Assembly (NCBI GenBank): GCA_037043015.1
Contig: CM073321.1
Span: 15,993,001-16,057,000, forward strand
Source: Bryum argenteum
Taxonomy: Eukaryota; Streptophyta; Bryopsida; Bryales; Bryaceae
Direction: 5' to 3'
DNA length: 64,000 bases
How positions within the stretch are numbered: the first letter of the stretch is position 1; each line of letters begins with the position of its first letter. The position numbers and the translations under genes are program-made. Under the pieces are notes generated by a model. It had not been told where the DNA came from. It did not search any database and worked only from the letters and a program-made list of their open reading frames with translations. This document shows, piece by piece, positions 1 through 64,000 of the stretch.

Positions 1-1859
1 CTGACAAGGGAATGTCGGGAATATCTTTTAGTCATAGACTGGAATGCTTTATGACAAAGATGCTCTCGGCTTTAAATAAATCTATAATAAGAGACTCTTT
101 ACAAGAGAAGTGAAGGCCAACAAATCTCCAAGCCAATTCACTCACTTTTTGAGTTATGTTGCCCAATTAGCTTGAATTGGACAAAACATTTAACAATCAA
201 TATAGTGGAGCCAATTTTCTCATTTGTGAAGTCCTTCGGAGTTGATGCCCATCTCTTGAAGGAGAGCCAAGGCCATGGGGCCAATTCTTATTATTAGCTA
301 GAGTCCATGTTTTTTATTTGTACTCATTTATTTTTATACTTCTTTTTTTTGAAATATTCTTTCCTAACACCTTAACAACCACGGCCACCGATTCGGCTTT
401 TACCGTCACGGCCAAAAAATGTTTAATAATCAACTTCAAATGTTATGATCTCGCATCTAGTGATGATCCGACGGTTGAAAATGTCACACTACTACGGATG
501 GTAGTCTACTCAAGATCCTACGGTTGAAAATATATCAAAAAATATTGGACATAGCCCCTTTATGGTGAAACCACCTATTGTTGTGCACTTAAGGAAAATT
601 GAGGGAATCTATATACATGGAGTGAGAAATGAGTGGATTCCTATTTTTCACGGATAGGGAATAAGAAAAGACGAGCTAACCCTATTTATGTGCTTTTTTA
701 AAGCACACACATAATTAGATACAAATTTTAGAAGCAGAAGCCTAAAGGCGGGCACCCTAAATATGTATGCATGAGGTACATACAAGGGAGGTGAGATCTT
801 TATAAAGGCAAGAATCTTGAGTGCCCGCCTTTAGGTAGGTGCCCGCCTTTAGGTGGTTTCACCATAGTGGTGAGTGCTAGTATTGCAAGCTCCCATGGAT
901 TGACATTCATTTCTTGTATCTCCTAAATTTTGTCAAAAATTTATCCATTCTCACTAGGAGATTTTGCCATGTATTGGCCCCCATTCATGGCTTGCCCCCT
1001 AGTGTGTACCCTGAGGTGGCTTTAAATCCTCTCTAATTACATTCCATAAATTTAACTATTCCTTGGTGAGAGTATACTGATGTCTAACATTGGAGAGATC
1101 TAAGTATATATGAAATGCAGGTGAGCATGTGTGAGCATTTACTTTTCATAACTATGGTATTACTGTGTTTGTCAATATTTAGACTTTCTATTTGGACCTT
1201 AACTTTTCCACATTTTATGGTCTATATTATTTGATGTGCATTTGGAAATTAATCCATCGTTGTGTATCTAATTTAGTAGTACTTATTATAAAAAAAACAT
1301 TGTGCTTAAACAATTAATTCTATTATTGGCTATTTTTTGTCTGACACCCTTCAACTAACCTAGGAGTATATTTATAATCTAGTACATATAATTGTAACTA
1401 ATTTGCAAATATACTTTTTTACAAATATACGTTAATTGTAGCATTATTCTTATTGTTTGTATTTGAATAATTACTTATTTCCCTCTTACAAAGGTAATAG
1501 AAATAAGTTTCTATTGTTACTATTTTGCGATCATAAAATAAGAGAAATAAATAAGTAGACAACTAAATTTATGAAAATATCCCACCCTATAAGTTTTTAA
1601 CAAATGGCAATAATGGCATCAACTTCTAAAGTTTTAATCATATTTGATCTTGTACACGTATAGTACATTAGTACTAAGATTTGATGTTAAATAAAATTGA
1701 TTATTCGTATACTTTAATTGATTGATTTGGGAATAGAATATTTTCAAGAGCCATCACTTCTTCATTTACAGTATCTAATGGATAAAATCACTTGTGGATA
1801 GGATTTAAGTTCTTGGTTTAAGATGTATGAATTACTATTGAGGCCTCTAGGGTTTATGG

Positions 1860-1887
1860 TTCAGGGTTTAGGGTTTAGGGTTTAGGG
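1860..1887 (+). repeat. Interstitial telomere-like repeat (TTTAGGG)
   Basis: TTCAGGG is followed by three perfect TTTAGGG units, the usual plant telomere repeat. The matching position in the second unit (about 3757-3767) has only one unit, so the run expanded or shrank after the duplication. Degenerate relatives occur at about 61180-61330. Confidence 0.75.
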
Positions 1888-2607
1888 TCTTGAGGATTTG
1901 GGATAGATTTTATTTTAATCCTAGTTTTTGTGTTGCAAAGCTTTGCAAACACAATTGTGTGTGGAAGTAAAATAATGGATTTGTGTATGTATGGTGTAGT
2001 TCTCAATTATATTTTACATGGATAACAATTGCACTTCTCTACATCACATAGTTATTATGTGCAAAATAATCTATTTTGTATTTATTATTTTTGATTGAGG
2101 ATATTATTGACATGGAATAAATCAAGCGTTTATTGGAAGGAATATATTGGTACAATATTCAACATTCAACATAGGATTTGAGATTCCAGAGTCTTCAATC
2201 GCATAGCCTATTTTTAACCAATATTGAAATAGAGTTACTGTTGTAGGTCATGTGGCTCAAAGTTTAATTCATAGAGCCTCATAGATCGCTAGATTTTAAC
2301 GTATGAGTACTGAAGTAGTATTTGTACGAAACATCTTCGAATTCGTGAAGGTTTATACTTTTATGGAGTACACTTGAAATGGTTATGAACTTAAAATTTA
2401 AACTTTAGATGTATCCGTGAAAAAAGAATATATAGCATTTCAGAAATCAACATAGGATTCCTTTTTTCATTGTGTAGTAATTACTGAGAATCGAGTAACA
2501 AAAATCTTTGAGGAATAAAAAAAGGATCCTATGCGATTTTGTCAAATTTCAGTAATATATTTATTAAAAAAAAATAAAAAAATGTTTTAAAAAATAATTA
2601 ACAAAAA

Positions 2608-2800
2608 AACCCCGGAGCGGCCCGCCAAAGCAGCCGACTATATCGGTCGGCCGTCATCGGTCAAAGCGACCGGCGATCGGTCTGCCGACCGCCCAGGCGT
2701 CGGACGACCAGCCTGGCGACCAGCCCAGCAACAGCCGACCGGCCTGGCGACCGACCAGGTCCCCAGGGTGACCGCTCGGTCGGTCGTTTCGCGTACCCCC
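2608..2800. repeat. GC-rich GGTCGG/CCGACC island 1
   Basis: An abruptly GC-rich tract built from shuffled CGGTCGGC, GCCGACC and GGCGACC words, in AT-rich surroundings. Related islands lie at 4585-4855 and 8343-8600. Open frames across it on both strands are compositional artefacts. It marks the end of tandem unit 1. Confidence 0.7.
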
Positions 2801-2947
2801 TTCCCCCTCCTCCTCTTGCCTCTCCCAAACACTTCCCGTTTGTACAACTTCGATCACTTCCCTGCGTTGCATATTTGCATTTTCAAAATTACTATATTTA
2901 GCCTGTATGGTTCACGTGGCGTCTAAATATGGACAGGGAATGTTCTG

Positions 2948-4920
2948 ACAAGAGAATGTCAGGAATATCTCTTTGACCCAAACCAGAATGTTTTATGACA
3001 AAGATACTCTCGGCTTTAAATAAATCCATAATAAGGGACTCTCTTCAAGGGAGTTAAGGCAAGCAAATCTCCACGCCAATACACTCACTTTTTGAGTTGT
3101 TGTGCACAATTGGCTTGAATCAGAGTAAACATTTAACAATCAAGGAAAGCAAAGGCCATGGGGCCAATTCTTATTATAAGCTAGAGACCATGTTTTTGAT
3201 TGTACACATTAATTTATTTTTGTTAAAATATTCTTTCTTAACCCCTAAAGATCCATGGCCACCAAAGTGGAGGTTTCCTATTTCGGGCAGCTTAGATGAA
3301 GAGGTCAAAAGTAATAATTTTTTATTAAATTTTTACTGGGTGCTCCTTACACTGCAAAGTGCATGTGGTAAAATTTGCATATCCGAATTCCAAATTTACA
3401 ACCTACATCTAGAATATTGAGGTTTGAAGTCCATTCGGGGCTGCTTAAATTTAGTCTTTGTTTGAATTTTTTTTTTAGAAATATGTTCATGAACAATTTA
3501 CTACTTGAGTTCCAATGTGACCCAAGTCAAAATGTTTGTCAATTTCACAAGGGTAGCCTTGAGAGATTACAAAAACAATCTTCCCAATTTCTAGTTATTT
3601 CTGAATTAACTCTTACAACGATTGATTGTTTTGAGAATAGAATATTTTAAAGAGGCATCTCTTCTTCATTTAGAGTATCTCGTGGATAAAATCACTTGTG
3701 GATAGGATTTATGGTTTATGGTTTAGGATGTATAAATTACTCTTTAGGCCTCTACGGTATAGGGTTTAGGGCCTTGGGGATTTGGGATAGATTTCATTTT
3801 AATTCTAGTTTTGGTGTTGCAAAGCTTTGCAAACACCATTGTGTGTGAAAGGGAAATATTGGGCTCGTGTATGTATGGTGTAGTTCTCAATTATATTTTA
3901 AATGGATAACAATTGCAGTAGTGTACATCGCATAGTTATTATGTGTAAAATAATCTATTTTGTATTTATCATTTTTGATGAAGATGTTATTGACATGGAA
4001 TAAATCACAAATTTATTGCAAAGAATATACTGGTACAATATTGAACATTCAACATTCAACATAGGATTTAGGATTATAGAATCTTCAATCTCATAGCCTA
4101 TTTTTTACCAAATGACGCTATTCCAAAATAAGTGTCCTATGTTAAAATGAGGATACTCCAATTGACATTCTCAACCATGCAATATTGGAATAGAGTTACT
4201 GTTGTAGGTCATGTTGCTCAAAGTTTGATTCATAAAGCCAATGGCCAATTAATTTACAAAAGGAAAATAGAGAAGAAAGATACTGATTGGACCCAAATGT
4301 TTGCCTCATGTATGAAACATCTATGAATTTGTGAAGATTTATACTTAAAAGAGTAGACTAGAAATGGTTTTGTTCTCAAAATTTAAAGTGAAAATGTATC
4401 CGTGAATAAAGAATATATAGCATTTCAGAAATCAACATAGGATTCCTTTTTTCATTGTGTAATAATCACTGAAAATTGAATAACAGAAATCTTTGAGGAA
4501 TAAGAAAGGATCCTATGCAATTTTGTAAGATTTCTGTAGTATATTTTATAGACAAAAAGTTTGAAAAAAAAAATTTAAAAAAAAACCCGCAGCGGCCGCC
4601 CAGATCGGTCGACCGGCATCGGTCGGCCGACATGGAGCGGCCAGGATCGGCCGGCCAGATTGGTCGGTCGTCAGCGGTCGGCCGCGATCGGTCGACCGCG
4701 ATCAGTTGGCGCGAACGATCGGCCATGATCGGCCGGCCCCGATCGGTCGACCGGATCGATCGGCCTGGTTCCGTTAGCCGGACCGGCCGGCCAGCATCGG
4801 TCGCGGTCGTGATTGGCCGAGCGACCGGTCCGTGCGGCCGGTCTCTAGGGTTGGGAAAACAAGGGGGTAAAAGGCCCTTGGGGCCTCATTTCCCCACTTC
4901 TTCTCGTATTCATTCACCTC
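2948..4920. repeat. Tandem duplication, unit 2 (non-coding)
   Basis: The diverged second copy of the unit at 1-2947, shortened in the middle and likewise ending in a GGTCGG-rich island. I see no convincing gene. The 107-aa and 91-aa frames at 3097-3650 have no counterpart in unit 1 and no recognisable domain. Confidence 0.7.
4585..4855. repeat. GC-rich GGTCGG island 2
   Basis: Dense ATCGGTCGACCG, CGGTCGGCCG and GGCCGGCC words follow a poly-A stretch, as in island 1. The 143-aa and 86-aa frames here are artefacts of the repeat. With island 3 (8343-8600) it brackets the hAT pseudogene, so the two could be subterminal repeat regions of that element, but I could not find matching terminal inverted repeats. 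Confidence 0.65.
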
Positions 4921-5142
4921 AACTGGGCTGCAACCGTGGGCATTAGCTTCTCGTGTGCTGCATTTGTGGTATGTAAAGATATATGTAATATTTTTAAACA
5001 CATTAAATGTAGTCATGTAGACAATAGAATCTCCAAATGCATTTAGAGTGTAACAACAACGTACTACAGTAAACTATAGCTACAATTTTTATAATAAGTA
5101 TAAGTTCTATGAACCTATACTACATAAAGATGCCAAATTCAA

Positions 5143-8033
5143 CTACTCATCAGGACCAGAGGATTGCTCATACTCGCTATCTCCCTTCACTTCAGCTCCA
5201 CTAGACCCCGTAGGATCATATTCATAATCGCTTGAAACCTCTTCTTTGATCTTGGGTTTATTTTCTGGACATTGTATATTCTCATACTTATGCCAAGTAT
5301 CAAATTCGGGGAGATTAACATGGATCTTTGGTTTTTAGGCGGAACAATTGGAACCGTTCCAAATTTTCGTTTATGCGACTTGGAAGTGCCAAGCATGTGC
5401 TGTAACCCCGTGGCAGTACGAGGAACATTGACATTTTTTGAATACTTGCCCAAAGGTACATCAGAGTCACTAGAGATGCTGCCATATTTGGCTCTTGAAA
5501 GGGATACTAAACTCTTAGAGGATTTCTCCAAAGTTGTCGTAACCCTTGCAGCAGAGGGTTGAAATAAAGCGCGGGGAGTAGCACATTGTAAAGATACTCG
5601 ATCCTTACTACCGGATGCGATATTCTCCGCAACCGGATCAGAGCTCATAGTGCCCGCAGTAGTATTGCACGTAGTGGTCTTCACATCTATTGTCTCCTTT
5701 TCCAACCATAAACCACTAGAGATAACAGGTAGGACGTTATTCGATTTGTCCATGCCGCCTTGTGTCATTAACCGAGCTAACGGTTGCTCATCTTCTAGAT
5801 CATCCGCCGAAACACCATCAGCGATAAAATCACCATTGGCGTCCTGAACATTTGGAGCATCTTCATCATTTGAAGCAGGGAAGAAAGTCATATCATCGTC
5901 TTTACCACCAAATTCAAAAATATCATTGTCATTAGACTCTGATTCATCCTCGACAGCTTCTTCATCGTTTTCATGTACTTGGTCTTCCTCTAAATCCAAG
6001 CTCTCTCTATACCACCGCCCATCGTTACTCAACTTATCATTCGCAAGCAATTTCGAGTTGGAATATATGTAGACCAAGTCATCAGCTCTCCCCGGTAGTA
6101 ATCGATTCCGTTTCTTGTCGTGAACATAAGAGTAGCTACTCGATTGCGTTGTCGCAAGTCGACGAGGACACGGTCTCATAGTATTCGCTTTGCAATTGGA
6201 GAGAGGAGCGTAGCACAAGCACCCTCAAACTCCCACCATGCATGTGGAGCTAGTTTTTGAGTATTAGGCTCCAGCATGTCATGGAATGGTGGACCCCTTA
6301 CTCGAAACGCAAGAAATTCACTCACCACGTCTGCGTAATCCTCCGCGGGACATAACTTTTGTAAAACACGCTTGCAAGCTATTGTAAGATCGAGATCGGC
6401 AGCTAACTCTTGGTCATGTGGTAAATAAGGATTTAAAAGTGCAGCCGCGCCATGTAAATCAGTTGTCATGAGCCGTTTCCGATGGTAAAACTCCTCTTTT
6501 GCGGTGGCCACCTCAAGTGGTTCCAATGAGATTGGCGGTGCATGCAAAGTATGGACATGTCTCTCAACATCACGCATGATATGCCAAGCCTTGCCCGTAC
6601 TAGGAGCCTTGCCGTCGAATTCTCTCAGAAGCGTAGACTACGGGGGCAACCATATCCCGTAATCTTTTGCATTGCTCCCAAAAGTCATCGCTCAACACCA
6701 CCTTCTTGACCTTACGGGAGAATATGAGCTTATCTCTAGCAGATACCGTCTTCTTCGAGGCATAGGCTGTGAACATAGGGTCGACAACAACTTGCTCCAA
6801 TGATTCCTTTACCTCCAACAAGCGATCTATCATTATGAATTGACTAGCAAATCTTGTTTTCCCAGGCATCAGTAGGCTGAATTTCGCCTCGTGTTTACGA
6901 AACACAGCTAGGGGTATTTGTTGCCTCTTGATAAACTTGACCATTCTCTTCGCCATGACCAAAGTATTCGCCATCCATCCAGCCTTTCCCCAATCCTCCA
7001 ACAACAAGTCCATTGCATGTGTCGCACACCCTTGCATGAAAATGTGCGGATATTTCTCAAGGACTATTCTTGAGGCATTGAGCATTACAGAAGCATTGTC
7101 TGTGCATACTTGAACAATGTTCTCTGGTCCAACTTGTTCTATGTACTTCAACATGAGAGTTGACATGTACACCGCTGTTTTTTCTATGCCAGTAGTATCC
7201 ACAGCACCAAGAAAAAGCTCTCCAGCTTGAGTCACGAGCATCGCATTCACCAAAGGGCGACTAGTCACAGATGACCATCCATCCATAGTCAAAGTTCCTC
7301 CAAACTTCCGAAGGCTCTCTGAGAGTCTACTATCTAGTTTCTTTTGTAACTCCGTCTTTACTTCTCCTAACAACCTTGTCCGAATGTCATGGTAAGATGG
7401 TGGAGCATAGGATTTTTGAAATCCAGCAGTCTTCATCACGGCAGCTTTGAACGCATCATTCCGGGCTACTGAGAATGGTATATTTGCTTCGTAAAAAAAT
7501 TTCGCCCAGAGTTTATCCAACTCCCGCCTATCCGCTTCTGCAAAAGTAGCTTCAATTGAAGATTGCTTCGTCTGCTTCATAGATCCAAACATCGGGCGAG
7601 TATCCTTAATTCCCCTCATAAGCATGGAAGAAGCAGAGGTTGACCCTACCAAAAGATTTGTTGAATTCATGGGGGTGCCTAGCGAGGACCCTACACAAGA
7701 GTCACTCCTAGGGGTTTCTGGAATGTCATGTTTTGAAGCACCTGGAACGTCCGTGGATGGAGTGAGAGAACATTCACCAAGAAATACGTCCAATTCTCCG
7801 TTATATGGAGGGAACTCCCCACCACATCTTAAAAATAACTGCCTAATTTCCCTAGGCAGCTTTGGGCAAAGGGCAGAACTCGAATCCCTATGTCCAGGAA
7901 TCTTCTTGTACCCATAATGACTCAGATTCCGACTCTTCTTCTTAGAAACAATTACATGACATAGTGAGCACCATTGTATGACACTCCCAGGACGCTTTGC
8001 CTTCCTTCTCGATGTCTCTAAACCAAGGCTCAT
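5143..8033 (-). pseudogene. hAT-superfamily transposase (DUF659 type), frameshifted
   Basis: Class II hAT transposase. Reading down the minus strand from 8033: a BED-like zinc-finger region (WCSLCHVIV), a Ser-rich linker, then the DUF659/RNase H-like core with LTMDGWSS, TDNAS and GCATHAMDLLLEDWGK. The hAT C-terminal dimerisation region follows (WWEFEGACATLLSPIAKRIL, then SYSYVHDKKRNRL), and then an acidic tail ending DYEYDPTGSSG with a stop at 5143-5145. The coding sequence is broken by single-base frameshifts near 6632 and 5320, and by two more near 6155-6178, where the conserved PCSSSACERNW region is garbled. Domain order and length (about 950 codons) are normal for plant DUF659 hATs. It is a decayed autonomous copy; terminal repeats were not identified. 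Confidence 0.9.
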
Positions 8034-8342
8034 ATGGAGCGGGGCTCATTTTAATAAATAGGACGCCTCAAAGTCATAAACAGTGGTGGGACCGTGACGG
8101 GGAAAGAAATGGCAAGAGTTCCTTACGGAAATCCTCACTTCCGAACTCAATACCTACCAAGCAATGTACACATAAAATGAATTATGCAGCTCAAAGCCCT
8201 TGGAAAGTGTTCGAAATTCGGAAGTGAAATGAGACTCAATGTCTCTTCTCTTATATACCATCCGACTCTGAATATGATCGTTGCAATTTGAAATTGAAAT
8301 GCTCCTAAACCGTTGGATGCTGAAGGGGGCCATCTGGCTACA

Positions 8343-8600
8343 GACGGTCGCTGGAGGCAAGGGCCGGTCGCAGCGGCCGACGGCCGGTCGCCGAGGCCGA
8401 CAACCAGACCGACGACCGGTTGCCCGGGCCGAAGGCCGGACCGGTGGGCCGGCGGCCGGTCGCTAGGGCCGACCGCCGGTCGCCCTCGCCGACGGCCAGT
8501 CGCTCGGGCCGACGGCCGGTCGCCCTCGCCGACGGCCGGCCAGCCGACTGGTCGGTCGGGCCGACGGCGAGCTGGAGAACCGGTCGACGGGGTGGTTTGA
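8343..8600. repeat. GC-rich GGCCGGTCGC island 3
   Basis: Tandem-like CCGACGGCCGGTCGC words with a period near 30. The long open frames on both strands (up to 207 aa on minus) have repetitive translations and are rejected as genes. It lies upstream of the hAT start. The following stretch, 8640-9050, is AT-rich with no feature I can support. Confidence 0.7.
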
Positions 8601-9054
8601 CCAATAAACGCACCCTGATGGTCATTTACCCTTAGTAAAAAGACCAGAATCCCTAAGTCACGGGCGCTGCCTGGACCTTTGCCGGACGTCCGGATGCTGT
8701 GACATCCTTGCAAATAAGTTAGTTGCATCACGGAATTATTTTTTAATTTTTTTAATAAATTTGATTTCATACGTAATTTAATTTAATCATTGGATTTATA
8801 GTTTTCAAATGTATTATAATATTGATAAATAGTGGAAATATAGATACACGCAAGGATAATATGATTAATTTTAATTCCTGAAATAGGTAATTATTAGTTT
8901 ATGGAGTTTGTTGAAACACAAAGATAATTCTAGGAAAGTTTCATTTATACGTTAATCATGTTTTACACGCAGTGATTATAAGTTCTAAATAAAGAATCAA
9001 AAAGTAGAAAATTTAATAATCACACTCAAATTAGCTCAATGAACCAATGGGGCA

Positions 9055-9617
9055 TCCTAGGTTCTGGGGCCCCATACATCAGGGGCAGCGGGCACCCCCG
9101 GGGCAGCCTGGGCAGCAGCCCGACGCCGCCACGTAGCGCAAGGCAGGCCGGGTAGCGACCCCACGCCGCCACCAAGGCTCAGGGCAGCCAGCCGCCCCTT
9201 GGCGCCAGCTTCCCGCCTAGTTTGAACGACTTCCCGCCGGCTCTCAGCCGGCTCCCAGCCAGCTCGCATTGTCAGCCAAGGGCCTTAGCCGGCTCGCTCC
9301 GGCAGCCAGCCCCCAGCCAGCTCGCTCGGCCAGCGTTCCGCTCCGCCAGCGATCCACTTGTTGTTCTTCTCCCTGGCACAGCTTCGCGCTCCGGCCAGCC
9401 TCATGCTGTTCCTCCTCCCCCCCCACTCCCGCGTTGCCATCCTCTTCTGCACCGTTCTGCTCCTGTTTCGTGTGGTTGTTTTTCGAACTTCTTCCCGCAT
9501 TAGCTACAACAGCTCACATTTGCCATGCAGCTGTTGTTACTTCGCTTTGTTTCTCAGCTTGTTTGCTCGATTGCGGTAGGATTTGTTCGTGATCTTCCAG
9601 GCAATCATTCGCATCAG
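9055..9617 (+). other. GC-rich left end and probable 5' exon of DUF7869 element copy 1
   Basis: GC-rich, with GGCAGGCCGGGTAGCGAC near 9145 that is nearly repeated at about 34195-34225 in front of the ParB element. C/T-rich leader sequence follows, ending in a plausible donor TCAG|GTACGC at 9617/9618. The next plausible acceptor is TTATTAG at 11104, giving a first intron of about 1.5 kb. Frames of 60-107 aa here are low-complexity. I read this as the promoter and leader of the element; whether any of it is coding is unknown. Confidence 0.45.
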
Positions 9618-9717
9618 GTACGCCATTACCATACGTATTTGCATTTGCATTCGAACTTGCATTTTGGGACTGCTCCGCGTGGTTCGTTTTTCGTAACTAC
9701 GTTAACAGTGTGCATTT

Positions 9718-10530
9718 AGGTCGATGCCTGTGTATTTAGGTCGCGAAAATAGGAATTTCCAATTTCACGAGCTAAACGCACAGAATTTAGGTCGTTGCTT
9801 GCTAAACGTACAGTGTAGGTCGCTGCGTGCTAAACGCTCAATTTTTTGGACGCTGCCTGCCTAACGCACTATGTAGGTTGCTGCGTGCTAAACGCACAGT
9901 TTTTAGGTCGCTGCCTGCTAAACGCACAGTTTGTACGTCGCTGCCAACTGAACGCAATGGTTAGGTCGCTGCGTGCTAAACACATAATGCTTAGGTCGCT
10001 GCCTGCTAAACGCATAGTGTTCAGGTGGCTGCCTTTAAATAGTCAGTGTTCAGGTCATTGCCTGCTAAACAATCAGTGTTTAGGTCGCTGCCTGCGTAAC
10101 GCACAGTATGTAGGTCGCTGCCTGCTATACGCTCAGTGCTTAGGACTCTCCCAATTGAACGCAGTGTTAGGACGCTTTCTGCTAAACGCACAGTGTTTAG
10201 GTCGCTGCCTGCTAAACGCACAATGTTTAGGTCACTGCCTGCCAAACGCACAGCGTTCAGGTCGCTCCCAACTTAACGGAGTGGTAAGATTCCCTGCTAA
10301 ACGGTCAGTGTTCATGTCGCAGCCTGCTAAACACAGTGTCTAGGTCGCTGCCTATTAAATGCACAACATTTAGGTCGCTGCCTGCTAAACGCACAGTCTT
10401 CAGGTCGCTCCCAGCTACACGCAGTGGTTAGGTTGCTGCCTGCTAAACGCAGAGTGTTTAGATCGCTGCCTGCTTAACGCGAAGTGTTTAGGTCGATGCT
10501 TCCTAAACGCACAGTATTTAGTACGTTACG
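9718..10530 (+). repeat. 30-bp minisatellite in the 5' intron
   Basis: About 27 imperfect units with the core TTTAGGTCGCTGCCTGCT followed by AAACGCACAGTG. Each unit's first 21 bases match the palindrome of the 34.8-35.7 kb array at 15 of 21 positions, with both ends (TTTAG, TCG, GCTAAA) conserved. The 165-aa frame at 9846-10343 is only the translated repeat. Degenerate single motifs continue to about 10820. Confidence 0.85.
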
Positions 10531-10616
10531 AAATGAAGCTAGACGTTCAGCAGTTCGCTTGGGATATTAGCTCGAGTCCTGCTAAGTCTACAGCAGTGTC
10601 ATAATCTGCGTAGGGA

Positions 10617-10637
10617 TTTAGCTCGACTTGAGCTAAA
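10617..10637. repeat. 21-bp palindrome (TTTAGCTCGA arm)
   Basis: One nearly perfect palindrome, with arms TTTAGCTCGA and TTGAGCTAAA around a central C at 10627. A second, poorer copy is centred at 10679. They show that the DUF7869 element carries the same motif family as the ParB element at 34-43 kb. Confidence 0.7.
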
Positions 10638-11104
10638 TGCACGACAACTTCTTTACCATACGCACGGATTTAGCTCGGGTCGAGCTATGTCCACAGTTAG
10701 TTTAGGATTTTCCACTGGGGGTTCAGATTGTTCCTATAACATCTATGTCATATTGATGTCAAATGATTAATTCCTAACTAGTATATTAGGTAGGGAATTA
10801 GGTCCAGTCAAGCTAAATACTACTTCCATATTGTTTAGGTTTTGACTGAGCTTGTTCTAAGGTTTCATGTTTGCGTCTTCTTTTCCACTAATGGTTATTA
10901 GAATCTTTTGCAATGTTGTGTAGCATTTCACGGAGCTTATAATCAGTTTTACTCGAGGTGTGACCGCTCTAAATAGCGACTAGTGCGTCCGATGACGGCT
11001 GGGACAATCAAAGTATTTCTTCAGAGGTATTATAATCTTCACGGCTTTGTTATTCGGCGTTTATGTTGGTTCCGTGTTTAACATAATTTATTTTTGGTTA
11101 TTAG

Positions 11105-13906
11105 GATTTGGAAGATGTTGAGCTTGTTCTGCCGGATCGTTTCAAAGATTGTCCTGGACTCCCGAGATGCAAATAGATAACCAAATTTGTGACACTATTG
11201 AATTCTCGAGGGGTCATTGTTGTAGAGGGTATTTGTCAAAGTGTGGGGTCTGATTGTGTACTGGGCTCCGATGACGAGCCTTTGTGAGATGATCAAGTAG
11301 TTGTTCAGATCGTAAAGTGCTTGGATTTAGAGTTTCTGCCTCTTTGATACTATATTCCAGTCATTAAAATGGGATCTCAGTCACGCCATTCATGACGGTT
11401 GGTCTTTACTTGATCATTTGCATTGGGAGCAATACAATATTGCAGTTTATGCTCGTGATCAACCGAAGAGGAAAGGACTTCGTTCGTGTACTTTGGGACA
11501 AAGACATCCTCAGATCTTGAGAACTAGAAGAGTGGAGGGACTTTTAACCGTGGAGTCTGTGAATTTGGTTGCAAGTATGAAGTGTTGCAATAAGAATTGC
11601 TGTCAGCCGTTCCTCCGCCAAAAGATTCTGGCCTTGCGAAAGCAGATGTACGAGTCTTCAGATTTTAAGTTCAAGGCGCACTTTAAGATTGATGTACATC
11701 ATCGATTTCATCAAACTGCTGACGGGAGTATGATGGTTACAACCGAAGGTATTGATATTTGTGCTCGAGCTTGGCAGAATATTACTGGAGTTCCTCATGC
11801 TACTTTCTACAGGAAGAAAGCGGAGGGGCTGCTGGTTTACGTGCTCGACTTCATGGGAATGTCAGATCCAAGAAACCACGACTTCATTTGAAGCAAGCTG
11901 CTGCAATGCTTAAGGTGTTAATCGACAACGCAGCTGATCATATGCCGCACAAAGCCAAGATGCTCGGTAATGGGCTGAAAGTGGTTTTACGGTTATTGCC
12001 TTCCTCCTTTAAATGGAAGAATACAATCCCTGATATCAATCTCATCAACGAGAGGTTGGGGCTAAAATTCATCGCCCAAAGCACTCTCAGCAAGATTAGG
12101 CAAACAATATTCTCCGAGTATTCGAAGAAAGCACCCGGAGACAATTTTGCGCGATGCGCAACGTGTGATAAACTTGAGACCATGATCAAGTCCATGGTGC
12201 CAGATTCAATTGAAGAGAATATGTGGATAAAGAAGCTTAAACTCCACTTGGACCATCAGCAAACACATTGTGAGTATTATTACACGAATCGCTCTTTATC
12301 TATTCAAAGGCCCAAAGATGTTCTTTGCATTATCCACGACAAAATGGATCATGCAAAAACGACTTGTCCTTTGTTTTCTCACAAAACGAAAACAAATGAT
12401 GCGCTTATGAAACTTCCTATTGCTGTGACGGGAATGATTGCTCACGGGCATTGCGATGTTCGCTATGCTCATTACGGATTGGACATTTATCCAAGTGATT
12501 GCAATCACACTGTTGGATCTATTTTGAATCTTCTTCAGGATTTAGAAGGGGTTCCGATATCACATTCCAAGTCATTGTTTGTTGGATCTGGAACGCATCC
12601 CTTGTTTGAGGCATTGCTTATCGGAAAAGATTCTTGTTTGAACTCTCTTTCACCTGAGAGTGAGTCATCAGGAGCTACGGAATCTCTTCCTCCTGTTTTA
12701 CATGTGCAACTTGACAACGCCGCCTCCGATAACAACAATCGGTTCATGTTTTGTTTTTGGTCCCTTCTGGTACATTTGGGCGTATTCCGTGAAATCTATG
12801 TCAATTTTCTTTTAGTTGGACATACTCATGAAGATATTGAAGCTCTGTTTGGACGTTGGAGTTTGATTATAAAAGAGAATGACTATTTGATGATTCCACT
12901 TTTGATGAAATTCTTCATGGACGCTGAGGCACTCCCAGTTACTCCTCATTTGATTGAAGAGATTCCTGATTTTAAGGGATATATCAATGATTTCATTGCT
13001 TCTAAACACGAAATTCTTGTTGGGCATTCCGAAGAGCAACAATTTAAATTTTTCAAACATGACAATGGGTGGCCCATGATGAAATACAAGATGTTATGTT
13101 CTGACAATGAGTGGCTTCCATCGACCAGTGAAGGAAAAAAATTGTGGAAAGAGAATTCAAGTACCGGTTTGCCTTTATTGCCCACGGGAGAAATGAAGCC
13201 TTTAGCGTCAATTCCTATGAAGAATCTCGATGAAATTGTGAAAGGTATATCAGGTTTCATTAAGTTGTGGGAAACTTCATGTGTCCAAGACTTGTCAGGA
13301 GAGTATCGTCGACGACACGATTCCGTTTTACGTTATTGGCGTGCAGTCAATGTTTCGTTGTTGGCGCCCATGGAAGTTTCTTCTTCTTTGAAGATTGGAT
13401 GTTGGCCTTTAACTCGAGTACCTTTGACTCGAGAATATCTTAACACTGGCAAATTACGCGAGGAATATGGGCAAGACCCCCATTTTATTGGCCAATTGTG
13501 TGATAAACCAAGAGAGTCATTTCGAGTTGGTCGAGATGTATTTGCTGGCTACTTTCTGGCTTTACGTCTTGCAGATGGAGATGCTCGACCCTTTCGGATT
13601 GCGAGGGCTTCGACCGATTTTGATGTAGATCGCAACAATCCGGGATGTATTCAAATCCAATTTTTTAGACCTTTTAGCAAGCGCGCTCATGTTCAAGATA
13701 CCTATGTCGGCTGGGACACGCAGAAGAATTTTAAATGGGTTTTTGTTGACACCCACGACCCGGTCTGGCTTTATGCAGGTGCTATTTTTAAGTCATGGAA
13801 ATCGAGTGCCAAAGCTGGTTCTCAACGTCCAACAATCTCAATATCTGAGCAACAGGTTACTATAATCAAACAAAGTATTCTACGTTTTGAGGCCGAGGAA
13901 GAATAA
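11105..13906 (+). pseudogene. DUF7869-type element protein, copy 1
   Basis: The best-preserved of three copies. The N-terminal part (11105-11400) is broken by stops near 11177 and 11287. A Cys-rich motif CCNKNCCQPF follows near 11580. Then comes a long conserved core with FARCATCDK, IHDKMDHAK and VTGMIAHGHCDVRYAHYGLD. The RNase H-like block is QLDNAASDNNNRFMF...GHTHEDIEALFGRWS, which I recall as the DUF7869 signature; conserved Asp/His residues suggest a metal-dependent transposase or nuclease, though that is inference. One base is missing in a G run near 11830, shifting the frame between 11418-11891 and 11759-13906. A palindrome (13934-13954) lies 28 nt after the stop. Confidence 0.8.
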
Positions 13907-14865
13907 AATTTGAGATCACTCATGACATTGGTATTTAGCTCGCGTCGACCTAAATTTTCAATCGCGGCTTTAGCTGTTATGGAGGACAAAGAGGACAAGA
14001 GCTTTTCCATAATTTTTTCTCGGATTGGATTTGAGCTCATTTATATTGAAGTTTTTTAGAGATTTCTCGTTTTAGGCACGATTAGATTAGTAGATTGATG
14101 TAATTTTTCGAAGCAGATCTGTAATGTAACGGGTACTTTAAATAGCATCGTATCTTTAAAACTATATTTGATATTTGACATTGTGATATTTTCTCATTTT
14201 AATGTGGTTTCCGTTTTAATGTGCTATTCCTTTTAGATTAGATATTGAATGTGTTTTGACCATTCCAAATATATGTTCTCAATATAGTTGAGTTTCTTGA
14301 TTTAATGGGATGTTTTGCTTATATTACAGAGTTTTGGTTTCTTGGTTTGCACTTTAGGTGAGATGAAGTCCTTTTTGCCGGATTTAGGTCGATGATAATA
14401 GAAATATTCTCAATTTAACAAAGTATGTTATTTGATGATAATTTGAATATTTCCACTGTAATGAATTACTTGTTTCAGTGCAATTTGAGCAATCAATTTA
14501 TCGTGTTGTGACTTTTTGCCAATAGAATCATCTTAGAAATGCACGTAGAAGTCCTACCTCTTATCTTTGCTAGCGGTTGATATCCGTAGTTAAGTATTGG
14601 TACAGTCGTTGTGCCTTAAAGAATCGATTCAAGTGTTTGTAATTTTTCGGTGTTGATTGTCGATTCCCAGTCTAATTGAGTTTATCGTTTTATTGTGCTC
14701 TTTTTGCAAATTATTGTCGGGATGCATTTTGTGTTCGCTACTTTCATCATCTTTTGTATTCACTTTAGATCTACAACACGCGCGTTTAGCTCGATACATA
14801 TGTTGGAATTTAGGTCAATTGGTCTTTGAGAGTTTGAATATTACTATTATAACGAATTATGTGTT
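13907..14865 (+). repeat. 3' arm shared by DUF7869 copies 1 and 2
   Basis: Non-coding. The part at about 14530-14862 matches the reverse complement of 26340-26735, including the half-sites TTTAGCTCGATA and TTTAGGTC. Similarity this far past the stop codon shows that both copies are insertions of one element rather than host paralogues. Copy 1's arm ends abruptly in a (TCACCGC)n array. Confidence 0.75.
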
Positions 14866-14868
14866 TAC

Positions 14869-14913
14869 CACTCACCGCTCACCGCTCAACGCTCAACGCT
14901 CACACCGGTGGTT
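14869..14913 (+). repeat. (TCACCGC)n 7-bp array with MULE-type terminal flank
   Basis: About five units, some with CAACGCT variants, ending CTCACACCGGTGGTTTTC. The same array plus CACACCGGTGGTTT forms the right end of the 13-kb MULE at 57.97 kb. It therefore looks like the terminus of another member, joined directly to the DUF7869 3' arm. Confidence 0.75.
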
Positions 14914-14917
14914 TTCT

Positions 14918-17000
14918 CCCCGGCTTGATTGCGCCTTCTGTTGTCAACGATGGCTCGGATAACATTTTGCCTTCTCTTTGAGAGTGCAGTCTGTCCTCAA
15001 ATTGGTCAACGGCGGGAAATTTGCTCGGCACATCGTTGCTTGGGTCGAGTGACTTCCAGACGCATCTGATGTCCGCGGTTAGGTGGTATTTCTCCCCCAT
15101 AGAAGACTTGAATGGTTGCAGCAATCCTTCGATGTAATGGGTTTGTCACCGACATTGACAATGTGTGTAGATGTTGTATACTGTCTTTTCTAACATCTTT
15201 TTATACTTTAGGCAATTAACATCGCTGGCTTTGGGGTCGAAGAATTTTTGTGCTAAGTCCGGGTATTTGACGAAGTACTTCCAGGCCACCTCCGTAGTGT
15301 CGCCGATCTCCCCTTTGTCATCGCTGGTGTCTCCTATCGGTACACTACACGATGCGTCGTTTGATAGTCCGATCAAGTGCTTTCTATGTTCAGCAAATGA
15401 TCTAGTTGCGGAGTTTATCGATGGGCGTCGTGGACTTGGCAACGTAGGTCGTGACGAGGGTTGGTGGATAGGCGTGGTATCCTCTAGTGGTGGTGGTCGT
15501 GGAGATGTCAACGGTGTCTCATCGGCATCGGTGAAGTGGTCTGGTATGTGCACTTGGTCCGCATGTTGTTCCATCGGTACTACTTGAAATCTCTCCTCAT
15601 GCACAGTTAGGTCAACAGTGCTCGGTTGGTCATCGATAGAAGGCACCCCAATACCTTGCGTAAACGTTGTAGGACCCTTCGTAATTCCGCTCGTCCAATC
15701 CCAAATCCCGTAGTGCTTTGTGAACACACTGCGTTACAAAATCCCCTAGCAATGTTTGGCAGGCAAGGTATTTGCACATTGTCTTGAACATTATTAACGC
15801 AATTGTATTCTCAACATTGTTCATCCATAGCCTCTTGTTGGCCTTAAAGTTGTTGATGTTGTTCTGCAGCTCTCTCTGCTGCATGGCGCCTGCACTCTGC
15901 AGGGGTTCCTTGTTGGCGTTGGTTGGCGTTGGAGAGCTGTTGGAATTGCTCATGGAGTGCTGCCTGGTTGGCCTCGAGCGCCTTAATGTGGTCCTGTGCA
16001 AGGTCACGCTCTTGCTCAATTGTCCGTATACGATTAATGGTTGTCTCTAGGTCTAGTTCTAAGATGCCAATTTTGGTGCTCGACAGCTGCTTGGCATAGT
16101 GAGCTTGGTCCAAGCAAGGTTGTCAAACTGGGTAGGCACGCCTCTCGTCCGACTTGCCCGTCCGATTGAACTCTCGCTCCCCCGATAGGGTCAAACGTAT
16201 GTTGACTTTTAGTTTAGGTAAAAAAAACAACGATGTGGCAAGGGTTAAGGTGAAAACTAAGCCACTTGGCCACTATGTACGGGCCAAGTGTGATGCCACA
16301 AAGGCTTTTTACATCGAAGTTTGTAACTCACCAAAAATTACTCAACTCCTACAGTCGAGGTCGGCAGGTACGCCTGCCTCTCCGGGACAATAGTCTGCCC
16401 GGTTTGCCCGCCCGATCACCTAAACGCACCTGTTTTGACAACCTTGGGTCCAAGTCACGCTGACGCTATGACAGCTTCTCCTCCCTCCTGCGGACTTCGG
16501 CATTTGCGGCTCGCAACTTCCAAGCAATATCAACCTCAAATTCGCGCAGACGAATGTCCAAGGCACCTTTGTTAGCTTCAGTGGCGTCAAACGGTGCCAG
16601 CAGTGTTTGTAGACATAGAGTTAAGGCATCGGCCTTTGCCTGTAGCTGCTCCCAAGGCGATGTCTGTGTTGCCTCTCCGGATGCCTGCGCTTTGAATTGG
16701 ATTCAAAGGCGCTTGTTAGAATAGAGCATCGTAGTGGTCGGCACAGCCAAAGGTGGAGGTGGAGGGTTGCCCCGATGATATTGCTAGATGTTTGGGGACG
16801 TCATGTGTGGGGACATCAAGCGATGTTCTTTGTTAAAAGCCAACGCTTGGTTCATGAAGGCAGAAAGAAAGGGGCCGATGGAACTCGCAAACCCCGGCTT
16901 ACGCTGGTAGTTTTTCAACTCCCGTCGCAGATGTTGGTCCATCCTAAGCCCCCAGTTGATCTCGGCTCCGGCCTTAGTCAACAATAGCAGTTCCATTGTC
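14918..17000 (-). pseudogene. Decayed coiled-coil gene, unrecognised
   Basis: Minus-strand pieces read as one protein. In order they are: LRMDQHLRRELKNYQRK (about 16930); EQLQAKADALTLCLQTLLAPF (about 16600); a heptad-rich coiled coil LDIRLREFEVDIAWKL, then LDLETTINRIRTIEQERD (about 16540 and 16030); then EVAWKYFVKYPDLAQKFFDPKASD (about 15250). A stop lies near 16470, several frameshifts separate the pieces, and a MITE interrupts the coiled coil at 16115. I recognise no family. A retrotransposon gag-like or transposon accessory protein is possible, since a gypsy remnant follows, but the link is unproven. Confidence 0.5.
16115..16446. mobile_element. hAT-type MITE, 332 bp
   Basis: Terminal inverted repeats CAAGGTTGTCAAA and TTTGACAACCTTG, flanked by a perfect 8-bp duplication GGTCCAAG at 16107-16114 and 16447-16454. 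The 8-bp TSD and CA-starting ends fit non-autonomous hAT elements. Removing the MITE and one TSD rejoins the minus-strand frame RDLDQAHYAKQL of the coiled-coil gene, so the insertion is precise. It encodes nothing. Confidence 0.93.
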
Positions 17001-18049
17001 TGCGGTGCAATGTTGTTGCATTTGATATAGAAGTAAATCTAGCTAAGTATGCCACGGAGCAATACATACCAGGGTTCGGGAAGTGCAGCGCCTATCTGCA
17101 GCACATCGTATCCCTTGCTTTGATCAAGGTTTACGTTTGGCAACATAGCCTGCAAGTTGGGTTCCTCATACCCCTAATCTTTTGTCGACCTTACAAGCCC
17201 TGCTCCATCCCACCCATACTGCTAGAAGAAATAATAGTCAAGAACTGCACCTCCACGCCCTCCACGGTGCCCGTTGGTAATGCATTCCCATCAGAGTGCA
17301 TCATCATGGTGTCAACGAATTGACGGTAACGCCTGATGTCTAGCTGCCAGAGGTGCATGTTGTTTCAATAGCGCTAAATGTTTGCCATTGCTGCCCACAC
17401 AATGTCGATTCTCAAAATCCAATCCGTCATATGTTTGGGTATGTAAAAAAAAGGCGATTGAGGAGGTTACTGAGTGTCCTTCCGTCGCTGAGCCATGGTC
17501 ACCGAAGGTAGGCGTAGAACGCGGAGAGGCAACGGTGTGGCTGAGTAACGCAAGAATGGATGAGCACAAAGGCAGAGTGAGAGAGTGAGTGAGGAGCATA
17601 ATAGTGGGTGAGGTCGAGGGCAACGAGAGCGAACGTATGTTTGCTTGGTGCAGAAAGATAGGCACCGACTGCCAGTGCCCCGTCTTAAGTAGCCTTTGGT
17701 ACCCGAATTGTTGGATGTCCCTGGCAGCGAGAAGTTGTCTGATGAAATAGAATATGAGTGTCTAGGGGTATGTCTAGCGGCGTGGATAGGCTTTTGAGTG
17801 CCTACAATTGTTGGCGGGAGGTTGTCAATTACGGAGTCATCATGGTTGGCGATAATGGCCCAATCACCTGGTCATGTCTATTGGCTTTTATGGTTGTACC
17901 CCTCATTCCATGGAGTATTATGGGCAACATGGATGTGGTTAATGTGTACGGCCATGGAGGCATCCCCTCCTCTTTGTTGGATGGGATTGGCGTTGCTGTT
18001 TTGCAGGTTCTCTCTCCGCTACCAACCGTTGGGCTTTGGTGACTAAGCT
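17001..18049. other. Unresolved stretch before the gypsy pol remnant
   Basis: No gene can be supported. A minus-strand frame at 17312-17665 (117 aa) and the plus frames at 17758-18046 have no domain. Lying just past the pol C-terminus of the minus-strand gypsy, part of it may be a decayed LTR, but no TG...CA boundary or repeat partner was found in the window. Confidence 0.35.
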
Positions 18050-19990
18050 GTCATATAGTTGCCCAAGAATAAGTGTTGGCTTGTCTGGTTGTTCTGGCCG
18101 TGGTAGTGTTTGAGCTTGGCGGAGTTGACGATGGTTGCCTGTGTGTCAAAGTTGCCCTCGTTGACAAGCAACACTGTGTTGTTTGGGAGTGTTGACTATA
18201 CTCGGTATGGTCCGTGCCACACAGATTGAAACTTTGATTTGCGCAACTTTGGATCTCGTGGGCACCATTGGACTTGATCGCCTGTGTGAAATAGGCAGGG
18301 GGTTGAGACCCTTAAAGTATTTGGTAGTGAGTGCGTATTTGTGTAGGATATTCTTGTAAGCGTCATTGCGGAGTTCTTTCAACTTATGGAGGTCTTCCAT
18401 CCTTGCTGCCAACACCCATTGAGGTGCAAAATCTTTTGGTTGGAGTGAGTAAAAGGTTTGCACCAAGTATTCTGTTGGCAACAAAGGATGTGTGCCGTAG
18501 ACCAGCTCAAAAGGGCTCGCTTGAGTTGCTGACTTGGTGGTTACGCGGTATGCCCACAGGGCTGCTGGTAAGCAATTGTCCGAGTCGCTGTAGTTGGCTT
18601 GTGTAAACTTTCGCAACATGTCGATGATGGTCTTGTTGGTTGATTCGGCCTAGCCATTCCCCTGTGGGTAGTACACCGTGCTTGTCCTTTGTTTGATGAG
18701 GTGTTTCTCCATAAGTTCCTCGATGACAGCGTTGACAAAATGCGTTCTTTGGTCGGAAACAATTTCCAAGGGACATCCGAATCACGTAATGATGTTTTCA
18801 TCAATGAATGTTGCCGTTACGATATCAGTGTTGTTTCTCAAAGTTTTGGCTTCTACCCATTTGGTTGTGTAATCAGTGCCAACGAGTATGAACTTGTATC
18901 CCTATTTAGTCACCGAACGAATGAGGCCGACAAAATCCAAACCCCATCTTTGGAAGGGTCCCAACGGAGGTATGGGTTTTAAGGGCACCTTTCCATGGTG
19001 TTGGAAGTTAGTGGCTGCTGTTTAACAGACATGGCAATTTTTAATGTAAGCAAAGGTATCTTAGTGCAACATTGGCCAAGAGTATTTTGCTGCGAATATC
19101 TTCTTGATTGTTGTTTCAGGTCCTTGATGCCCTCCTGTCGGCCCATCATGTAAGTGAGAAATGATTTCTTGTTGTTGGTGAAATGGCACGCAGAAACAAA
19201 CCTTCTAGTCCGGTCCTTTGCGTTGTAACTACCCTTGAACGACCGTGTAGGGCAACGTGGTGCGTACGAATTTGATCTTTTGTGTTCCTGTTACACCTTC
19301 GGGAAGTCTTTAGTTGGTTAGATATCCCATGATGTGTTGCCTCCAGTCATTGTCATCTAGTCACTCCGCTGTCTATAGGGTCGCCGTCAGTATGTACGGT
19401 TCATTGAATGAGTCATCAATGCCTTCTTCAGTCGTGTTGATGTCTTGAGACAAATAATCCGCCACTATGTGTCTCTTGCCTAGAATGTATACTACTTCAA
19501 AATTGTACTCCATAAGAATCATGATCCATCTCGCCACTCCCCCGGTAATCAATGGCTGATCCACGAGATAAGACAGACTGTGATGATCCACCATAAACCT
19601 AAATTTGTTTCCGAGCAAGTAGTGTCAGAATATCTTTACGGCATATAGCATGGCCAGCGCTTCCTTTTCCAAGTTGAGTAATTCCTTTCTGCCTGATTAA
19701 GTAATTTACTAGCCTAGGCGACAGGTTGATCATGTTTTCCATCCACTTTTTGGGCTAACATGACCCCCACGGCAATCTGAGAGGTGTCTGTATGTACATG
19801 GAACGGTTTCATCCAGTTTGGTGCCAACAGTATGGGTGTTTTTGAATATGCTTGCTTAATTTTCTCTAGGGCAGCTTGAGCTTCTGGTGTCCAGTTGCGT
19901 GGATAAGTGTAGCGATCATGGTTCAACTTGGTGTACATTCTCTTAAACTGTGACAAACCCAAAAGCCTCTGCATCGAGAGAAGGGTTACC
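18050..19990 (-). pseudogene. Ty3/gypsy pol remnant (RNase H and integrase)
   Basis: Read from 19990 downward: the RT/RNase H junction (KRMYTKLNH, NWTPEAQAALEKIKQAY), RNase H (FHVHTDTSQIAVGVMLAQK, FRFMVDHHSLSYLVDQP), then integrase. The integrase block includes [43 protein letters not shown] and YYPQGNG, with the catalytic Asp residues visible, and is followed by LPAALWAYRVTTKSATQASPFELVYG. It is broken by several stops and frameshifts. The RT and gag are missing; pol ends abruptly near 19990-20010 where a MULE fragment on the other strand begins. Confidence 0.85.
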
Positions 19991-21072
19991 TGAGCTTGTG
20001 CTGTGAGTTTGGGTACAATCTACGAAGAAGACGAAGTACAAGAATGCCCCCAGGAACCATCTACTTCTCCGGGACCAAGTATCCAACGCTTGACCGCGGT
20101 TCAAGAGACTAAGGTGAACGAGAGGTTGTGGCACATTTCTCGACTCAACGAGACATCTTCTAAGGCTTGTTGGGCAAATATGGCAGTGACTAAGAAGAAA
20201 TGTCAATCACGCATAGTTCAGAACGGGAAGGCTACCCCGACTCCAACTTAGACTGGAATATGGAAGCCTCCTCAGCGCAGCCGCAAAGTTAAAGAACAAT
20301 TCTTTTTCTTTGCAGACGATATTGAGAGGTGTGTAAAGGGTTATCGTTGAAGATGGGTTGAGCAGTTCTCTTGGACCCAAGATTGACCACCTATCCCTTT
20401 AGTATAGCCTGTCAAAACAGGGACAAATCTGACACGTAGCGAAATCGAGACGTTGGAGAATGTAGGATTCCAACTCCCACAGAAGGAGCGCCTTCCCATG
20501 AACCGCACATTCAATATTATTGTCCCTCCACGGGACTTGTCACACATCCCGGTGCCTGACATTGCGAATGTCTTTCCTAAATCAAGAAAATCGAAGAACC
20601 TTCGTCGAGTCACTTCTGCAACACCAAAGTTGATGAAGGGAGTCAATTCGGCTCGGACTTTTCAAGCCATCATACTCAAGGTGACCATGATACCGTTGCG
20701 TGGTTTTGGTTGTATTGTCGACTTCGAGTCGGATTCGGGGTCAGTTTATCAAGTTTCAATGAGTGCATTGCCTAATTGTACTTGCCTAGTGATTAAGGAC
20801 ACAATTGCTAAGTTGGGTAGGAAATGATGTCCATATAGACCCTGTAAGCACCTTTACTATATCTTTGTTAGGGTCTGTAATTTTGATACCAATAGCAACC
20901 TTTTTATCCACGCGCCTACGTTTAGTTTCAATGAGGTGAAGAGGATTCTAGAGTGTGGGGTCCTAGACCATGCAAGAGACTGGAGGACACCCTACACATA
21001 CTCTATATGTTATACTATAACATTGTGTCTTTCCTATCTTATGTACTATGATTTCACAATTTAGTGAAAATC

Positions 21073-21098
21073 AATATATATATATATATATATATATA
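21073..21098. repeat. (AT)n microsatellite
   Basis: An uninterrupted AT dinucleotide run of about 26 bp in the 3' non-coding part of the truncated MULE. Confidence 0.9.
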
Positions 21099-21394
21099 CA
21101 TGTTCCAAAATCATCTGTTCCTATTTAACAGATTTTATGCTTGAAAGTAGGTATCATGCACATGTAATCTTATCGTTTGAGGTAAAAAATGTCTCTAAGT
21201 GCATTTCAAGCATGCATAATTGTAAAATTTTGTCCCCCGATTCCGCGGGTTTAGGGTCCAAAATCCACAGTAATAAGTCAAAAATATTCGAATTTCTCAG
21301 AAAAATTCTTTTACAAAATTAAAAAATTAAAAAATTTTAAATTTTCTTACTAAAAGTACGAAATCATCGCTCTAAAATCAGAATTTCTGCCCCT

Positions 21395-21427
21395 ACCGCT
21401 CACCGCTCTACGCTCACCGCTCACACC
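21395..21427 (+). repeat. (TCACCGC)n array at the MULE end
   Basis: About four units, one mutated to TCTACGC, ending GCTCACACC. It is the terminal array of the truncated MULE; the sequence immediately beyond belongs to DUF7869 copy 3. Confidence 0.8.
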
Positions 21428-21429
21428 CC

Positions 21430-24400
21430 GGCTACGTCCGATCTATTGTTCAATCTTCACGCCACACGTTCCATTTTTTTGTGTCCCATTCCATGAATGT
21501 CTTGTTGGTAATATGTTTTCTAGTTGCGAGAGTCTAGTATTAAATTTGGATCATATGGAGATGAGCGAGATCTATACTTGGTTTTGTTATGGCTCTAGGA
21601 AGCCATAATGCCCTGGGTTCATCATCAGCAGGATGCATTGCAACAAAATATCTTGCAAGTGTATCACGCATTACATAGAGTGAAGTACGTAGACAGTCAC
21701 GGATATGTCCAACAAAGGATAGATCCTCCGCATCCTCTTCTTGTAGAGTACCATCTCTACGCATGCCATCAACCTCTTCAACGACAATTCTTGAAGCCCT
21801 CCAAAATCCATCTACGAAACTTTCACGTGGATTGATAGTTGCATCGAGAGGAGCTCTAATACCTTTTTAATAATCTCTTGAAGGATTATTCTGTCGTCTA
21901 AATTTTGAGAAGTGATCCTCCTTAGCCATTCATGTTCAATGTGCACTATACCCATTTAACAGTTCATTTGATATCATCAAGTGAACGCATATGCTGTAGG
22001 ACGACGGGATTAGGTTGACCAGATGGAACATAAAGTCATCGATCTTCAGTCTCACCCCATAGACGGATCCGGTTGCCATGCTTTATTAGCCAATTCTTGT
22101 TTTTACACTGAACCTTGTACTTCATGTGTTAGCGTGCGTTAGAGCGGATGGAATGCTTTACGAGTTCATCCAAAGCAGCAGAATAATTTCCTAGGGCAAC
22201 AGGGAAGGAAGGAGACTGAGGGCAGCTTGGTTCTCGAGCGAAGGGCTTCAGCTGCATACCACGGTGTTGTTAGATTCGAGGAAGAGAAGTCCTTGCTTTC
22301 TATCCGTAGAATCTTTGGTAGAATAAAGATGTCGAGGATGGTAGTGACGAGGGCTACGTTGTGCTAAGGAGGTGTCGGAGGTGGCTCAGTGACTCGGAGC
22401 GAACGAGGTTGTCGAGGTATAGTGTAGACGTCCGGAGTCTGAGCTGCGGTTACTCTGATACCGCGAAGAACGTTGTACAGACACAAAGTCAATGTCAAGG
22501 GGTTAGGTCGCTGGCCATCAAGCAAATACAGCAAGCACAGAGAGAGAGAGGGAGAGCGTTAGAGTTTCAATAGGAGAAAGAGAGTGATTGGCTCTGGCCT
22601 TTACATTCATGCCACGGAATCTAAGTACATTGGAGGGTTGATTGAGCTAGCCTGAAGGTGTACTTCTATGGTGACTACTACGAGTGTCTCTTTTCTTGTT
22701 TTCTACTGCTTATATCCTACGACGCACCGTGGAGGTCCTGGAAATCGGGCGGTGCCCTTATCCGAAGTGCCGTAGTGTCCTCAGTCAACAGCTATCGCCT
22801 CCGCCTTGGTTGCCATGGTGCCATGTTTGGTGGCTATGGCCTCCGTCAAGTGTGTCGTGGTTGCCCTGTTGCCTTTATTGCTCCTGCCTTGGTTGCCGTG
22901 GTTGCCCTGTGACGTCAGTGGGGTAACACCATGCCAGGCCACCCATTGAAATCCTCGTTGAACTTGAATTGTTGAAACTTGGAATGACTTGATAAAAAGT
23001 CATGGCATAGGCCTAGATAACCATTGCAAAATTGCTTGAAATTTGGACCCTTGTCAATCACGTGCGGAAGAAGAAGTTGTGTTTCACTATCCATGGAGGA
23101 TTTTATAAGTCTTGGGATTGTCAAATGGTTATTTATATTCAGCTTTCAGCTCGATTGGTCAAACATGAAATCTATATCTTCATGTGTGTGTTCAACTATG
23201 AGAAAGTTGATATACAGTTCACGGTAGGTCCCTTTGTATACAAGGAGTGAAAAACGGCCAAAAACCATCTTTTTTTATTCTCACCTAAAACATTATCTAG
23301 CTGCAAGACTTGTATAGGGAGGCAAAGCTTGAGCAAGGACATGAGCATCATGTTGAGGAAGAAGGGAGTGAAAGCATGTTCCCGAACCTTGCAAACGGCA
23401 TCGATTAATGTAGATCAAGTATTCTCATTTGAAAAAAGCTTCCGAGAAGTATTCCTAGATTGTCCTTTGAGATCATGTAGAAGCTTTGCGAGAGATCCAA
23501 TGGTTGCATTAGAATTAGCTTTGAAGCTGTCTAGGCCATAGTGCGTGTACTTAACATCTCCATGACCATGGAAAATAATTCCTATAGCTGCAACAAGCAT
23601 TTTTCTCTAAGAATCCGTCGCCTTGGTCTTCTGAGAAAAGTGTGGAGACGTGGTCTTGGAGTGATCCATTTTATCATGAATAATAGTAAGCAGCTTGTGA
23701 GGAGAATCATCGGAAATGGTCCAATTGAAATAGTATATTTCTCTATGTGCCCGTTGAGAGATGAGGGGAATTTACAGTTTATTTGACCACGTCTTCTGTG
23801 CATATGATAGAGGTGTGCAAGCGCTTCACAATTGCTTGTAACTTTCTCATAGGCCACTTTGAGAGAAAGTATCACCACCGGCCTTCGGAGCAAATTTTGG
23901 AAATGAAGAATGCTGAATGTTACTGAAGTCACTTGGGGAAATTGGCGGCAACTTGAATCTTGCATTCATCTCATTGATGTGAGCTAAATTGTTGCTCCAA
24001 CAAAATGTAGATTGAAAGACCATTAAAAGGACTTTTTCAGCAAATTCGAGATTTTGTTGGCATCAAAGACTCTCAGCGCTCGAAGTGTTGCACTTGCTTG
24101 GACCGTATGTAGTCGTGGTTTTTTCAGCCCCACATTACCATGCTCATCAACTTGTTTCACACTTTTGGACATTTCTCTATCCCCATAGAGTGTAGCTCTA
24201 GAAATACCATGAATGATCCGCTAAGGAGTAGAACACACTTTCCTACCTTTCAAGGTAATCCACTCCTTGCCAATAAGGTCTTTGTGGATCTCTCTCTCGA
24301 CCTCAAGGAGACACTTCTTTTGAGCATAGACCCCATTCTTCACATGCAGTTGAGAGTGAACAGTATGAGATTTTCCTTGTGGAAACGGTTGTACGCAATT

Positions 24401-24830
24401 TCCTTCACAACACGTTTGTGTGGAGACTGTAGTGATAGACCTTGGCGCAAGCAAGTCAACTTCCTTTGGAGGAGCAACATTGTCCACTCTGTCACGCATA
24501 GTTTTGTAGGAACGAACGCCTTTCGACCCTCTTCAATTAATAGCTTACATGGCCTCCTTGTACTTATGAGTCTGCTCATGGTCGTAGAGAGTTAGGCCAT
24601 CTAGCAAAACATGTTTTGTGTTCCATGAGTGTTCCACATCCGTCCGGACGGAACATATTCCTCGGATAGAAACTCTGCCGTTTGAACCATGACTTGATTT
24701 TTACCAAGAATCAAGCTTTCATTCTTACCATCAAGATCCGGATAGTAGTTCTGACAGAGTGCTTTGGCCACGTCTAGACCTTCATTGTTGCAAAGAGTCA
24801 CTACTTTAAAGATTCATATTCAACAAGAAA
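21430..24830 (-). pseudogene. DUF7869-type element protein, copy 3 (heavily decayed)
   Basis: The most degraded copy. Recognisable minus-strand blocks are: an N-terminal region VTLCNNEGLDVAKALCQNYY (about 24790); the Cys motif CCEGNCVQPFPQGK (about 24400); a garbled IHDKMDH region (about 23690); HGHGDVKYTHYGLD (about 23560); IKSSMDSE with FNEDFNGWPGM (about 22930-23120); and the C-terminal TLARYFVAMHPADDEPRALWLPRAITK (about 21570-21650). Stops and frameshifts occur throughout. It is interrupted by an LTR at 22127-22928, and its last residues are cut by the MULE terminus at 21427. Confidence 0.75.
22127..22928. mobile_element. Solo LTR, 802 bp
   Basis: Begins TGTTAGCG and ends GGGTAACA, so the ends are the TG...CA dinucleotides within a TGTTA/TAACA inverted repeat. 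It is flanked by TCATG (22122-22126) and CCATG (22929-22933), a 5-bp TSD with one mismatch. It sits exactly between the codons for NGWPGM and KYK of DUF7869 copy 3, where the other copies read without a gap. No internal domain lies between two LTRs, so it is a recombined solo LTR. Orientation is uncertain. Confidence 0.8.
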
Positions 24831-24839
24831 TGCCATCGC

Positions 24840-26335
24840 ACATAGCGACACCAGGAGCCGAAGAGGGCAAAGTCTTGGCAAACCCCTCAAAGCGATGCAT
24901 AAGGTAGAGGCACCCATTCCCAACCGGCAACCAATACCCAATCAAGCCCAATTCCTAGATTTTGAAAGAACAAATGTACCTCATTTGTATATTTGAGCAT
25001 GTGATCGACTTTAGGTTCCAAGCAACTTTTCACTTTAAACAATTATAACTATTTGAATAATGCAAATAAAATCACGAAACATTTTGCATTCAACAAGAAA
25101 CTTATGTTTGCACACATGAAAAATTATAAAAAAAACATATACCTTAGTATCATGTGCTAAAATCCTTAAGTGGTCGGTTATAGGTGCCTCTACCTTATCC
25201 ATTCTGCAAGATTTTGAAAGAAAAAAAATTTCCAAATTTTTATTGGATGGACGAGTGAGATAATCTTGAAATTCCTTGCAACATGTTGACAAATCAACCA
25301 CTTATATATGTGGCATTGTACACCCATAAATAATAATTCAAAAGAAAAGATAGGCACGGTACAATCAGACTGACTACCGACCGATACCTCAGGCAACAAG
25401 GTGAATTTATATGCGCTCAAGAGGTTTTTGTGGGGTCATCATACGCGTCGAAATTGGACTTTTAGAATGATAGGTGATGATATTCTGCACGTAAATCATC
25501 CTTGAGACAATAAAAGACAACTCTACAAATATGGATACAAATAAAGTGAGTTATCGTCAATCCAAGGATACTTCAACCAGATCACAATCGCAGTATGAGC
25601 CATCGATATTGTCGAACTCACAACATTGAACTCGAATGTACAAACAATGATCAAAAATATTTTTGAAATCATTTAAACAATCATTTATACACACAGAGTA
25701 AGTCGTTTTGAAAGCATTTGTCTAGCAATTCTAGACTGGTAGATGCAACAATCACAGTACATTACGATATACAATAGTGATTTTAGCATAGATTTTAGCA
25801 TAGATTATTGTCAACCCAACGATACCAACACTAGTAGGAATTGGTCAATTTTTTTTGTTGAGAAGTATCTTAAATAACAATATGTCACTTTGATGTCCAT
25901 TAATGACGACGTTTGTAACACATGTTGTGTCTTAAAGGACAAGATGTCATTTTGAAGTCCAAAATGACGGCTTTTAATACAAGAGGTGAAAAGGTCCTAT
26001 CTATGGAGACCACCTCTCACATGTAGGCTATTACACTTAGATTATTGGTAATTTTAGAATTCATATTTTATTTTTATAGCTTTGGTTGTAATTTACTAAA
26101 TGGTAGATCTGTACTCAGTGAGGATAGTCACTACTAGAAATGGACGGGGAGGTGTTGTAATGTGCTCGACATTGCAAGGTTAGTGTAGTTATAGTTAATG
26201 TCTTCAAAGCGAAATTTTGCGATGGGCTCCATGTGACTAGCACATTGTAAACCGTTTGAAATGAGTCTTTGTAAACTAAGTGAAGTTACATAGGTAAAGT
26301 CTGAAAGTGTATGTCATCTGCCAAAATACCATGAG
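24840..26335. other. AT-rich interval, no supported gene
   Basis: Small frames at 25035-25420 (minus) have no recognisable domain. A possible CACTA-type terminal motif CACTACTAGAAA occurs near 26131 and a weaker CACTAGTAGGAA near 25829, without a proven partner end or TSD. Confidence 0.4.
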
Positions 26336-26339
26336 TCCT

Positions 26340-26773
26340 TCCAAAAATACTTAAACACGTAATTTTTTATAATCGAAATATTCAAACTCTCAAAAACCAA
26401 TCGACCTAAATTCCAACATATATATCGAGCTAAACGCGTGTCTTGTAGAGCAAATCGCGCGTGAAGTAGAGCTAAACGCGCATGTTGTAGAGCTAAACTG
26501 AATACAAAAGATGATGAAAGTAGCAAACGCAAAATGCATCCTGACAGCAATTTGCTAAAAGAGCACAATAAAACGATAAACTCAATTAAACTGGGAATCG
26601 ACAATCAACTCCAAAAATTTAAAAACACTTGAATTGTTGACTTTAAGGCATAACAACTGTACCAATACTTAACTACGGATAAGAGGTAGGACTTCTACAT
26701 GCATTTCTAAGATGAATCTATTGGCAAAAAGTCACGACACGATAAATTGATAGCTCAAATTGCACTGAGGTTA
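26340..26773 (-). repeat. 3' arm of DUF7869 copy 2
   Basis: Matches the 14530-14862 arm of copy 1 in inverse orientation. It carries three half-site words GAGCTAAACGCG/GAGCTAAAC near 26430-26500. No coding potential beyond a conserved-looking short frame that is simply shared element sequence. Confidence 0.7.
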
Positions 26774-26794
26774 TTTAGCTCGACTAGAGCTAAA
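26774..26794. repeat. 21-bp palindrome 3' of DUF7869 copy 2
   Basis: Arms TTTAGCTCGA and TAGAGCTAAA around a centre at 26784, about 33 nt past the minus-strand stop at 26827-26829. Copy 1 has the same motif at the same place (13934-13954), so the site belongs to the element. Confidence 0.75.
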
Positions 26795-26826
26795 TTGACA
26801 TGCCCAAATAAACTAGGGATGTCAGG

Positions 26827-29530
26827 CTACTCCTCTCCACCGTCGAACCGCTCAATACTTTGTTTGATGATGTCGATTTGACGCTCCGATAATGAAATAA
26901 TCGGACGCCAAGAGCCAAGTTTTGCACTTGATTTCCATGACGTAAAAATAGCATCAGCATGAAGCCATTCCGGAATGTGAGTGTCTTCAAGTTTCCATTT
27001 GAAAGTCTTCTTCGTATCCCAACCAGCATAGGTTTCCTAAACAACACTATTTTTTGATGCAGGTTGAATTATTGCATTTGAATACAGCATGGATAGTTGT
27101 GATGAACATCGAAATCAGTTAAAGCTCTAGCAATCCAGAAAGGATGAGCATCCCCATCAGCTGGACGTAGAGCTACAAAATATCGAGCAAACACATCTCG
27201 ACCAACCCGAAACGACTCCCTTGGTCTATCACACAACCGTCCGATACAGTGTGGATCACGCCCATATTCCTCTCGCAATTCGCCAGTATTTAAAAATTCT
27301 CGTGTCGCAGGTACTCGAGTTAAAGGCCAACACCCGTTCTTCAAAAATGAAGACACTTCTATAGGCTCAACCAACGCAAGCTTCACAGCTTGCCAATAGC
27401 AAATAACAAATTCATGACGCCGACCAAATTCTCCAGATATGTCCTCCGCACATGAAGTCTCCCACATCTTAATAAACCCTCCAATGCCTTTTACAATGCC
27501 ATCGCGATTCTTCATGGGAATGGCCACCAAAGGTTTCATCTCACCTGTAGGTAACAATGGTTTTCCCGTACTTCAATCCTCTTTCCACAATTTTATACCT
27601 CCATTAGTAGAAGGTAACCACTCATTGTCTGTGCATAACATCTTATACTGCATCATGGGCCATCCATTGTCATGCTTGTAAAACTTGAATTGCTGACCCT
27701 CAGAATGCCCAACTAGAATTTCCTCTCTCGAACCAATGTAGTCTTTGATATAACCCTTGAAGTCAGGTATTTCCTCTATCAAATGAGAAATGACCGGCAA
27801 AGACTCTGCGTCCATAAATGACTTCATCAACTGAGGAAGTGTGAGAAAGTCATTCTCTTTGAGATTCATGCTCCAACGTCCGAAGAGGGCATCAATATCT
27901 TCGTGGGTATGTCCAACTAACAAGAAATTGACATATACTTCACGGAACACACCCATGTGTACCAGAAGAGACCAAAAGCAAAACATAAATCTATTCTTGT
28001 TGTCAGAAGCTGCGCTGTCCAGTTGCACATGCAAGACAGGAGGTAGAGGCTCCGCCACCCCAAAAACTTCACTTTCAGGAAGAAGAGAGTTTAAACACCC
28101 TTCTTTTCCAAACAATACAACTTCAAATAAAGGCAACGACCCCGAATTTGCAAATAATGATCTTGAATACGAAATCGGAACACCTTCTAGATCTCGTAAA
28201 AGCTTTACTATTGATCCAACGGTGTGATTGCAATCACTTGGAACAATATCGAGCCCATAATGAGCATACCGGACATTGCTATGCCCGTGCGCAATCATGC
28301 CAGTCACAGCAAGTGGAAGCTTCATCAATGCATCATTTGCCTTTGTTTTATGTGAAAATACAGGGCACGCAGTCTTTGCATGATCCATTTTGTCATGTAT
28401 TATACAAAGGACATCTCTTGGCCTCTGAATAGAAAGAGAACGATTTGAATAATAATACTCACGATGCGTTTCTTGATGATGCAAATGCTCCTCTAGCTTC
28501 TTGATCCACATATTCTCTTCACATGAATCGGGTACCATAGACTTGATCATTGTCTCCATCCTGTCACAAGTTGAGCAACGAGCAAAGTTGTCCCCCGGCG
28601 CCTTCTTTGAATACTCAGTAAATTTTGACCTCCTAATCCTGCTCATTGTGCTATGGGAAATAGACTTCAAGCCCAACCTCTCATTGATGTCATTGATCCC
28701 GGATATGGCATCCTTCCATCTGAAGGACGATGCCAAGGACCGAGAGACAACCTTCTCACCAGATGTCAACATCTTCGACCGGTGAGGCATATGATCAGCA
28801 GCATTGTTAATGAATGTCTTCAGAGTAGCTACAATTTGCTTTACATGCAATCGTGGTTTCTTCTGACCAACATTCCCATGGTGGCGAGCATGTAGTCCAG
28901 CTGCAGCTTCTGCCTTCCTCCTGTAAAATGTGGAAATCGGAACTCCAGTAATATGTTGCCAAGCACGCGCGCAAACATCAATGCCTTCAGTCGTTACCAT
29001 CATCGTGCCGTCCGGTGCCTGATGAAAACGATTATAAACATCTATTTTAAAATGTGACTTAAATTTAAAACCCGACGCCTCGTACATCTGCTTTCGGAGA
29101 GCCATAATTTTCTCTCAAGGGAAAGGTTGGCAACAGTTCTTGCTGCAGCAAATCTTGCTTGCAACCAAGTTGACTGAATCTAACGTCAGGAGCTCTTCTT
29201 CCCTCTTGGTCCTTAAGAATCATTGGTTTCGTTCTCCCAACTCATACGGTCGCACCCCCTTCTTCTTTGGATGATCGCGGGCATAAACAGCGACGTTGAA
29301 CTGATCAACTCGTAAATGATCAAGTAGTGACCAACCCTCATGCATAGCATGGCTGAGCTTCCAGCTCCTAGTTCCATAAATGGTCTCAGCAGGTACGTAG
29401 TCGAAATTGAAGCACTTCACGATCTGCACAACTACCTGATCTTCACATACCGGCTCGTCATTACTCTCTAACACTCTTTCAGCGTCCAGAGTCTGACAAA
29501 TGCCTTCACCAACAAGCTGCCCGGTTCATT
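26827..29530 (-). pseudogene. DUF7869-type element protein, copy 2
   Basis: A well-conserved inverted homologue of copy 1, about 70-75% identical by eye. It reads in frame from 29105 to 27573, with N-terminal pieces up to about 29530 (GEGICQTLDAERVLESNDEPV). It keeps the core IHDKMDHAK, HGHSNVRYAHYGLD and QLDSAASDNKNRFMF...GHTHEDIDALFGRWS. A single in-frame TGA at 27573-27575 replaces the serine of copy 1; the same frame then continues to 27069. A further break precedes the C-terminal WDTKKTFKWKLEDTH and ISLSERQIDIIKQSIERF, which ends at 26827. A break also separates the N-terminal 29220-29474 part from the core. Confidence 0.8.
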
Positions 29531-30062
29531 GTTCCATTCTTGCATTATTCACGATAAAAGGTCATCGACAGAATTCGTTACTTGTTGCGGTTTCCCGTTA
29601 CTGAAGCGCTATATTCATGAACGGCTGTGGCGTGTCACGGGGATAGGGATTTCCTGATACATTTTTTGGCCAAGTTAGTTACTCGTTCGGTAACTTCGTC
29701 GTGCTGGATGGTTTTGTGGAAATTTGAGTGGATTTTCTAAGTCATCCATTCTGCATACATATTTCGTTGTAAAGTAAATATGGCATGGTACTATTCCTGA
29801 ACCGGTTAATGTTTACGTATTAGCAGGTCGCCATGCAGATTCTGTTGTTAGAATGAAAAACAACTTTAAAAGATTTCAGAGAAACGACTTATTACAATGT
29901 AGATAAAGTAGTTTCAATTCTCAGAAAGCAAACATCTGTGTTGTCCTACCAAAGCAGCGAAGTGGTTCTACAAACGACAACTAAACACTCTCTGTCTGAG
30001 CCTATTACGAATTGGCACAATTTCAGAAGATGCATCCAAGTATACATCGGTCACTATCTGTT

Positions 30063-31076
30063 TTAATCACACCATTGAATCGAAAGAAAGCCGAGATTTG
30101 TTTCATCTTTGTACTCGTTATCATCATAATGCGAGTCGTCTTCTTCTCGTGTGAGATTTGCATCTAGCTCGTTAACACGTGCAAGAGGCACTTGTCTCAG
30201 CGAATCTTGCTGATCATCGACGTTACAGACTGTAGAGAGGTCTGCGGGTGTGCGAGGAATGTGGTCCAACTCGCCGACGCCGGGACTAGTTTCATAATAT
30301 ATATCTGCTTCAGCTAATGTGCTTTGATATGCAACCAGATCATTATTCCATATTTCAGGTATATAAATGAATAAAACATGATTCAGTGATAAATCGCTTG
30401 GATTTAATATTTTATCATTTATTATTTTATTACCATCTAATAATAATGAAGCAATAGATGTTGTTGGTATAAGATGATTGTCTTCATAAACTTCTTGCCA
30501 TGCATTTTCAAATTTGATATTCTCCCAATATGGTGTTTCTTTTTTACTTTTATCTGGTGGAATGCTTGTGTAGCTAATAACAATTCTCATGTCAGTTTTT
30601 ATATCAAATTTCTTGAGAATAAATAATTCAAGATATCCTTTTTGCATCAATGCACATTGAAGTATCTTGTTTGAAAGCGTCATCTTCTTTTTGTTTTCTT
30701 CACTCCTTTTTTGTAAGAAGATTTGTAATTGATCAAAAGTATAGTGAATATCTTGTAAAGAAGTTATTTCAATATCTTTAGTGATCGATGTATCAAAAAT
30801 ATATTTTGTGTGCTTTCGGAAATCAACGTTCAACAAATTTTCACATATGGGACAATGTGATGTCTTTTCAAGGCAAGCACCACAAATTTTGTGGCAATAA
30901 TGAATATAATATTGTTGTTTCGCAAGAATAGGCAATTCTACTCTAGATGCTGGGTCCATAAATATTTTATGGAAATACTCGCACTCTAAAGTTTTTTTGC
31001 ATGAAAGAACATACAAACAATCGAACAATTTTTTGAGAGTGTTGTGGAGCTTTACAACCTCTCGTTTTAGAATCAT
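30063..31076 (-). CDS. Unrecognised 337-aa protein with a RING-like Cys/His cluster
   Basis: An uninterrupted frame of 337 codons starting ATG at 31076. Residues about 62-83 read YCHKICGACLEKTSHCPICENLL, resembling the second half of a RING finger (C-x-H-x2-C-x2-C then C-x2-C); the first C-x2-C pair is missing or degenerate. The rest is Lys/Ile-rich with an acidic C-terminus (EEDDSHYDDNEYKDE). An upstream frame up to 31173 (MDELVVHEAKKPRIAQ) may be the true N-terminus after a one-base shift. AT-rich composition differs from the neighbouring elements. The function is unknown; an E3-ligase-like role would be a guess. Confidence 0.5.
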   Translation of the reverse strand: MILKREVVKLHNTLKKLFDCLYVLSCKKTLECEYFHKIFMDPASRVELPILAKQQYYIHYCHKICGACLEKTSHCPICENLLNVDFRKHTKYIFDTSITKDIEITSLQDIHYTFDQLQIFLQKRSEENKKKMTLSNKILQCALMQKGYLELFILKKFDIKTDMRIVISYTSIPPDKSKKETPYWENIKFENAWQEVYEDNHLIPTTSIASLLLDGNKIINDKILNPSDLSLNHVLFIYIPEIWNNDLVAYQSTLAEADIYYETSPGVGELDHIPRTPADLSTVCNVDDQQDSLRQVPLARVNELDANLTREEDDSHYDDNEYKDETNLGFLSIQWCD

Positions 31077-31486
31077 ATATTAACTCTAAAACATTTTGCG
31101 ATTCTATGAAGTTAAAGGCAGTCACTTGTGCAATTCTAGGTTTTTTTGCCTCATGTACTACAAGCTCATCCATCTTTACAATAAAGTGGATAATTATAGA
31201 CTAAATAAATATAAGGCAATAAAGTTTAACGCACAAAGTATCTACATATATTATTATAAATGTAATATATTGTCTTAACATTATATAGTTACTTAAACAA
31301 GCTTTTAATGTGCTTTTCAAATTAAAAATAGGAAATGTAAAAGTCTAAAGTAAGTTTTAAAAATGTAAAAGTCTATAATAAGTTTTAAAAATGTAAAAGT
31401 CTATAATAAGTTTTAAAAATCTAAAAATCTAAAATAAGTTTTAAAAATGTAAAAGTATAAATTAAAACTATACCTCGGGCTTCAAC

Positions 31487-31965
31487 TACACCAGCTGGGG
31501 CCCCAACTGATAGAGCTTGGGGCCCCAATTATTCCAGCTGAGGCCCCAACTGATGCAGCTGGGGGCCCCAACTATTCCAGCTGAGGCCCCAACTAGTGCA
31601 GCTGGGGGCCCCAACTATTCCAGCTGGGGGCCCCAACTATTCCAGCTGGGGCCCCAACTGATACAGCTCGGGGCCCCAATTATTCCAGCTGGGGGCCCCA
31701 ACTAGTGCAGCTAAGGGCCCCAACTATTCCAGCTAGGGGTCCCAACTATTCCAGGTGGGGACCCCAACTATTCCAGCTGGGGCCCCAACTAGTGCAGCTG
31801 GGGGCCCCAACTATTCCAGCTGGGGGCCCCAACTGATGCAGCTGGGGGCCCCAACTATTCTAGCTGGGGGCCCCAACTATTCCAGTTGGGGCCCCAACTA
31901 TTCCAGTTGGGGCCCCAACTAGAGCAGCTGGGGACCCCAAGTACTCTAGCTGGGGCCCCAAGACA
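31487..31965. repeat. GGGGCCCC minisatellite, 22-24 bp unit
   Basis: About 20 units of GGGGGCCCCAACTATTCCAGCT and close variants. Each unit centres on the palindrome TTGGGGCCCCAA or GGGGGCCCC. The short frame across it is repeat translation. It ends 14 bp before the neighbouring MITE. Confidence 0.9.
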
Positions 31966-31978
31966 ATTCTCTTTCTCG

Positions 31979-32384
31979 CTACACTAAAAATTATAGTCGG
32001 TATTGACAACACTAATTACATATAACAACACCAATTGTCATCAAAGGTGGAATTGTAGCAACTATAATTGTCAATTCCAACACCAATTGTGAATAATAGT
32101 AAAAATTAAAGAATTGAAAAATGAAGAAGTTGACATTTAGTGTTAGATTTAGATTCAGTGTTAGCTAACTTGCAACTTTGGCAACTGAAAGGGAGGCTTG
32201 TATTAAGATATGGTGGCCCCCAAAACACTAATTGTCCAAAAGTTGATTATAAAAGGGAGGGTGTCATTAAGAAATGGTGGCTCCAAATTACACTAATTGT
32301 CCACAAATTGACTAATAGTGTAGGAGCATGATGGTGATAACTACACCAATTGTCATCTAACACTAAATATAATTTTTAGTGTAG
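31979..32384. mobile_element. MITE with 17-bp terminal inverted repeats
   Basis: Ends CTACACTAAAAATTATA and TATAATTTTTAGTGTAG are perfect inverted repeats. The interior repeats ACACYAATTGTC several times in both orientations, typical of subterminal repeats. The flanks could give a TA duplication if the termini start at CACTA, but the TSD is ambiguous, so the superfamily is left open. Non-coding. Confidence 0.8.
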
Positions 32385-32399
32385 TTGATTAGAACCCGA

Positions 32400-33088
32400 T
32401 TTTTCTAGTAATGCTACCACCCTCCGAAGTTGGCTTCTGCGCCGCTACTTGTTAGCTTAGCTAAATTCAATCGCATGACTTTCCATAACCCTCCCTCCAA
32501 ATCCAGCATTGTTCTATTATAAGTCTTTTGTTGACGTAGGGCGGTACCTAATGCACAAGACGGATTTTACGTAAACCCTAAATGATACAAATGACGTCTT
32601 CCTTCTCTGAATGTGGCAGCTACTCGGTCGATTCCAACTCAGAGGGGTACAAATCGGATACCGTAGAGGTCACCACCAGAGTCCTATATCGTGACACCCT
32701 ACCTTGCTTCGCAATGCTCTGGAACTCCGTCATGGCGTCTGCCCCTTCACGATCGACTTTTGTTACGACCACCCATGTACAACCCTAAACCTTTCCATTT
32801 CACCTTCAATTTCCACTATTTGGTAATTGAGATTATTGTGAAGCATAAGTCTTTGGGAGTTTCAGATTGAAAATATTGCAGATTTTGAATTTTTATACAC
32901 TAAACTATCACATCTATTCCATAAAGTGCTTAGTTCGATAGTGGAAAAATGTCGGATTCGTTTGCATTCTATTCATCGTGTCACTCTGTTATGCTGCATT
33001 TTTGAAATGCTCTGATTATTTACGCACGAGCCGTGTTGAAACTTGTATTGTCATTTGGGACCCTTTTTCTAGGGCACATTGTAGCATG
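32400..33088. other. Interval without a supported gene
   Basis: Mixed-composition sequence. The 68-aa plus frame at 32582-32788 has no domain and no context. Nothing else is visible. Confidence 0.35.
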
Positions 33089-33421
33089 CTAAACGTCTGT
33101 GATAGAAGTACACAGACTACCTGGGTCTAATGTGTCTTTGTAATATTTAACCGCAGATTGGCTTGGGTCGGGCAGCTCCATGACATGGGTCACAGTAGGG
33201 GTCCCAGCAGGGTTTGCAGCAAGGATCGCAACAAGATGCAGCCCCCCTTGGATGGCCTCTGGAACTCTCACAGCAACCCAACCTTGATATGCGAAGCAAT
33301 CCACAGACTTTCCCGCCACGATACCAAGGATCCTCCCCGTTCCAACGACGGCAACCTCATATTGCTCCACGCCCAGCTCACACGGCACCACCCTCAATGA
33401 ATCACCACGAAGCACCGACAC
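33089..33421 (-). CDS. Unidentified 110-aa coding-like fragment
   Basis: The minus frame reads like real protein (VEQYEVAVVGTGRILGIV, YQGWVAVRVPEAIQGG, HLVAILAANPAGTPTVTHV), with alternating hydrophobic strands and even amino-acid use. It stays open upstream to about 33460 but has no ATG. A plus-strand frame (33214-33522) overlaps it and is Gln/Pro-rich. I recognise no family; it may be a remnant of a larger gene or an endogenised coat-like sequence. Confidence 0.3.
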   Translation of the reverse strand: MSVLRGDSLRVVPCELGVEQYEVAVVGTGRILGIVAGKSVDCFAYQGWVAVRVPEAIQGGLHLVAILAANPAGTPTVTHVMELPDPSQSAVKYYKDTLDPGSLCTSITDV

Positions 33422-33522
33422 CCCAGGGAGCCCCTTACATGCAGCAAGGTTGTAGACGCCCTAGGAGTCCAGCCACCAAAGAAAGGGAAGCAATGGCCAA
33501 AAGACGGGCACGAAATTTATAG

Positions 33523-34090
33523 AATGAAGCATATGCGATGCAGCAAATTGCCCCTGACGAGGGCAGACAGATAAGGTACCCCATCCTCATTTCTTTCTAC
33601 AAATAGTTTCTTTTAGCATATAATATTTTTAACACGTTCACTACAAAAATATGGTTTTCTTTAGGTATTTTAGAAAGGATAATCACTTCCTTATATAAAC
33701 TTAAGAGGGTTAATGTAGATGATAACATGCAGACTCGTTACCCCTATATTTTATTTGTAGGATTCTTTCATAATTTTAAGGTTCTTATTTAGTAATACAA
33801 GTACAACAATCTAATTCTCGTATTTTATTTATTTACATTCGACTTATTATTCAAAGTTTGAAAGTAATAAAACTTTTCCAAGAAAACCCGTAGCATGTAG
33901 ATTCGTTTTGTACACAAGTTATACAAGTTATAAATATCAGCATCATATTTATAGGTTTCCTTATTAAGATTTAAGAATATGTTTCCTCACCTTTGCTTTC
34001 CTACCAATTAATCAAAGTTTTTACCATAGAATAAATTTAACTAACAAAACAAAAACAAAAAAAACAAAAAAATATATAAATTTTAGAAAA
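33523..34090. other. AT-rich interval, no feature
   Basis: No frames or repeats of note. It is the left flank of the GC-rich start of the ParB element. Confidence 0.35.
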
Positions 34091-34094
34091 ATTA

Positions 34095-34614
34095 AGAGAT
34101 AACGACGAACCCGGGCAGCTCGGGCAGCCCAAGCAGGTCAAAGTAGCTCGGGCAGGCCAAGCAGTACCGAAAGGCCTGGCAGGCCGGGCAGTCTCGAAAG
34201 GCCGAGCAGGCCGGGCAGCGACGAAAGGCGGCGGTCGGGCTGGGGCAGGGCGGGAGCGGCCTCACGTCAGCTCATTGCGCCTTCCACCCCCCGCCCAGCT
34301 CCCGCGCCAGTTCATCGCTCGTTGTTGCTCATCGTTTTGTTGCGTTTCTTCTGCCTGCTCCAAGCTTCCGCCTCCTCCGTGTTTGCGCATGCTCTCCGTG
34401 TTTGCGCCTCCTCCGTGTTTGCACATGCTCCGCCTTCTTCCTCTTTCTTGTGTTCATTCAGCCGCGCCCTAAGCGAATTTCTGCTGCACGTTCTCTGCGC
34501 TTTTCTTCCTCTTCCGAATTTTCACTTTGTTGCTGCGGCTCGCCCATCTCTTGCCTGCATTACGACGCAAGCATCGTTGCTGCATCTTCAGGGCAATTTT
34601 TGTCCACCTTCATT
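34095..34614 (+). other. GC-rich left end and 5' leader exon of the ParB element
   Basis: 34095-34270 is a run of GGGCAGSCC, GGCAGGCC and CGAAAGGC words resembling 9060-9180 in front of DUF7869 copy 1. A pyrimidine-rich leader follows. The sequence CATT|GTAAGT at 34614/34615 is a strong splice donor. Frames of 65-98 aa inside are Cys/Ser/Pro low-complexity, and I treat the exon as untranslated leader. Confidence 0.5.
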
Positions 34615-34794
34615 GTAAGTTGTTAGTTCTGGCTTTTTAGGTTTTGGATTGAGTTGGCATTTTCATAGCATTTTCAGTACATTGCAGGGCACAATGTCAT
34701 GAAAAATTGCTCGCAGTGTAATGGGGGTCTTCCAATTTGTATTCTTTGCTTCAAAATTTGTGTTTTTCCGCTCAAATGCGCTCATTTCAACTTT

Positions 34795-34880
34795 CAGCTC
34801 ATTTAGCTCGATGCCCATTTAGCTCGATGCCCATTCAGCTCGATGCCCATTTAGCTCGATGCCCATTTAGATCGATGCCT
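34795..34880 (+). repeat. Half-site repeats TTTAGCTCGATGCCCA
   Basis: Five tandem 16-bp units of TTTAGCTCGATGCCCA, i.e. single arms of the palindrome without their inverted partner. They lie immediately upstream of the full palindromes. Confidence 0.85.
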
Positions 34881-34927
34881 GATTAATTAGAATAATAATT
34901 ATCATTCTCTAGGGCAACCCAAGCCCA

Positions 34928-35691
34928 ATTAGCTCGAGTCGAGCTAAATGGGCTCGAACCTCGTTTCAAGGCAAGCCCATTTAGCTCGACTCAAGCTAAA
35001 TGGACTCAATACTATGGTTGAGGTCCTGCCCATTTAGCTCGACTCGAGCTAAATGGGCTTGGACTACAGCCAAGTAGTGAGCCCATTTAGCTCGAGTCGA
35101 GCTAAATAGGCATAACCTGAGACAAAAAAGCAAGCCCATTTAGCTCGACTCGAGCTAAATGAGCCTGACCTGAATCAAGGTCCGAGACCATTTAGCTCAA
35201 GTCGAGCTAAATGGACTTGAGCTGAAGCCAAGTAGAGAGCCCATTTAGCTAGACTCAAGCTAAATGGTCTCGGACCTTGATTGAGATCAGGCCCATTTAG
35301 CTCGAGTCGAGCTAAATGCGCTCTCTACTTGGCTTCAGCTCAAGCCCATTTAGCTTGACTCGAGCTAAATGGTCTCGGACCTTGATTCAGGTCAGGCCCA
35401 TTTAGCTCGAGTCGAGCTAAATGAGCTTGGACTGGAGCCAGGTAGAGATCCCATTTAGCTCGACTCGAGCTAAATGGGCTGAGTACTTGGATCCAGTCCA
35501 GGCTCATTTTGCTCGACTCATGCTGAATGGTGGCGAACCACGATCATAGGTCAAGGCCACTTAGCTCGACTCGAGCTAAATGGTCGCTAACCTCCTTTTG
35601 TGGTCAAGAATAGGAAATCTTCTCAAGAATATGAATTCTACGCAAAGAATAGTAATTCCGCTCAATCCGATTTAGCTCTACTCGAGCTAAC
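34928..35691. repeat. Array of 14 palindromes with 52-53 bp spacing
   Basis: Each unit is the 10-bp arm TTTAGCTCGA, one central C or G, and the inverted arm. Centres are at 34938, 34990, 35043, 35096, 35149, 35201, 35254, 35306, 35359, 35411, 35464, 35517 and 35570, then 35681. The first 13 average 52.67 bp apart, close to five helical turns. The roughly 31-bp spacers fall into related types in both orientations: the spacer after 35149 is the reverse complement of those after 35254 and 35359, and the one after 35201 is the reverse complement of that after 35306. Confidence 0.95.
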
Positions 35692-35941
35692 TGATCTCGC
35701 CACTAAATCAAGACTTGCAATTTATACTTCTCTGATGTGCGTGAATATTACATGAATCTTACATGGGGTTTTTTTTGAATGACAGTGATGCCGAGAACCA
35801 AGCAAACTGCCAGAATTGTTCAGATGGCTGCGAGTGCACCTGCCGAGTCTGAAGTTGAAGTCGAGATGGAAGCGGAAGAGCAGCAGTCTGTTCCTGAGGT
35901 AATACTCCACCTCATATCTATATGCCCAATTGATGTGTCCA

Positions 35942-35962
35942 TTTAGCTCGAGTCGAGCTAAT
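35942..35962. repeat. Palindrome in intron 2 of the ParB gene
   Basis: Arms TTTAGCTCGA and TCGAGCTAAT, centre 35952, inside the 92-bp intron 35899-35990. Confidence 0.8.
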
Positions 35963-37401
35963 TCGTCATCCGTAAATTTGTTATCCATAGGTCACTTACA
36001 ACATGCAAGCACTGGAGGGATTCCTTGCTCCAGTCGAACTCGAAGCAGCAGACAACCCGCTTGCATCTATTGCTGAGGACGTGCAATGGGGGAGGCTGTG
36101 GACCCCCAAGAGAAATTCCATCAACTCTTGGTCTACTCGTCTGATGAACAAGACCCATTTCTTTTTCTACCAACAATCAGGGTCTCATGGGGCATTTCTA
36201 CCTCTGTGCCTTGATGCATTCATCGGTCTTGTTACTTATGAAGACGCATACTTCCTGATCAAGTTCGAAGCAGTAGAGGTCGAAGGTTCCGTCTTCACTA
36301 TTGTTTTTCCCCCCAATGAAGTCCGTTTCTCCCATGACTTCATCCGCAATTATATGGTCGACAAGGTGGATATCACTCAGTTTCATTATATCGACACGAG
36401 ATTGCAGCCCAATGTTTCTTCGCCAAAAGCCTTCGTGAGATCGTACATTCCATACACTGCACAGATTTGGAAGGCTCTGTCTGATTTCGAAACTGCGAAG
36501 AAGAAAGGCAAGGCTCCGATGAAACGGTCCGGGAGTCAACTGTTGCAGGCTCCATCCGAGAATGATTCGTCGGATCTAGGCACTCCAGAGGGAAGTCTAG
36601 GCGGGCAGTGATCGAAGCGGCCAAACCCGATCTCATCCAGTTCTGGCTCCGAAAGGAGCAAATCCTCCGGCAGCGCACTAACTTTTATGAACCCTACAAT
36701 GAACGTGGCTGTCTCGAAGAAGGAGATCAAGTATGAGGAAGCGACGAAGTCTCTGAAGGACTATTGGGACAATTGTGCAAAGTGTTATGTCTTCGGTCGG
36801 GACAATCTGCTTGACGTGTCGATTGACCTGCTCGACCTTGCAGAACCAAGGTTTATCGTGCGATCTCTGGAAACGACTGGAATTGCACATTACAAGAACA
36901 TCTTGATGAATTCCCTCGATGTTACTTCCAGGCAAACCATCATCATTATGCCGAAGATTAATGATGAGCCTGAGATGTGGGATTGGGAAGATCTGGTCCA
37001 ATCTTGTCGGTTCCGAATTATCGACGGGCAGCACCACGTTGAGGCTGGGAAACAGTTGATTCGTGACAAGAAGGTCGACGAAGAAAAGATCCTTGCCCTT
37101 CAGACATAAAAAGCCCATGTTGTGTGGCATTCGGACATTAGCAAGATTCTGGACGTGTCGGCCATGGCAAACAAGACGAACAATGCTGGCACGTTCATTC
37201 CTTCCTGGGCAACGAAAATCATGGGCGCTAGAAAGGTTTGGGAAGACTATGGCCGCCCTCTAAAACTGAAGAAGCCACACCGACGTGAAACACCGGTCGA
37301 AGTAGATAACCGTAAGCGTTATGAGGTATGAGATTACTTGTTCATTTCTGCTTCTGGTTGGCGTAGTTTGTATTGTTTGTCGACGTTTTCGGGGATGTCG
37401 T

Positions 37402-37422
37402 TTTAGCTCGACTCGAGCTAAA
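37402..37422. repeat. Palindrome in intron 3 of the ParB gene
   Basis: A perfect 21-bp palindrome centred at 37412, inside the 138-bp intron 37326-37463. Confidence 0.9.
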
Positions 37423-38843
37423 ACAACATAGCTTGTTTCTTTATTCATTTGGCTTTGGTGCAGGTATTCGCGGCTGCTATGGTAAAGAGGTTCATAAGCA
37501 TCAACACAAACGCGAAGGACAAGATCATCAGACCGTCCGACCTTCGCAACGAGCTCCTGACCATCACATCTCCGGACAACGTCTACGAGTTGTGGAAGAG
37601 GTTCATCACCGACTACAGACTTGGAGAGCTCATCGACCCCGACACCGAGCTCCCATTCAATCAGGCGAAGGATCGGGAAACCGCTGCAAAGGACTTGAGC
37701 AGGGAGTTCTTCAAGGGAATGGGTCAGTTAGACGCAGAGGACCTCGAGGTGTTGGCGCAGCACTTGCTGAACGAGACTCCGGATCGGACATTGCCGTACC
37801 CGAAGGTGGCCGTGAGGAAGCCTCCGAAGAAATACTTCCAGTGTATGAGTGCGAAGCAGTGGGTCGAGAATCGGAAGAGGAAGAACACTGTCGCAAAGGA
37901 ATTGCACAACCTCAAGCCCTCGTTGGGTTTGTTCGACTCCGATTGGCAATTCGACGTCGACAACTGGAAGAAATTTAAGATGGACTACAATCTGACTCGT
38001 CAGACTATGTCCATGCTTCTCTCTGTCCCGAGCGACTCGTTCTTCACCCTCTACCGCCAAAAGCAGACGAAGAATAGGAGTGCAGCAGAGATTTCGGAAT
38101 ATGCAGCCAAGTTCTTCAAGAAGTTCCTGGGTGTCAAAGGGACGTTTGAACCTCTTGCACCGATTGTTTACACGCGGCTCTTTTACTCTTCCGAATTCAA
38201 ATTCGGGATTTGGGACAAGGAATTCGCCTGGAACCAATCTAGCAAGTGTGACATCGGCTTGATAGATTTGCGATCTGTCCCTGGTAGTGGAAGTAGAGTG
38301 GACGACACGGAGAGTCCATACTTCCAAGAATTCCTTGATGTGTGGGCGAACACCGTAACCGATCCTCACATCAAGAATCCCTAGGTCTGGATGTTCATCA
38401 CGTCCAACGTCGACCGTCACTGCCAGGCAGTGGTTTACGTCGAGAAGAAGTTGAAGGACGAGTACGCTCGCAAGGCAGCCAACTACATGCCTTGCAGCAA
38501 CGAGCGTTTCAATGGCATAGGAGAGGGAAAAGCTTCAGAGAAGCACTTGCTCCCCCTCCTCTTCCTTGTCAAGAGGAGCAGCCATGCTCAGAGTGTGTTG
38601 AGTACAATATTTCTGTATTCTACGCGCTAGAGTTGCCCCTCTACTCGAAGCCCGGCGCGTACAGAGAACACGACCTTGGTCTCAGTCACGCGGAGCTGCG
38701 ATTGGAGTTCTACTGTCGGGTGATGAAGATGTTTTCATCTCCGGGAGGGAAGTTCTTATCGATAATGGGTGGCACAAAGCCAATGTTGGCTGGAATTGTA
38801 AGTACCTCGCACCATTCCTTTAATTGCAAACTGCATACGCTCG

Positions 38844-39143
38844 TTTAGCTCCAGTCGAGCTAAACGGTCTCATGCATGTTTAGCTCGACTTGAGCTAAAC
38901 GGTCTCATGCTCGTTTAGCTCGACTTGAGCTAATCGGTCTCATGCTCGTTTAGCTCGACTTGAGCTAAACGGTCTCATGCTCGTTTAGCTCGACTTGAGC
39001 TAAACGGTCTCATGCTCGTTTAGCTCGACTCAAGCTAAAAGGTCTCATGCTCGTTTAGCTCGAGTCGAGCTAAACAGTCTCATGCTTAAATTTTTTCATT
39101 CTTTATATTTCGTCCATGGCCTTTTAGCTCGAGTCGAGCTATT
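38844..39143. repeat. Second palindrome array, exact 35-bp period
   Basis: Seven palindromes centred at 38854, 38889, 38924, 38959, 38994, 39029 and 39064, separated by CGGTCTCATGCTCG. An eighth is centred at 39133. All lie within the intron 38798-39186 of the ParB/methyltransferase-like gene. Units are mostly the TTTAGCTCGACTTGAGC type. Confidence 0.95.
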
Positions 39144-39423
39144 TCGTCTTCGTCTTCTTATAAGTTTCTGTCTCCTTCTAAAACAGATGTGCCAGGTTGA
39201 GACATATGTTGTTGTCAGCGAGAACGAGGCGGATGCTTATAAGAATGTTGCGGCAGACTACCAACATCGGGACTACAACGATATCAACGTCGCAGCCTTC
39301 TGCTGAAGGGAAAAGGGAAAGAAGAGGAAGTCGAAGAAGTAGTCCACCCGGCCTCTAAGCGACGACTCTTCAGCTTTGGAGCACTAGCGTGAAGATGAAG
39401 GTAGTCCTTCTTCTCCGGCGGGG

Positions 39424-41128
39424 ATGAATTCCCCCATGGATTCAACTGTTCCTCTGGTGTCTCCTCCCGCAATTGACTGGGCTGCGCTGGCAATTCCGTC
39501 CAGTACTGCTCGTGCTCCTCCTCGTGGTCGTGGTATTGCTCGTGCTCCCCCTCAGGGTCGTGGAAGCGGTCGAGCTCGGTCTTCAGCGTCTCATGGCCGT
39601 GGTACAGCACGGGCCTCCCCGCGCGAATCTGCAAAGCGTTCTTCTTCTGAGGCGCGAGCTGGAGAGGCTTCTCGGTCAAGAAGCGCTTCAGTGCCTCAAG
39701 CAGAGAGGGTGCTCGAAGCCAACTATGGTGCCTGCGATGTCGTCGGGGACATTCAGAGCCCCCCCCCTCCAGCGCCTGCGTCGTCTTCGTCCATCGGAGG
39801 AGGATTTAGCTTGAGTCGAGCTAAACCAGCAATCTCCTGGGTCGTCGATCTTGGGGCCGCTGGGACTCCGGTTCAACACAGGGTTCCACCCTTGGGTTTT
39901 CGAAGGGAGATTCGTTCAAAGAACTCGAATGATCACATCTACCGGGAACTCTTTGGCGAAGAGGATGTAGTACCTGGGCAAGAGGGACTGCCACGGGATG
40001 CACCAACATCCCACAGCTCTGACTCGTCAGACAATGACGATGTTGAGGGTTCGAGCGATGGCGACGGCGACGACGATGACCGCGCAGATGATGCTGACCT
40101 CGCGGCCATGACCTTAGGCGACGAGGTGGCTCCTGATCCATCCCAGGAGGAGACTACTTTGGTGCCTGCTCCCCAATGTCTGCAAAGCGCACCCCGGAGG
40201 CAGATTGAGAAGGGGAACTACGACAAATGGTTTGTGAAAGGAGTCTGGAAGCCCGAAGACGAGCCAGAGGATAACAAAGTAATCCGGTATTACGACTTCT
40301 CGGAGGAGCCTAGTTCTCCAAAGCCCAAAAGCGATGACGAGGATCCTCTACTTACTGTCGGGCCCAAGGAACCTGGGGAGCCTTCACAACCACCAGTGAA
40401 GCTGGAAATCGTCGCCCCTATGCTCACGAAGGATCAGAAGCGAGCACAAAAGCGGCAAGAGAAAGAGGCGCAGAAGGCTCGCAAGGCAAAGGAAGAAGCG
40501 GAGGAGGAGAAGCAAAGGTTAGCAGACATCGCAGCCGCGAATGCTCGAGTGGACAGATTGGAGTCCACATTCTTGAGCTCTCAGTGTGAAACCCGCATGG
40601 CACTGGGCAAGATGGAGCAGATGTTTCAATCATTCGGAAATATCTTATCCCAACTGCCTAATATTCTTGTCCCCATTGCCTCCATCAACCCCGATCAACC
40701 TCGCCTCAGCATCTGTGATGCGAGTCTAACAGCCATCGTCACGCCTCCACAACCTCCTCATGTTGCTGAACCGGAGATCGCACCGCGCCCCATACCCCTC
40801 GAGATTTCGGATAAGCCGGCTAAAGGGGATGATGTCCCGACTGAGGCAGCGCCGACGTCGACCCATCAAACCTCTGCTGTCGCATTGGGGGAGCATGCAG
40901 AGGTTGTCCCTTCCCATGACTCTCCCGTGGCTGCTACCGAGACGGCTATAACTTCACCGGTAAATCCAGAGGTTAGTTACTATCATTTCCTTCTCTTTGT
41001 CTTTGTGATCGTTGCTGGTTATGGCAGTTGCTCTGCTATTCCCTCATGTCTTGAAGTTTTCGCATTTCGTAATCTTAAAGCCGGCGCTCCTTGTTTGACA
41101 GGAGTCCGGCACCGATGGCGGCGAGTAG
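39424..41128 (+). CDS. RG-rich, acidic and coiled-coil protein of the ParB element
   Basis: ATG at 39424; exon 1 to 40971, intron 40972-41101 (GTTAGT...TTGACAG), and exon 2 encoding ESGTDGGE with a stop at 41128. This gives 524 codons with no interruption. Residues about 30-80 are Arg/Gly/Ser-rich with RGRG repeats. Residues about 195-225 are acidic (DNDDVEGSSDGDGDDDD). Residues about 335-390 form a charged coiled coil (KDQKRAQKRQEKEAQKARK). The protein resembles nucleic-acid-binding scaffold or gag-like accessory proteins, but no family is recognised. It starts 30 bp after the ParB gene ends. One palindrome lies inside exon 1 at 39805-39825 and is translated (FSLSRAK). Confidence 0.55.
39805..39825. 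repeat. Palindrome inside a coding exon
   Basis: Arms TTTAGCTTGA and TCGAGCTAAA, centre 39815, in frame within the RG-rich gene. Confidence 0.8.
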
Positions 41129-41217
41129 GTCGACGAGTAGTCTCCGAATTATTGGATGTTGTTTTGCCTTTTGTACATAGTACATTTATAATCGTTGTAC
41201 TTATTGAAAAATCATTC

Positions 41218-41223
41218 AATAAA
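41218..41223 (+). terminator. Polyadenylation signal AATAAA
   Basis: AATAAA lies 90 bp after the stop of the RG-rich gene in a T-rich context, a normal distance for a plant 3' UTR. Confidence 0.5.
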
Positions 41224-41274
41224 ATTGAGACTCTTTTATTTCACATCACTTTTTGTCTTCAGTGAGTCGGCGTC

Positions 41275-42334
41275 CTTCTCATTACAAGGCCCTAAACATC
41301 GTCGTTTTCTACCAGGCCCCCCTTCTAAATACCTTGTTCCGTCCGATTGCTTCAAAATCCCCCACCAACCACCTCATATTACCTCTGGGTGTTGCGGTTC
41401 AATACCCAATCAGTGCTGGCAGTTCTTTGCATACTTCAGCATTTTGCAAGGTACACACCCTCTTGTTTTAATACCGTTTGCTATTGTTACGTGTTCCCTC
41501 ACTGCAGGCAGGACCGTCCAAACAGCCCAAACAACGTATCTCGCCCGAGCTACCCATTACGCATATCTCCCGCAGTCTTTTACGATCCAAGCCCAAGTGG
41601 TTGAATGTGATGTTGGAGTTGGACGGGGTTCTACATTTGATGGCCTCTGTGTCTACCCCAACGCCTGCAGAGTGCCTATCTTTTCCGGATCCCAATAATC
41701 CTCCAGTGTTTTCCTCCACCGTCCCAACCTTAGTTGCCGGCAGGGTCGTCTACTGTCGTCCCGGGTTGACCGGGTTCCTTCGCTTACTAAATTTGTTTTG
41801 CCACATCCACGTCTGGAGTACCCTAGAGCCTAAGGTTGTCCATGGACTCTGCTCCATTTTGTTCTCGAAGTCAGACGCTGCCCCTGGACTTGTCTTGGCT
41901 TCCAACCAATGCGATAATCTGTTGTTGAAGAATTACGCATTCGCCAAGTACCCCGGCACAACAAATCCCATCCTCTTAAAATATCCTCGACGGCGGTTGT
42001 ATCCTAGGAAGGGTGCCAATTTCAATGACGATAACTTGCTCATTGTCGATTCCAAGCCCGAGACTTGCATTGCGGTTCCCACAAAGAACACACTTTTCAC
42101 TGTTCCGTAGAACCATTCCTGTCCGGAGGAGCCAAAGTCCGACTTATTAAAGAGGATAGGCGAGATATGTCTTGCCGTGCATTTGAATGGTCCTGAGAAT
42201 TTTCCCGAGACTATGCGCCATCATAGACCCACGCATAATGAACTGTCGAAGGACTCAGAGTTGTATAAGCTCTTGAGCCGTAATCTTCCATATTTGTGGA
42301 ATCAGGACCGAATCAGTGGGAAGAATTTGCCTTA
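41275..42334 (+). pseudogene. FCP1/SCP-like HAD phosphatase, degenerate
   Basis: An exon ending at 41450, an intron 41451-41511 (GTACAC...GGCAG), then an exon running in one frame to TAA 42332-42334 with a single in-frame TAG at 42108-42110. HAD features are the motif I region KWLNVMLELDGVLHL, CRPGLTGFLRLLNLF, the motif II-like VWSTLEP, and DDNLLIVDSKPE near the motif III/IV position. The FCP1 family uses DxDGT/V; here the nucleophile Asp is Glu (LELDG), so catalysis is doubtful even without the stop. The 5' end is uncertain because the frame opens inside the 3' UTR of the preceding gene. It is cargo of the same element. Confidence 0.65.
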
Positions 42335-42498
42335 AATTCTTTTATCAGTGGTATTATTTTGATTTTTACTCTAGAAACCTTATGTTTATCGGTTGCTTAG
42401 ATGGAGATATATCGTAGATCGATTGGTGAATCCCCCCCTCGACATACCTGATTAAATGCGTTGTTATATTGTGTACCTTTTTCATTGCAATTAGTGTC

Positions 42499-43157
42499 AT
42501 GGACTCACTTTCTAAAATGGGTGTGTTTATAAACCAGATTGCTGCTGTTGGACGTCAGCTCTCTCCACGTCCATCATGTGCTTTGCAAGCAAATCTTGTA
42601 ATTGGTCCTTCAACAGTGTCCGATGCTTCCATTACAAGTGAGGACTCCAGAACTTTCTCGGAACGAATGCGAGGACGATTGATCTACTGTGCTACGGACG
42701 ACGCGTCGGCTGTAGATTACACGAAGGAGGACATGGATAATGACGATGACGGTGTAGTAGACGGTCCCCCTATTCACATTCAACCAATTATTGCAACCTG
42801 CCATGATCGAATCGGTGTGATGACCCCGGTTGCAGCGGCACCCCAAGTTGAAGCTGTATTACGCAACCCCGTCGTCAATGGCCATGCCTATTTAGCTCAA
42901 TTTGAGCTAAATAGTTCCTTGCCAAATATTGTGGCTCATTGCTCCTTATCTCTTGGGGCAAACACTCGCGTTCATCCAACACGATTTTCGTCTGAGACTC
43001 ATCGTCTATTACGGAGACGTGCACCGAAGCGTCGTAGAAGTGGTGGGCTTATGGAGATGGACGAACCTGCCTTCTCTAAATACACACGTAGTGAGGACCC
43101 TGTATTCACTAAGAAAGATTCTTGTGGTGATACCTCCTCTCCGCCACGTCGTAATTG
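42499..43157 (+). CDS. Small acidic/basic protein of the ParB element, unrecognised
   Basis: ATG at 42499 follows a pyrimidine-rich stretch ending CAATTAGTGTC, so it may be preceded by an intron. The frame is open to 43188, but homology to gypsy RT starts at about 43158, so the natural 3' end is probably lost. It contains an acidic patch (KEDMDNDDDGVVDG) and a basic C-terminal RLLRRRAPKRRRSGG that could be a nuclear localisation signal. A palindrome with a central T sits in frame at 42891-42911 (YLAQFELN). No known domain. Confidence 0.4.
42891..42911. repeat. Palindrome inside the 42.5-kb reading frame
   Basis: Arms TTTAGCTCAA and TTGAGCTAAA around a central T, more diverged but still perfectly self-complementary, suggesting compensatory change or gene conversion between arms. 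Confidence 0.75.
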
Positions 43158-44833
43158 GTCGATTGGGGCATCTATGCTTATAATATAATGCCATTTGGAA
43201 TTTGTAATGAGCCTGCAACTTTCCAAAGAATTGTTACCGTAGCATTTCATAAAAATCTTTGTTAATTTATGGAGATTTTTGTAGATGATTTTTGTGTGTT
43301 TGGTAATAAGGAAGATCATCCCACCTCTTTCACACTTTGTTTTGCTTAATGTGATCAATTTGTTGTACCTTGCGGTAAATTGCTAACACACATTGTTAGT
43401 ACTGAAGGTATTAGTAGTAATCAAAATAAAATTGCCTTAATTGTTCATACTCTCCAACGTGAGACAAGAACTAAAGGCAGAAGTTTTGTAAGAGTTGGAA
43501 GTTATTATAGTAGAGCGGTCAATGATTATGCTACTGATGCCACTCCACTAACTAATGTATTAAAAAATTGGAGAAGGGAGTAAATCCTATTTGGACTTCT
43601 GAGTGTATTAAGGCCTTTGTTACCTTGAAAGAACGCTTGAGTAGTGCACCTGTGTTATTTCCTCCCAATTGTGAAAACAATTCCGCGTATATATGGATGC
43701 TTCTAATATAGCATTGGGTTGTGTTTTGAGCCAAAAAGATGATAAATGATTATTTTGCTAATCGCCAATTGATAGCTGTTGAGAAAAAAAATACGACTAT
43801 AGAATGTGAGGCTTTCGGTATGATCTTTGCAATACAAAAATTCAGATACTATTTACTGGGGAGTCCATTTACTTTTTACGGTGACTATGATGCGTAGAAA
43901 TATTTGATTAATAAACCCGATTTAAGTGGTCGTTTAGCTTGATGACTATTACTCCTACAATAATTTGATCTTTCAATTGTAGTTAGGTCTGGTTAGACCC
44001 ACGCCAATGCTGACCACTTATCCTGATTAGAACCTACAAGGGAATCTAATATTGTTCCAATTGAAGATGAGTTCTCAAATGGCCAATTGTCTGTAGTAGA
44101 AGCAATCTCGTCGTAGTATAAAGATATTTTAGAATACTTAAGAACTAACACTTACCGGAGCGATTGTATGATAAACAAGTTAAACACTATTTGCATAAAT
44201 GTGCTTCTTATTCTCTAATAAATGATATTAAATGATATTCTCTAATATGCTTTTATATAAAAAAGGTAATAATGGATTATTACGTCGTTGTATTTCTACC
44301 AACAAAGTTTCTGTGATTTAAAAGGGTGTTATACCGATGGATGCACGGGTCATTTTGCGGATTTCACAACAGCTCTAAAAATTTTAAAATTTGGCTATTT
44401 GTAGTCAAGTTTTTTTGAAGATGCCCATCATTATGCTAAAATTTGTGATTCTTGTGAGAAGGTAGGACGCTCTACACCTACAACTATACCCTTACAGCCC
44501 CTATTTGCATTAGTACCATTTGAGAAGTGGGGGATCGACTTTGTTGGTCCAATAGCACCTCCAACTAAATATAGTAGAAAACGGTTTATCTTAGTTGCAA
44601 CGAATTACGCCACTTAATGGACAGACCCTAACTACTAGTGGTACAGATTGGAATGAAAAACTATGGGGAGCTCTTTGGGCTTATCGTACAGCGTGTAAGG
44701 TTACTTCCAAATTCACACCATACTAATTGGTCTATAGGCAAGAAGCTATTCTTCCAATTGAATTTGAAATAGCTTCCTTGAAGATAGCCATGTCAAATAG
44801 ATTGGGTAATGTTGAGAGGTTAGACGCTAGACT
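43158..44833 (+). pseudogene. Ty3/gypsy pol, 5' portion of a split element
   Basis: Begins inside reverse transcriptase (VDWGIYAYNIMPFGICNEPATFQRIV, then the catalytic FVDD in FMEIFVDDFCVFG). RNase H (ALGCVLSQKD, FRYYLLGSPFTFYGD) and integrase ([37 protein letters not shown]) follow. Many stops and frameshifts. It ends at the TSD GCTAGACT (44826-44833), and the same reading resumes at 57988 beyond the MULE. Everything upstream of RT is replaced by the ParB element, with a sharp junction near 43158. Confidence 0.88.
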
Positions 44834-44848
44834 GGACGTTGCTACCGT

Positions 44849-44873
44849 GTGAGCGGTGAGCGGTGAGCGGTAA
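44849..44873 (-). repeat. Left terminal (TCACCGC)n array of the MULE
   Basis: On the plus strand it reads GTGAGCG GTGAGCG GTGAGCG GTAAG, inverted relative to the right end. The adjacent sequence 44873-45060 matches the end of the truncated MULE at 21240-21395. Confidence 0.88.
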
Positions 44874-45292
44874 GATTTTAGAATTTTGAGGGCTGACTTT
44901 GTATTTTTAGTAAAAAAATTCTAAAAATAGTATAATATATTTTATTAGAGAATTATTCCCGAATATTCTCGATAATATTCGAATATTCTCGACTTATTAC
45001 CGTGGATTTAGGGACCCAAACCCGTGGAAATAAGGTTCAATTTCCCTGAAATTGGTTAGACTTGAGCTCAAAACTCGACAGAAAATCAGAATTTGTAAAT
45101 GTCAAGAGGTTTCTAAGGTAATGTTTCTAAGTGTTTAGTACACCAAGTAATACAAATTGGCAAGGTTCGTGGTACATGTAGGTACTGGTAGAATTATTTT
45201 TAATCAGTTGTGAAAAAATATCACATACTGTATGAAGCACACAATCAGAAGACTAACTTATAGCGTATGTAGATGATGAGATATAATGCATT

Positions 45293-48200
45293 CTAATCTG
45301 TAGCATGGTCTAGGATTCCACCCTCCAAAATCTTCTTCACCTCGTTGAAACTAAGAGTAGCCGCGTGGATAAAGAGGTCAGCGTCCGGATCAAATTTGCA
45401 AACCAATACCGTGATGAAGTATAGGTGCTTGCACGGTCGGTATGGATCTCTCCGTCCTAACGAAGAAATTGTTTTCTTGAACACTGGGCATGAGCAATCC
45501 GGGAATTTACTAATTGAAAGTCTATAAACTGCATCGGAATCCGACTCCAAGTCTACGATACATCCAAATCCGGGTTGCGGATCATGGTCACCTTTAGAAT
45601 TTTGGCCTGCATTGAGGTGGCAGACTCAATATTCTTCATGTGCTTTGAAGTCATAGCTGGAATGCGTTTCATGTTCTTCGATCTTCTTGACCTAGGGAAC
45701 ACGTCCGACTTCTCCGGGACTGGAATATGGGACAAGTCTCTGGGTGGGGCAGCATTATAGAATGTGCGATTTTTAGGAAGCTGTTCTTTCTGGGGTAGTC
45801 GGAAGCCCGCATTCTCTAACGCCTCCATCTCATCACGTGTAAGGTTAGTCCCTATCTTAACAGGCCATATTGAAGGAATAGGGGGTCTATCCTCGCTTAG
45901 AGAGAATGGCTCAATCCACTTGCGACGATAACCCTTCACACACCTATCAATATCATCCGCACAAAAAAAGAACTGATCAATTTTTCTTGGCCCTTCTTGA
46001 GGGCGTTGCCATACTCCGGTGTAAGTTGGAGCTGCGGTCGCCTTCCCCTTCTGAATAATTCGTGAATCACATCTTTTTTTACTCTTTTGCATGATACCCC
46101 AACAAGCCTTGGCAGAATTCTCCCTCAAACGGGCAATGTGCCACAACCTCTCGTCTACTTTGGTCTCCTGAACAGCGGTCACCCGTTCAATACTAGGTCC
46201 AGCAAAAGCGGATGGTATTGTCGGTGGCTCCTCAACTTCATCCTCTTCATGGATAGTACTCAGATTTTCAACACAAGCTCGGGTAACCCTTCTCCCAATT
46301 CGAGGACGTGAGTAGCTCACGGTGTCAGGTCTGTGCGTTTCATCATCAGCTCCAATCGGAACATCAGCCTTACGTTTCTTGGAGCCGAACACCTCGGCCC
46401 CGTCACGGTGGGCGTCAAATCGTTTCAGCTCCTGGATAGTCAGAAACTGCCTTTGTGAGGCCTGATGGATCGCCGGTTCGTTGAGCTTTATGGGCAACAC
46501 GAAGTAATAGTTCTTCGGATGTTGGTCCACTACCACCCTTGCCACCTCCGTTGAAGTCGTGGTAACCCACAACTTGGAGGAAATCACGAACATAATCATC
46601 TACAGCTGCAACGTACAAGTCTCCACCCTTGTTCCCGGACGCTTGCAACCATTTGTTATGGATAGATTCCGCAAGGTTGCATGAAGGCATCTCCGCCAAC
46701 TCATCTGCAGGATATTTATTTTCCTGCAATGTGCACAGTCATTTGACTTAATAACACAAGCAGTTGATCACGATATCTAGAGTGGGTTAGACTTGCTGCA
46801 CCGCAAGACTGATCTAAAAATAGATATTTGTTCAAAAAAACTTTAAATAATTGTTAAAGTAAAAGTTGATAAAATCAGGAAATTAGATAATAAAAAATTA
46901 AATAATTTTAGGGATTAACCAAACATAAATGCACGTTTACATACTTGCTACAGTGACAGCGACCTCACCAATTCCATGAAGCCACCCCATTGCCTATATC
47001 GGAAATGCCAGAATGCAAGCCAGTGTTCGAGGTGACCTAATCCAACTTCGGAGGAGGCCTGCGCCGACGCCCACTATGCTCGGATCGCCCAGTATCTTGT
47101 CTCCGCCTCAGCCGTAGTGCGTGCATCTTTGTATTGCTTACAAAGATGTCAATGTTGATCCTGCAGCTCGTGCACGATATATTGTTTCGTGTGTTTCTCT
47201 AGGGATTGCGTCCAATGGAAGTAACAAGTCCGTTCGCGGCCTTCCATTGGCACTTTAGGGTCTCCGGAGCCGTAAATGATCCGCACAACGTTCCAGTTGG
47301 CTTGCGCACTGTTGGCCATGAACCCTTGAAACTGCAGCGCTTCCACTTTGTTCGTGCCCATGACGTGGTTTAGGTTCTTCCAGAAGACGATTTGAGCTTC
47401 TCCGTCTTCAGACTGGAAATCACAGCATGCAATAGTTAAAATGCGGCAGATTTTTGAGTCATAAACGTGGCACGCCATGGTCGTCCAGTTCTTGACACGT
47501 TTGACATGGTCGAACATGATCCACGCGTGGGATAAGTCGCCTTGGGGCTGCATACGACGAACAAGGTCTACACCGCTTCTTGGTCCGACCTCCGACATCT
47601 TAAAAATGAAAACTTTGTCACTTTCATCTCTTTGGCCCGGGAACTGGTTACGCTGAATGTAAGCCCAGTTGCTAAGGCCTCGAAGCTTGGTGATCTCATC
47701 AAGAACATCGTATCTGCGCAAGTGTTTAAACGTGGTAATACGATTCCTGACGCTCGGGGAGTTCAGCTCTTTACACTGCTCAAAGATAGGTTCTAGCTCC
47801 TGGAGGGTGAACTTGGAGGTTATAGGGTCACCTTCTTCACGGAGAAGTAAGTTTCCGAGTAAGTCCTTGCTTGCCTCCATGACTATTTTGGACGTGGTAG
47901 CTTGTGGATTACGTTCTACGTGCTCCTCTATTAACTCATCAATTATTTTACGTGCACATCTGTAGTCTCCGACCTTGACAGGATGTTCGTGCGTACCGAT
48001 ATGCTCACACGCCCTCTCTTGACTCTCCTCTCCGAATACATAGAATATTTTAGAAGGACATATAGCAACACAAACGGGAGGTTCTTTGCAAATCTTACAG
48101 ACCAGTGTTGAAGGAGGAGGAGGCGCGTGGCCGACAAAGAAGGAGTTCTTGGTAAAGCCCTCGAACTCCACTTCATTCACTTGTGCTCTGCGGTCAGGTC

Positions 48201-49119
48201 GTAGCAAGAAGCCACACTTGTCATTGTGGCATTGAAGATGCCCTACACAGTTAGAGTAGCGGAAAGACAACCCGAGGTTGTTGCTGATGTTAGTAGTCAT
48301 TGTCCTGGTCCACACATGACCGTCGTATCTCTTGTCCATGCCTTCCATAGATTTGGCTACCTTGACAGCAGTAGTTGGTCGAACTGGAGGAAGAATGTAC
48401 AGGACATCACCGTTGAAAGTGGGAGGCAGGAAAGAGACGCTGTGAGTACGAATGAAATGGAAATCAATTTTTTTGAGTATAGTTTTGTTGCGAGACATAC
48501 TACCTAGAATACGGAGCGAGGAAAGAATGTTTTTGGGTTGTACAACTTTGGAGTCAGGAAGAGAAGTGGGGGTGGTTCTGAGATTGTGTTGAGAACGAGA
48601 CGAGGGGGGAGACAGATTCGATGATAGTCGACGGGACGGGATGGACGATTTCCTTTCCTCGTCGGATGAATCAGAAATATCAATTCGGACTTCGAGTCCC
48701 GGTTCAACCTTGACACGAGGAAGAACTGGAAGAACATTGGAGATAGTAGAAGAACTACAAGGAGTGAGGAGGACAGTGGAAGCGTTCATTACGGACTCTG
48801 TCAATCCGAACAATCGATACTGTCCAGGCCAAAGCTTATACATTTTGCAATTACTCTCTAGATCGACAGGTTCGACTAGGACGGAGTACTGGACAAGATT
48901 AGTGTTTGGGTCTAATACATGTTTCTCTAACCAGAGAGAGGACTCATCAAACCCGAATCGAATTGCTAGCCAAGAGGGAGTGACTTCAGCCACACCATCT
49001 ACCCCCGGAGGAATGCAGATTGAGGGACTTAAGTCTTCAGACCTAATGGCAATGACGTCTCCAGCGAGAGGCAAGGGAGCAGAGGATGCCATGGTAGACG
49101 GAAGCGAGGAAGACAACAT
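45293..49119 (-). pseudogene. Mutator-like transposase with SWIM zinc finger
   Basis: Starts ATG 49119. The N-terminal 300 residues have no recognised domain apart from a Cys/His cluster (VGHLQCHNDKCGF, CKICKEPP, ACEHIGTHEH). The MULE-type core follows (HAWIMFDHVKRVKNWTTM, ILTIACCDFQSED, CYFHWTQSLEKHTKQYI). In-frame stops occur at the end of that exon (about 47149) and near 47075. A probable intron is at about 46736-46946 (ATTG|GTGAGG...TTGCAG). Then come NLAESIHNKWLQASGNKGG, a frameshifted middle (46599-45553), another one-base loss near 45570, and a SWIM finger (DCSCPVF...PCKHLYF) with FNEVKKILE. A decayed but recognisable autonomous transposase, divergent from the cargo genes. Confidence 0.78.
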
Positions 49120-49159
49120 CAACAAGTTTGCAGAGAAAGAGAGTCCGAGTTGAGTTTCG

Positions 49160-49643
49160 AATGTTCAAATACGAGAAATTGGTGTAGGGTGTTTGCAGAC
49201 GTATTGAGTACTTATTAAAGGTTATTGCTTATAATAAAACGTACAGATACTCGATACTCTTCATTGTAAGCAAGATCAATTGAAAGCACATTACTTATGA
49301 TACTTAAAATATCTAGATTGACAGAATAGCATTAAGTAGGCAAGATTAAACATATGAGGTCCGCCCATAAAATAAGTAGGTACAGAAGAAAAAGTGACGG
49401 CGGCAGTCATTGTCAGAGATCTAGTTGGATAATAGATGCGTTCAGAAGTTAGCTTATTTTGGATTGTCAGACACGGTGAGAGCGAGATGTATGGGAAGAC
49501 GCGTTGGTTGATTAGGGTTTTTGAGCCGCATGGGGGAACTTATATAATGGGGTTGAAAATCATAGTTCAACCTCTTCATTTTCAGCGAGAACACTTAGAC
49601 TCGTTTAGTAGAACGTGTGAAAAGTTATCTAGCTGCAAGCAAC
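49160..49643. promoter_or_regulatory. Divergent promoter region of the MULE
   Basis: A 480-bp gap between the transposase start (-) and cargo gene A (+). ACTTATATAATGG near 49547 is a good TATA-box candidate about 95 bp upstream of ATG 49644. No palindrome arrays are present here. Confidence 0.45.
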
Positions 49644-50381
49644 ATGGACGAAATCGCTAGCGGTAGTGAGAGAGGAAAGGAGGTAGGTCAGAGAAAGAAG
49701 AAGCGGAGGGGTGGAACGAAGTTCACTAATTCTAAAGCACAAAGGCGTAGTGCTTTGCGGAGGCGCGATGGGAGAAGCTCAAGTGGCGATGATCGAGAGC
49801 CAGACGGGTACGATATCTTGATTGACGATGATGTGCTACCACCATTCAGGCGGACTATCAAAATGCGTTCACTCAACCTCGAAAGTGTCCTGGAGATTGT
49901 CGGGACTAACGAAGCTGAAGAAGAGGAGGAGGAAGGGAGTAGAGGGCAATTCAGGACGTCGAGCGGGACAGTTTGTGCGGATGGGGATGACGATGGAGGT
50001 GTAGACTCTACACATGAGGTAACGTAGTAGTATATGTTACTAATAAGTTGTTATTTATAAAAGGTATACTATTTCCGATTACGAGTAGGGATTAATATCA
50101 TCATGTGTTGACTTCAGGATCGCAGAGGATTGGAAGATAAAGACGATCGATCAAGAGACAAAACAACAAAGTTTGAGGAGAAAAGAGTCACTGATGTGGG
50201 GGACACAGCGGAAGTCACTTTACATCAGGAAACAGACAATGATGTACCGGATGAAGTTGACACAAGCCCCGAAGAATTAGAGGAGGAGGTACACGAGAAA
50301 CCCTACTTCCTGGTTTACTGGGAGGACTTAGGGTTGATTAAGTACACAATGAACGAAAGTTCTTTCTTCAATATGATGTAG
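49644..50381 (+). CDS. MULE cargo gene A: basic/acidic nuclear-type protein
   Basis: Exon 1 49644-50018, intron 50019-50117 (GTAACG...CTTCAG), exon 2 50118-50381, both in phase 0, 212 codons without interruption. The N-terminus is strongly basic (RGKEVGQRKKKRRGGTKF, RRSALRRRDGR), likely a nuclear localisation or nucleic-acid-binding segment. The middle and C-terminus are acidic (EEEEEEG, PEELEEEVHEK) and end YFLVYWEDLGLIKYTMN. No family is recognised. It may splice further into gene B. By position it is a transposon accessory gene. Confidence 0.55.
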
Positions 50382-50639
50382 CTTGAACTTATGACAGTAG
50401 ACAGTTCCATGATATATATGGATCCCATAGGGATGATTATATTTATTAATGATTTTATAGTGCACACAGCGTTTCTTGTTGTGGCCCCAATCTTCTACTT
50501 GCGGGTCTCAATATCGTAAACATGGGTATCAAGTTCGTACTTCCGGAATATGTGACTTTTGAAGATGATGTAGAAGTTCATGAAAAAAATACTTGCGGAA
50601 TTAACAAATGTAAATATAAATTAAATTATGAATGTATTC

Positions 50640-50985
50640 GGAGCTAAGAAGGACCAGGGTGGGACCTAGTAAGGTAGGGGGGTCCGGTTATGGTATTGGA
50701 AGGAGCGGGTAAGGGTCGAGTTTAGGAAGGGACGGGTATCAGCGGGGACGGGTCTAGTAAGGGACCAGAGAAGGAACTGCAGCGGGGTATTTAACGTCAG
50801 GAACCGGCTAGTTGCCGGAGTACCGGCGAGCTGCCGGTATCGGGCGAAAGCAGCCCGTTACCATGGCGAAGCCGCCGGTACCGCTGGCGAGCCGCCGGTA
50901 TCGCCGGCAAGCCGCCGGTACATCAAGCCGCGAGTACCGCCGGCGGTACCGCCGTACGTAGCCGAGCTTTGGTATGCTAGGACTC
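50640..50985. repeat. GGGACGGGT and GCCGCCGGTAC repeat tract
   Basis: 50650-50790 is a G-rich stretch of GGGACGGGT and GGACCAGGGTG words. 50810-50960 is a run of GCCGCCGGTAC and GCCGGTATCGCCGGC words on a period of about 22. No coding sequence. It separates cargo genes A and B inside the MULE. Confidence 0.65.
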
Positions 50986-51189
50986 GATCAAAAAAGCCGC
51001 GGGTGGCAGCATTTCGGCGCAAGCCCTCCCCGGCGATGAAGCTCCTGTCGTTTTTGGAGACGGCTATCTGTGTACGCTAGAGGCGCCGCTCTTTCAAGGC
51101 CAAAGTCGTCGCTACTGAATTAGCAGATTCGTTTATTAAACTATTTTTGAATAGGACAAGGAGGGAACCGCCGATGCGCTCGGCGGTAG

Positions 51190-52869
51190 TCAATTGTTAA
51201 TAGAAGCGAAGAAACGTTAAAGCGAGAATGGGAGGCACTTCGATACTGTCAAGTTGTGCGAGGGTGGTTTTTGATGAAGCTGCACACAATTGCTGTCAAG
51301 AAATTGCAGGCAGAAGAAATCATGGCGAAATCAGCAGAGAAAGAGGTGGCAATGCAAGGAGGTAGTGAGCGCGTCGAAGAAGGTTTAGAGAATGTGAGTT
51401 CCCAGTCCTCAGATTCAAGTCTTTTCTCAGAGTTTTACAAGGAAATCTACAAGGTGCATCGTGCTCCTGATGAATCAATGAAAACAAGTTCGGAGTTAGA
51501 GGCGTGGTACTGCTTAAAATTCACGGTATGTATTCAGCAGAACTTCTTGTAACCTTAAACTGTAAGAAATCCAAAAACCCTAAGTTCTGTATCTTGCAGT
51601 AGCTCAAACTCGTGGATCACACATCCGCTTTGTTTTTTGTACTCTGTAATGTTTTAGGGCATGTCCTCTTTTTGTTAAACTGAGTCGCGAGCAGAGAGCT
51701 GCGGTGCCGAGGGTCAGCCCTAGGCCCAAGCTGCTCTTTCATCTTTTTGTGATTGAATGGTGGATGTGCTATATTCTTGCTCGTCGTCGCGTAAAAAGTC
51801 GAGAGGTCGCCCGAGCCCGAACTTGTCACTGTTTGACCTTCGTGGCTGTGCTGAACTTCTTGCTTGTCGTTGCCGGGGTAGAGCTACGGTGCCGAGGGCT
51901 TGGCTCGAGGCCCCAGCTGCGTCATTTTCCTTCTTCTAATTGCATTTGGGATGTGCTGATCTCCTTGCTCGTCCTTGCCACGACAGAGCTGCGGTGCCGA
52001 GGGCTTGGCTCGAGGCCCCAGCTACTTGCTTTTCCTTCCTGTAATTACATTCCAATTGTGTTGATCTCCTTGCTTGTCGTTGCCAGGGTAGAGCTGCGGT
52101 GCCGAGGGCTTGACTCGAGGCCCCAGCTGCGTCATTTTCCTTCTTGTAATTGCATTCGGGATTTGCTGATCTCCTTGCTTGTCCTTGCCACGACAGAGCT
52201 GCGGTGCCGAGGGCTTGGCTCGAGGCCCCAGCTACTTGCTTTTCCTTCCTGTAATTACATTCGAATTGTGCTGAACTTCTTGGTCGTCGTTGCCGGGGTA
52301 GAGCTGCGGTGCCGAGGGCTTGGCTCGAGGCCCCAGATGCTTGCTTTTCCTTCTTGTAATTGCATTCGGGATGTGCTCTTTTTTGTGCTGATCTCCTTGC
52401 TCGTCCTTGCCACGACAAGGCTGCGGTGCCGAGGGCTTGGCTCGAAGCCCCAGATGCTTGCTTTTCCTTCTTGTAATTGCATTCGGGATGTCCTTCTTGA
52501 TGTGGATTGTGATTGATATTTGGTATGGATGTTGTGTGTGTGTGAATGCAGGGCTGGTTAAAGGTGAAGGCAATTCAATACGATGCGACTTCTGATGCCG
52601 ACAGCGACTTATCCATTTTGAGAGATCGTGTCCAGTCTGTAGTAGAGTCCCGTCGTTTAGTAGTGGCAATGTCCTCGATTCCCGATACTCAGCCTCTTGC
52701 CCCACCTGTCAGTCACACTTCACGTGATGACTTTGATCGGATTGCACGAGCGGTTAACATGAGAATTAAAAAGAATAATGCCAAAGCTAAACGTATCGAA
52801 GCGATAGCATTGGCAAGAGTTGCACCAAGACGTTCTCCGCGACTTGCAGCGAAGTTCAAATCCATTTAG
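51190..52869 (+). CDS. MULE cargo gene B: small basic protein
   Basis: Exon up to 51525 (open from 51190; first ATG in frame at 51274), intron 51526-52551 (GTATGT...AATGCAG), and exon 52552-52869 ending TAG. The joined protein reads ELEAWYCLKFT then GWLKVKAIQYDATSD and ends MRIKKNNAKAKRIEAIALARVAPRRSPRLAAKFKSI. The C-terminal Arg/Lys segment suggests nuclear or DNA association. The start is unsettled; an upstream acceptor near 51203 would join it to gene A. The 1-kb intron is filled with a 105-bp tandem repeat. Confidence 0.5.
51690..52495 (+). repeat. 105-bp tandem repeat in the gene B intron
   Basis: Units begin GAGCTGCGGTGCCGAGGG at about 51696, 51881, 51986, 52091, 52196, 52301 and 52428. 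The middle units are exactly 105 bp apart; the last is lengthened by an extra TTTTTTGTGCTGATC-type segment. Frames of 270 aa (+) and 160 aa (-) are translations of the repeat. The 105-bp period equals ten helical turns. Confidence 0.9.
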
Positions 52870-53004
52870 TTCTTAGACAAATGATTAGATACTTATAACA
52901 TTCTTCTTCATTATGAATGGTTTTATTACTCAGTTAATATTTTATTATCTTATTGATTCTTATTATTTTGGTGCGATGTTGCATTTTGTTCCTTTATTTC
53001 TCAG

Positions 53005-56000
53005 ATGAGAATATCCGAGCTTCAATCTCTTCAAGACGAAGAAGATATCTCCCCTCAAAACTTTGAGTCAAGTCCACTTCCTGAAGAAGATGATACCACA
53101 CCCTTGCCACAAGAAATTGTAGATCATTTTCCTTCTCCAGCCCCACGTGATACCCCTATCGACCCCGAACCTTCTTTGGAGGCTTTGCAAGATCCCGATG
53201 CACAAGAGTCTCCATCGGATGACGAAGAGTCTTCTTTGCCTGGGAGTGTCAACGTCGGCATCGTGCACATGCCACCCCATCTCCAAAATAAAGATCCTGA
53301 TTGGAGTGCGAATGAGATGCGGATGATTCACAAAATTATAAACACGTTTCGTTTCAAACCTATAAAGAAGTCTCGCATGCTAATTCCATTGTGCCGTTTG
53401 GTGTCTTACCCCAAGGTTCGGCCTATCTCCGAACAAGACGTTCGGAAGCTAGAGAACGAGTTCAACAAAGGTTACCGTGAAGGAGATCGGGTCATGTATG
53501 TATCTCCATTCGATAAGAAAGGAAGAGAAAAAAAAGTTGATGCAGGAGACAATGTGTGGGAGAATCCGCTTTGGAGAGATGCAAATGAAGAGTTTGAGAA
53601 GACTTTGATGTCAGATCCCGATCTTCATCCTCTCAGTGGCCACTACTTCTATGTATACGAAGGAAATCACCGTTTGACCGCGTGGATGCGTCATATAGAG
53701 CGGTACCACCAAAAAGATCCATCATGGTACATCTCAGTTGATTGCATTGTACTGGATGCTCGCGGTCAAAGCAATCTCCTCCTTGATGCCATGAATGACA
53801 TAAATTGGTAAGTACTTCTAACATTTTTTCGATTACTTTTCTTTCAAATTCTGTAATCTCGACGTATTCTCATATACAGGTCTACCTTTACGCTAAATAG
53901 GTCTACCGAACATGACCACGTCGAAGACAGTTTATGTGCGAAGCTGCGGAAGTTTGGTAAGTTGGAACTTGAAGATTTCAAGGATCTCATTACTCCGGAG
54001 GATTATCAAATTTGCAAAAACGCTAAAGCAAAGAAAGAAACATGGTATCCTGTCACAATGGATGTCTTCGTCAAGTTCTTACACGCGGTAAGACTTCTTA
54101 ATACGTACTTAACACTTCTATCCTGTACTCTATACGTTACAAATTCTTACTACTGCTTATCTGCCATGTAGAGGAGGTTAGCGAAAGCATCGGATCTTGC
54201 CGAGGCTACTTACTATGCCTCTACCCCTAAAGAAAAGAAAACAGGGCCAGGAGTTTGGAGTGCCATGGATAACGCCATCAAAGCTGAAATCAAATCCATT
54301 CGTGACAAAAAGTTTGACAAGATGGTTGCCGTGGCCAATAACCAACTTGGGAAAGTATTCCCGAAAGAGGTAAATAATTCTGTCTACTTAGTTTCTAAGG
54401 ATACCGAATACATTTATTGATTAATACTGTAATTAATTAATTCAATTTGTTCTATGTGTAGATCAATTCTCACTACAGCCAAAACCTGAAGCCCGACATG
54501 ACAATCGAACGGTTGCACATGGTAGCCACCACCAATGTCCACTTTGATTTTAAGGGAAAGTGGCTCCAATGGTGGAATGCGCCAGATGATGTACGTCTAT
54601 CTGTCTGCTTCCCAGTAGACCGCCCTATGAAGGATAAAAAATTGCTTGCCTTCCTGCATCGCGCTTCGCTTTGGGCTCAGGTATATTGTACTGAACTTTT
54701 GTCATTCATGTACTCCCGTCATCCACTACCTACTTTTCCTAACAGGTTCTACTTCATTGCAGTTACAACAATCCCTCGAAAGTGGGATACAACAACTTCT
54801 GGAGGATGGCAAAATTTCCATTCACTGGACGGATGCGGTACTAAAGCCATCCGCTTATGTGGAGAAATGGAGATTGCTCTTATGGGAAAAGGCATTCGAG
54901 AACTACCTTGCTCAGAATGCGAGCCCCAAGTTCATCAAAGGATCCGATATTCAGAAGTTTAGTGGTGGCAAAGTTACTACTAAACGGCTCTTATTCCGGT
55001 ATATATCCACTTAGCTCTTCAATTTCCTATTCATTTTCCTCATTACCAAATTCAGTACTATATACTCAAGTTTATCATTGTTCTATGTTTTCTTCATTGT
55101 AGGTACTTGAAACATGAGCTTGTTGGCAAAGGAGCCTTGGCTTCCTGGTCCATTCCAGCTGAGCTCGACGACGTAGCCGTCTCAAATGATCCATCCAGCA
55201 TCTTCTCCGAAGCCCAACAGAGACGGTTTTCCAACTCACAGTTGCTGACCGGTGGTTGGTTCCTTGAGTGCAACGATAACTTTGTGCACAAGGAAGAGAG
55301 ACATCAACTTCGAAACCTCACTTCAAACGCACCAGGCGATGCACCTATGGAGATCGATGACGATGACGACGAGGACGTGTCCATTTTACCAGGCGCAACT
55401 GTGTCACCCTCCGAACCTCCTTCACCGGTTGCACATCCTAGAACCCGAGCAAACAGAAAGCGACGCAACGCCGCTGCGGAGCCTGTCGTTGATCTTGATC
55501 AAGAACCCGATGAAACCAGTCCGCTCCATCAAGACATTGCAGGTCCAGAAGAAGCTGTTTTGACTCAGGCTTCAGATGGAGCGACCAACAATGCACGTAG
55601 ACGTGGTCGACCATTGACTCAGATTTCTGTAGGCGCTCTTACGAATGCGGGGTCCCCTCCTCAATCTTTCACTGTCGACCACAGCTCCGGAAAGAAGTTC
55701 GCTTCACTCCCATTTCTTGAACCGAAGCATGTTGGCGAGTGCTCGTCTTCTGAGATTACTATTTCTCTCCCAATGTACTTGGAAAAAGGGGATATCGGTG
55801 CTTCTGTTCAAAAGGCAGCTCACGAAACGAAAGATTGGGACACACAAGTGATGGACATCATTAACCACATCAGAAAGGTATTATGTCTTAAATCTCTTAT
55901 TACATTATTTTATTTCTGAAATTATGTTTGGAACATATCGTTTACAACATGTCTAACTATTTGTGATTTCTACAGATTGGCAAGGAAAGGAAGTATCCAT

Positions 56001-57046
56001 GTAAGGAGATGGGCACGAAACACCCGCATCCCGGCATTGATCTCATCTACGCAGACGTTCCCGAGAACTTACGCGTGCCTGACGTGTCGCCCGTCGAGAT
56101 TCCTTCATGGAACAAGCAAGAGAAAAGCTACTTCGAGAGTGTGTTCTTTTTTGCTTTTTACAACTTGACAGACGAGGGTGCGATACTTGTTATGCATCCC
56201 AAGGATCGTCGAGTCGAGAAAGCTCTGGATGCCGAGTCAAAGGCTTTCGATTTCCGAATGGTGCGAGATTGGTGGGAATATAATCCCATGCCAATGGCCT
56301 CGACGAACCCCCACGTGAAAACGGTATGGTCTTCATTCTGCATTGAAATCATCATTCATGATTATTTACAATGTTTCTTTAATTCTCTAACATCTATTGA
56401 ATTTTGCAGACTCACAACTTCCACATTAAGGTCTTTGTTCGGAAGTCTTCTGCCACGAGATTCTCTATAAGACAGGTTGCGAAAGAGTACGCGGGCGTGC
56501 CCATTCTTCCCGACGAGGAGGACCATGTTTTCAATTTTGCGAGCAATGACTCCATTCGTAAGAAGGAAGATGGTACTCCGTGGCGTGGCTCGCGAGAGAA
56601 GGATCCCTCCTTCCTCCAGTGTTTCATTGATTCTCTCACAGATGAGCGGGGAATCGTCTTTGACTGGAGCCCTAGTACAGGTTGGTTGTTGCAGAAGAAG
56701 CAACGCCCAACATTTTGTACGTACTTATCTCTTACTTTTCCCCCTTGCTATTGTCACCTTCACTTGCTAATAATTTATTGGTATTGACTTTTCCTGTACT
56801 TTTAGGATCGCAGGTTCCAATCGAAGCTTGATTGGCGAGGGAAGTCTCTACAGCAGTCCTCCGCAAACCTTCACCCTACCATCTTATGCGGAGCGGATAG
56901 CTCAGGAATTTGTCGCTGCCCCTTCTCCCGTCTTATCGGACAGTAGTAGACGTCGGCGCTTTAGCTCGAGAGTGCTTGCTTTTATAGACGATGAAGCCGA
57001 TCAGTGTGACCAACACTTTAATGGTTGTTCACCATCAGCATCGTAG
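53005..57046 (+). CDS. MULE cargo gene C: ParB-like/DNA-methyltransferase-like fusion, intact
   Basis: Nine exons: 53005-53807, 53880-54087, 54172-54369, 54462-54680, 54763-54998, 55103-55877, 55976-56323, 56410-56720 and 56806-57046. All introns are GT-AG, phases agree throughout, 1,112 codons with no stop. Residues 1-95 are acidic and disordered. Residues about 125-270 form a ParB/Srx-like domain with YVYEGNHRLTAW (about 213-226). A Lys-rich helical middle follows, then an acidic DDDDDED and an Arg-rich linker. The C-terminus resembles beta-class amino-methyltransferases: IDLIYADVPEN at about 834 (DPPY site changed to DVPE) and GIVFDWSPSTG at about 1010 (motif I), then NRSLIGEG. An acceptor-like CAG abuts the ATG, so a leader exon is likely. 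The altered DPPY makes catalysis doubtful. Confidence 0.75.
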
Positions 57047-57880
57047 GTCTTTTTATTTTCCATGTTTGGTTTGGACTACGTAGGGTCATATAGTTGCCCT
57101 CCGGCATTGGTGATACATGTGGTTTTGTTATACGTTTTTATATATATATATGACGTTCACATATTAATCATGAACATTTAATGCATTCTTAATTACTATC
57201 TAAACTCAATGCAAACAAAAGTTTCAAAACGTTTCTTTATTTTCAATTGGAGTGATAGAATCTAGCCAATGTTGGTAGGGGCTCTGGTTCAGTATTTGTA
57301 TAGCTCAGGATAGTTGCTTTACAACGCATTGCAACGCTCAAACGAGCCCGAGGAGAATCGAACTCGGACCACTACAATGCCACGTGAATGTCTTGCTGTA
57401 CACCTTACAAGGAGACATGGAAAGACAACTTGTAGTTATGAACTTCAGATTATATACCACGAATCATTTACATATAATTCTGACAAGTGTTGTAGGCAAT
57501 TGATGACGTCAGCCCTAATTCTAATCTAAATTTTAAAATCATTAAAGCGATTTTATGGTTGTCCTAATGGGCCCTTCCAAATTTTGGTTAAAATTTTGTA
57601 TTTCTGAGTGATCGGGGATAGTATATGATTTGTATTGTATGGGTTACAGACTTACACATGATGATGTCATCCCTAATTTAATTAACTTTTATTTAAACTG
57701 GCAGATGTGGATAATTTATGATAATTTGTATGACCTCAATAACATGAAAATAAATGGATAAGGGACCTATATCCACGGTTTTGGGTACTTTTATGCCTAA
57801 AAATAACCATTTCAAAATTTCAAAACCACGCATTCCATGGTAATAGGGCCATAAACTTTAAATTTTTTTTCTTTCTTACC
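57047..57880. other. 3' non-coding region of the MULE
   Basis: AT-rich, with a TATATATATA run near 57141. No gene is supported; the 71-aa frame at 57314-57529 lacks any domain. The sequence up to 57880 leads into the terminal array. Confidence 0.4.
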
Positions 57881-57881
57881 G

Positions 57882-57975
57882 CTCAAACTTTACCGCTCAC
57901 CGCTCACCGCTCACCGCTCACCGCTCACCGCTCACCGCTCACCGCTCACCGCTCACCGCTCAACGCTCACACCGG
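57882..57975 (+). repeat. Right terminal (TCACCGC)n array of the MULE
   Basis: About 12 tandem 7-bp units ending CAACGCTCACACCGGTGGTTTCCCCAA, followed directly by the TSD at 57988. This is the longest of four such arrays in the window. Confidence 0.93.
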
Positions 57976-57987
57976 TGGTTTCCCCAA

Positions 57988-58340
57988 GCTAGACTTTGCC
58001 AATTGGAGAATTTAGATGAATTCAAGAGAGAAGCTTTAAACAATACCTATGTAGTCCAACAAAGACAAGAATCTTTTTATGATAGCAAATTGGATAAGAA
58101 AGAATTCAAAGAAGGCGATTTAATCTTATGGTAGCTAGGCTTTTAAATCTCACGAGAAACTTAGAATCCATTGGCTAGGTCTTTAAATTACTAAAACTTT
58201 GAATCCCAATGGTTCAGCCCAATTGCAAGATTTTCAAGGTAAACTTATTCCTACTTGTATTGATGACTATCAATTAAGACCGTATCACAATGCAGCCGAG
58301 GTCGGCTTCAACAATGGAGTGGAAGAGGTCTAAACTGATT
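57988..58340 (+). pseudogene. Ty3/gypsy pol, 3' portion of the split element
   Basis: Continues the integrase C-terminal region interrupted at 44833: QLENLDEFKREALNNTYVVQQRQESFYDSKLDKKEFKEGDLILW, followed by a stop and a frameshifted tail (LQDFQG, RPYH). The GPY/F-like module is recognisable only in pieces. The sequence beyond about 58340 may include the 3' LTR, but its limits were not found. Confidence 0.85.
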
Positions 58341-58527
58341 GGCATTTGGAAATAGTATGATGCAAAAAGAAAAAATTAAAATAATAATAAAAAACATGAT
58401 AACACATCTAAAAGATATTTCAGCATATTCTTAATTTTATTCCTAAGAAAGAGAGTGAGAGAAAAAGTTTGAAGTGATACTGGAAAAATGAAATATTGGA
58501 GAAGGTGAAGTTAAGAAGGGATGAAGA

Positions 58528-58530
58528 AAA

Positions 58531-58561
<31 letters not shown>
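58528..58561. repeat. (AAT)n microsatellite
   Basis: About ten AAT units in AT-rich DNA downstream of the gypsy remnant. Confidence 0.9.
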
Positions 58562-59167
58562 TAATGAAAAATAAAATAAAATGAAACATAATAATTATAG
58601 GTATTCGTATGAATGGTAATAAATAGAACATGATAATAAATAAAATTGCGGAATTAGAGAAGTAAAAAAATAATACAAAAACAAAAATTAATAAGAGTAA
58701 TTAGTCTGGAAAGATTGTTTTGAGTAAATGAGGTAAATAGAAAGTTCATAAATAAATTGCTTAAAATCTTAAGAATTGTAACACTAATAAGAATATATAT
58801 AAATTTATAAAAAATTATTGAAACATTCTGATGCTAGGCGGAATCAATCATGAGAAGGAAGGGCAATTGAGAAAATCAAAAGACCTGAACGATTGGAAGA
58901 AATTTATCCATTTTCGAAACTGAAAATGATGGCGGGATAGTTGAAGGCGGCGGAAGTGGGACATTCAGTAATCAATCGAGAGGAGGGGGTGCAAGAAGAA
59001 CTAACTGGAGAATTTTGCAAGTATCGATTGGCGAGCGAGGAATACTAAGAGGAGGGTGCAAGGTTTGAGCAGTCTAAGTGGAGAATCGATTGGAGTGAGA
59101 GAAAATTAGGGAGTAAAGAGCAGCAGCGATGATGGCCTATCTGGAGGAATAATCATATGATGGGATC

Positions 59168-59551
59168 ATGTTTGTGAAGGAGATTCCAGCGAAGGAAGAC
59201 GATCTCCCGGAGTACTTGCGATTGATGAAGAAACCAAAGCTAGAGGGTTTCGCACCTGCAGCACAAAGACTAGAACCAATTGGTGTGGCGCGAGCTCCCA
59301 TCGAAACAACGCCATGGCAAGCGGTGAGTGCCCGATCTGAGTTTTTGTGCGATCCACAGGTACTTAAGAACTTGAATTTAAGCAAGCTATTTGGATTTCT
59401 CATGAATTGCGTGATTGTGGCTACAATGCAAGAAGAGGAGACGGTAGAGTTTGTGCCCAACTACCAATCCGCAGTGCAAGTTATGACAATGCGCGGAAAA
59501 CAATCGGAATTAACGACACAAGTGGCTCAGATAAGTGGCGTGGCGGGATGA
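59168..59551 (+). CDS. Unrecognised 127-aa protein or fragment
   Basis: ATG at 59168 in a purine-rich leader (GGGATCATG). The protein begins MFVKEIPAKEDDLPEYLRLMKKPKLEGF and ends QSELTTQVAQISGVAG. Composition is protein-like, but no domain is recognised. It lies about 0.8 kb past the gypsy pol end, so it could be inside a decayed LTR or an independent small gene. Confidence 0.35.
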   Translation: MFVKEIPAKEDDLPEYLRLMKKPKLEGFAPAAQRLEPIGVARAPIETTPWQAVSARSEFLCDPQVLKNLNLSKLFGFLMNCVIVATMQEEETVEFVPNYQSAVQVMTMRGKQSELTTQVAQISGVAG

Positions 59552-59599
59552 ATTGCAGGGGAAAAGTATTGACTCCTTGTAGTTTGTCTTAATTTCCTA

Positions 59600-62500
59600 A
59601 TTTTTTCCAATTGGATTTTGTTAGTGTAAACTTAAAATATAGCGAATTAGATTAGTGTATGTACTGGTAGTACCTCAGGTTTACCAATTGGTATCAATTT
59701 AGGTTATTAAAGGATTCAACCGATCGGAATATCTAACTGCCAATAGAAGCATAGTACATGACAGGGAATACCGATCGAGATAGTTAGTTGGCTTGAGCGC
59801 CAAGAACACCTTCCAATAGCCGAAAGTAAACTAATTAGGAGTTTTTGTGTGTTTTGTAATTAATTTTCTATCAATATAATTTGTATGTTTGCAACAGGAG
59901 TTCGTGTATGTGTATTCTTGTGTTGCTATTGGTGTAATGGTGAGTGGAGTTAGAGTTGTGCTTGTAGTCAAGAAAGTCAATTGGTAAAACAGAAGTGATT
60001 GTGAGTATGTGCCGAAGGTATTCAATTGGAAAATTACCTTTAGGTAAATGTTAATGGTGAGAATAGTAAAAAAGAACCAGTCTCGGAAAGTGCATGCAAG
60101 GAGTTATTGTTGAATAAACAATAGAAAAGTCATAAAGTGTGAGATGAATTGGTGGTTGGAACCATTGGGAAATTAGGTTAATTGGCTAATGTGAGAATTA
60201 AATGTGAGAGAAGTGGAAAATCTGGAGGAGTATGAGGTAAGCAATTGTAAATGAAACAAATGGAGAAAACAATTGGAGAGAAGTGCAAAATAGACCAAGC
60301 ATTGAAGTCTGAGACCAAATATAAAGATAAGATCCAATCGGTGAAATTCTGTAGATATTGCACCAATTATATTGGAGTTATTCGGCTTTCAGTAGTTGAG
60401 CGATCGAGAATCCTTTGAAAGCATGACAATTAGAAGGTAAAGTGAATCCTCCTAGGAAAAATCTTAAAGAATTATGGCCGACTCAATTGTGATAAGTCGT
60501 CCTAATTCTTTTACCTATTGATATGGGTATTCGAATAAAGTATACTTCAAACTATTGCAATCGGGCGTCCTTGAATTGTTATGAGAATTTCAATTGGGAA
60601 TAAAGTACTTCGTTGTGTTCAAACCCTCCTATGGGTTATTTTTTTGTAGTAGAATATAAAAACTCACCATACTCCTTCAATCGTTATGTTTAGAGTTTCC
60701 GGAATTCAGCATTACAGCGAAGTCGACATTCATTCTTTGCCATGATCTTTTGAAGTACCCTCGCTAGAAATAGGTCGTGTTAGTAGAAGATAATAATAGA
60801 CAAATTAATTTTCAAAAAGTGATTTAATCCTCTATTTGATAATAATACTAATTCTTATTTTAATATATATTCCTATACAAATAAATAGAAACTTTTATCG
60901 CTCAAATGAGTTAATTATATATACTACGGTTTTCTATTGGAAAAATTTGCGTTCAAAATTTACAATAATCGACCTCAAAATAAATTGATCTACGTACTTT
61001 AAATATAGTGTTACGTAGCATGACTTGAATTGGAGATTGATGTAGCCACAATCATCTCTTCGATGAACCTCGACCTGATTTATTTTGTATATACTCATAC
61101 ATTTGCAAATTGTTCTATTTTTCAAAGAGAGTGTTGCGAATGAGCTTAAATTTAACTGTCATATGTTTTAAGAATAGGAGGTACGGCTTTAGGGTTCAGT
61201 ATTTGGCATGTAAGGTTTTAAGTGTACCGTTTAAGGTCTGGAGTTTAAGAGTACAGTGTTGGGTTCAGCGCTAAAGGTTTAGGATTTAGACTTTATTTTT
61301 TAAGTTTTGATGTAAGGCTTCACGTTTACAGGTTATGTTCTACAATTTAAGGAATAAAAGTTTGATTTTAAAAAACAATTAAAGTCTTACATTCATCTAG
61401 TTCAAAACTAACCTACACTATTAATTTAACTATTTTTTATTTTCTTCTCTTACATAGAAACTAGGAGAAGCTATAGTAGATTTACCTTAGCTTCATGATA
61501 TGTCTGCAAAGGAAGTACTAGAGTTTTGTAGACATGGAGGTTGGAGAAAGAAGACAAATTGAGCGGACTCCACTCTCCTTTCGAAGCCTCTGAAGGTGTC
61601 TAAAGGGAAGTACTATGTCTAAAGACAAAAGAACTAGTTAGAAGAAGCATATTCTAAGTCTGCTCAGGATTGTGTTGAAATTAATGCATACCTTTGTTAG
61701 AGATGGTGAATGTTCTACTTGATAAATTTGTAGACATTAAGAGCAAATACATAATAAGGGTGCCAACGCCTTTTTCAAGACATAAGTAAATGTCATAACG
61801 CTGTTATATGTACTAGAAAGAAATTAGTCTTTCTTTGGCATTTTAGACCAAGTAAAAAAGAATGTGGGACTAGGTTTTGTGATGGGAACTGTAAACTGGG
61901 CCTCATCCTATATTAATGGTATTTTGTTTCATGTAGAATCATAAGCACATTCCACTTTTTTATGATTATATGTTTCTATAATTTTGTATATGTGTAGATT
62001 TGATCTTTCAACTTATTTTCTCTCTTGATTCTTTACTAAGTTTTTCAAATAATGAAATTTATTTAGATTGGTAAAAAATTGTTAGTATTTAGCACCATTG
62101 TTATTTATTTGCGCTGCAATTGTCACAAGTAGCGTACATGGATGGTTGGTTTTTCCAATTTTCTTGCCTACCTAAGCTCACTTAGCAGCTTCAAGTCTGG
62201 TATATGGCATAGCCGCTAAAACAAATCTAACACAAATCAAACCCCGACCACCTACTTGAGATAGATGCTCCTTCCTAACCAACCATTGAGCTCATCACTT
62301 GGTGTCCAACCCAAAACTACTTTACATTTTATACACATCATTTAAAATTTTGACTCAGAAAATTGACGTCTATACAAAGATTCCTAAAGAGTATATTACA
62401 AATAGAATAAAAGCTTGAAGATTCATTTACTTTATTAACTAAATGTGTATACCTCTATATCAATCAAAGATCTCTTAATTTTAATTTGAGAAGATTCTAT

Positions 62501-64000
62501 AGAATTAAAATATTGAATATGGTGTTACTCATATATGATAAAATCTCCAACAGGGCCAAAGATGACCATGATTTGTGTTTCAAAGAGCAAAGCTGCACAA
62601 TGCTACCTAATCGAGTCGCACTTCCTTCGTGCAATAAGCCATTATTAGCATTTTCAACTCGCTATTGTTCCATAAACATCGTCTCCCCTAGCATTCGTTC
62701 TATACCTTGTAGCCTTGGGTTCAAGTTCGTTGATTTTCATATTTTATGAGTCTGTACAGTCATTGGGGTCGACAAATCTATGTATTTGCATATACTGGAA
62801 ATCCCATTTTTCTTAGATTTTAATGAGTAATGTAGTTGTCTAAGTAAAAGCATGCGGGATATTTAGCGCCTTTTATTTCTGGTTCCTCTCATACTCACGG
62901 ATCCAATCATAGGTTCAAAATTTTGGTATATTTATACTTTCAACCTATCAAGTATTTTGCCCTCTCCATTGCACTTGTGTGCCAAATCTTAAACAATGTT
63001 CCAGAGAGTTTAGACACTTCAAGAGTATTGATGTAGTATTACTAATTATCTTTTGTTGCTTCACGAAGGCTTCTAAAAAAAATAAAACCAAAAAAGTGAG
63101 AGATATGATTGTGTTGCATGGGGCAATCATGCTTTCATTCCTCTTGAAGGACATAGGGACAATGATCAAATCAAAAAGGATCAGAAGGATCAGACGTCAA
63201 AAATGATGTATTTATCAAGGAGATATAAGCATGAGCCTAGGCAGGAGACATATGTACCTCTACTAGAGGCGGCCACAATGAGTGAACGTCCCTTTTCTTT
63301 GTTGCCAAAGCCACAATCCATGTGACCTCCTTTGTGCGTGCTACACAGAACTTACATGAAGGCGACAATTCCCAAAAGAGGCATGGCGAGGCAATGTGAT
63401 TGATTATTACTCCGCTCGTCTCTCGTACTGATGTCATAGCCAACCTTTTGGATTTCAAGGGGATTCAAGTGATCGCTGGAAATGCTACTCTAGATGTTCA
63501 AGATAGATAGACTCTAGGCTGCTCCAGCTGCAATCTTGAATTAAAACTTTATCTACAATATTCGATATCATTATCTACACTTTTATTTCCATGTTTGTAC
63601 TCCACTCCAATGAACTAGGCATGATTGAACTTAAGCAAGCTTGTGTCCGCTTCAAATTTGTCAAGTTTCATTACTTAGGATATTCGTATTTAGCAATACA
63701 CAGCTTATAACTACTTATATCCATATGCCTTAGCCTTCGCTAAATGTTTCATAAATGAATGACGTCAAATGGCTAAAAAAGTAACAATTGATTCCTCAAT
63801 TTCTAATCACAGAATGCATGTAATTTAGTCTCAGTTAATTGTTAAGCAATGTGATATGAGCATGACGGTAGGGAGAAGAGATACGTACTACCCACGCTAG
63901 ACGAGGCCACAATGTTTCACCGAGTAAGTGAACTTCCATGTGCCCTATTGGTAAAGTTAGACCTCCTGCAACTTCCAACTACCTAGTATAAAGTACTTAC
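59600..64000. other. AT-rich interval with no supported gene
   Basis: Only short frames without domains. Degenerate telomere-like words (TTTAGGGTTCAG, GGTTTAGGATTTAG) occur at about 61180-61330. A short diverged duplication pairs about 63245-63290 with about 63878-63930, sharing GAGGC.GCCACAATG and GTGAAC.TCC. Confidence 0.4.

Follow-up and report, generated by a model that had tools for sequence, protein, structure and literature searches.

A DNA transposon of the moss Bryum argenteum carries a gene that encodes a ParB/sulfiredoxin (Srx)-type domain and a methyltransferase (MTase)-like domain in one protein. Motif IV of the MTase-like domain is altered, and the copy described here has lost a conserved segment beyond motif I. 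The gene lies in a stretch of 64,000 nucleotides, referred to below as the window. On balance, we consider that it is probably accessory to a moss transposon of 13.15 kb with inverted-repeat ends, and that its product would bring a ParB-type binder and a methyltransferase-like domain to the element.

On the + strand between 53,005 and 57,046, nine exons joined across eight predicted GT-AG introns give a stop-free frame of 1,108 codons with our own last junction; a variant with donor 56,721 and acceptor 56,806 at that junction gives 1,112 codons. In either form the frame is uninterrupted, in agreement with the original prediction of nine in-phase exons. The exons are as follows:

53,005-53,807, + strand: exon 1, with the ParB/Srx-type domain at approximately residues 96-267 and EGNHRLTAW at residues 219-227
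53,880-54,087, + strand: exon 2, into which the reading of two relatives (P0025 and P0068) continues through intron 1
54,172-54,369, + strand: exon 3, from the splice model and the relatives' alignment
54,462-54,680, + strand: exon 4, from the splice model and the relatives' alignment
54,763-54,998, + strand: exon 5, from the splice model and the relatives' alignment
55,103-55,877, + strand: exon 6, the conserved middle followed by an acidic variable stretch
55,976-56,323, + strand: exon 7, with YADVPEN at the motif IV position of the MTase-like domain
56,410-56,716, + strand: exon 8, with motif I (FDWSPSTG); 3' end ambiguous, placed between 56,674 and 56,752 by the listed models
56,814-57,046, + strand: last exon; start ambiguous (56,806, 56,814 or later)

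The protein has relatives in another moss and among database proteins. In a protein search that scored 8,000 candidates, three Ceratodon purpureus proteins aligned from residue 369 onwards with 42-46% identity (best E 3e-200). A 327-residue query from exons 1-3 matched 70 proteins, all listed at E ≤5.2e-12 and with coverage mainly of exon 1, and a C-terminal profile search recovered 22 relatives. Because both the Ceratodon proteins and the 70 exon-1 proteins match, the open frame is not a product of chance. The end of exon 1 could be located with a loose motif in 66 of the 70 relatives and counted with a strict motif in 63; in 45 of these 63, the frame ends exactly after ..NDIN[WR], as would be caused by a conserved GTAA donor in that phase.

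Four Ceratodon proteins were matched in all, the three C-terminal ones and an exon-1 relative, KC19_VG030900 (P0021). Read in another frame, the terminal stretch of KC19_VG030900 can encode METAVQKCIKTIRGKNFDK, which agrees with Ceratodon P0002/P0003 at 19/19 residues, with P0001 at 17/19 and with the window protein at 10/19; no more than 11 residues agreed in 500 shuffles. This reading of the protein suggests that in Ceratodon, too, the ParB exon lies at one locus with the MTase gene, which eases the doubt that the Ceratodon models are without the ParB half. KC19_VG030900 itself lies on a 110-Mb Ceratodon contig, and its gene name suggests the V sex chromosome.

To characterize the N-terminal half, we modelled the structure of exon 1 and aligned its relatives, leaving out P0072 and P0073 (short matches). 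As the original prediction had proposed for its EGNHRLTAW motif, the model has a ParB/Srx-type fold. The motif is present and its loop is strongly conserved (G220 in 66/67 rows, N221 in 66/67, H222 in 67/67 and R223 in 63/67), so that each residue of GNH is kept in at least 66 rows. The GNHR loop can be likened to the GERR of ParB and the GCHR of Srx, and we take the conserved GxxR-type loop to be functionally meaningful. Sequence libraries gave little. Neither the window protein nor any of 69 exon-1 rows had a Pfam ParB match; the rows gave only weak hits to various families, among them DUF6551 (3 rows; best E 0.048). The window protein matched no Pfam family and, by sequence, no PDB chain, and had one weak ParB match in PHROGs (E 0.093). 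The exon-1 profile found nothing relevant in the PDB by sequence, exon 1 matched 3 phage records by tblastn (E 6-7), and a scan of IMG/VR contigs with the profile gave no confirmed relatives.

At their C-terminus, the moss relatives look like beta-class DNA methyltransferases. For the window protein itself, Pfam, PDB and PHROGs gave no methyltransferase match, and the assignment is taken from its Ceratodon relatives. Ceratodon P0001 matched phrog_3008 (E 2.5e-5) and, below the Pfam cut-off, PF01555 (E 0.0024), in both cases over ~50 residues around motif I; by sequence, the best PDB likeness of the Ceratodon protein was a DpnA-type MTase at E 1. In a tblastn search of phages (E limit 10), 290 records matched. 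Among the best 20 of these, which include several duplicates, 19 carry the annotation of a DNA methylase or methyltransferase and the remaining one has none; the best match listed spans 95% of the query with 22.9% identity (E 3e-3). Profile comparison aligned 126 columns of an Enterococcus phage methylase through motif I (probability 91) and 63 columns of an Agrobacterium phage methylase (probability 84). Scanning IMG/VR contigs with the MTase profile gave no confirmed relatives. Motif IV precedes motif I in the sequence, as had been predicted, and this order is that of beta-class enzymes. Together, the exon-1 fold and the beta-class-like C-terminus of the Ceratodon relatives support the proposed fusion of a ParB/Srx-type and a methyltransferase-like domain.

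The likeness to beta-class enzymes does not extend to the residues of motif IV. The motif could be read in 17 of 25 C-terminal proteins, and [DNS]PP[YFW] occurs in none of the 17, nor in the window copy, which has DVPE. Instead, 14 of the 17 have D-x-P-E/D/S and the remaining three YAPE, DALE and EYPD; every one of the 17 carries E, D or S at the fourth position. At motif I, the relatives have DWSxSTG, compared with DNTAGSG and DPFMGSG in the two phage enzymes. The wider stretch DWSxSTGAS..LIALExD, the latter part of which the window copy lacks, occupies the place where an active beta-class enzyme would have FxGxG and, in the next strand, an acidic residue. Judged from these motifs, methylation by the C-terminal domain is doubtful in this lineage. 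Because E, D or S stands in place of the motif IV aromatic throughout (17/17), a SAM- or nucleic acid-binding module, or an unusual chemistry, seems more likely than an ordinary N6A/N4C methyltransferase.

The alternative is an active, self-marking epigenetic writer, in which intact relatives would add N6-adenine or N4-cytosine methylation to the element that carries them, with the motif IV variant tolerated. The relatives do keep GASxIACxRSNRHLIALE after motif I, the same proposal has been published for algal proteins (PMC12477816), and 4mC methylases are on record from bdelloid rotifers, where the enzyme is active, and from Marchantia, where it is of bacterial origin (PMC8885841). However, the rotifer enzyme lost 4mC activity on mutation of SPPY to APPA (PMC8885841), PP[YFW] is missing from all 17 readable relatives, and their motif I departs from the D-x-x-x-GSG of the two phage enzymes. 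We therefore regard such a writer as unlikely.

The original prediction also had the gene carried by a transposon, which is supported, and the borders could be sharpened to 44,834-57,987 by inverted repeats, an exact 8-bp duplication and flanks that rejoin. The features of the element are:

44,826-44,833: left target-site duplication, 8 bp, GCTAGACT (adding two bases on the left of each copy makes it 10 bp with one mismatch)
44,834-57,987: DNA transposon, 13,154 bp, bounded by inverted repeats and sitting in a Gypsy-like LTR-retrotransposon frame
44,847-44,874, + strand: left terminal inverted repeat, 3 GAGCGGT units
45,553-49,125, - strand: broken transposase-like gene, a 658-aa first ORF and then two in-frame stops
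49,617-50,027, + strand: small ORF, from the ORF list
51,270-52,869, + strand: possible small upstream gene (predicted model), with a 105-bp tandem array in a putative intron
57,875-57,987, - strand: right terminal inverted repeat, ~11 GAGCGGT units, with outer end GGGGAAACCACCGG read inward
57,988-57,995: right target-site duplication, GCTAGACT, 8 bp exact

The inverted heptamer repeats of the right end occupy 57,875-57,972, and the outermost 14 bases of the two element ends match partially. Excision of 44,834-57,987 with one copy of GCTAGACT gives an 81-codon open stretch of retrotransposon (..NVERLDARLCQLENLDEFKREALNNTYVVQQRQESFYDSK..), which we take to be the end of a Gypsy integrase. An upstream piece of the same retrotransposon passes the Pfam cut-offs for reverse-transcriptase RNase H, and the integrase pieces have no Pfam match. 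As a control for the duplication, two random 25-base windows had an 8-mer in common in 94 of ~20,000 draws.

These borders also bear on whether the gene could be what remains of an inserted giant virus or phage and not a transposon gene at all. Prokaryotes and viruses are where both domains are typically found, and the nearest annotated MTases found are those of phages (the sole annotated collection searched). However, a viral insertion is disfavoured by the eight predicted introns and by the transposon borders, with their inverted ends, target duplication and restored host frame; nor did the exon-1 and MTase profiles find a confirmed relative among the IMG/VR contigs. We consider this origin very improbable.

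The superfamily of the element is less clear. It had been called a MULE, a type of element with terminal inverted repeats and target duplications of 8-11 bp. Inverted repeats are present here and the exact duplication is 8 bp, but 8-bp target duplications are also made by other superfamilies. The gene at 45,553-49,125 is broken, and its later coding parts lie in two frames (an intron or a frameshift). We presume from resemblance that it is a transposase. Its first ORF and its pieces had no Pfam transposase match, the pieces giving a single sub-threshold match that looks unrelated, and so neither "transposase" nor "MULE" is proven; a scan of IMG/VR with the ORF gave no confirmed relatives. Of the predicted broken transposase beside the fusion gene, the breakage therefore stands, whilst the identity is without a library match.

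A broken neighbour beside a cargo frame that is still largely open might suggest a captured host gene, carried passively in the manner of a Pack-MULE and with no role for the transposon. Against this, the family is large and divergent (the 70 exon-1 relatives, the 22 C-terminal relatives and the four Ceratodon proteins), and the same pairing of domains occurs in an algal transposon of another superfamily (PMC12477816). Passive cargo is thus an improbable explanation.

Other features of the window touch on the element. Six tandem repeat copies of 105-117 bp lie at 51,846-52,499, in the putative intron of the possible small gene that precedes the ParB-MTase gene. GAGCGGT repeats and GGTGTGAGCG also occur at 14,867-14,919, where the outer end is similar to that of the 13,154-bp element as well, and at 21,395-21,427; both places are near DUF7869-type coding regions. 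There are three such related regions, at 11,759-13,906 (+), 21,462-24,142 (-) and 26,830-29,105 (-). The first and third are DUF7869 in Pfam and share 75% identity, whilst the kinship of the second was seen by tblastn only. Possibly, all three are genes of the same kind of transposon as the 13,154-bp element. Elsewhere, an ORF at 6,600-8,033 (-) matches DUF659 (E 2.3e-35), which occurs in transposases of the hAT type; an ORF at 41,478-42,107 (+) matches NLI interacting factor-like phosphatase below the threshold (E 0.00075); and ARAGORN, with the bacterial code, placed a tRNA-Pro (agg) at 8,439-8,524 (+), overlapped by an open frame on the opposite strand.

The fusion gene had been described as intact, which did not hold at the SAM-binding end. 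From readings of the proteins, the relatives would have an intron after ..DWSxSTG and a next exon starting GASVIACxRSNRHLIALExDxEIFE. At the corresponding position in the window (56,681) the donor reads GTTGGT, the exon after motif I retains only IA-GSNRSLIG, and ~54 alignment columns are missing ahead of the common C-terminal end. We tried 56 GT/AG pairings at the last junction. The normal end was reached by 19, and in none of these 19 was the relatives' post-motif-I segment (LIALE or EIF) recovered. With the relatives' donor position (56,681), acceptor 56,806 led to a stop after 1,027 codons and acceptor 56,814 to an open frame of 1,096 codons. The segment that the relatives carry after motif I is missing, and therefore the window copy is not intact; it is probably on the way to decay.

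In the accessory-gene reading that we prefer, the protein would have a nucleotide-binding domain of ParB/sulfiredoxin type at its N-terminus and a beta-class amino-methyltransferase-like domain at its C-terminus, with a long conserved middle between them. The ParB-like domain may load on the element's own DNA, the obvious candidate site being the terminal heptamer repeats, and could hold the methyltransferase-like domain there. The outcome would be an element marked or shielded from host silencing, or ends readied for transposition. A more specific version, in which moss transposons carry a conserved ParB-type clamp and a repurposed methyltransferase fold that binds their own repeat-rich ends without ordinary amino-methylation, is put forward tentatively, as a possibility that we rate rather low. 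If true, the clamp and repurposed fold would make up a protein with which a eukaryotic transposon partitions or shields itself; more generally, if the protein acts on its own element, plants would have a chromatin or clamp factor encoded by a transposon.

The window gene can be compared with several known systems. With the ParB/Noc/sulfiredoxin/free-serine-kinase superfamily it shares the fold and the conserved GNHR loop, but a DNA-binding helix-turn-helix was not identified. With the beta-class N6A/N4C DNA methyltransferases (PF01555; phage DNA methylases) the lineage shares the motif order IV-I and can be aligned to the phage enzymes, but it differs at motifs IV and I as described above. The 4mC methylase of Marchantia is likewise a prokaryote-type amino-methyltransferase in a bryophyte, but is stated in PMC8885841 to have no extra N- or C-terminal domains and, in the accessible part of that paper, is not mentioned as transposon cargo.

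The original prediction knew of no such fusion described as transposon cargo in plants. For land plants this stands: none was found among the literature matches listed (titles and abstract openings, with few subscription journals), and ParB is absent from the accessible text of PMC12695648. It does not hold for algae, where brown, green and red algal cases are described or cited in PMC12477816. The closest is the Sola1-1_Ec32 element of the brown alga Ectocarpus, a 21.5 kb transposon of the Sola1 superfamily, whose accessory protein of ~1,100 aa combines ParB and DNA methyltransferase and is encoded on the strand opposite the transposase; its authors propose that the algal fusion methylates its own element to escape silencing (PMC12477816). 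As in Ectocarpus, the two domains of the window gene lie in one ~1,100-aa protein inside a large inverted-repeat DNA transposon, and the gene is again opposite in strand to its neighbour, which here is only transposase-like. The likeness is one of domain content and arrangement, and host, superfamily and size differ. On this comparison, the ParB-methyltransferase class of transposon accessory proteins would extend from algae to land plants, with the most diagnostic catalytic motif changed in every readable relative.
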